From Streptomyces sp. NRRL WC-3618 (lineage in GTDB: Bacteria > Actinomycetota > Actinomycetes > Streptomycetales > Streptomycetaceae): DNA of 32,876 nucleotides. The stretch spans positions 1-32,876 of the forward strand of contig NZ_LGDW01000488.1 in the NCBI RefSeq assembly GCF_001280005.1, given 5' to 3'. The notes beneath the pieces are model-generated. The model saw only the letters and a program-made list of their open reading frames with translations, did not search any database and was not told the DNA's origin. Shown one piece after another: positions 1 to 32,876 of the stretch. A program made the position numbers and the translations under genes. Each line of letters opens with the position of its first letter. Position 1 is the stretch's first letter.

Positions 1-109
1 CTCGGGGGGCTGGGGCGGCGACGGTTTTTCTTACTCGGGTGGCGGGGGCGCCTGTGATGCTTTTGGGGCGGCCCGTGCGGTGAGCTCCGCTGGTTGGGCA
101 GGGGGTGCG

Positions 110-520
110 GGTTGGTGGGGGGGTTTGCGCAGTTCCCCGCGCCCCTGTCAAGGGCGTCTCCTCTGCTCGGGCTCGTCGCAAACGGTCGCGGCCCGTGGTG
201 GGTTTTCGCGCAGTTCCCCGCGCCCCTATCAGGGGCATTGCCGCTGCCGGCCGTAGCAAACGGTCGCGGCCCGTGGGGGGGGTTTCGCGCAGTTCCCCGC
301 GCCCCTGTCAAGGGCATTGCCGCTGCCGGCCGTAGCAAACGGTCGCGGCCCGTGGTGGGTTTTCGCGCAGTTCCCCGCGCCCCTGTCAAGGGCATTGGCA
401 CTTCCGGCCGTAGCAAACGGTCGCGGCCCCGGGGGGTGCCTTTTGCGCAGTTCCTTGCGGCCCCATTAAGGGCATTGCCGCTGCCGGTCGTCGCCATCGT
501 GCGGGCTCGTGGGGGCTGTT
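110..520. repeat. Tandem array of ~80-bp intergenic repeats (five copies)
   Basis: Five copies of the core GCGCAGTTCCCCGCGCCCCT begin near 127, 208, 287, 365 and 445 (periods 81, 79, 78, 80 bp). The last copy is degenerate. Between the cores lies a second conserved block containing GTAGCAAACGGTCGCGGCCC. Copy 2 has a clean hairpin, GCCCCT-ATC-AGGGGC. The frames open across the array encode only low-complexity Arg/Pro/Ala text, so bases 1-538 hold no supported gene. The array lies just beyond the 3' end of the ECF42 sigma gene. The same core recurs in the array at 5020-5345. Confidence 0.85.
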
Positions 521-538
521 GCGTCGTTCGCTGCGGGG

Positions 539-1819
539 CTATTGGGGGCAGTTTGCTGCTTTGGTTTGTAGGAAGTGGCGTTCTTGTTCGTTGTGGGTTA
601 GGGATGCTGCCCTTAGGAATTCGGCTTTTGCTTCCTTTGGGCGGCCCAGGCGTAGGAGGAGGTCTCCTCTGACGCTGGGGAGCAAGTGGTAGTCCTTTAG
701 GGACGGGTCCGTGGTGAGGGTGTCGATGATGCGTAGGGCGGGGGCTGGGCCCTCGGACATCGAGATGGCCACCGCTCGGTTCAACTCCACCACGGGAGAC
801 GGGGATCGGGCGGCCAGGGCCGCGTACAGCGCGGCGATGCGGGGCCAGTCCGTGGCTTCGTAGGAGTGGGCGTGGGCGTGGCAGGCGGCGATGGCCGCCT
901 GGAGGGCGTACGGGCCCGGGCCTGATGTGGCCGTCGTGGCGCCCGCGGCTTCCGCTCGGGCCAGGGCCGTGAAGCCGCGGGCGATCAGCATGCGGTTCCA
1001 GCGGGAGCGGTTCTGGTCCTTGAGGAGTACCGGTTCGCCGGTGGGGCCCGTGCGAGCCGCCGAGCGGGACGCCTGGAGTTCCAACAGGGCGGTCAGCGCG
1101 TGCACTTCGGGTTCCTTGGGCATCAGGCCCGACAGCACGCGGGCCAGCCGCAGGGCGTCCTCGCAGAGGGCGGGGCGCAGCAGGTCGTCGCCGGCTGTGG
1201 CGGCGTAACCCTCGTTGAAGATCAGGTAGATGACCTCCAGGACCGAGCCGAGACGGGCCTCGCGCTCCGGGCCGTACGGGACCTCGAAGGCGACGTTCTT
1301 CGTCGCGAGGGTGCGTTTGGCGCGGACGATGCGCTGGGCGACCGTCGCCTCGGGGACGAGGAAGGCGCGGGCGATCTCGGGGGTGGTGAGGCCGCCGAGG
1401 AGGCGGAGGGTGATGGCGATGCGGGCCTCGGCGGACAGCACCGGGTGACAGGCGGTGAAGACGAGGCGGAGCAGGTCGTCGTCGATGTCGTCGGGGGCCG
1501 ACGGCTCGACCGGCGGGACGGTTGTGTCCAGGCTGCGGCCGATCTCCGCCAGCTTGCGGGCGTACGTCTCGCGGCGGCGGATCAGGTCGATGGCGCGGTG
1601 CTTGGCCGTCGCCATCAGCCAGGCGCCCGGGTTGTCGGGGACGCCGTCCCGGGGCCACTGTTCGAGGGCCGCGACCAGGGCGTCCTGGGCCAGTTCCTCG
1701 GCGATGCCGATGTCCCGGACGGTGCGGGTCACGGCCGCGATGACTCGGGGGGATTCGAGGCGGAACACGGTCTCGATGGCGTGTTCAGTCGCGGTGTCGG
1801 AGGTGGGCTGCTGGGTCAC
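539..1819 (-). CDS. ECF42-type RNA polymerase sigma factor with long C-terminal extension
   Basis: A 426-residue sigma-70 family factor. Region 2 (about residues 25-90) carries the ELAQDALVAALEQWP helix and the AWLMATAKHRAIDLIRRR segment. Region 4 (about 115-165) has the LGGLTTPEIARAFLVPEATVAQRI helix-turn-helix. The remaining ~240 residues form a helical, TPR-like extension, as in the ECF42 group (DUF6596), whose members usually sit beside DGPF/YciI genes. That is the case here: the partner lies immediately upstream, 69 bp away, and is probably co-transcribed. The start is GTG at 1819; an in-frame TGA lies 12 bases upstream, which fixes the 5' limit, though the ribosome site (GGTGGG) is weak. 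No anti-sigma gene is adjacent; the extension is thought to replace one in this group. Family assignment is strong; the inducing signal is unknown. Confidence 0.93.
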   Translation of the reverse strand: MTQQPTSDTATEHAIETVFRLESPRVIAAVTRTVRDIGIAEELAQDALVAALEQWPRDGVPDNPGAWLMATAKHRAIDLIRRRETYARKLAEIGRSLDTTVPPVEPSAPDDIDDDLLRLVFTACHPVLSAEARIAITLRLLGGLTTPEIARAFLVPEATVAQRIVRAKRTLATKNVAFEVPYGPEREARLGSVLEVIYLIFNEGYAATAGDDLLRPALCEDALRLARVLSGLMPKEPEVHALTALLELQASRSAARTGPTGEPVLLKDQNRSRWNRMLIARGFTALARAEAAGATTATSGPGPYALQAAIAACHAHAHSYEATDWPRIAALYAALAARSPSPVVELNRAVAISMSEGPAPALRIIDTLTTDPSLKDYHLLPSVRGDLLLRLGRPKEAKAEFLRAASLTHNEQERHFLQTKAANCPQ

Positions 1820-1888
1820 AGCCCACCATCAGACACCGTCTGCGGCGATCGGCCAAGGAAGCCGGGAGGGTGAGTGGAAGGGGGCCGC

Positions 1889-2245
1889 TCAGCCTTCTGC
1901 GATCTCGCGGACCTCGCAGGTCACCGTCCAGTGCTCCTCGTGGACCTTCAGGAAGCGCTTGGTCCACTCCAGGGCCTCGGCCTTGTCCTTGCACTGCATG
2001 ATCGCGTAGCCGCCGACGATCTCCTTGGACTCGGTGAAGGGGCCGTCGGTGACCGAGATCTTGCCGTCCTGCCAGTGCACGCGCGTGCCCTGCGTGCTGG
2101 GGGTGAGGCCGGCGGTGTCGAGCATCACGCCTGCCTTGGTGATCTCCTCGATCAGCTCGCCCATGCGCTGCATCAGTTCGGGGCTGGGGCCTTCCGCGGG
2201 GACGGTGGCTTCGTCGATCTGCACGAGGGAGAGGTAGCGGGGCAT
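1889..2245 (-). CDS. DGPF-domain YciI-family protein, ECF42 partner
   Basis: 118 residues, full length for the family. It has the ferredoxin-like YciI/YCII layout: an N-terminal MPRYLSLVQIDE strand, a helix with PSPELMQRMGELIEE, and the signature TDGPFTESKE (residues 66-75) that names the DGPF subgroup. I chose ATG at 2245 because AAGGAGGA lies 6 bases upstream; a 15-residue upstream extension of the frame is proline/arginine junk. It precedes the ECF42 sigma gene on the same strand, and an ECF42-type promoter lies about 50 bp upstream of the start. Proteins of this family are small cytosolic proteins with no settled enzymatic role; they are the usual targets of ECF42 sigma factors. Confidence 0.92.
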   Translation of the reverse strand: MPRYLSLVQIDEATVPAEGPSPELMQRMGELIEEITKAGVMLDTAGLTPSTQGTRVHWQDGKISVTDGPFTESKEIVGGYAIMQCKDKAEALEWTKRFLKVHEEHWTVTCEVREIAEG

Positions 2246-2265
2246 GGGGTTCCTCCTTGGGCGGG

Positions 2266-2284
2266 GCCCGGTTCCTTTCCGGGC
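2266..2284 (-). other. Small hairpin in the DGPF gene leader
   Basis: GCCCGG-TTCCTTT-CCGGGC, a perfect 6-bp stem with a 7-base loop. It sits between the predicted transcription start (about 2290) and the ribosome site of the DGPF gene. It has no T-run. It could be a leader stem or the remains of a terminator for the LCP gene upstream. Confidence 0.4.
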
Positions 2285-2296
2285 TCTCACCTGTGC

Positions 2297-2323
2297 GTCG
2301 AACGGGGCGGGCCGGGATCGACA
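2297..2323 (-). promoter_or_regulatory. Predicted ECF42-dependent promoter of the DGPF-sigma operon
   Basis: Read on the minus strand: TGTCGA (2323-2318), exactly 17 bases, then CGAC (2300-2297). From memory of work on Streptomyces ECF42 factors, the group uses a TGTCGA -35 and a CGA/TC -10 element, and this is a full match with normal spacing. A start near 2290 would leave a ~45-base leader. It implies that the sigma factor drives its own operon. Confidence 0.75.
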
Positions 2324-2387
2324 CGGTCGCGGAAATTTCTTCGGGAAGTTTTCTCCAAGGGTGTTTCCGCAGGTCAGAAGCTCCGCA

Positions 2388-3476
2388 TCACTTCAGAGTC
2401 GCCCACAAGTTCGCCGCCTCCGGCTCCTCGGCGACCACCCGATTGGCGTCCGACGCCGCCGGCACCACCGGCATCATCACCGTCGTCAGCTCGTCCGCCG
2501 ACAGGCCCTGGAGGCTCTGGCCCAGGCTCATCAGTTTGCTGAGCGAGTTCAGGCCGGTGTCCGTGGTCAGGCCGGCCGTGGCCACGTCGGCGACCTTGTA
2601 CAGCTTGGCCGGGCTGGTCAGCAGGTTCGTCGAGGAGATCTGCCGGAGCAGGGCCTTGACCAGTTTCTGCTGGAGGCCGATGCGGCCCAGGTCGCTGCCG
2701 TCGCCGATGCCGTGCCGGGTGCGTGCCAGGGCGAGGGCCTTGGTGCCGTCGAGGTGGTGTTCGCCCGCTGTCAGGTCGAGGTGGCTGTCGTCGTCGTGGA
2801 TGTCCTCGTCCGTGGTGACCGTCACGCCGCCGAGTGCGTTCACCAGGTCCGCGAAGCCGGCGAAGTCGACCTCCAGGTAGTGGTCCATGCGGACGTTCGT
2901 CATCGACTCCACCGTCTTGACCGCGCAGACCGGGCCGCCGACCGAGTACGCCGTGTTGAACATGACGCCGGACACCTCCGCCGTCGAATGCCCGTCCGAC
3001 AAGGGGCAGGACGGGCGCCTGACCAGCGTGTCGCGCGGGATGCTCACGATCGTCGCCTTCGTACGGCCCGCGTCGAGGTGGACGACCATCGCGGTGTCCG
3101 ACCGCGCGCCCTCGCTGTTGCCGCCGCCGAGCGACTTGTTGCGCTTGCCGCTGCGTGAGTCCGACCCCAGGACCAGGATGTTCAGCGCCTCGCTGGGCAG
3201 CGGGGTCGCCGCCGAGGCGGACGGGTTCAGCGACGGCAGTGACCGTGTCTTCGCCGGGCGGTTGTCGCCGAGCGCGTTGTCGATGTCGACGCTCTTGATG
3301 TTGTCGTTCAGGTGCCAGTAGGCGTAGCCCGCGCCCATGACGGCGAGCACGAGAGTGCCGGCCAGCGTGAAACCGACGGCCTTCAACCAGCGCGACGACC
3401 GTCGGCCCACTTGCCGGCCCACCTGTCCTTTCGCGCCCCCGACGTCGACGGACGACCGTTCCCCATCTCCCATCAC
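2388..3476 (-). CDS. LytR-CpsA-Psr (LCP) family membrane protein
   Basis: 362 residues. A basic cytoplasmic N-terminus (1-30) is followed by one membrane segment (about 31-53, ending AVMGAGYAYW) and an extracytoplasmic LCP domain. Hallmarks visible: LNILVLGSDSR (99-108), RSDTAMVVHLD (about 125-135) and SIPRDTLV (145-152), which supply the Asp/Arg residues that bind polyprenyl-pyrophosphate substrates and metal. LCP enzymes transfer glycopolymers such as teichoic or teichuronic acids from undecaprenyl carriers to peptidoglycan. The start is ATG-ATG at 3476/3473 without a clear ribosome site; a start further in is possible but must precede the membrane segment. Neighbours give no operon: the xylanase ends 73 bp upstream, and the ECF42 promoter follows. 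Several LCP paralogues are normal in Streptomyces, so the exact polymer cannot be named. Confidence 0.9.
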   Translation of the reverse strand: MMGDGERSSVDVGGAKGQVGRQVGRRSSRWLKAVGFTLAGTLVLAVMGAGYAYWHLNDNIKSVDIDNALGDNRPAKTRSLPSLNPSASAATPLPSEALNILVLGSDSRSGKRNKSLGGGNSEGARSDTAMVVHLDAGRTKATIVSIPRDTLVRRPSCPLSDGHSTAEVSGVMFNTAYSVGGPVCAVKTVESMTNVRMDHYLEVDFAGFADLVNALGGVTVTTDEDIHDDDSHLDLTAGEHHLDGTKALALARTRHGIGDGSDLGRIGLQQKLVKALLRQISSTNLLTSPAKLYKVADVATAGLTTDTGLNSLSKLMSLGQSLQGLSADELTTVMMPVVPAASDANRVVAEEPEAANLWATLK

Positions 3477-3549
3477 ACAGAGGAACGTACGTCCGAATTG
3501 TTACAGGCAGGGGCACATGCCCGGCATTCTTCGGGAAATCTCACACTTC

Positions 3550-4911
3550 TCAGCCCAGCGTCACCGTCGGTACGGGATTGTTCCCGCTCCACGTCCCGTT
3601 GAACCCGAAGCTCACCGAACCGCCGCTCGGCACCGTCCCGTTGTACGAGGCGTTCACACAGGTCACGGACGCCCCAGCCTGGGCGCAGGTGGCGTTCCAT
3701 GCTTGCGTGACCCGCTGTCCCGCGCCGTACGTCCAGCTCACCTTCCACGACGACAGCGACCGACCCGGGGAACAGGTGATCGTCACCTGCCCGGTGAACC
3801 CGGTGTTCCACTGGCTCGGGACGCTGTACGTCGCCGCGCAGCCCTCCGCCGACGGGGTACCGCCGAACGACTGGGCGATCGCGTAATACGCCGGTTTCGG
3901 GGTGAAGTTCTCGGTGTACGGGGTTGCCGCGCCGTATCCGTCGAACACGTCCGGGACCCACGAGTCGGAGTCCGTGAAACCCCACACCGTCACACCGACG
4001 CACCGGGTCACGGCCACGCAGGCGTCCACGACGGCCTTGTAGTCGACCGCCTGCTGGGTCAACTTGGCATCTGTGGAAGGCAGTTGCATACGGATGTCAA
4101 GTTCCGTGATCGCCACGTCCACGCCCAGGTCGGCGAACCGCTGGATGTTCTGCTGGAGGCTCGACGGATACTGACCGAGGATCAGATGCGCCTGCAGGCC
4201 CACCCCGTCGATCGGGATCCCGCGCTCCTTCAGGGACTTGACCAGGTTGTAGAGGGCCGTGCTCTTCGCGTTGACGCCCTCGACGTTGTAGTCGTTGACG
4301 TAGAGCTTCGCCGTCGGGTCGGCCGCTCGCGCCCAGGTCAGGGCCTTCGCGATGTAGTCGGTGCCGAGGTTGTCCGACCAGATCGTCGGGCGGTAGGTGC
4401 CGTCCTCGTTGAAGGGCTCGTTCACCACGTCCCAGGCCGCCAACTTGCCCTTGTAGCGCGTGACTTCGGTGGTGATGTGGTCCTGGAGGAGGGTGCCGAG
4501 CTGGGCCGGGGTCCAGGTGCCGTTCGTCAGCCAGGCCGGGTTCTGGTTGTGCCAGACCAGGGTGTGGCCGCGTACCTGTTGGTTGTGGGCCTGGGCGAAG
4601 GCCACGATCTGGTCGGCCTCGGTCCAGTTGTAGGTGCCGCGGGTCGGCTCCACGGACTCCCACTTCATGGCGTTGCCGGGGGTGAGGGAGTTGAACTGGG
4701 TGCCGGCCAGGTCGCCGTAGGTGGCGGTGAGTTTGGAGCCGGTTACTGCTGTGCCGATGACTTTGGCCTTGGTGGTGGCCAGGTCGCGCAGTGGGGGGTC
4801 TGCGGCGGTTGCCGGGGCGGCGAGGAGGAGGGTGGCTGTGGTGGCTGTGGCGGCGGCGCCTGTGAGGAGGGTGCGTAGGCGGGTGCGTAAGGGGGTTCTG
4901 GAGGGGGTCAT
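3550..4911 (-). CDS. Secreted endo-1,4-beta-xylanase, GH10 + CBM2
   Basis: 453 residues. A Sec signal peptide (1-37, basic start, then a run of Ala/Thr/Leu ending APATA) is followed by a GH10 barrel (about 40-345) and a family 2 carbohydrate-binding module (about 355-453, Cys near both ends, WNTGFTG and SSWKVSW). The acid/base Glu is in DVVNEPF (E165) and the nucleophile Glu is in ITELDIRM (E270); RGHTLVWHNQ is also typical. It cuts xylan outside the cell into xylobiose and longer fragments. ATG at 4911 was chosen because the signal peptide starts there and GGAGG lies 8 bases upstream; the longer open frame upstream is repeat array. The bxl import operon lies 1.6 kb away on the other side of the LacI gene, so this enzyme probably feeds it. 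An operator-like palindrome touches the ribosome site. Confidence 0.95.
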   Translation of the reverse strand: MTPSRTPLRTRLRTLLTGAAATATTATLLLAAPATAADPPLRDLATTKAKVIGTAVTGSKLTATYGDLAGTQFNSLTPGNAMKWESVEPTRGTYNWTEADQIVAFAQAHNQQVRGHTLVWHNQNPAWLTNGTWTPAQLGTLLQDHITTEVTRYKGKLAAWDVVNEPFNEDGTYRPTIWSDNLGTDYIAKALTWARAADPTAKLYVNDYNVEGVNAKSTALYNLVKSLKERGIPIDGVGLQAHLILGQYPSSLQQNIQRFADLGVDVAITELDIRMQLPSTDAKLTQQAVDYKAVVDACVAVTRCVGVTVWGFTDSDSWVPDVFDGYGAATPYTENFTPKPAYYAIAQSFGGTPSAEGCAATYSVPSQWNTGFTGQVTITCSPGRSLSSWKVSWTYGAGQRVTQAWNATCAQAGASVTCVNASYNGTVPSGGSVSFGFNGTWSGNNPVPTVTLG

Positions 4912-4922
4912 TGCGGGTGCCT

Positions 4923-4935
4923 CCGAAAGTTTCGG
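4923..4935. promoter_or_regulatory. Perfect palindrome CCGAAAGTTTCGG, probable xylan-regulator operator
   Basis: A perfect 6+1+6 palindrome, 12 bases before the xylanase ATG and overlapping its GGAGG ribosome site (4920-4924). Streptomyces xylanase genes are known to carry GAAA-N-TTTC-type boxes bound by LacI-family xylan regulators (from memory). A near copy lies in front of bxlE at 6485-6496. Its position inside the ribosome site suggests blocking of elongation or initiation rather than promoter overlap. Confidence 0.65.
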
Positions 4936-5019
4936 CTGTTCAACCGATTGACTTCGGTGCAGTGTGGGGGGTCTTGGGGGGTGCGTCAATATGGGTGTGC
5001 GGTGTTTTGGGTGCGGGTG

Positions 5020-5345
5020 CTTTGTGGGTTTTCGCGCAGTTCCCCGCGCCCCTGATCGGGCGGGCTTTCGGGTGCGGGTGCGTTGTGGTTTTTTGCGCAG
5101 TTCCTCGCGCCCCTGAATGATCGGGCCGGATTTCGGGTGCGGGTTCGTCGTGGCTTGTCGCGCGGTTCCTCGCGCCCCTGAATGATCGGGCCGGATTTCG
5201 GGTGCGGGTTCGTCGTGGCTTGTCGCGCGGTTCCTCGCGACCCTGAATGATCGGGGCGGTTTTCGGGTGCGGGTTCGTCGTGGCTTGTTGCGCAGTTCCT
5301 CGCGCCCCTGCGGGGGCTCCGCCCCGCCCATGAGGGGGGCTCTCC
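5020..5345. repeat. Tandem array of 61-65-bp intergenic repeats
   Basis: Core copies start at 5034, 5095, 5160, 5225 and 5290; the last four are spaced exactly 65 bp. The full 65-bp unit starting GATCGGGCCGGATTTCGGGT is near-identical at 5119 and 5184 and recurs with a few changes at 5249. The array ends in the hairpin CGGGGGC-TCC-GCCCCG near 5311-5326. Bases 4936-5352 between the xylanase and the LacI gene hold nothing else recognisable beyond possible xylanase promoter sequence (a TTGACG on the minus strand near 4990). The period is not a multiple of three, so the open frames through it are not coding. Confidence 0.85.
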
Positions 5346-5352
5346 GCCGCCC

Positions 5353-6405
5353 TTAGGGCGTCGAGGGTGGGGCCGTGCTGTTGCGGACTACCAGGCTTGT
5401 TGCCAGTTCTACCCTTGTTGCTCCTGAGGTGCCGTCCTCGCGGCCCAGGTTCAGGACCAGTTTGGCTGCCGTTTCTGCCATTTCCATTAGGGGCTGGCGG
5501 ACCGTTGTCAGTGGGGGGCCTACCAGGCGGGCGATCGGGAGGTCGTCGAAGCCGACGACGCTCAGGTCCTCCGGGATGCGCAGACCCAGTTCGCGGGCGG
5601 CCTCGTACAGGCCGAGGGCCTGGAGGTCGTTGCCGGCGAAGACGGCGGTCGGGCGGTTCGGGGCGCGCAGGAGTTCGAGGCCGGCCCGGTAGCCCGTCTC
5701 GTGGTGGAAGTCGCCCGCCTTGAGCAGCGCGGGGTCGACCGGCAGGCCGGCCGTGTCCAGCGCCGCGCGGTAGCCGTCGACTCGGGCGCGGCTGCACATC
5801 ATCCGGGAGGGTCCACTGATCGACGCGATGCGGGTGTGGCCCAGTTCGACGAGGTGGCGGGTGGCGGCCAGGCCGCCCTGCCAGTTGGTCGCGCCGACCG
5901 AGGGCACGTTGTCGCCGGGGTCGCCCGCCGGGTCCATCACCACGAACGGGATGGAGCGGCTGGTCAGCAGCGCCCGCTGGGACTCGTCGAGGCCCGAGAG
6001 GACGAGGACCACGCCGTGCGGGCGGCGCGCCGCGACCTGGTCGGCCCAGGTGCGGCCCGGGGTGAGGCGGCCCGCGCTCTCGGAGAGGACGACGCTCAGC
6101 CCCTCCTCGCGCGCCGCGTTCTCCACGCCCCGGATGACCTCCATCGCCCACCCGCTCTCCAGCTCGTGGAAGACCAGGTCGATCAGCGGGGAGCGGGTCG
6201 CCTCGGCGCGGCGGCGCCGGTAGCCGTAGGCCCGCAGCAGGTCCTCGACGCGGGTGCGGGTCGCGGGGGCGACATCGGCCCGGCCGTTGAGCACCTTCGA
6301 AACAGTCGGAGCGGAGACGCCTGCCTCGCGGGCGATCTCGGCGAGCGTCGCGGTCTGGGTGGACTGCGGAGTCGTCTGCGTTTCAGCTGGTTTCGAGGGT
6401 CTCAT
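5353..6405 (-). CDS. bxlR: LacI-family repressor, probable xylobiose/xylan regulator BxlR
   Basis: 350 residues, normal for LacI proteins. The helix-turn-helix at about 20-45 reads TLAEIAREAGVSAPTVSKVLNG, with the ADVAPATRTRV hinge region after it. Residues ~75-345 form the periplasmic-binding-like effector domain (PLIDLVFHELESGW, HLVELGHTRIASISGP, FAGNDLQALGLYEAARELGL, LSVVGFDDLPIARL). It diverges from a sugar ABC operon ending in a GH3 glycosidase, the bxlR/bxlEFGA layout. Predicted role: represses the operon, and perhaps the nearby GH10 xylanase, until a xylo-oligosaccharide binds. ATG at 6405 has no ribosome site, but TACGAT lies 7-12 bases upstream, so the mRNA is probably leaderless. 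LacI membership is certain; the ligand is inferred from context only. Confidence 0.9.
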   Translation of the reverse strand: MRPSKPAETQTTPQSTQTATLAEIAREAGVSAPTVSKVLNGRADVAPATRTRVEDLLRAYGYRRRRAEATRSPLIDLVFHELESGWAMEVIRGVENAAREEGLSVVLSESAGRLTPGRTWADQVAARRPHGVVLVLSGLDESQRALLTSRSIPFVVMDPAGDPGDNVPSVGATNWQGGLAATRHLVELGHTRIASISGPSRMMCSRARVDGYRAALDTAGLPVDPALLKAGDFHHETGYRAGLELLRAPNRPTAVFAGNDLQALGLYEAARELGLRIPEDLSVVGFDDLPIARLVGPPLTTVRQPLMEMAETAAKLVLNLGREDGTSGATRVELATSLVVRNSTAPPSTP

Positions 6406-6412
6406 GACCGCG

Positions 6413-6418
6413 ATCGTA
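6413..6418 (-). promoter_or_regulatory. Predicted -10 of a leaderless bxlR transcript
   Basis: TACGAT (TANNNT type) ends 7 bases before the bxlR ATG, with a weak TTCGTC 17 bases further up. No Shine-Dalgarno sequence is present between, which fits transcription starting at or next to the ATG. Confidence 0.4.
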
Positions 6419-6433
6419 TCCCTGCGCGCCCCC

Positions 6434-6462
6434 TTGACGAAGCCCCTGCCCCACCATAAGTT
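6434..6462 (+). promoter_or_regulatory. Predicted housekeeping promoter of the bxlEFGA operon
   Basis: TTGACG (6434-6439), 17 bases, TAAGTT (6457-6462). Spacing and both hexamers fit a main-sigma Streptomyces promoter. Transcription would start near 6469, leaving a leader of about 78 bases that contains the operator-like sequence. Confidence 0.65.
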
Positions 6463-6484
6463 TCCGGAACATTCGGGCTGTCAT

Positions 6485-6496
6485 CCGAAAGATTCG
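6485..6496. promoter_or_regulatory. Operator-like sequence CCGAAAGATTCG upstream of bxlE
   Basis: It differs by one base from the xylanase-upstream palindrome over the 11-base CGAAAGTTTCG core. It lies about 16 bases downstream of the predicted start, where LacI proteins often act as roadblocks. Nearby TTTCCGGAA (6461-6469) overlaps the -10 and could be a second half-site. Confidence 0.55.
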
Positions 6497-6546
6497 TGCA
6501 GATACTCGTTCCGGTTTCGTCGAGAACATTCGCGAGAGGTGCTGTC

Positions 6547-7890
6547 ATGGAGTCGAACAGAGGCCGGTCCACAGGGTCCACGGGTACGGCGTTCAGCAGG
6601 CGCTGGCTGCTCGGCGCCGGTGCCTCCGCCCTGCTCACCACCGGCCTCAGCGCCTGCGGCTCCGGCGAGGGGTCGGGCGGCGGCGGGGAGACGATCACCG
6701 CGTTCGTATACGGGGACGACGCCGTGAAGGTGCAGGCCGCGGCCGTCGAGCGGTTCAACAAGTCGGCGGCGTCGAAGTCGGCCAAGGGCAAGATCACGCT
6801 GGAGAAGATCCCCGGCTCGGACTACACGCCCAAGCTGCGTACGGCGATGGGCTCGCCCAGTGCCCCGGACGTCTTCTTCAACTGGGGCGGCGGCTCCATC
6901 AAGGCGTACCAGGAGGCCGGCAAGGTCCTCGACCTGACCGACATCATCCAGAAGGACCCGGTGCTGAAGAGCGGCTTCCTGCCCTCCGTACTCGCCGCCG
7001 GTGACCTCAAGGGCCGTCACTACGGCATACCGATGCGCGGTATGCAGCCGGTGATCCTCTTCTACAACAAGACCGTCTTCGCCGAGCAGAAGCTCCAGCC
7101 GCCCACCACCTGGGACCAGTTGCTCGCCAACAACGCCAAGCTGAAGAAGGCCGGGATCACCCCCTTCGCCCTCGGTGGCTCCGACCTCTGGCCCGAACTG
7201 ATGTGGCTGGAGTACCTGACGGACCGTATCGGCGGCCCCGAGGTCTTCCGGCGGATCCAGGACGGCGACGCTGAGGGCTGGGGCGACCCGGCGATCCTGA
7301 AGGCCGCCGAGATGGTGAAGGCACTCGTCGACGACGGCGCCTTCGGCTCCAAGTTCAGCTCGGTGTCGTACGTCAACGGCGGCGCCCCCGCGGTCTTCGC
7401 CAAGGGCAAGGCGGCGATGCATCTGATGGGCTCGTGGGAGTACTCGACGCAGCTCGGCAAGTTCCCCGACTTCGCCAAGTCGAACCTGGGCTGGGCGGCC
7501 TTCCCGGCGATCGCGGGCGGTACCGGTGACGTCCGCAACGTCGTCGGCAACCCCACCAACTACTGGTCGATCAACCCCCATACGCAGAACAAGGACGCGG
7601 CGATCGCGTTCCTCAAGGAGTGCGCGTCCGAGGCGTACGCGAAGGACCTGGTGGCCCTCGGCGACGTACCGACGACCTCGAACGCGGCGGCGCTGCTCGC
7701 CTCCGCGCCGAACCCCGAGTACGCCAAGTTCCAGTACGACATGGTCCAGCAGGCACCGGCGTTCACGCTCTCCTGGGACCAGGCGCTCGGCGATGAGCTG
7801 GGCACCAAGATGCACACGGAGATCGGGAAGCTCTTCGCGGGCAAGTCGTCGCCGAGCGAGTTCGTGTCGGCCTGCAAGGGGTTGAAGTGA
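6547..7890 (+). CDS. bxlE: Sugar-binding lipoprotein of ABC importer (BxlE-like)
   Basis: 447 residues, a carbohydrate-uptake (CUT1) solute-binding protein. The signal peptide has twin arginines at 18-19 (SRRWLLGAG) and a lipobox LSAC with Cys37, so it is probably exported, possibly by Tat, and lipid-anchored. The body shows typical SBP_bac_1 features: [40 protein letters not shown] chose ATG at 6547, with GAGAGG 7 bases upstream; the open frame extends 17 residues earlier but without a ribosome site. It overlaps the next permease gene by a GTGA junction. No ATPase gene follows, as is usual in Streptomyces, where MsiK serves several sugar importers. Xylobiose as ligand is inferred from operon structure. 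Confidence 0.93.
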
Positions 7891-8786
7891 GCTCCACCGT
7901 CACTTCCGGGGGTTCCGGGGGCGGAAAGACGGTGAAGGTGCGCGCCGGGCGGCCGAACGCCGTCTGGGCGCTCCCCGCAGTCCTCTTCTTCACCTTCTTC
8001 GCGGTCGTCCCGATGGGTCTGGCCTTCTATCTCTCCTTCACCAAGTGGGACGGCCTCGGCGACCCGAAGCCGGTGGGCTTCGCCAACTGGCAGAAGCTGC
8101 TGGACGATCCGCGGCTGACACAGTCGCTGGGCATCACCCTCATGCTGATGGCGGCGAGCTGGGTCTTCCAGACGGTGATCTCCCTGCTCCTCGGCGTCTG
8201 GGCGGCGGGCCACCAGCGCAACCGGGCGATCCTCTCCGCGATCTTCTTCGTCCCGTTCCTGCTCTCCTCGACGGCGATCGCGCTGCTGTTCTACGCCCTG
8301 CTCGACCCGAACTTCGGCATCATCCGGGAGAACACCCTCGGCTCAACGAGCGGCGCGTTCCTCGCGATCGTGTTCGTCGGCGGCTGGCAGTTCATCCCGT
8401 TCCACACGCTGATCTACCAGGGCGGGGCCCGCCAGATCCCCCAGGTCCTCTATCAGGCGGCGGCCATCGACGGGGCGGGCCGCTACCGGCAGTTCTTCTC
8501 GATCACCCTGCCGCAGCTGCGGCACACCATCACCACGTCGACGGTGCTGATGGTGGTCGGCTCGCTCACCTACTTCGAGACGGTCCTGATCCTGACGAAG
8601 GGCGGCCCGGGCACCGACACCGCGATCCTGCCGTACCTGATGTACGAAGCGGGCTTCAAGAGCTACGACTTCGGTTACGCGAGCGCCATCGCGTCCTTCC
8701 TGGTCGTGGCCGCCACCGGCCTGTCCCTGATCCTCGTACGGCTGACCGGCTTCGGCGGCATGCGCAGTACCCGCGAAGGGATGTGA
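7887..8786 (+). CDS. bxlF: Sugar ABC transporter permease, MalF type (BxlF-like)
   Basis: 299 residues with six predicted membrane segments, the first at [19 protein letters not shown]. The cytoplasmic EAA loop that docks the ATPase reads [21 protein letters not shown] (about 190-210). The GTG start overlaps the stop of the binding-protein gene (GTGA), so translation is coupled. Pairs with the following MalG-type permease to form the channel. The missing ATPase is expected to be supplied from elsewhere. Confidence 0.93.
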
Positions 8787-8790
8787 CGCC

Positions 8791-9699
8791 ATGTCACATG
8801 ACACGCTCCCCCGTCCCACGACCGCCGGCAAGCGCCCGGAACAGCCGGGCCGGCGGCCGGACGGTCGTCGCCGCAGGCACTGGACGAAGCGCGCCAACCC
8901 GCTGGCGGGCCTGGGTTCGGTCGTCTGGCTGGTGATCGTCCTCATTCCCATCTACGCGATGCTGTCGGCCTCGCTCACCAGCCAGGACAAGGCCCTCACC
9001 GGCAACCCCCTGAGGCCGCCCGCCCATCCGACGCTGGACAACTACAACACTGTTCTCCACTCGGGCTTCTGGCATCTGCTGAGCAACACGGTGATCGTCG
9101 CTCTCACGGTCGTCGCCATCGTCCTCGTGCTGTGTGTGCCGCTGGCGTACGTGGCCGTGCGCACCCGCACCCGCTGGTCGGGGGCGGCCTTCCGGCTGTT
9201 CCTGCTCGGGGTCGCCATCCCGGCCCAGGCGGTGGTGGTCCCCCTCTATCTCCTGATCGCCAAACTCGACCTGTACGACAGCCTGTTGGCGGTGATCCTG
9301 CCGACGGCGGCCTTCGCGATGCCGGTCTCGGTGCTGGTCCTCACCGGCTCCCTGCGGGACATCTCGGAGGACCTGTACGAGGCGATGGCCCTCGACGGCG
9401 CGTCCCCCCTGCGGATGCTGTTCCAGCTGACGATCCCCCTGACGAAGGGTGGAATCAGCACCGTCGTGATCTACTCGGCCCTGCAGGCCTGGAACGGCTT
9501 CCTCTTCCCCCTGATCTTCACCCAGTCCGACGAACCCCGCGTCCTTACCCTCGGCCTCTTCAACTTCGTGAGCCAGTTCGGCGTGAACATCCCCGCCCTG
9601 CTCGCGTCGGTCGTCCTCTCGGGCATCCCGATCTTCGCCGTCTACCTGGTGGCCCGGCGCGCACTGATCGGCGGCCTGATGGGCGTGGGTGGCAAGTGA
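8791..9699 (+). CDS. bxlG: Sugar ABC transporter permease, MalG type (BxlG-like)
   Basis: 302 residues, starting 4 bases after the previous stop. A ~35-residue basic cytoplasmic tail precedes membrane segment 1 (GLGSVVWLVIVLIPIYAMLSA). The periplasmic loop LRPPAHPTLDNYNTVL is typical of MalG proteins, and the EAA loop is EAMALDGASPLRMLFQLTIP. It is followed after 40 bp by the GH3 gene. Forms the import channel with the MalF-type protein. Confidence 0.93.
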   Translation: MSHDTLPRPTTAGKRPEQPGRRPDGRRRRHWTKRANPLAGLGSVVWLVIVLIPIYAMLSASLTSQDKALTGNPLRPPAHPTLDNYNTVLHSGFWHLLSNTVIVALTVVAIVLVLCVPLAYVAVRTRTRWSGAAFRLFLLGVAIPAQAVVVPLYLLIAKLDLYDSLLAVILPTAAFAMPVSVLVLTGSLRDISEDLYEAMALDGASPLRMLFQLTIPLTKGGISTVVIYSALQAWNGFLFPLIFTQSDEPRVLTLGLFNFVSQFGVNIPALLASVVLSGIPIFAVYLVARRALIGGLMGVGGK

Positions 9700-9739
9700 A
9701 CGGGCGGCCGGTGAACCCACCTTCTCTGACAGGAGTTTC

Positions 9740-12046
9740 ATGACCACGGCACCTTGGCGTGACCGCGCCCTGTCCGCCGACGCCCGCGTCGACGACCTGC
9801 TCTCCCGGATGACCCTGGAGGAGAAGACGGCCCAGCTGTACGGCGTGTGGGTGGGCGCCTCGACGGACGGGCACGGGGTCGCCCCGCACCAGCACGACAT
9901 GACCGCCGACTATCAGTGGGACGAGCTGATCACCCGAGGTCTGGGCCAGCTCACGCGCCCCTTCGGTACGGCCCCCGTGGACCCGACGCTGGGCGCGCAG
10001 GCACTGGCCCGCGCCCAGCGTCGGATTGCCGAGGCGGGCCGCTTCGGCATTCCGGCGCTCGCCCACGAGGAGTGCCTGGCGGGCTTCACGGCGTGGCGGG
10101 CGACGGCGTACCCGGTCCCGCTGGCCTGGGGAGCCACCTTCCACCCCGAGCTGGTGGAGGAGATGGCGGCCCGCATCGGCCACGACCTCGCCTCGGTCGG
10201 CGTGCACCAGGGCCTCGCCCCGGTCCTGGACGTCGTACGGGACGCTCGCTGGGGCCGGGTGGAGGAGACGATCGGCGAGGACCCGTATCTGGTGGGGACG
10301 ATCGGGTCGGCGTACGTCCGTGGCCTGGAGTCGGCCGGGATCATCGCCACGCTGAAGCACTTCGCGGGGTACGCGTCCTCGGTGGGCGCCCGCAATCTGG
10401 CGCCGGTACGGGCGGGCGTACGGGAGTTCGCGGACGTGACGCTCCCGCCGTTCGAGATGGCGCTGCGCGAGGGCGGGGCGCGCTCGGTGATGGCGGCCTA
10501 CAACGAGACGGACGGCGTCCCCGCCTCCGGTGACCAGCATCTGCTGACCCAACTCCTGCGCGACGAATGGGGGTTCACGGGAACGGTGGTCTCGGACTAC
10601 TTCGGCATCGGCTTCCTGGAGTCCCTGCACCGGGTCGCCGGTACGCCCGCCGAGGCGGCCCAGGTCGCCCTGACGGCCGGTATCGACGTCGAGCTGCCGT
10701 CGATCCGGAGTTACGGCGACGCGCTGGTGGCGGCGGTACGGGCGGGAGACGTGCCGCAGGCGCTGGTGGACCGGGCGGCGCGCCGTGTCCTGACGCAGAA
10801 GTGCGAGCTGGGCCTCCTGGACGAGGACTGGCGGCCGGAGCCGGACGGCACGCCGATCGACCTGGACTCGGCCGGAAACAGGGCACTGGCCCGGCGGCTG
10901 GCCGAGGAGTCGGTGGTGCTGCTGGACAACCCGGACGGGCTGCTCCCGCTGGCCCCGGACACCCGGATCGCGGTCGTCGGGCCGAGGGCGGCGGACGCGC
11001 TGGCGATGCTGGGCTGCTACTCGTTCCCCTCGCATGTCCTGCCCAGTCATCCGGAGACCGCGGTGGGCGTGGACATCCCCACGCTGCTGGACTCCCTGCG
11101 CGCCGAACTCCCGGACGCCAAGGTGACGTTCGCGGAGGGCTGCGACACCTCGGAGCCCGGCACCGGGGGCTTCGCGGAGGCGGTGGCACGGACCGCCGAG
11201 GCCGATGTGTGCGTGGCGGTACTGGGCGACCGGGCCGGCCTGTTCGGCGGGGGCACGTCGGGCGAGGGCTGCGATGTGGCCGAGCTACAACTGCCGGGCA
11301 TGCAGGCCGAGTTGCTGGACTCGCTGGTGTCGACCGGTATCCCGGTGGTGCTGGTGCTGCTCACCGGCCGGCCGTACGCGCTGGGGCGTTGGCACGGTCG
11401 GCTGGCGGCCGTGGTGCAGGCGTTCTTCCCCGGGGAGGAGGGCGGCCCGGCAGTGGCGGGAGTACTGTCGGGCCGCGTCACTCCGTCGGGCCGGCTGCCG
11501 GTGAGCGTGCCGAGGGAGCGCGGGGGCCAGCCCTGGACGTACCTCCAGCCGCCGCTGGGACTGGCGGGCGAGGTGAGCAGCCTCGACCCGACGCCGCTGT
11601 ACCCGTTCGGACACGGCCTGTCGTACACCACCTTCGCCTGGGAGGACTTCTCGGACGGGGGTCCGGCGGAGATCGGCACGGACGGTTCGTACGAGGTGTC
11701 GGTGACCGTGCGCAACACGGGTGCGCTGGCCGGTGCGGAGGTCGTCCAGCTGTATCTGCACGACCCGGTGGCGTCGGTGACCCGGCCGGACGTGCGCCTG
11801 ATCGGTTACGAGCGGCTGGAGTTGGCGCCGGGGGCGGCGCGCCGGGTGACGTTCCGCTTCCACGCGGAGCTGTCGGCGTTCACGGACCGCGGGGGGCGCC
11901 GGATCGTCGAACCGGGGGTGCTGGAGCTGCGGTTGGGGGCGTCGAGCGCGGACGTGCGGCATACGGCACGGGTGCGAGTCGTGGGCCCGGTACGGGAGTT
12001 GGGGGTGGAGCGGCGGCTGCGGTGCGAGACGGAGGTCGCTCCGTAG
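9740..12046 (+). CDS. bxlA: Intracellular GH3 beta-xylosidase / beta-glycosidase (BxlA-like)
   Basis: 768 residues with no signal peptide, so it acts in the cytoplasm on imported oligosaccharide. The GH3 N-terminal barrel starts at DDLLSRMTLEEKTAQLYG; the conserved Lys-His is in TLKHFAGY (K206, H207), and the nucleophile Asp is in TVVSDYFGI (D286). A GH3 C-terminal alpha/beta sandwich and a fibronectin-III-like domain (about 650-755, from SYEVSVTVRNTGALAGAEVVQLYL) complete the usual three-domain layout. ATG at 9740 has AGGAG 4 bases upstream; the open frame runs 17 residues further but through the intergenic spacer. Last gene of the bxl-type operon. Beta-xylosidase is favoured by the context; GH3 sequence alone would also allow beta-glucosidase. 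Confidence 0.92.
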   Translation: MTTAPWRDRALSADARVDDLLSRMTLEEKTAQLYGVWVGASTDGHGVAPHQHDMTADYQWDELITRGLGQLTRPFGTAPVDPTLGAQALARAQRRIAEAGRFGIPALAHEECLAGFTAWRATAYPVPLAWGATFHPELVEEMAARIGHDLASVGVHQGLAPVLDVVRDARWGRVEETIGEDPYLVGTIGSAYVRGLESAGIIATLKHFAGYASSVGARNLAPVRAGVREFADVTLPPFEMALREGGARSVMAAYNETDGVPASGDQHLLTQLLRDEWGFTGTVVSDYFGIGFLESLHRVAGTPAEAAQVALTAGIDVELPSIRSYGDALVAAVRAGDVPQALVDRAARRVLTQKCELGLLDEDWRPEPDGTPIDLDSAGNRALARRLAEESVVLLDNPDGLLPLAPDTRIAVVGPRAADALAMLGCYSFPSHVLPSHPETAVGVDIPTLLDSLRAELPDAKVTFAEGCDTSEPGTGGFAEAVARTAEADVCVAVLGDRAGLFGGGTSGEGCDVAELQLPGMQAELLDSLVSTGIPVVLVLLTGRPYALGRWHGRLAAVVQAFFPGEEGGPAVAGVLSGRVTPSGRLPVSVPRERGGQPWTYLQPPLGLAGEVSSLDPTPLYPFGHGLSYTTFAWEDFSDGGPAEIGTDGSYEVSVTVRNTGALAGAEVVQLYLHDPVASVTRPDVRLIGYERLELAPGAARRVTFRFHAELSAFTDRGGRRIVEPGVLELRLGASSADVRHTARVRVVGPVRELGVERRLRCETEVAP

Positions 12047-12071
12047 CGCCGTTCTCCCGGTTACGGCACGG
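12041..12071. terminator. Weak convergent terminator region
   Basis: Only 14 bases separate the convergent stops of the GH3 gene and the DUF3152-like gene. CCGTA...TACGG arms flank a ~16-base loop, with a competing CGCCG...CGGCG pairing. There is no T-run, so efficiency is doubtful and the two transcripts may overlap. Confidence 0.35.
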
Positions 12072-13104
12072 CGGGGCCGCTCAGGTAGCGGCCCTGCGTG
12101 TCGTACGGCCAGGCGTTGGGCACGCAGCCCTTGAGGCCGTCGATCTGCTGCATCATCGCGGGCGCGGGGCTGCCCGGACCCGGGCAGGTCTCGTGGCCGT
12201 GGCCCAGCCAGTGGCCGACCTCGTGGTTGACGATCAGGGCGCGGTACTCGACCGGCGGCCCGTCGAACTCGGGGGAACCGAGCTGCCAGCGCTTGAGGTT
12301 GATCACCACGTCGTTGCCGGTACGGCAGTTGACCTCTCCGAGGTGTTCCGGCTGCCGTACGTCGCACAGCTTGTCCGTGGTGCCCGCGGTGGCGACACGG
12401 AACGTCAACTCGGCTTCCAGACCGGCTACTTGGCGGAAGGTGGCACCCTCCCGGCCCCAGCCGCGCCGGTCGCCCAGGATGGCGCCGATCTGCCGGGCGG
12501 CGTCCGCCGGGTCGATGCCCGCGCCGTTCTCGACCTGGACGCGGAAGGGGGTTCCGGTGGCGGGCCCGGTGACGGCGAGCGGGGCCGTGGCGAAGGTGCC
12601 GGGGCCAGTTAGGGGGATGGTGGGCCGCGCGGAGGGCGCCTGCCCCTTTCCGGACCTGCTCCCGGAACCGTTCCCCTTCCCCTTTCCCTTGCCCGGCGCT
12701 GAAGTCCCGCTGGCTTCAGGGGACTTGGGGGCGTCGAGGGCGTCGGGCGCCTTGGGAACCCCGGCGGATCCGGTCGGCTCGGGCGCCTCGGAGGGGTCGG
12801 AGATGTCGGAGCGGTCGGGCGACCCGGCCGCCTGGGAGTCGTCCGGGGGCGGGCTCGTGTCGTCGGTCCCCGCCTCCGGAGCGGGCTCGGTCGAGGTCCG
12901 GACCGCCTCCGGGGAAAGGGCCTCCTCCTGGCGCGACGCGTGGTCCGGCAGCAGCCGGGGCAGCAGCATCGGCACCGCCGCCGTACCGAGCGCGGCGAGA
13001 CAGACCGTGGCGCCGATCGCCCCGAGCCGTATCCGGTTCTTGCGCCGCCGCTGTAAGGCGACCCTGCGGCGCGGCCCGTTCACCGTACGTCGTTGCTCAC
13101 TCAT
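12061..13104 (-). CDS. Membrane-anchored DUF3152-like protein with metzincin-type zinc motif
   Basis: 347 residues. A very basic N-terminus (RRRVALQRRRKNRIR) precedes one membrane segment (about 28-50), then a Pro/Ser/Asp/Glu-rich stalk (about 55-170) and a C-terminal domain (about 175-347). The last carries HEVGHWLGHGH at H294-H304, an exact HExxHxxGxxH zinc-binding motif with the catalytic Glu at 295. Actinobacterial DUF3152 proteins share this layout and are presumed surface metallopeptidases; no substrate is known to me. It overlaps the upstream membrane-protein gene by 8 bases and is thus the third gene of the sigma-factor operon, making it a plausible effector or signal-processing partner. 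Start ATG at 13104. Confidence 0.82.
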   Translation of the reverse strand: MSEQRRTVNGPRRRVALQRRRKNRIRLGAIGATVCLAALGTAAVPMLLPRLLPDHASRQEEALSPEAVRTSTEPAPEAGTDDTSPPPDDSQAAGSPDRSDISDPSEAPEPTGSAGVPKAPDALDAPKSPEASGTSAPGKGKGKGNGSGSRSGKGQAPSARPTIPLTGPGTFATAPLAVTGPATGTPFRVQVENGAGIDPADAARQIGAILGDRRGWGREGATFRQVAGLEAELTFRVATAGTTDKLCDVRQPEHLGEVNCRTGNDVVINLKRWQLGSPEFDGPPVEYRALIVNHEVGHWLGHGHETCPGPGSPAPAMMQQIDGLKGCVPNAWPYDTQGRYLSGPAVP

Positions 13105-14059
13105 CGAAGCCGCCTGCCTTGCTCGTACGGTCGGTACCGCCCAGGTCGGTCGCCGAGCGGGGCTCGACGGTGGCCGACTGGGAGTCGGAGGGCTGGGTCG
13201 TGGCGGACGGGGCGCGGGACGCGCCGTCCGAGGGGTTCGTCCGGTGGTCCCGCGCCTTGTGCGGCGCCCGGTCCTGCGCCTCGGCCCTCACCTCGGACAG
13301 CAGGGCCGGGGTGCCCGCCGCCACCACCAGATGGTCGGCGGTCACAGGCGGGGAGAGCCTGGCGGCCGTGTCCGGGCCGACGGTCAGCTGCACGGTGCTG
13401 TCCGCGTAGTGGTAGCTGACGCTGACGGTCCGGCCGCCCCACAGCACGCCGCCGACCACGACGACCCGCGCCTCGATGCGGCCGGGCAGCCACGCCGTAC
13501 GGCAGGTCGTGGTCGTCTCGGGCGGCTCCGGGCAGTGGACGAGGGCGTCCGAGCCGGGTTCGACCCGCAACGTCACCGGGAAGGTGTGCCCGTCGATCCG
13601 GCCGGCGTAGCGACCCGCGCCGTCCGCCGAGACGGTGCCGATCAGGTCGCCCAGCGCCACGGTCAGTGCCTTGGCCGTGCGTGCCCGGTGGGCGGTCTCC
13701 GGCGCGAGCGTGGCGCCGGGCGTCGGGGCGGTCGAGGTCGGAGGCGGTGTCGGGGAGGGGACGGCGGGCGGTGCGGCCGCCGGGCCGACCGGCGCGGACG
13801 CGTGGTCGCCGAGACCGCCGAGCAGGGCCGCGCCGACGCCCCCGATCGCGAGGACCCCGGTCACCGCACCGGCCACGGCGGCCCGCGCCCGGACCCGGCG
13901 GCGCCCGCCCTGGCGTACCGCCTCCTCCGTCAGATCGGGCAGCGTCGGGAGACCGGAGGCGGCCTGCTCCATCAGCTCTCTCAGCTCCCCGACGAGCATC
14001 TCGTCGGGCCCGGCGTCCGGCGCGGGCCCGTGCGGGCGGCCGGGTGGCGTGTCGTACAC
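13097..14059 (-). CDS. Single-pass membrane protein in anti-sigma position
   Basis: 320 residues from GTG at 14059, with GAGAGG 8 bases upstream. The cytoplasmic part (about 1-60) contains LVGELRELMEQAASGLPTLP and a basic RQGGRRRVRAR stretch. One membrane segment (about 62-85, AAVAGAVTGVLAIGGVGAALL) leads to a Pro/Thr/Ser stalk and an extracytoplasmic domain (about 120-250) with two Cys. The C-terminal ~60 residues are Ser/Thr-rich and probably disordered. It starts 26 bases after the SigE-type sigma gene, the usual place of the regulator of such factors. It lacks the HxxxCxxC zinc anti-sigma motif, so an anti-sigma role is inferred from position and topology only. Confidence 0.7.
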   Translation of the reverse strand: MYDTPPGRPHGPAPDAGPDEMLVGELRELMEQAASGLPTLPDLTEEAVRQGGRRRVRARAAVAGAVTGVLAIGGVGAALLGGLGDHASAPVGPAAAPPAVPSPTPPPTSTAPTPGATLAPETAHRARTAKALTVALGDLIGTVSADGAGRYAGRIDGHTFPVTLRVEPGSDALVHCPEPPETTTTCRTAWLPGRIEARVVVVGGVLWGGRTVSVSYHYADSTVQLTVGPDTAARLSPPVTADHLVVAAGTPALLSEVRAEAQDRAPHKARDHRTNPSDGASRAPSATTQPSDSQSATVEPRSATDLGGTDRTSKAGGFDE

Positions 14060-14085
14060 GGAAGTTCCTCTCGGCGCTGGGCGGT

Positions 14086-14589
14086 TCAGTACTCGGCGGT
14101 GTACACATGGGCGTCGCCCAGCACCGCGCGCAGCCGGGTCAGGGAGCGGGAGCACTGGCTCTTGACCGTGGACTCGCTGCACCGCAGTTGCGCGGCCACC
14201 TCCGAGACGCTCAGGTCCTCCCAGTAGCGCAGCACGACCATCGCCCTTGCGCGGGGCGGGAGTTCGGCGAGCGCGGCCATGAGCGTGACGCGCAGCTCGG
14301 GTCTGGACGCGGCGGGCGCGGGGTCGGGGCGGGCGTGGGCGAGCAGGTCGCGCAGCCGGCGCCGGCGCTCGTGCAGGAAGAGCCGGGTGAGGACGGTGCG
14401 GGCGTAGGCGTCGAGGTGGTCGGCGCGGCTCGCGCGGTGCCAGTGCTGGAAGAGGCGGGCCAGCGTGGACTGGACCAGGTCACGGGCGTGCTCGCGGTCG
14501 CCGCTGAGCAGATACGCCGTGCGGTAGAGGCGCTGCCGGCCCGCCCGCGCGTACTCCTCGAAGTCCCGCTGCCGGACCGTCGCCGACAT
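14086..14589 (-). CDS. SigE-family ECF RNA polymerase sigma factor
   Basis: 167 residues, normal for this compact ECF group. Region 2: RDFEEYARAGRQRLYRTAYLLSGD, then HARDLVQSTLARLFQHWHRA and DAYARTVLTRLFLHERRRR (about 8-75). Region 4: LAELPPRARAMVVLRYWEDLSVSEVAAQLRCSESTVKSQCSRSLTRL in two stretches (about 95-150), the classic PRxRxVxxLRYxEDLS signature. ATG at 14589, with GGGAGG 4 bases upstream. It heads a three-gene operon with the membrane protein and the DUF3152-like protein. A possible ECF-type promoter is at 14708-14733. The signal it answers is unknown; gene order suggests an envelope stimulus. Confidence 0.93.
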   Translation of the reverse strand: MSATVRQRDFEEYARAGRQRLYRTAYLLSGDREHARDLVQSTLARLFQHWHRASRADHLDAYARTVLTRLFLHERRRRLRDLLAHARPDPAPAASRPELRVTLMAALAELPPRARAMVVLRYWEDLSVSEVAAQLRCSESTVKSQCSRSLTRLRAVLGDAHVYTAEY

Positions 14590-14707
14590 CCACCCTCCCG
14601 ATTCCCGTCCTGCGTATGGCTGTTGAGCTCACGTGCCGCGAGGGCACCCGTGTCTCATACGCATCACGCCCCTCACACGGCTCACAGGTCTCTGTCTCAC
14701 CTGTTCT

Positions 14708-14733
14708 TGAGCGTGTTCGGGGCGGAAAGGTTG
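14708..14733 (-). promoter_or_regulatory. Possible ECF-type promoter of the SigE-family operon
   Basis: On the minus strand CAACC (14733-14729) is followed after 15 bases by CGCTCA (14713-14708). AAC-containing -35 and CGTC-like -10 elements are typical of ECF factors, which usually autoregulate. The -10 match is imperfect and the leader would be long (~115 bases), so this is tentative. Confidence 0.3.
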
Positions 14734-14744
14734 AAGGGAGGTCG

Positions 14745-14776
14745 GAAAAATTTCTCGTGGGCCCGCTCCTGGGCCC
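14745..14776 (-). terminator. Rho-independent terminator after pstB
   Basis: On the minus strand GGGCCC-AGGAGC-GGGCCC (6-bp perfect stem, 14776-14759) is followed by ACGAGAAATTTTT. It begins 16 bases after the pstB stop and closes the Pst-type locus before the SigE-family promoter. Confidence 0.7.
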
Positions 14777-14791
14777 TCTGCTCAGTAGTGC

Positions 14792-15640
14792 TCAGCCGAA
14801 GCGGCCCGCCACGTAGTCCGCCGTGCGCTGGTCCTTCGGGTCGCCGAAGACGTCGTCGGTCGAGCCGTGTTCCACGATGCCGCCGGGCGTGCCCTGTTCG
14901 GCGAGGAAGAACGCGCACTGCTGGGAGACGCGGGCGGCCTGCTGCATGTTGTGGGTGACGATCACGACGGTCACCTCGCCCGCGAGTTCGTGGATCGTCT
15001 CCTCGACGCGGCGGGTGGAGGTGGGGTCGAGCGCCGAGCACGGTTCGTCCATGAGGAGGACCCGGGGGCGTACGGCCAGCGCGCGGGCGATGCACAGGCG
15101 CTGCTGCTGGCCGCCGGAGAGCGCGCCGCCCGGCTGCCGGAGCCGGTCGCGGACCTCCTTCCACAGGCCCGCCCGGGTCAGTGACTCCTCGACCAGCTCG
15201 TCCTTCTCACGGCGGCCCGTACGCGTTCCGGTCAGGCGCAGGCCCGCCACCACGTTGTCGTAGATCGACATGGCGGGGAACGGGTTCGGCTTCTGGAAGA
15301 CCATGCCGATCCGGCGCCGCGCGTCGGTCAGCCGCCGGGACGCGTCGTAGATGTCCTCGCCGTCGAGGAGCACCTCGCCCGCCAGTGCCGCCGCCGGGAT
15401 CATCTCGTGCATCCGGTTGAGCGTGCGCAGGAACGTCGACTTGCCGCAGCCGGAGGGACCGATGAGCGCGGTGACCTGCCCGGCGGGCATGGTGAGGGAG
15501 ACCCGGCTGAGCACCTGGTGGCTGCCGAACCAGGCCGACACGGAACGGGCTTCGAGCATCGCGGGAACGGTGGCCGCACCGGCCCGCACCGGAGCCGGCG
15601 CGGCGGGCAGGACGATCGTGTCGGTGAGGGAGTCGGTCAC
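14792..15640 (-). CDS. pstB: Phosphate-type ABC transporter ATPase PstB
   Basis: 282 residues. Walker A is GPSGCGKST (61-69), the signature motif [15 protein letters not shown] (174-188), Walker [15 protein letters not shown] (193-206), and the switch His is in [15 protein letters not shown] and [18 protein letters not shown] are specific to the PstB branch. About 27 extra N-terminal residues precede the usual start. GTG at 15640 was chosen because GAGG lies 8 bases upstream; the longer frame includes the spacer. Canonical Streptomyces pst genes run pstS-pstC-pstA-pstB; here pstB is separated from pstC/pstA by three surface-protein genes and a sortase-like gene. It should energise the PstC-PstA channel. 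Whether the solute is phosphate is inferred. Confidence 0.92.
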
Positions 15641-15690
15641 GTCGGGTACCTCGTGTCGGAGAAGGCGGGGCGCGGAAGGCGTTGCCGCAC

Positions 15691-15726
15691 GGCTCACAGC
15701 AGGTGCGGGGCTCACAGCAGGTTCGG
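15691..15726 (-). repeat. 18-bp tandem duplication at the 3' end of the sortase-like gene
   Basis: CTCACAGCAGGT occurs twice with an 18-base period (15693 and 15711). The second copy contains the stop codon and last codons of the sortase-like gene; the first repeats them in the untranslated spacer. Probably a recent slippage duplication. Confidence 0.7.
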
Positions 15727-16626
15727 CAGCAGCTCGGTGGCGCGGGTGGTGACCTGGAGGCCCAGGACGGCGACGACCGGCGCGAAGACGATCCACGTCT
15801 GGTGCCGGCCCCACCGGTGCCAGGTCCACACGGCGGCGACCGCCGCGAGCAGCAGGGCCTGGAGCCACATCACCAGCGGCCAGGGCATCCCGGAGGGACC
15901 GGCGAGGGGCTCCTCGGCCTGCGGGAGGGTGCCGGAGCGGATGACGGCCGCCGGGGTCTCGGCGGGCGCGGACACCAGGTCGGCGTCGACGCGCAGGACA
16001 CCGTCCGGCATGAAGCGCGGGCCGGTCGCGGTGACCAGCACCAGGCGCCCCTTGCCCGCGGCGAGCGGGGCGGGCGCCGGATCACCGGCCCGGCGTACGC
16101 CGATGACCTCGTACGTCGCCTTCCCCTGGCCGGTGACGACGGTGAACCTGTTGCCGGCGGCGAGGCGGGCCAGCCGCCCGAAGGGGCCGCCGTAGGCCGC
16201 GGCGCGGCCCATCAGCACGCTGGTGCCGGCCTGGCCGGGCATCGGCGTGTCCCGGCGGTGGCCAGGGCCCTCGGTCAGCACGGCGGAGTCGGTGCCCTCC
16301 AGGACGACCTGGGACATCCCCAGGGCGGGTACGTCGATCAGGGCGACCGGTGTGCCCGGTGCGAGCAGCCTGCCCTCCTGGTCGACCTGGGCCACCGGGG
16401 CGGTGCCCTGGGCGAGTTGGTCGCGCAGCGCGTCGAACGCGGCCCGCTGGGCGCTGTGTTGCTGGATGCCGCTGACCAGAAGCAGCTGTGCGGTGACGCC
16501 GAGCAGCAGGGCGGCGAGGCTGAGCAGGCCGCCCCGGGCGAGGTGGCGGACGGCGGTGACACTCGCGACGCGCGTCCGTGGGGCGGACGCCGGCGGTGCG
16601 AGCGTGGTCTGTACGGCGACCGTCAC
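15712..16626 (-). CDS. Sortase-fold membrane protein lacking catalytic His and Cys (pseudosortase)
   Basis: 304 residues from GTG at 16626, with GGAGG 9 bases upstream. One membrane segment (about 34-54) precedes a sortase-like beta-barrel (about 90-220), followed by two more membrane segments (about 249-268 and 278-294). The domain keeps sortase text: [47 protein letters not shown] and LRVDADLV. But where sortases have GH the sequence reads LMGRAAAYG (R141), and where they have TLxTC it reads LVLVTATG (A200). Only the Arg (R212) remains. It should therefore be inactive as a transpeptidase and may act as a scaffold or docking protein for the surface proteins encoded upstream. It lies between a binding-protein gene and pstB, as an integral part of the Pst-type locus. 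Confidence 0.82.
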
Positions 16627-16666
16627 GGCGGTCCGCCTCCTTCGCTGTTCAGGGTGGTGGGGATGG

Positions 16667-16698
16667 CGTCGGGGGACCGTGGCGGCGGTCCCCCGACG
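16667..16698 (-). terminator. Perfect 13-bp hairpin between the FN3/Ig binding-protein gene and the sortase-like gene
   Basis: CGTCGGGGGACCG, a 6-base loop, then CGGTCCCCCGACG. It begins 15 bases after the stop of the upstream gene and has no T-run. It could terminate part of the transcription or protect the upstream message, giving more binding protein than sortase-like protein and ATPase. Confidence 0.65.
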
Positions 16699-16712
16699 GG
16701 GTGGGGCGGGGA

Positions 16713-18695
16713 TCAGCTGGACGCGACGACGAAGTTCACGCCGTTCTTCGATGCCACCGTCGAGGAGCCGACGTAGAAGGCGTGCAGGGTGTGCCTGCCC
16801 CTGCTCAGCTTCGGCAGGGTGACGGTGACCTTGCCGGCGCTCAGCGTGCCGGTGGCGATGATGCGGGAGCCCTCGTAGACCCGGACCGTGCCGGTGGGCG
16901 TGGTGCCGGTCGCGGTGACCTTCACGGTGACCTTGGCGCGGGCGGTGTGGCTGACCGAGGTCGGGGCGCTGGTGCTGACCGCCGGGTTCGCCTTGGTGAT
17001 CTTCACCGTGGCGGTCGTCGCGGACGCGTTGAGCTTGGTGCTGCCCGCGTAGGAGACGCTCACCGTGTGCGTGGCTACCTTGAGGTGGTTCGACAGGCTG
17101 ACGGTGACCTTGCCGGCGCTGTTGAGGGTGCCGGTGCCGAGGACGGTGGCGCCCTCCTTGACGGTGACCTTGCCGGCGGGGACGACGCCGTGGGTGCCGG
17201 TCACGGTGACGGCGACCTTCGGGACGATGCCGTACGCGGTCGTGGTGCCGGACGCCTTCGTGGTGCTGGCGAACTTGACCGCGCCGGTCCAGGTGGCGGC
17301 GTCGCCGGTGCCGATCACGTTGGCGGCGGCGACCTCGGCGGTGTAGGTGCCGGTGGCCAGGCCCGGGAAGGTGTAGGACGTGGTGGTCGCCGGGACGTCC
17401 TTGGTGGCGACGAGCGCGCCCTCGGCGTCCTTCAGCGTCACGCGGTAGTCGGTGACGGGCTGGGCCGGGGCGGGGTTCGGAGCGGTCCAGGCCAGCTTGA
17501 CGCTCGCGTCGCCGACGGTGGTCTTCAGGACGGGCGGGGCGGGCGTCTTGAGTTCGAGGCCGCTGATCTCCAGGCCGCCGATCTTGGCGTGCCGGGTGAG
17601 GTTGACCGAGCCGTTGTAGGACTCGTTCACGAAGCCGAACTTGGCGATGACGGCCTCGGCGGCCTCGGAGGCGAAGGCCGCCTCGTGGGCGCCGCTGGTG
17701 ACGAAGACGTCGTAGACGTCCTTGTCGAAGAAGATGCTGGTCGGGTCGATCGCCCGGCTCGGGACGACGTTGTAGACGTCGCGGCCGAAGGTGGAGTTCT
17801 CGTAGTAGGCGTTGACCGGGGCGAGCTTGCCGTTGACCGTGGTGACCGGGCTGGTCACTCCGATGTCGTTCGGCAGCTTGACGGCGGCCAGGTGCGCGCC
17901 GGCGGCGACCGCGGTCTTGCTGTGGTCGGGGGCGATGTCGTTGTTCTGCGCGATCCAGCTGCCCACGGAGAACGGGACGAGCGTGCCGTCCGCGGTGAGC
18001 GCGGTGTCGGCCTGGTTCTCCTGGGTGGTCGTGATGCTCGTGTCGACCGTGTTCTCGCCGAGTCCGATCGCCGCGAGGAAGAACTTGCGGGTGCCGGAGC
18101 CGCTCTGCGGGAGGACCGGGTGCACGGTCTGGCCGTTGATCTTGTGGTCGCTGCCGGCCGCGTAGACGTCGTGCAGTTGGTCGACCGTCAGGCTGTCGAG
18201 GCCGGAGCCGCGGACCGCGACGCCGACCGCGTCCCGGGCGAACGGGATGTAGGTGAGCGCGTTGCCGGAGACGCTCGAGACGCCCGAGGAGCGGGCGAAG
18301 TCGACCTGGCCCTTGACGGAGACGCCCGTCGCGTTGGGGAACAGGTCACCCGTCAGCGACATGCTGAGCGCGGTCCGGCCGGGGCCGGAACCGTTGGGCC
18401 GGGTGAAGGTCGTACCGCCCGAGCGGGTCTGGATGGTGGCGGAGCCGATCGCGTCGTACGAGGCGAGGCCCGCGCCGGCCGTCGACTTCACGGCGGAGTC
18501 GGCGTAGCTCTTGCCGTTGACGGTGTCACCGGCGAGGGCGTTCAGGACGTCCTGGGTGGTGTCGGAACCCACGCCCACGAGCTTGCGGAACGTTCCGGCG
18601 GGGGTGGGGTCGGCGGAAGCGGGGCTCGCGAGAGCCAGCGTGCCGGACACCACTGCGGCGGCGACCATGGCCGCGGTGAGGCGCGTTGTGCGCAT
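16713..18695 (-). CDS. Secreted PstS-like binding protein with FN3 and two Ig-like domains
   Basis: 660 residues. A Sec signal peptide (1-28, ending SPASA) precedes a PstS-type solute-binding domain (about 35-370; KLVGVGSDTTQDVLNAL and PVLPQSGSGTRKFFLAAIG). After that come an FN3-like domain (about 385-470, SVKLAWTAPNP...YTFPGLATGTYTAEV) and two Big_3-type Ig-like domains (about 480-565 and 570-655) sharing GKVTV, GTGTL/ATGTL and HTVSVSYAGS/HTLHAFYVGS. There is no lipobox, LPXTG motif or C-terminal membrane segment, so it is released or held non-covalently. ATG at 18695 has AGGAGAA 6 bases upstream; the open frame upstream lacks any signal-like sequence. It sits between the 910-residue protein and the sortase-like gene. 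A palindrome at 18766-18806 suggests its own regulation. The ligand is not proven. Confidence 0.88.
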   Translation of the reverse strand: MRTTRLTAAMVAAAVVSGTLALASPASADPTPAGTFRKLVGVGSDTTQDVLNALAGDTVNGKSYADSAVKSTAGAGLASYDAIGSATIQTRSGGTTFTRPNGSGPGRTALSMSLTGDLFPNATGVSVKGQVDFARSSGVSSVSGNALTYIPFARDAVGVAVRGSGLDSLTVDQLHDVYAAGSDHKINGQTVHPVLPQSGSGTRKFFLAAIGLGENTVDTSITTTQENQADTALTADGTLVPFSVGSWIAQNNDIAPDHSKTAVAAGAHLAAVKLPNDIGVTSPVTTVNGKLAPVNAYYENSTFGRDVYNVVPSRAIDPTSIFFDKDVYDVFVTSGAHEAAFASEAAEAVIAKFGFVNESYNGSVNLTRHAKIGGLEISGLELKTPAPPVLKTTVGDASVKLAWTAPNPAPAQPVTDYRVTLKDAEGALVATKDVPATTTSYTFPGLATGTYTAEVAAANVIGTGDAATWTGAVKFASTTKASGTTTAYGIVPKVAVTVTGTHGVVPAGKVTVKEGATVLGTGTLNSAGKVTVSLSNHLKVATHTVSVSYAGSTKLNASATTATVKITKANPAVSTSAPTSVSHTARAKVTVKVTATGTTPTGTVRVYEGSRIIATGTLSAGKVTVTLPKLSRGRHTLHAFYVGSSTVASKNGVNFVVASS

Positions 18696-18765
18696 CGAGG
18701 TTCTCCTGTTGTGCGTCGTCATGCGTCTTGTGGCGAGGGCGCCGCCCGGCTCACGCACTAGGGCG

Positions 18766-18806
18766 TGTCGTCACATCGCCGCCAGGCAGGCGGGAATGTG
18801 ACGACA
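18766..18806. promoter_or_regulatory. Long inverted repeat TGTCGTCACAT...ATGTGACGACA
   Basis: Perfect 11-base arms (18766-18776 and 18796-18806) flank a 19-base centre that itself pairs as CCGCC-AGGCA-GGCGG. It is about 70 bp upstream of the FN3/Ig binding-protein ATG and after the terminator of the preceding gene. It may be an operator or a leader hairpin. TCCTGTCGTC, which overlaps one arm here, is also present upstream of pstC (25885-25894). Confidence 0.6.
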
Positions 18807-18848
18807 GGACCTAGGTGCGGGCATGGGCGGATCTGGCAGGGTGGTACG

Positions 18849-18885
18849 GGCCGTCCGCCCCGACTGACTTTCGGGGCGGGCGGCC
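18849..18885 (-). terminator. Strong terminator hairpin after the 910-residue protein gene
   Basis: GGCCGTCCGCCCCGA and TCGGGGCGGGCGGCC form a 15-bp stem (one G-T pair) with a 7-base loop. It starts 40 bases past the stop. No T-run follows on either strand, which is common for Streptomyces terminators. It divides the Pst-type locus into two transcription blocks. Confidence 0.65.
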
Positions 18886-18924
18886 GTCTGTGGGGAGCCC
18901 GGCCGGGGGCCGGGGCTCCGGGGC

Positions 18925-21657
18925 TCAGCCCCGGCCGGGTGGCAGCAGCTTGCGCAGCCGCTCGGGCAGGGTGAGTTCGGGGATGACGGTCACGGTGCGA
19001 CCGCCGGGAAGCGGGACCCGGAGCGGCAGCCGCAGCCGGCCACCGCCGGCGAAGGGCGCCCCGATACCGGCCGCGGCACCGAGCGCGGCGCCCACCGGGA
19101 CGGCGTAGCGCAGCGCGTTCGCCGGGTCGGCGGGGGTGGTGCCGAGGGCGGTGGTCCGGACGGCCTGGCCGCCGCCGTACGAGGGCCGGTCGCTCGGCGA
19201 CGCGCTCGCCGCCCCGCCACCGGACGCGGCGCCGCCGGTCGTACCGCCGTCGGTCGCGCCCCCGGCCCCCGTGCCACCGGAGACACCGGCACCGCCCGTA
19301 CCGTCCGCGCCGCCGGAGCCGCCGCCGGACGTGTCACCGCCGGACGTACCGCCGACCCCGCCGCTCGTTCCACCGGAGGACGAGCCGCCGCCCGGAGGGG
19401 CGGACGGACCGGTGTAGTGGACAAGGGCGGTGGCCGCCTTGGCGGTCCTCGCGCGCAGGCCGGCGGGCAGCGGGGCGTAGCCGGCCGGGAGGCGGCCCGG
19501 GTCGGCGCCGCCGATCTGCCCCTTGCCGGCCGCGTACGTCAGCAGAGCCGCGTAGTCCTTGCGGGCGGCGGGGTCGAGCTTCGCCGGGCGCATTGCCGCG
19601 TAGACGAGCTGGGCGAGCGGGTACGCGCCCTTCGCGGTCGCCTTGGCCGGGACGATCTCCGGGGCCTTCGCGCCGGACGCGCTCGCCGCGGCGGCGGTGA
19701 GGGACGCGGTGGTGGGTGCGGTGAACGTGCCGGCGGCGTTACGCAGCCGCGCGGTCTGGAGGCCGTAGCGAACGGCGGAGGCCGCGTCGGTCACCGTGAT
19801 CACGAACCGGGACCCGACCGTCTGCGGGCCGGGGTTCTTGTACGCGGGCGGGCTCGCCAGCGGGTCCCAGGTCGCCTTCCACAGGCTGTCGGCGCGCCGG
19901 GTGTGCAGGGCGCCGGCGTGCATGTCCGTCACGTACGGATGAAAGTCGATCATGCACTGCGGTGCGGTGGCGCCGGTGCCCGGCGGGATCGTGCACCAGG
20001 GGTCGCTCTTGGGGTAGGTGTCGAGGTCGGCCGGGTCGAAGGCGAAGCCGGTGGGGTTCACGTCCGTGTTGGTGCTGAAGTACGGGTTGACCTTCATGCC
20101 CCAGTCGTCGGAGACGCCCGCGAGGAAGTTGCGCGCCTCCTTGTCGGAGACGATCCACTGCCAGAGCGCGCGCGCCGAGTCGCTGTGGCCCAGCGCGGTG
20201 AGCAGGTCGGTGTCGGTGGCCGGGGTCTCGGGGACGGACAGTTCGGCGAACTCCGGGTTGAGCGCGATGAACTCGGGGTCGCTGGCCAGTCCGGCCGGGT
20301 TGTTCGTCGCCCAGCCGTAGCCCTTCGCGGCGGTGGTGCCGACGACCGCTCCCCAGGGGGAGTTGCGGTAGGACTCGGTGAGCAGTTTGGCGACCAGCCG
20401 GGGGGTCAGGTCGAGGGACTCGACCTTGGTGCCGGCCAGCTTGCGGACCGCCTCGGAGGCGCCTGCCTTGGGTCTGCGTTCGACGGTGAAGCCGATGACG
20501 GTGCCGGAGAGCGCGGTCGGCGCGTACACGGTGGGGTCCGCCGGGGCGGTCGTGCCCGCGTCCGCGCCCAGCGCCCGGGTGGTGAACGCCAGGCCCGATG
20601 TGCCGTCGGCGATGAGACGGGAGCGGGTGTCGGGCTCGCCGAGCTCCGTGTAGCCGTACACCTTGCCGCTCGGGCACAGGGCGGTCTGCCAGCTGCTCAT
20701 GGCGTCGGCGACGAGTTCGCTGCCCGAGGTGGCGCGTTCGTCGGAGCCCAGCGCGCAGTTGGCGCCGACCGCGTTGAAGCCGAGCCGGACGGCGACGCGG
20801 TTCTTCCAGTTGGTCGCGGAGACCGGGGAGCCGGCGTTGACCTGGCTGGTGTCGGCGTAGGGCTTGCCGTCCAGGTCGAGATGGCCCTGCGGGACGATGA
20901 CCAGCCAGCAGGAGCGGGGCTTCACAGTCCCGTTCTGCCGTACGGGGGTGCCGCAGCCGAGGTGCGGGGCCTCGTTGGCGGTCTGCACCTCGACGAACTC
21001 CCGGCCGGTGCCGTCGGCGCCGGTGCGGGCGAAGTCGACCTCGTTGGTGGTGTTGCGGTTGAACAGGGGGTTGTTCTGGGTGCCGGAGGTGATCAGCGTG
21101 CCGTCGACGGACTTGAAGGGGACCTCGCCGAGGCCGGACACGTTGCCGGCGCCGTAGCGGTTGTCCTGGCCGTAGTTGGTGGGGTCGGCGCTGTAGAAGA
21201 CCTTGCGGGTGTCGTCGTACTCGTTGCCGGGCCAGCTGCCCCGGTCGGTGGTCGGGGAGGCGCCGTATTGGCACTGGGTGCGCGAGGGGCCCGGGTTGGC
21301 GGCGACCGTGCCGTCGTCGTCACCCCAGCACTGCATGATCTGCACGAAGTCGGTGTTGAACAGGGTGCCCGCGAGGGTGGTCGGGGTGCCGCCGGTCCAG
21401 GAGACGGTGACCGCCTGGCTGGTGAGGTGCTCGGTCTGGCTGACGGTGAACCGCATGTCCTTGAACTCGCCGCGCCCGGAGACGGTGACGGCGGAGCCGT
21501 GGGCCGCGTCGGCGGTCGCGGGCGGGGCGGTCTGCGCGACGGCCAGCCCGGCGAGCGCGCCGACGGCCGCCCCGGCGACGAAGCGCACCAGCAGCCGGCG
21601 TATTCGGCTGTTGGCCCGGGAGCTCGTGATCGTGGTCATGGTCGTGATCGTGGTCAT
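18925..21657 (-). CDS. Large secreted protein of unknown function in the Pst-type locus
   Basis: 910 residues, not recognised beyond context. An N-terminal basic stretch and hydrophobic segment (about 20-48) form a long signal peptide. A ~690-residue exported region follows, with several Cys (for example MQCWGDDDG, APHLGCGTPV, CWLVIVPQGH) and loosely PstS-like elements such as DLTPRLVAKLLTESYRNSPWG and SRLIADGTSGLAF. A Gly/Ser/Thr-rich linker spans about 746-840, then a short Ala/Gly hydrophobic stretch (about 855-875) and a basic tail. I chose ATG at 21657, which overlaps the stop of the PstS-like gene as ATGA; the longer open frame is the shadow of that gene. Translational coupling implies the two act together, perhaps as receptor and accessory surface subunit. 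No sortase signal LPXTG was seen. Confidence 0.8.
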   Translation of the reverse strand: MTTITTMTTITSSRANSRIRRLLVRFVAGAAVGALAGLAVAQTAPPATADAAHGSAVTVSGRGEFKDMRFTVSQTEHLTSQAVTVSWTGGTPTTLAGTLFNTDFVQIMQCWGDDDGTVAANPGPSRTQCQYGASPTTDRGSWPGNEYDDTRKVFYSADPTNYGQDNRYGAGNVSGLGEVPFKSVDGTLITSGTQNNPLFNRNTTNEVDFARTGADGTGREFVEVQTANEAPHLGCGTPVRQNGTVKPRSCWLVIVPQGHLDLDGKPYADTSQVNAGSPVSATNWKNRVAVRLGFNAVGANCALGSDERATSGSELVADAMSSWQTALCPSGKVYGYTELGEPDTRSRLIADGTSGLAFTTRALGADAGTTAPADPTVYAPTALSGTVIGFTVERRPKAGASEAVRKLAGTKVESLDLTPRLVAKLLTESYRNSPWGAVVGTTAAKGYGWATNNPAGLASDPEFIALNPEFAELSVPETPATDTDLLTALGHSDSARALWQWIVSDKEARNFLAGVSDDWGMKVNPYFSTNTDVNPTGFAFDPADLDTYPKSDPWCTIPPGTGATAPQCMIDFHPYVTDMHAGALHTRRADSLWKATWDPLASPPAYKNPGPQTVGSRFVITVTDAASAVRYGLQTARLRNAAGTFTAPTTASLTAAAASASGAKAPEIVPAKATAKGAYPLAQLVYAAMRPAKLDPAARKDYAALLTYAAGKGQIGGADPGRLPAGYAPLPAGLRARTAKAATALVHYTGPSAPPGGGSSSGGTSGGVGGTSGGDTSGGGSGGADGTGGAGVSGGTGAGGATDGGTTGGAASGGGAASASPSDRPSYGGGQAVRTTALGTTPADPANALRYAVPVGAALGAAAGIGAPFAGGGRLRLPLRVPLPGGRTVTVIPELTLPERLRKLLPPGRG

Positions 21658-23450
21658 CGCGCGTTCCCGTCCGTGGTGTCGCCGCCGGTGCCATTGCTGC
21701 CGCGGGCGCCGAGCATCCGGGCGACGGTGGAGGGCAGCAGGACGAGGCCGAGGATCAGCAGGGCCGCGAGCACCATCAGGGTCTGGGCGCCGGTCCAGCC
21801 GCTGCGACCGGCCACGGCGACCGGCTGGGCCAGCGCGATCGTGCCGCCGACGACGGCGCCGCCGCCCGCGCCGGTCGCGCCGCCCCCGGCGGACGCGGAC
21901 AGCACCTGCCCGGTGTCGGGATCGACGACCGGCTTCCTGTCGCCGCCCCCGCTCGCCGCGGCGCCCCCGGCCGCGCTGCCGCCGGACGCCGAGCCGCCGG
22001 TACTCCCCCCGGACGCGGTGCCGCCGGACGCCGTACCGCCGGACGTTCCCCCGGACGCCGTACCACCGGAGCCGCCGGAGCCGCCCGCACCACCCGACCC
22101 ACCAGAACCGCCTGAACCACCCGCCCCGCCGCCCGGCTTGGCCCCGCCGCTGCCCGTGGTGCAGGGCGCGGCGCCCTTCTTGTCGCAGGCCGCCGGATAA
22201 GGGGCCGTCTCCGCGAGCCTGTTGCGGCCGTCGGCGCTGAAGGTGGGGTTGTTGCAGCCCTTGATGTTGATGTTCTGCGTCTTCACGCCCGGGATCCGGC
22301 GGATCTGGTCGAAGCCCGCCCGCACCAGGTTGATCGGCAGCGGCGAGTAGCCGAGCTGGGGCGCCTGCTGCTGGCCCTGGCACATGAAGTAGTAGGAGAA
22401 CGCGCCGAGCGTCTTGCCCTTGTCCTCGGTGAAGGTGCCCTGCACCTTGAGCGGCAGGATCATGTACGAGTAGCTGGACAGCGGGTAGTTGCGCTTGTCG
22501 GTGTCGTTGTAGACACCTTCGAGCTTCTGGGTGAGGTAGTCGGCGGAGGTCTTGTTGGTGTTGATCTTCGCCTTGAGGAGCGAGACGGCGACGTTCTTCG
22601 GGGTCGGCTCGGTGTAGTAGCCCGCGTGGTTGAGGACCTTGGCGACCGGATAGCCCTCGTTGATGGCGTACGAGTAGTTGACGTACCCGATCGCGCCCTC
22701 GCCGTAGTTCTGGGCGACGTATCCCGCCACGCCCGGGTCGCCGGACTGGGCGATCATGCCGGGGACGGTCGGGTAGTACGAGGTCTGCCCGCAGGCGCCC
22801 GAGCGGCCGACCTTGGCGCAGTACGCCTTCCACAGCGCCGCGTGCTGGTTGGCCATCCACATCGTGAACTGGGCGGTGGAGCCCGAACCGTCGGAGCGGA
22901 CGACCGGGACGACCGCGCGGTGGGGCAGCTGGAGCCCCGGGTTGTCGGCCTTGACGACCGGGTCGTCCCAGTACTTCACGACACCGGTGAAGATCTTGGT
23001 GACCACGTCTCCGGAGAGACGGAGGTTGGTGACCTTTTTGCCGTTGACCGTCAGGTGGTACATGAAGGAGGTGCCGCCGGCCACGATCGGCATGTACGCG
23101 TAACTGCCGGCGGACGGGCGTTCGGCGGCCGAGCCGTCGGTCGGGTTGGTCTGGAACGGGATGTCCGAGACCGCGAAGTCGACCGTGCCGCTGAGGAACT
23201 GGCGGCGGCCGTCGGAGGATCCGCTGCCGGCGTAGCTGATGCGCATGCCGTACTGGTTGACGGCCTTGCGCCACTGTTCGATGGCGTTCTCCGCCCAGGT
23301 CGAACCGGCCCCGGCGACCGGGGTGTAGCTCTCGGCGGCGGCGGGCGCGGCGAGCGGCCCGGCCAGCAGCGCGGCGACCACGCCGAGCAGGGCCGCGAGG
23401 GCCGCCGACGCGCGCAGGCGCCTGAGGGCGGTGGTGAGGTGGCTGCGCAT
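21654..23450 (-). CDS. pstS: PstS-like binding protein with C-terminal membrane anchor
   Basis: 598 residues, much longer than usual PstS (~370). A Sec signal peptide (1-39, ending APAAA) has no lipobox Cys. The binding domain (about 40-430) keeps PstS marks: VAGAGSTWAENAIEQW, ISYAGSGSSDGRRQFLSG, VDFAVSDIPFQ and VVRSDGSGSTAQFTMWM, the Ser/Thr/Asp loops that hold the oxyanion in the family. Then come a Gly/Ser/Ala linker (about 433-505), a short segment with DRKPVVDPDTGQVL, and one membrane helix near the C-terminus (about 558-576) with a short cytoplasmic tail. So the usual lipid anchor is replaced by a protein anchor on a flexible stalk. ATG at 23450 shares its A with the pstA stop (TGATG). 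Phosphate is the likely ligand, but this is inferred. Confidence 0.88.
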   Translation of the reverse strand: MRSHLTTALRRLRASAALAALLGVVAALLAGPLAAPAAAESYTPVAGAGSTWAENAIEQWRKAVNQYGMRISYAGSGSSDGRRQFLSGTVDFAVSDIPFQTNPTDGSAAERPSAGSYAYMPIVAGGTSFMYHLTVNGKKVTNLRLSGDVVTKIFTGVVKYWDDPVVKADNPGLQLPHRAVVPVVRSDGSGSTAQFTMWMANQHAALWKAYCAKVGRSGACGQTSYYPTVPGMIAQSGDPGVAGYVAQNYGEGAIGYVNYSYAINEGYPVAKVLNHAGYYTEPTPKNVAVSLLKAKINTNKTSADYLTQKLEGVYNDTDKRNYPLSSYSYMILPLKVQGTFTEDKGKTLGAFSYYFMCQGQQQAPQLGYSPLPINLVRAGFDQIRRIPGVKTQNINIKGCNNPTFSADGRNRLAETAPYPAACDKKGAAPCTTGSGGAKPGGGAGGSGGSGGSGGAGGSGGSGGTASGGTSGGTASGGTASGGSTGGSASGGSAAGGAAASGGGDRKPVVDPDTGQVLSASAGGGATGAGGGAVVGGTIALAQPVAVAGRSGWTGAQTLMVLAALLILGLVLLPSTVARMLGARGSNGTGGDTTDGNAR

Positions 23451-24784
23451 CAGTCGTTGTCTCCGGGAGCGGGGGCGGATGCAGCGGTGTCGTGAGGCTG
23501 AGGGGCGGTGTCCTCGAACAGCGACAGCCCGGGTACGGACGCGGGCGCGTGCGGTTCGGCGAAGCGGGTGACGTCGCGGCGGGAGGCGCGGGCGGTACGG
23601 CGGGCCTGGCGGCGCGTCTGGTGGCCGGGGCCGCGACCGCCGATCACCCGGGCGATCACGAAGAGCGCCAGCACCATGGTCATGAGGACGGCGGCGGCGC
23701 CGAAGCCACGGGCGATCATCTCCGGCTGCGGTGACTTGACGAAGTTGAAGACGGCCAGCGGCAGCGACACCATCGGCCCGGCGGTCGGGTCGGCGTTGAG
23801 CGCCGCCGTGAAGCCGGCGGTCAGCAGCACGGGCGAGGTCTCGCCGATGCCGCGCGCGGTGCCGAGGATGACGGCGGTGGCGAGCCCGGAGCGGGCGGTG
23901 GGCAGGACGACGTGCCACACCGTGCGCCAGCGCGGCGCGCCGAGCGCCTCCGCCGCCTCGGTGAGGTTGCCCGGTACGAGCCGCAGCACCACGTCCGAGG
24001 CCCGGATCACGATCGGCAGCATCATCACGCTGATCGCGAACCCGGCCGCGAGGCCCGACTTGGGCATGCCGAGGCCGAGGATCCAGACGGCGTACACCAT
24101 CAGGCCGGCCACGATCGACGGCAGCGCGGTCATCGCCTCGACGATGGTGCGCACGAACCGGGAGAAGCGGCCCGGGATCTGGTTGAGGTAGACGGCACAG
24201 GCCAGTCCGAGCGGCACGCTGATCGTCAGCGCGATGGCCATCATGATCAGCGTGCCGACCATCGCGTGGGCGATGCCGCCGTTGGTCAACGGGTCGAGCG
24301 GGCCCGCCGCCTGCATGTCCTGCGTGAAGAAGTTGCCGTGCGGCAGGGCCTCCTTGCCACGCCAGGCCGTGAAGCCGACGACGAGGGCGAGGGCGGAGAA
24401 CAGCAGCGTGGCCGCCGTCCACAGCACGACCGTCATCACCCGGTCCCGGACAGCCTGCCCGTTCTCCTCGAACCCGGTCAGCACCGCGTAGACGGCGAGG
24501 AAGACCAGGTAGGCGGTGACGACGAAGCCCAACATGCCGGAGAACGGGGCGAGTTCACCGAACAGCAGGATCGTGACGCACAGCGCGGAGGCGGCGGCCC
24601 CGGTCAGGGACAGCACGGCGGACCGGCTGACACCACCGATACGGCGGGGCTGTTCGGGGGCAGCCACGGGATCCGGCACGACGGGTGCGAGGGGTGCGAC
24701 GGTTGTGACGGATGCGGGCGACGCGGTGGGCGAGGCGAGCGCGCCCTGCCCGTCAGGGGTCTTCGTTACGTCTACGACGGTCAT
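23450..24784 (-). CDS. pstA: Phosphate-type ABC permease PstA
   Basis: 444 residues, longer than typical PstA (~300) through a ~50-residue Pro/Ala/Val-rich N-terminus, an extra membrane pair (SAVLSLTGAAASALCVTILLFG and MLGFVVTAYLVFLAVYAVLTG) and a ~60-residue polar C-terminal tail. The core has PstA hallmarks: HAMVGTLIMMAIALTISVPLG, FVRTIVEAMTALPSIVAGLMVYA, and the ATPase docking loop EAAEALGAPRWRTVWHVVLP. It starts one base after the pstC stop (TGAGATG), with GAGG inside the pstC end. Forms the channel with PstC and is powered by PstB. Confidence 0.93.
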   Translation of the reverse strand: MTVVDVTKTPDGQGALASPTASPASVTTVAPLAPVVPDPVAAPEQPRRIGGVSRSAVLSLTGAAASALCVTILLFGELAPFSGMLGFVVTAYLVFLAVYAVLTGFEENGQAVRDRVMTVVLWTAATLLFSALALVVGFTAWRGKEALPHGNFFTQDMQAAGPLDPLTNGGIAHAMVGTLIMMAIALTISVPLGLACAVYLNQIPGRFSRFVRTIVEAMTALPSIVAGLMVYAVWILGLGMPKSGLAAGFAISVMMLPIVIRASDVVLRLVPGNLTEAAEALGAPRWRTVWHVVLPTARSGLATAVILGTARGIGETSPVLLTAGFTAALNADPTAGPMVSLPLAVFNFVKSPQPEMIARGFGAAAVLMTMVLALFVIARVIGGRGPGHQTRRQARRTARASRRDVTRFAEPHAPASVPGLSLFEDTAPQPHDTAASAPAPGDND

Positions 24785-24785
24785 C

Positions 24786-25805
24786 TCAGGCCTCGCTCTG
24801 GGCGCCGGAGCGGGAGCGGGCCGCGACGGAGGAGGCGGTGAAGTTGACCGCCAGGGTGAGCAGGAACAGCGCCAGGCCCGCCGCCATCAGCGCCGACATC
24901 CCGAATTCGGAGGAGTCTCCGTAGTGCAGGGCGATCAGTGAGGAGACCGAGTTCGAGCCGGTCTGCAGGATGTGCGGCTGGATGGTGAAGACCGGCGAGA
25001 TGATCAGGTAGACCGCGATGGTCTCGCCGAGCGCCCGGCCGAGCCCCAGCATCGTTCCGCCGATGATGCCGCCCTTGCCGTACGGCAGGACGACCGCGCG
25101 GATCATCCCCCACCGGGTGGCACCGAGCGCGTAGGCGCCCTCCCGCTCACCGGCCGGGGCCTGGGCGAAGACCTCGCGCATCACCGAGCACTGGATCGGC
25201 GCGACCATGAGCGCGACGACGATCCCGGCGACGAAGGTGGACGCCGTGTACACACTGGCGGAGGCGAGCGGATCGCCTGGCTGAATACCGTCCACCGTGA
25301 ACAGCGGTATCCAGCCGAACCAGTCGGACAGCCAGCGTGACAGCCCGATGACGTGCTGCTGGAGGAAGAACAGCCCCCACAGCCCGTAGACCACCGACGG
25401 TACGGCGGCCATCAGGTCGACCATGCTGACGAGGGTGCGGCGCAGCCCGCGCGGGGCCACGTCGGAGATGAACAGGGCCGTGCCCACGGCCAGCGGTACG
25501 GAGATCGTCACCGCGACGAGGGCGATCAGCAGGGTGCCGGTGAGCACGGCCGCGATGCCGAAGTTGTGAACGTCCGGCTGCCAGGCGGCAGTTGTGAGGA
25601 ACGCGAACCCCCGGGCGTGCAGCGCCTGCCCCGCCCGCAGCAGCAGGAACAGCCCGACCGCCGCCATGATGGCGAGGACCACGACCCCGGTGGCCGTCAA
25701 CTGGATCCGGAAGACCCGGTCACCGAACCCCCTGGCGGCGTACAGCCGCCGAGGCACGGGTCTGTCGGACTCCGGTCTGCCGGAACCCACCTGCGTGGAC
25801 ACCAC
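24786..25805 (-). CDS. pstC: Phosphate-type ABC permease PstC
   Basis: 339 residues. It has six predicted membrane segments (first about 35-57, LTATGVVVLAIMAAVGLFLLL), and PstC motifs WQPDVHNFGI, VPLAVGTALFISDVAP, VDLMAAVPSVVYGLWG and the docking loop REGAYALGATRWGMIRAVVLP. Adjacent GTG codons at 25805 and 25802 are both usable, with GAGGGG a few bases upstream. It heads the operon. A 226-bp spacer upstream carries a PHO-box-like repeat and a strong hairpin 25 bases before the start. No phoU or phoRP gene is in the window. Confidence 0.93.
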   Translation of the reverse strand: MVSTQVGSGRPESDRPVPRRLYAARGFGDRVFRIQLTATGVVVLAIMAAVGLFLLLRAGQALHARGFAFLTTAAWQPDVHNFGIAAVLTGTLLIALVAVTISVPLAVGTALFISDVAPRGLRRTLVSMVDLMAAVPSVVYGLWGLFFLQQHVIGLSRWLSDWFGWIPLFTVDGIQPGDPLASASVYTASTFVAGIVVALMVAPIQCSVMREVFAQAPAGEREGAYALGATRWGMIRAVVLPYGKGGIIGGTMLGLGRALGETIAVYLIISPVFTIQPHILQTGSNSVSSLIALHYGDSSEFGMSALMAAGLALFLLTLAVNFTASSVAARSRSGAQSEA

Positions 25806-25829
25806 GTACGCCCCTCAAGAATCGGAAAC

Positions 25830-25872
25830 GACTCTCCCCCCGCAGCACCGAAGGCACTGCGCGGGGAGAGTC
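25830..25872 (-). promoter_or_regulatory. Strong leader hairpin before pstC
   Basis: On the minus strand GACTCTCCCCGCGCAG pairs with CTGCGGGGGGAGAGTC (15 of 16 positions). The central TGCCTTCGGTG can continue the helix by wobble pairs. It ends 25 bases before the GTG start and is followed by GTTTCCGATTCTT, weakly T-rich. It could attenuate the operon, stabilise its 5' end, or terminate read-through from the tsaD operon. Confidence 0.6.
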
Positions 25873-25901
25873 AATGGCCGAATCCTGTCGTCCCGACGCG
25901 T

Positions 25902-25923
25902 CACATGTGGACATCGAGTGAAC
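25902..25923 (-). promoter_or_regulatory. Candidate PHO box (two 11-base direct repeats) upstream of pstC
   Basis: Minus-strand reading: GTTCACTCGAT then GTCCACATGTG, contiguous 11-base units. Streptomyces PhoP sites are built of 11-base repeats starting GTTCACC (from memory), so unit 1 matches 6 of 7 and unit 2 matches 5 of 7 of these bases. It sits about 100-118 bases upstream of the pstC start. TTGACA lies 7 bases upstream of the first unit. Confidence 0.55.
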
Positions 25924-26031
25924 GAGTCATGTCAACCTGGTAGGTCTGTTGTGGAGACGTCCGAACTCCGGGGATTTCACCCTCACTAGGGCAAAGTGAT
26001 GGTCAAGCGCCCCGCGACGGGATGCCGGACA

Positions 26032-26292
26032 TCACTCGCCCACCACCTCAAAACGCCACCGGTGCACCGCGCGCGCCGCCAGCCCCGCGTCCGGCTCCGG
26101 AAGTTCGGGCAGATCGGCGTCGTACTCCGCGTCCCACCACGTGATGACGAGGACCCGATCCTCCGGGCCCCGGAGCGTCTCCCGGCGCACCGGCGCAGCA
26201 TCCAGCGCCGGCACCTGCGCCCGTGCCCAGGCGAGGAGTTCGTCCCCGCGTCCCTCGACGGCCCGCGCCTCCCACATCAACGCGACGGTCAC
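26032..26292 (-). CDS. Small protein of unknown function, coupled to tsaD
   Basis: 86 residues from GTG at 26292, overlapping the tsaD stop as GTGA. The order of predicted strands and helices ([25 protein letters not shown] ... [12 protein letters not shown] ... VHRWRFEVV) resembles the ferredoxin-like fold of antibiotic-biosynthesis-monooxygenase (ABM) proteins. No catalytic residues can be named. It is likely the last gene of the tsaB-rimI-tsaD unit. Function unknown. Confidence 0.75.
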
Positions 26293-27395
26293 GGGTACAG
26301 GTTCCCCTCGCCGACCTCGTGCACATGATCATGACTGTGACCGCGCCCCGGGACATGCGGGTCGGTCACCGGCAGCGAGGAGTCCGCCGACAGCTCCCAG
26401 TCGGAGGGAGCCCGGTTGCGCGCGACCATCTCGGCGCCCAGCGCGGCCACCATCGCACCGTTGTCCGTGCACAACTTGGGCCGGGGCACCCTCAGGCGGA
26501 TCCCGGCCGCCTCGCAGCGCTCCTGGGCGAGCGCCCGCAGCCGCGAGTTGGCGGCCACGCCGCCGCCGATCATCAGGTGGTCGACGCCCTCGTCCTTGCA
26601 GGCCCGCACCGCCTTCCGGGTCAGCACGTCCACCACCGCCTCCTGGAAGGAGGCCGACACGTCACGCACCGGCACCTCCTCCCCCGCCGCCCGCTTCGCC
26701 TCGATCCAGCGGGCCACGGCCGTCTTGAGCCCGGAGAAGGAGAAGTCGTACGCCGGGTCACGCGGCCCGGTCAGCCCGCGCGGGAACGCGATGGCCTTCG
26801 GATCGCCCTCGCGCGCGTACCGGTCGATGACGGGACCGCCGGGGAAGCCGAGGTTCAGCACCCGCGCGATCTTGTCGAAGGCCTCACCGGCCGCGTCGTC
26901 GATGGTCGCGCCCATGGGCCGTACGTCGGAAGTGATGTCCGACGACAGCAGCAGCGAGGAGTGGCCTCCGGAGACCAGCAGGGCCATCGTCGGCTCGGGC
27001 AGCGGCCCGTGTTCCAGCTGGTCGACGCAGATGTGGGACGCGAGATGGTTCACGCCGTACAGCGGCTTGCCCAGCGCGTACGCGTACGCCTTCGCCGCCG
27101 AGACCCCGACCAGCAGGGCGCCCGCGAGCCCGGGACCGGCGGTGACGGCGATGCCGTCGAGGTCCCTCGCGCTCACCCCCGCCTCCTTCAGCGCCCGCTC
27201 GATTGTCGGCACCATCGCCTCCAGGTGCGCGCGCGAGGCGACCTCGGGCACGACACCCCCGAACCGGGCGTGCTCGTCGACACTGGACGCGATGGCGTCC
27301 GCGAGAAGCGTCGTCCCCCGCACCACACCGACACCGGTCTCGTCGCAGGAGGTCTCGATGCCGAGGACGAGCGGTACGTCCTTGGAGTCAGCCAT
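26289..27395 (-). CDS. tsaD: tRNA N6-threonylcarbamoyladenosine transferase TsaD
   Basis: 368 residues of the Kae1/TsaD ASKHA-fold family. It transfers the threonylcarbamoyl group to A37 of ANN-decoding tRNAs, working with TsaB and TsaE, both encoded nearby. Seen: the N-terminal [16 protein letters not shown], the metal-binding NHLASHI (two His), [25 protein letters not shown] and the C-terminal [14 protein letters not shown] and [12 protein letters not shown] at 27395 was chosen from the family N-terminus; it overlaps the rimI stop by 8 bases. The 31-residue upstream extension is the shadow of the rimI repeat region. Confidence 0.96.
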
Positions 27396-27957
27396 TGCTC
27401 TCGGTTCCTTGTACGTCGGTTTCCTGTACGTCGGTCTGCTGTACGTCGGCTTCGGCTTCCCGCGCCGACACCGATCCGGACGGATCACGCAGCCGCATCA
27501 CCAGGGCGTCGACGTTCCCCGGCTGGTAGTAGCCGCGCCGGAAGCCGATGGGCTCGAAGCCGAACCTCTCGTACAGCTTCTGCGCGCGCACGTTGTCCAC
27601 CCGGCACTCGAGCATCACCTCGGCGCACTCGAACGCGGTCGCCGCGCGCAGCAACTCGGTCAGCAGCACCGCACCGAGGCCGGTACCCCAGTGCTCGCGG
27701 GCGACGGCGATCGTCTGTACGTCGGCGACGTCCCCGGCGGCGGCGAGCCCCCCGTACCCGATGATCCGCCTGCCGCCCTGGGGGCTCTCCTCCTCGGCGA
27801 CGAAGTACCGCCGGGTCGCCTGGGGCCCGCGCGCATGGGCGAGGTCCGACCAGAACATGCCCCTCGACCAGGCGTCCTCCGGGAAGAGGTCCTTCTCCAG
27901 CTCCAGCACGGGCTCGATGTCCCACCAGCGCATCTCGCGCAGCACGGCAGTCGTCAC
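27388..27957 (-). CDS. rimI: Ribosomal protein S18 alanine N-acetyltransferase RimI
   Basis: 189 residues, a GNAT acetyltransferase. The N-terminus [25 protein letters not shown] and the acetyl-CoA loop [17 protein letters not shown] are typical, followed by [28 protein letters not shown] and DALVMRL. The usual protein is about 150 residues; here a ~30-residue tail contains an in-frame repeat, [15 protein letters not shown]. It overlaps tsaB by 4 bases and tsaD by 8 bases, so the three are translated together. Confidence 0.94.
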
Positions 27958-28610
27958 TTGGGGGTGACCACCTTGTAGTTCTTGGGTACCTGGGCGTCGG
28001 GACGGCGCAGGTAGAGGGGTCGGGGGGCCGGGAGTTCGATTCCCGCCGCCAGCCGTTCGGCGGCCAGGGAGACGAGGGCGGAGGCGGAGACATGCTCGGG
28101 CGCGTGCGCGCTCGGGAAGGTGTCCGGGTAGAGCAGGGCGCCCGCGCCGACGGCCGGCAGGCCCGCGACCTGGTCGGCGATGTCCGCCGGCCGGTCGACG
28201 GACGGCTCCGTCACTCTCGTACGGGAGTCGCTGTAGCGCGCCCAGTAGACCTCCTTGCGGCGGGCGTCGGTCGCCACGACGAAGGGGCCCTCCGGGACGT
28301 CGGCGGCGTACGCGAGGCCGTCCAGCGTGCAGACGCCGTGCACGGGCACGCCGAGCGCGAGTCCGAAGGTGTCGGCGGTCATCAGACCGACGCGCAGCCC
28401 GGTGTACGGGCCGGGGCCGATGCCGACGACCACGCCGGTGACGGCGTCGAGGCCCGTGCCCGCCTCGGCGAGGACCCGGTCGACGGCGGGCAGCAGCAGT
28501 TCCCCGTGCCGGCGCGCGTCGACCTGGCTCGACGCGGCGACAACGGCCGTCCCGTCGTGCAGGGCGACCGTGACGGCCGGGGTGGCGGTATCCAGAGCGA
28601 GCAAGAGCAC
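27954..28610 (-). CDS. tsaB: tRNA t6A biosynthesis protein TsaB
   Basis: 218 residues. TsaB is the non-catalytic ASKHA-fold partner that dimerises with TsaD. Visible: LLLALDTATPAVTVAL, the helix-forming RHGELLLPAVDRVLAEAG, and GVVVGIGPGPYTGLRVGLMTADTFGLALGVP, strongly diagnostic. GTG start at 28610. TAGGCT lies 7-12 bases upstream and there is no ribosome site, so a leaderless message is likely. It diverges from the L,D-transpeptidase-like gene. Confidence 0.95.
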   Translation of the reverse strand: MLLLALDTATPAVTVALHDGTAVVAASSQVDARRHGELLLPAVDRVLAEAGTGLDAVTGVVVGIGPGPYTGLRVGLMTADTFGLALGVPVHGVCTLDGLAYAADVPEGPFVVATDARRKEVYWARYSDSRTRVTEPSVDRPADIADQVAGLPAVGAGALLYPDTFPSAHAPEHVSASALVSLAAERLAAGIELPAPRPLYLRRPDAQVPKNYKVVTPK

Positions 28611-28616
28611 GCGAAC

Positions 28617-28622
28617 AGCCTA
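28617..28622 (-). promoter_or_regulatory. Predicted -10 of leaderless tsaB-rimI-tsaD transcript
   Basis: TAGGCT followed by six bases and the GTG start. No Shine-Dalgarno sequence lies between. The -35 region is not convincing. Confidence 0.35.
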
Positions 28623-28653
28623 CGGCGCCCGAGCCCCCCGTACGGCCGCACCG

Positions 28654-28683
28654 GGCGACGGTACGGCTGCTGCTACCGTCGCC
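28654..28683. promoter_or_regulatory. Inverted repeat GGCGACGGTA-N10-TACCGTCGCC in the divergent spacer
   Basis: Perfect 10-base arms with a 10-base spacer, between the divergent starts of tsaB (28610) and the L,D-transpeptidase-like gene (28722). The right arm contains TACCGT, a possible -10 for the plus-strand gene about 45 bases before its start. Size and spacing suit a dimeric regulator. Confidence 0.5.
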
Positions 28684-28721
28684 ACAAAACGGGACGTACG
28701 AGACGAAGAGGTGGGGCGCTG

Positions 28722-29276
28722 GTGACCAGGAGCAGCTCGGGATTCGTGGCCGGGCTCACCGCGGCGGCTCTGGCCACGGTCGGCTTCCTCGCCTACCAGG
28801 CCTCGGCGAACGCCCCCAAGCGGCCGGACACCGAGGGCCCGTCCTCCGCCACGCCGGTGTCCGCCTCGAAGCTCCCCGAGGCCGTCCGGCGTCCGGGCGC
28901 CCTGCCGGAGGGCTCCGGCGCGGGCAGGCGGGTCGTGTACTCCCTGACGGACGACCGGGTGTGGCTGGTCGGCGCGGACAACAGGGCGCACCGCTCGTTC
29001 ACCGTGACACCGGGCACGGTCGATCCGGTGCCGGGCAGCTATCAGGTCACGTCCCGCTCGAACTCGATCACGGGGACGGACGGCGCCCCGATCGAGCACG
29101 TCGTGCGGTTCACGGGCGTGGACGGGGTGGCCATCGGCTTCAGCGCGGCGGTGGACGGCCCGCCCCCGCAGGCCGACCCGGAGGTACGCACGGGCGGCAT
29201 CCGGGAGACGCGGCCGGACGGGGACGCTATGTGGGAGTTCGCGATGATCGGCGAGAGGGTTGTCGTGGTCCGCTAA
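28722..29276 (+). CDS. Exported L,D-transpeptidase (YkuD)-like protein without catalytic Cys
   Basis: 184 residues from GTG at 28722. A membrane or signal segment (about 8-26, FVAGLTAAALATVGFLAY) is followed by a linker and a YkuD-like domain (about 65-184). Family text is visible as VVYSLTDDRVWLVGADNRAHRSFTV, PGSYQVTSRS and DAMWEFAMIGERVVVV. The active-site region, normally SxGCxR, reads RTGGIR (G159 in place of Cys), and the His-Gly strand is VAIGFSAAV with no His. It is thus probably not a transpeptidase and may bind peptidoglycan instead. GAGG lies 10 bases upstream. Its stop overlaps the stop of the 62-residue gene on the other strand. Confidence 0.75.
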   Translation: MTRSSSGFVAGLTAAALATVGFLAYQASANAPKRPDTEGPSSATPVSASKLPEAVRRPGALPEGSGAGRRVVYSLTDDRVWLVGADNRAHRSFTVTPGTVDPVPGSYQVTSRSNSITGTDGAPIEHVVRFTGVDGVAIGFSAAVDGPPPQADPEVRTGGIRETRPDGDAMWEFAMIGERVVVVR

Positions 29277-29461
29277 GCGGCTCTCGGCTGCTCCCGGACG
29301 GTCGCCCGGGGCGGGCGCGGAGGCGTCGAGACGGCGCGGGCGGCGGCGCCCGCCGCCAGCAGATCACGCATGGACACACCGGGGACCGCGTACGACTTCG
29401 GCTGGATCGCATCGGGTGTGTTCGCGCTCGCGTTCACGTTCGCGTCTTCCGTAGCCGACAT
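29273..29461 (-). CDS. 62-residue small protein behind an iron box
   Basis: A short ORF with strong support: AGGAGG 4 bases before ATG 29461 and a palindromic iron box about 30 bases upstream. The N-terminal third is polar and Asn/Ala/Thr/Asp-rich, the middle reads KSYAVPGVSMRDLLAAGAAARAVSTPP with one likely amphipathic helix, and the C-terminus is Pro/Arg-rich. No signal peptide, membrane segment or Cys. I do not recognise the family. Lack of Cys argues against lanthipeptides. The iron box suggests production under iron starvation. It converges with the YkuD-like gene, sharing overlapping stop codons. Confidence 0.75.
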   Translation of the reverse strand: MSATEDANVNASANTPDAIQPKSYAVPGVSMRDLLAAGAAARAVSTPPRPPRATVREQPRAA

Positions 29462-29490
29462 GGCGCCTCCTGAAGTTCGGGGGCGGGCTT

Positions 29491-29508
29491 GGTTAGGTAA
29501 ACCTAACC
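29491..29508. promoter_or_regulatory. Iron box (DmdR/IdeR-type operator) GGTTAGGTAAACCTAACC
   Basis: Perfect 8-base arms around AA. It contains TTAGG-N4-CCTAA, the core of the actinobacterial IdeR/DmdR site TTAGGTTAGGCTAACCTAA, and matches the last 14 bases of that sequence at 12 positions. It lies 30-47 bases upstream of the 62-residue gene, where it would overlap the promoter (TAGGTT as a possible -10 on the minus strand). Confidence 0.8.
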
Positions 29509-29576
29509 ACGAACTGCATACCATGTGACCACGCACGGGACGCCAACGCAACATCTTGCCGACGGATTGTCGGAAC

Positions 29577-29636
29577 ATTCACGCAGATGTTCGCGCAGAC
29601 CTTCACGCCGGCTTCACTCAGACGTTCACACGGCAC
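29577..29636. repeat. Array of five ~12-base direct repeats at the tsaE 3' end
   Basis: TTCAC/TTCGC recurs at 29578, 29590, 29602, 29613 and 29625 (steps 12, 12, 11, 12). The units resemble TTCACGCAGACG. The last contains the tsaE stop. It fills the spacer between tsaE and the iron-box gene; nothing else is seen in 29509-29625. Confidence 0.6.
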
Positions 29637-30171
29637 TCAGGTCAACCGCCGCCCACCGCTCGCCCACCCCCGTGAGGGTGATGTGCCGTACCTCGTCGGT
29701 GGTGTCACCGACGGCCCGGTGGATGAGGAGATGGAGCCGGTCGTCGGTCAGCTCCTCGACCTTGCCCTCGCCCCACTCCACGACGATGACCGACTCGGTC
29801 AGCGAGACGTCGAGGTCGAGGTCCTCCATGTCGTCGAGACCGCCGCCCAGCCGGTACGCGTCGACGTGGACGAGCGGCGGGCCGTCGACCAGGGAGGGGT
29901 GGACGCGGGCGATCACGAAGGTGGGCGAGGTGACGGCACCCCGGACACCGAGCCCCTCGCCGAGCCCGCGCGTCAGCGTCGTCTTGCCCGCGCCCAGCTC
30001 ACCGGTGAGCATCACGAGGTCGCCGGCCCGCAGGAGCTTGGCGAGCCGCCGGCCCAGCTCCCGCATCTCGTCGGGCGAGTCGACGACGATCCGTACCGTG
30101 CCGGACTGCTCCGCGCCCGACTGTTCCGTGCCCGACTCAGCCGGGTTGTGCGCTGCCGCTGGTGCTTCCAT
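29626..30171 (-). CDS. tsaE: tRNA t6A biosynthesis ATPase TsaE
   Basis: 181 residues. Walker A is GELGAGKTT (57-65), followed by VTSPTFVIARVHP and VHVDAYRLGG, both TsaE signatures, and VIVVEWGEG (Walker B region). It is the ATPase of the TsaBDE complex. A ~25-residue N-terminal extension contains a small repeat, ESGTEQSGAEQSGT. ATG at 30171 overlaps the hydrolase gene by 35 bases and has no clear ribosome site; a GTG further in (residue ~26) is an alternative start. Likely co-transcribed with the hydrolase upstream. Confidence 0.94.
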   Translation of the reverse strand: MEAPAAAHNPAESGTEQSGAEQSGTVRIVVDSPDEMRELGRRLAKLLRAGDLVMLTGELGAGKTTLTRGLGEGLGVRGAVTSPTFVIARVHPSLVDGPPLVHVDAYRLGGGLDDMEDLDLDVSLTESVIVVEWGEGKVEELTDDRLHLLIHRAVGDTTDEVRHITLTGVGERWAAVDLSAV

Positions 30172-31384
30172 AACCGGAAACGGTAGCCGCTGCCGGCACG
30201 GCACCCGCGCGGGTGAGCAGGTCGGCGAGCCGGTCGGTGACCACCTCCGGGTGTTCCAGGATCACCAGGTGCCCGGCGTCCGGCACGAGCACCAGTTCGG
30301 CGTCCGGCAGCAGGTCGGCCATGAACTCGCTGTGCTCGCTGGGCGTGACGAGGTCACCGACCCCGGCCAGCACCAGCACGGGCATGTCCGTGAAGTGGCC
30401 GAGGGCCTCGGTCTTGTCGTGCTCGGTGAACGCCGGGTAGAACTCGGCGACGACATCGATGGGCGTGCCCTCGATCATCCGCTCCGCGAACCGGGCGACG
30501 GCGGGATCGACGTCCCGCGACGAGAACGAGTACCGCTTGATGATGCCGGCGAAGAGATCGGCGGTGGCCCGCCGTCCCCGCTCCACCCACTCGGCCTGCT
30601 GCCCCAGCGCCTTCAGTACGCCGGGCAGTATCCGGCGGACAGCGTTCACGCCCGCGACCGGCAGCCCGAAGTTGACCTCGCCGAGCCGCCCCGACGACGT
30701 ACCGACCAAGGCGACCCCCAGGACCCGCTCCCGCACCACGTCCGGGAACTGTTCGGCGAAGGCCATGATGGTCATCCCGCCCATGGAATGCCCGACGAAC
30801 ACTATCGGCCCCTCGGGCACGGCGGCGTCGAGGACGGCCTTCAGGTCCTGCCCGAGCTGGTCGATGGAGACGGCCACGCCGTCCTGGTGCTGGGCCACTC
30901 CGCGTCCGGACCGCCCATGGCTGCGCTGGTCCCAGTACACGCTGCGGACGACACCGCGCAGGGCCGCCCGCTGGAAGTGCCAGGAGTCCTGGCTGAGGCA
31001 GTAGCCGTGGCTGAAGACGACGGTGACGGGCGCCGGGGCCTTGCGCCCGAAGAGCCGGCGTCGGCGCGGGGTGAGGGCGGGCGCGGCCTCCGGGTCGACG
31101 TCGTCGACCTCGTAGTACAGCTCGGTGCCGTCGGATGCGTACGCCTTGCCCGGGGTACCGCGCAGCGCGCCGTACGGTCCCGTCGAGTCGAGGGCGAGCC
31201 GCGCCTTCTGGCGCATACCCCGCCCCACGGTGAGCCGCTCGACGGCGACCCCAGCGGCGGCACCGGCGGCCACCACGCCTATGGCGACGCCGACGACACC
31301 GGTCGCCCGGCGCCAGCCCCCCGCCGCGGAGGCCACGGCCGCGGTGGCGGCGCTCGCCACGGCCTCCGCACTGCTCTCGCTCAC
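30137..31384 (-). CDS. Alpha/beta hydrolase with N-terminal membrane segment
   Basis: 415 residues. An Ala/Gly/Val-rich hydrophobic segment (about 28-48) probably anchors the protein. The hydrolase domain has the oxyanion loop FSHGYCLSQDSW, DQRSHGRSG, the nucleophile elbow GHSMGG (S200), a lid region, the acid in VLAGVGDLVTPSEHS and the catalytic His in VPDAGHLVILEHP. So the triad appears complete and the enzyme active, but the substrate cannot be named. GTG start at 31384, with GAGGAG upstream. It always seems to travel with alr and tsaE in Streptomyces (from memory), suggesting a housekeeping role. Confidence 0.92.
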   Translation of the reverse strand: MSESSAEAVASAATAAVASAAGGWRRATGVVGVAIGVVAAGAAAGVAVERLTVGRGMRQKARLALDSTGPYGALRGTPGKAYASDGTELYYEVDDVDPEAAPALTPRRRRLFGRKAPAPVTVVFSHGYCLSQDSWHFQRAALRGVVRSVYWDQRSHGRSGRGVAQHQDGVAVSIDQLGQDLKAVLDAAVPEGPIVFVGHSMGGMTIMAFAEQFPDVVRERVLGVALVGTSSGRLGEVNFGLPVAGVNAVRRILPGVLKALGQQAEWVERGRRATADLFAGIIKRYSFSSRDVDPAVARFAERMIEGTPIDVVAEFYPAFTEHDKTEALGHFTDMPVLVLAGVGDLVTPSEHSEFMADLLPDAELVLVPDAGHLVILEHPEVVTDRLADLLTRAGAVPAAATVSGYGSTSGSAQPG

Positions 31385-31459
31385 GTACCGCTCCTCGCTG
31401 GAATCACACCTGTGGAAAGACTTGCCGGGACTACGTGGGTTACTCGTGCCGCCTGCCCG

Positions 31460-31503
31460 AAAAGGCCCACGCGTGAGTCCCGCGCCGCACCCCGTGGGCC
31501 CTT
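31460..31503 (-). terminator. Rho-independent terminator after alr
   Basis: On the minus strand GGCCCACG (31500-31493) and CGTGGGCC (31471-31464) enclose a 21-base loop that can pair further; TTTT follows directly. It starts 23 bases past the alr stop and separates alr from the hydrolase-tsaE unit, which must have its own promoter in 31385-31460. Confidence 0.7.
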
Positions 31504-31522
31504 CGTGCGATTACCCCACTTG

Positions 31523-32692
31523 TTACTCATTCACGTAGACGCGGGGCACTCGGGTTCCCACGCGGGTGACGATCTCATACGCGATCGTCCCGGCCGCCTG
31601 TGCCCAGTCCTCGGCGGTGGGCTCGCCGCGGTCACCGGGCCCGAAGACCAGAACCTCCGCGCCCGCCTCGGGCTCGTCGCCCCCCAGGTCCACAGCGAAC
31701 TGGTCCATGGCGACCCGTCCGGCCACGGTCCGCCACTTGCCGCCGATCAGAACGGGACCGGTGCCGGAGGCGTGGCGCGGGATGCCGTCCGCGTAGCCGA
31801 CCGGGACGAGGCCGAGGGTGGTGTCGCCGGGGGTGACGTAGTGATGCCCGTAACTCACACCGTGCCCGCCCGGTACGCGCTTGACCAGCGCGAGCGACGC
31901 CGCCAGCGTCATCACGGGGCGCAGGCCCAGGTCGGCGGAGGTGCCGATCTCGGGACTGGGCGAGATGCCGTAGACGGCCACCCCTGTCCGTACGAGGTCG
32001 AAGTGCGTGTCCGGACGGCTGAGCACGGCGGGCGAGTTGGCGAGATGCCGCACCTCGGGCCGCAGCCCGTGCCGTTCCGCGTACGCGAGCATGTCGTGGA
32101 AGCGGGTGAGCTGAGCGTCGTTGGAGGGGTGAGCGGGTTCGTCGGCGCAGGCGAGATGGGACCAGAGCCCGGTGACGCGGATCAGCCCGTCACGCTCGGC
32201 GCGCAGCGCGGCGGCGACGAGCGCGCACCAGTCGTCCCCCGGCTGACAGCCGCCGCGCCCGAGCCCGGTGTCGGCCTTGAGCTGAACGCGGGCGGGCCGC
32301 CGGGCAGCGGCAGCCGCCTCGACGACCTCCTTCAGGGCCCACATCCCGCCCACCGACACGTCGATGTCGGCTTCGACGGCTTCCTGCCAGGGCCCGCCGG
32401 GCGTCCAGAGCCAGCACATGATCCGGACATGGCGGGGAATCCCGGAGTCCGGCCGCCGCAGGGCGAGCGCCTCCTCGGGAGTGGCGGTACCGAGCCACTC
32501 GGCACCGGCCTCGACGGCTGCCCGAGCACACGGGAGCGCCCCATGGCCGTACGCGTCGGCCTTGACGACAGCCATCAGCGCCGCACCGCGCGCACGGGCA
32601 CGCAGGATCCGTACGTTGGCTCGCAGGGCGCCCAGATCAATCTCGACACGGGCCCGCGAGGCACCGGCGGGCAGGGCTGAAGTCTCACTCAT
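31523..32692 (-). CDS. alr: Alanine racemase
   Basis: 389 residues, full length. It makes D-alanine for peptidoglycan with pyridoxal phosphate. The PLP-binding Lys is K44 in AVVKADAYGHG; the second catalytic base is Tyr in GVSYGHHYVTPGDT (Y281). Also seen are QLKADTGLGRGG, GLWSHLACAD, the PLP-phosphate region RTGVAVYGISPSP and VAMDQFAVDLG. ATG at 32692. It is followed by a good terminator. In Streptomyces the neighbouring upstream genes are usually acpS and the NAD(P)HX dehydratase; they would lie beyond the right edge. Confidence 0.96.
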   Translation of the reverse strand: MSETSALPAGASRARVEIDLGALRANVRILRARARGAALMAVVKADAYGHGALPCARAAVEAGAEWLGTATPEEALALRRPDSGIPRHVRIMCWLWTPGGPWQEAVEADIDVSVGGMWALKEVVEAAAAARRPARVQLKADTGLGRGGCQPGDDWCALVAAALRAERDGLIRVTGLWSHLACADEPAHPSNDAQLTRFHDMLAYAERHGLRPEVRHLANSPAVLSRPDTHFDLVRTGVAVYGISPSPEIGTSADLGLRPVMTLAASLALVKRVPGGHGVSYGHHYVTPGDTTLGLVPVGYADGIPRHASGTGPVLIGGKWRTVAGRVAMDQFAVDLGGDEPEAGAEVLVFGPGDRGEPTAEDWAQAAGTIAYEIVTRVGTRVPRVYVNE

Positions 32693-32734
32693 GGCGCCCC
32701 CAGTGTCTCAGAGCCCCCTCGCCCTGCGAGCCAG

Positions 32735-32845
32735 CCCCAGCCCTCTCAGCCCGTCCGGCGTTTGAGGACGATCGCGTTCAGCGCGAAGGGGGGTCTGGGG
32801 GCGCAGCCCCCGGAGATGGGACGGGTAAGGGCGGCGGGGGCGAAA
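32735..32845. repeat. Dispersed Streptomyces intergenic repeat with hairpin
   Basis: The spacer upstream of alr contains CAGCCCGTCCGGCGTTTGAG, then GGGGGC-GCA-GCCCCC (32797-32811). Both elements are common in Streptomyces intergenic DNA (from memory). The hairpin may end transcription from a gene beyond the edge. No ORF is supported in 32693-32876. Confidence 0.65.
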
Positions 32846-32876
32846 CAACCCGGCGTTCACCCACCCCGTACATCTC

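Follow-up and report, generated by a model that had tools for sequence, protein, structure and literature searches.

Seven genes on the minus strand of the window, meaning the whole analysed stretch of 32,876 nucleotides from Streptomyces sp. NRRL WC-3618, appear on balance to encode a dedicated Pst-derived apparatus for phosphate uptake, and perhaps also for phosphate sensing, that is coupled to the cell wall. They are arranged in the order pstC, pstA, anchored pstS, a gene for a 910-residue protein, genes for a third binding protein and a sortase-like protein, and pstB. The preliminary description had recognized this gene set and its non-canonical order, and all seven genes were found where it had placed them, on the minus strand.

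Gene linkage and putative regulatory signals

The stop-start overlaps that had been described from pstC through to the 910-residue gene exist at pstA/pstS (1 nt, TGATG) and at pstS/910 gene (4 nt, ATGA), but the pstC stop and the pstA start are 1 nt apart, with no overlap. The likely start of pstB is the GTG at 15640, and for the third binding protein the ATG at 18695 is likelier than a start at 18758. Both hairpins thought to split off the remaining genes are present, one as a signal (z -2.64) in the stretch between the genes of the 910-residue protein and the third binding protein, the other 5' of the sortase-like gene at 16667..16698 on the minus strand (z -4.52 for the stretch 16640-16715). 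Neither, however, was listed in the scan for intrinsic terminators, which returned three terminator-like sites (shuffle mean 2.3), all on the other strand, and a sigma-70 scan found no promoter.

Upstream of pstC, at 25902..25923 on the minus strand, lies a PHO-box-like pair of 11-nt repeats, GTTCACTCGAT GTCCACATGTG, and none of 100 mononucleotide shuffles contained an equally good pair; the canonical pst of the same genome carries GTTCACCCTCC GTTCACTCGCG. Across the loci, such repeats reach p<=0.05 in 19 of 68 vs about 3.4 expected, with random stretches from the same loci, genes included, as the control. This is a modest excess and many loci are without them. The pair is suggestive of a PHO box, and in some lineages the locus may be part of the PhoP regulon.

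Conservation of the locus in Actinomycetota

A GTDB scan gave 385 relatives of the 910-residue protein. Among the 77 loci kept from the best 80 of these, which do not constitute a random sample, 59 contain all seven genes, over many families, and most of the others are cut by contig ends. The window's gene order is found in 54 of the 59 complete loci. Within the genus 16 of 18 loci are complete; one genus locus (L035, genome G063) has the 910-residue gene, the third binding protein, the sortase-like gene and pstB, with no pstC, pstA or pstS either in the locus itself or in the roughly 15.6 kb that precede it. The distribution is patchy, with 7 strong matches in 396 genomes of the phylum.

The overlap of pstS and the 910-residue gene is exactly 4 nt in 63 of 73 pairs, and in 70 of the 73 the latter starts between -8 and +5 nt from the pstS stop. 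These counts use the in-frame start closest to that stop, a choice biased towards overlap. Because this overlap and the gene order are so widely shared, the arrangement is more than chance, and the synteny rules out an artefact or chance cluster. The preliminary description had asked, by way of a synteny search in Actinomycetota, whether the extra genes stay beside pst in other strains, and in many Actinomycetota, soil actinobacteria among them, they do. Each of the alignments used below comprised a subset of the extracted sequences plus that of the window (A3, 44 of 75; A4, 36 of 67; A5, 26 of 73; A6, 24 of 54).

The importer and the canonical pst

All three importer subunits, encoded on the minus strand, score above their NCBIfam cut-offs, namely the PstC-type permease (24786..25805; TIGR02138, 245.6 bits, cut-off 196.45), the PstA-type permease (23450..24784; TIGR00974, 210 bits, cut-off 193.45) and the PstB-type ATPase (14792..15640; TIGR00972, 345.6 bits, cut-off 343.2). 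It had also been asked whether the genome has any other pst operon and how the PstB of the locus relates to the canonical one. The same genome holds another pst locus (L043), and a further, better-scoring PstB is encoded in all 27 genomes tested. In a tree of 72 of the 116 extracted PstB sequences, built by a quick method without bootstrap, 44 locus sequences are separated from 28 canonical-type ones by a fully supported branch (SH-aLRT 100); one sequence (L139) sits on a very long branch, and the operon context of the canonical-type proteins was checked in the window's own genome only. PstC-PstA-PstB is a conserved predicted importer, apart from the canonical Pst.

It is possible, though rather unlikely, that the locus is a Pst-derived sensor in which the binding proteins and the sortase-like protein would signal external or wall-bound phosphate via PstB/PhoU-type signalling, with transport secondary. 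Canonical Pst is itself a known sensor, the tested genomes all have another PstB already, and the lost phosphate loop of one binding protein and the conservation of a pseudoenzyme (both described below) suggest regulation. The seven tracked genes, however, include no kinase, regulator or phoU, and the importer parts are retained in nearly all loci.

Surface proteins of the locus and its relatives

The stalked and anchored PstS-type protein (21654..23450, minus strand; PF12849; TIGR00975, 200.4 bits, cut-off 205) has no cysteine in the signal-peptide region, and a Gly-rich stalk and a C-terminal hydrophobic helix. Its phosphate motif RSDGSG, absent from two of the 27 anchored PstS aligned (A5) and present in 25, aligns together with GSGSSDG-type loops with phosphate-bound PstS structures in the PDB. 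The Asp of the DFAVSD motif is replaced by Glu in 17 of the 27 aligned relatives.

The 910-residue protein (18925..21657, minus strand) consists of a signal peptide, a Cys-rich beta domain, a PstS-fold domain (about 305-752), a Gly-rich stalk and a C-terminal hydrophobic helix, the last modelled at low confidence. Its fold is that of PstS, but the site is degenerate and the phosphate loop gone; the fold rules out an unknown adhesin. The third binding-protein-like protein (16713..18695, minus strand) has a signal peptide, a PBP_like_2 domain, an fn3 domain and two Big_3_5 stretches (Ig-like modules). The stalks, anchors and adhesion-type domains noticed earlier on the extra proteins are borne out as Gly-rich stalks, C-terminal hydrophobic anchors and fn3/Big_3_5 modules.

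The loci of relatives in Paractinoplanes, Streptacidiphilus and Streptomyces include genes for WxL- and WxLIP-type proteins, and some also for LAxTG/LPxTG proteins. Among 10 chosen proteins scanned, WxLIP_PGBD exceeded its cut-off in both relatives tested and WxL in one of the two. Sequences similar to these were found in all 19 loci that have a gap of 3-7 kb; matches were counted at any position in the locus on its own strand, and two of the three WxL query segments (from L104 and L122) had been chosen by similarity, not by Pfam match. LAxTG-type proteins were detected by a motif filter in at least 13 of 77 GTDB loci and at least 8 of 18 genus loci; these are lower bounds, because the filter missed three loci (L032, L034 and L104) in which such proteins were seen by eye. 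In the window's own locus the motif filter gave no LAxTG protein, and no WxL or DUF916 (WxLIP_PGBD) protein was found.

A ligand other than phosphate, be it a different oxyanion or a phosphorylated compound (organic or of the wall) whose carrier polymer is bound by the surface proteins, seems distinctly unlikely. The idea draws on the distance of the locus PstBs from canonical PstB in the tree, on the frequent Asp to Glu replacement in PstS and on the Csc/WxL clusters, for which a role in carbon source acquisition is proposed in PMC1534035. Against it stand the RSDGSG motif of nearly all the aligned anchored PstS, with loops like those of phosphate-bound PstS structures, and phosphate permease scores above cut-off.

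A sortase-like protein without catalytic residues

The sortase-like protein (15712..16626, minus strand) has an N-terminal membrane helix, a sortase barrel and two C-terminal helices that look membrane-spanning. It matches the Pfam Sortase model (51 bits, cut-off 26.6), its best NCBIfam match being NF033747 (61.9 bits, cut-off 160), and its family, with members for example in S. mirabilis and S. nodosus, carries the name 'sortase' in databases. The earlier designation as sortase-like is upheld by barrel and Pfam match, but the catalytic residues, whose loss had been overlooked, are missing. Arg141 occupies the place of the catalytic His and Ala200 that of the Cys, and the whole protein is Cys-free.

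The catalytic His column contains Arg in all 87 locus sequences and all 120 database proteins, i.e. 207/207, a set that overlaps, with 182 distinct domains and with the window's protein counted twice (window and P0014). No active-site Cys occurs in any of the 207, and 205 of the domains have no Cys at all; the 182 distinct domains include one that has a Cys, located away from the active site. As controls, the genome's own four class E sortases all have the His and TLTTC. The Cys-free count is the safer test for Cys, because MAFFT set the control Cys one column off in the catalytic-column alignment. A normal sortase is ruled out by the missing catalytic His and active-site Cys, and because of their absence this protein cannot be a cysteine transpeptidase. 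The pseudosortase is under purifying selection, as judged from dN/dS of 0.18-0.33 in 8 pairs (8 chosen relatives).

GHRRD and Arg141 are invariant in the pseudosortase alignment (A4), and the protein could therefore have another activity. That it is a non-cysteine enzyme joining or cutting the surface proteins of the locus is nevertheless very unlikely. Genes with LAxTG-type sorting signals do adjoin the sortase-like gene in several lineages, but the window's locus is without a sorting signal by the motif filter, the catalytic column lacks His throughout, nearly all domains are Cys-free, and four class E sortases over cut-off are already encoded in the same genome. That unrelated surface genes merely hitchhike beside an ordinary second Pst operon is highly improbable, for although PstC, PstA and PstB are all matched by Pst models and the surface genes and pstB of L035 stand without pstC, pstA and pstS, the gene set is shared by most of the best loci in many families, and the synteny and the close spacing of pstS and the 910-residue gene contradict it.

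Proposed function

The wall-spanning phosphate apparatus suggested in the preliminary description is still the best reading in the light of the stalks, anchors and Ig modules and of the wall proteins of relatives, but its sortase-like component is dead and the site of the 910-residue protein degenerate. Phosphate-capturing modules would be held in the wall by the third binding protein, joined in relatives by WxL/WxLIP- and LAxTG-type proteins, and the stalked PstS would ferry phosphate to PstC-PstA. The 910-residue protein may be a docking or gating subunit. The pseudosortase may serve as a scaffold in the membrane, binding stalks or sorting signals uncut and so keeping the surface proteins at the transporter, an idea that rests on the relatives because no LAxTG or WxL protein was found in the window's locus. 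More tentatively, we suggest a phylum-wide though patchy surface machine, an importer built into the wall, in which capture proteins would pass phosphate to the stalked PstS and a dead PstS homologue and a dead sortase would be obligate structural or gating subunits.

In Streptomyces both growth and antibiotic production are governed by phosphate limitation, and phosphate uptake is modelled on a single PstSCAB. The existence of a further Pst-type system, widespread and equipped with wall proteins, would alter that picture. A sortase family kept without its catalytic residues would be a clear pseudoenzyme with a new job, and the locus makes the movement of solutes from wall to membrane in thick-walled cells testable. 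If the proposal is true, this would be a Gram-positive counterpart of envelope-spanning nutrient uptake and the first conserved pseudosortase serving as a transporter subunit. Neither the locus nor a pseudosortase is described in the matches listed from the open-licence literature, and a term search of a review on phosphate in Streptomyces (PMC7866108) gives 0 occurrences of the word sortase.

Comparison with known systems

The Csc/WxL clusters of Bacilli (WxL, DUF916-DUF3324 WxLIP and LPxTG proteins) resemble the loci of relatives, which encode WxL- and WxLIP-type and some LAxTG/LPxTG proteins, and published WxL clusters are almost all in Bacilli according to PMC9772566 and PMC10599100. The difference is that here such proteins accompany a Pst importer and a dead sortase, and that none of them was found in the window's own locus. 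Class E sortases (NF033747; SrtE1, 5cuw; Thermobifida fusca sortase E) share the barrel and the N-terminal membrane helix with the pseudosortase and are its best NCBIfam match, but the locus protein falls far below the cut-off, lacks the catalytic His and Cys and has two extra C-terminal helices. In contrast to PstS and DING phosphate-binding proteins, the 910-residue protein is without the phosphate loop and has an N-terminal Cys-rich beta domain, a stalk and a C-terminal helix. The likeness to the PstSCAB importer lies in PstC, PstA and PstB over the model cut-offs and in an anchored PstS with the phosphate motif. Unlike that importer, the locus has a gene order other than pstS-C-A-B, a PstB in a branch of its own and a PstS that is not of the lipoprotein type, lacking the signal-peptide Cys and bearing a stalk and C-terminal helix, and it adds two binding-protein-like proteins and a pseudosortase.

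Organization of the locus

The locus lies on the minus strand of the window, which is contig C487 of a 9.3 Mb genome closest in sequence to Streptomyces, and comprises, in the order of transcription, pstC, pstA, pstS (the product of which has a Gly-rich stalk and a C-terminal hydrophobic helix), the gene for a 910-residue protein of PstS fold lacking the phosphate loop, a gene for a third binding-protein-like protein (fn3, two Big_3_5 stretches), a sortase-like gene and pstB. The first four genes are joined by a 1-nt gap and then by overlaps of 1 and 4 nt. A hairpin-forming stretch separates the 910 gene from that of the third binding protein, and another precedes the sortase-like gene; neither is among the intrinsic terminators listed by the terminator scan. 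Gene set, order and hairpins had been read correctly in the preliminary description, and the linkage nearly so.

Inspection by eye places an ECF-type sigma factor downstream of pstB (14086-14589, minus strand) and, after it, what may be a membrane anti-sigma protein (13097-14182, minus). The same inspection points to a secreted protein with an HEVGHWLGH zinc-protease motif (12061-13104, minus), to a family 3 glycosidase-like protein (9689-12046, plus) and to tsaD, rimI-like and tsaB-like genes (26289-28610, minus) that adjoin the locus on the pstC side.

Conservation and relation to canonical Pst

The seven genes form a conserved unit. With the sortase-like protein as query, 150 genomes of the genus gave 25 matches at E 3.1e-62 or better, spread over 24 genomes of which the window's own is one; the best match after these had E 7.4e-13. 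The set is complete in 16 of 18 fetched neighbourhoods (17 genomes). One of the others, L029, of which 6 kb was fetched, reaches the contig end 108 bases from the sortase-like gene. The second, L035, is a true exception: it keeps the 910 gene, the third binding protein, the sortase-like gene and pstB, unrelated genes occupy the place of pstC, pstA and pstS, and none of these three was found there or in about 15.6 kb further on. By eye, the unrelated genes preceding the 910 gene in L035 (genome G063, 1-3300) and in L169 encode a desaturase-like and a prenyltransferase-like protein. Genome G125 holds two divergent copies of the locus, L028 and L031, with the third binding protein before pstC in the second.

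An alignment of the 910-residue protein, scanned against the contigs of GTDB, gave 385 relatives, the best 80 of which (77 loci) were kept; these belong to Streptomyces, Planotetraspora, Actinacidiphila, Streptacidiphilus, Paractinoplanes, Actinoplanes, Hamadaea, Wenjunlia, Curtobacterium, Frondihabitans, Candidatus Microthrix and several MAGs. The full set of seven is present in 59 of the 77; the synteny of pst genes with the 910-residue and sortase-like proteins to which the preliminary description looked is conserved in many Actinomycetota. Of the 59 complete loci, 54 keep the window's order, three have the third binding protein downstream of pstB instead, and two have it ahead of pstC. Where the sortase-like gene is missing (nine loci), the sequence ends 4 to 3449 bases past the last gene seen; L107 has no pstB in the 4457 bases available after its sortase-like gene. 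A locus-type pstB precedes pstC in one actinobacterial MAG (L106:3250-4032). In 63 of 73 loci the 910 gene overlaps the end of pstS by exactly 4 nt. Among 396 genomes of the phylum, the 910-residue profile matched 27, seven of them strongly (E 5.7e-82 or better) and the weaker ones mostly through the PstS-like part alone; the system is therefore patchy.

The locus is distinct from canonical Pst. The preliminary description had considered the case of a genome with no other pst operon; a separate pst locus is present on another contig, C103, and its PstB and PstC are about 58% and 41% identical to those of the window. All 27 genomes tested have another PstB that scores higher against the model, and in the PstB tree (72 rows) a branch with SH-aLRT 100 separates 44 locus sequences from 28 of canonical type.

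A conserved pseudosortase

Both Pfam (51 bits) and a fold search support the sortase barrel, and in the predicted structure (mean pLDDT 80.7) a long N-terminal helix and two C-terminal ones look membrane-spanning. Judged by its residues, the protein is a pseudosortase. The genome's own class E sortases have [GA]HR, then a G.PF-type stretch, and TLTTC, whereas the locus family has [GA]R....G.PF and, mostly, TA.G. Residues were counted in 87 locus sequences and in the 120 best of 3373 matching database proteins, together 182 distinct domains. The catalytic His column holds Arg in 207/207, and the Cys column Ala in 204, Ser in 2 and Gly in 1. The domain is Cys-free in 205 of the 207; a single distinct domain has a Cys, placed off the Cys column, and the window's protein has none anywhere. 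Both active-site motifs are lost, and the pseudosortase is under purifying selection: pairwise dN/dS for eight relatives is 0.18-0.33, similar to the values for the anchored PstS (0.17-0.34) and for the 910 protein (0.22-0.35). In databases the members of the family are annotated as sortase, class E sortase or LPXTG-site transpeptidase.

Wall proteins and regulation

In many other lineages additional genes separate the third binding protein from the pseudosortase, and several of the products combine Ig-like modules with a LAxTG or LPxTG signal at the C-terminus. In the window the third binding protein itself carries the Ig modules, as a fusion. Paractinoplanes L110 encodes one protein above the WxL cut-off of Pfam (30.5 vs 25) and another above that for WxLIP_PGBD (38.6 vs 27.3); Streptomyces L104 has a WxLIP_PGBD protein over the cut-off (33.1), and its WxL-like neighbour has no Pfam WxL match. 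WxL/WxLIP-like pairs occur in each of the 19 GTDB loci that have a gap of 3-7 kb, as well as in L035, L119, L123 and L126; a similarity search found no such proteins in the window's own locus. The published surveys cited here (PMC10599100, PMC9772566, PMC1534035) describe WxL clusters as binding peptidoglycan and as occurring almost only in Bacilli, whereas L110:13453-16125 and L104:15416-17242 encode WxL- and WxLIP-type proteins in Actinomycetota.

Upstream of pstC (25902..25923, minus strand) lies a PHO-box-like pair, GTTCACTCGAT GTCCACATGTG; for S. coelicolor the motif is given as GTTCACC, arranged in 11-nt repeats (PMC4415409, PMC7866108). It scores 17, against 22 for the genome's own canonical pst. 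With random stretches from the same loci as control, such a pair reaches p<=0.05 in 19 of 68 loci (13/36 up to L091, 6/32 among the others), which is only suggestive of Pho control. In the actinobacterial MAG loci L093, L106, L124 and L127 a common repeat, GGTCACCG..AT.TCACC, lies upstream of pstC on the opposite strand and is perhaps the site of a different regulator.

Proposed function and comparison with known systems

The locus probably captures phosphate at the wall, as the preliminary description had proposed. We infer that wall-held modules would catch phosphate and hand it on to the stalked PstS, from which PstC-PstA-PstB would import it; the pseudosortase would have a scaffold role, it and the site-less 910-residue PstS homologue serving as structural or gating parts. 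That the locus is a Pst-derived sensor rather than mainly an importer, the other reading offered initially, seems unlikely, and an importer for a ligand other than phosphate is somewhat less likely still. Among the top-listed matches in the open literature there is no description of the locus or its pseudosortase, which does not prove absence. The combination of genes and the conserved pseudosortase match no system found in these listings; the parts themselves belong to known families.
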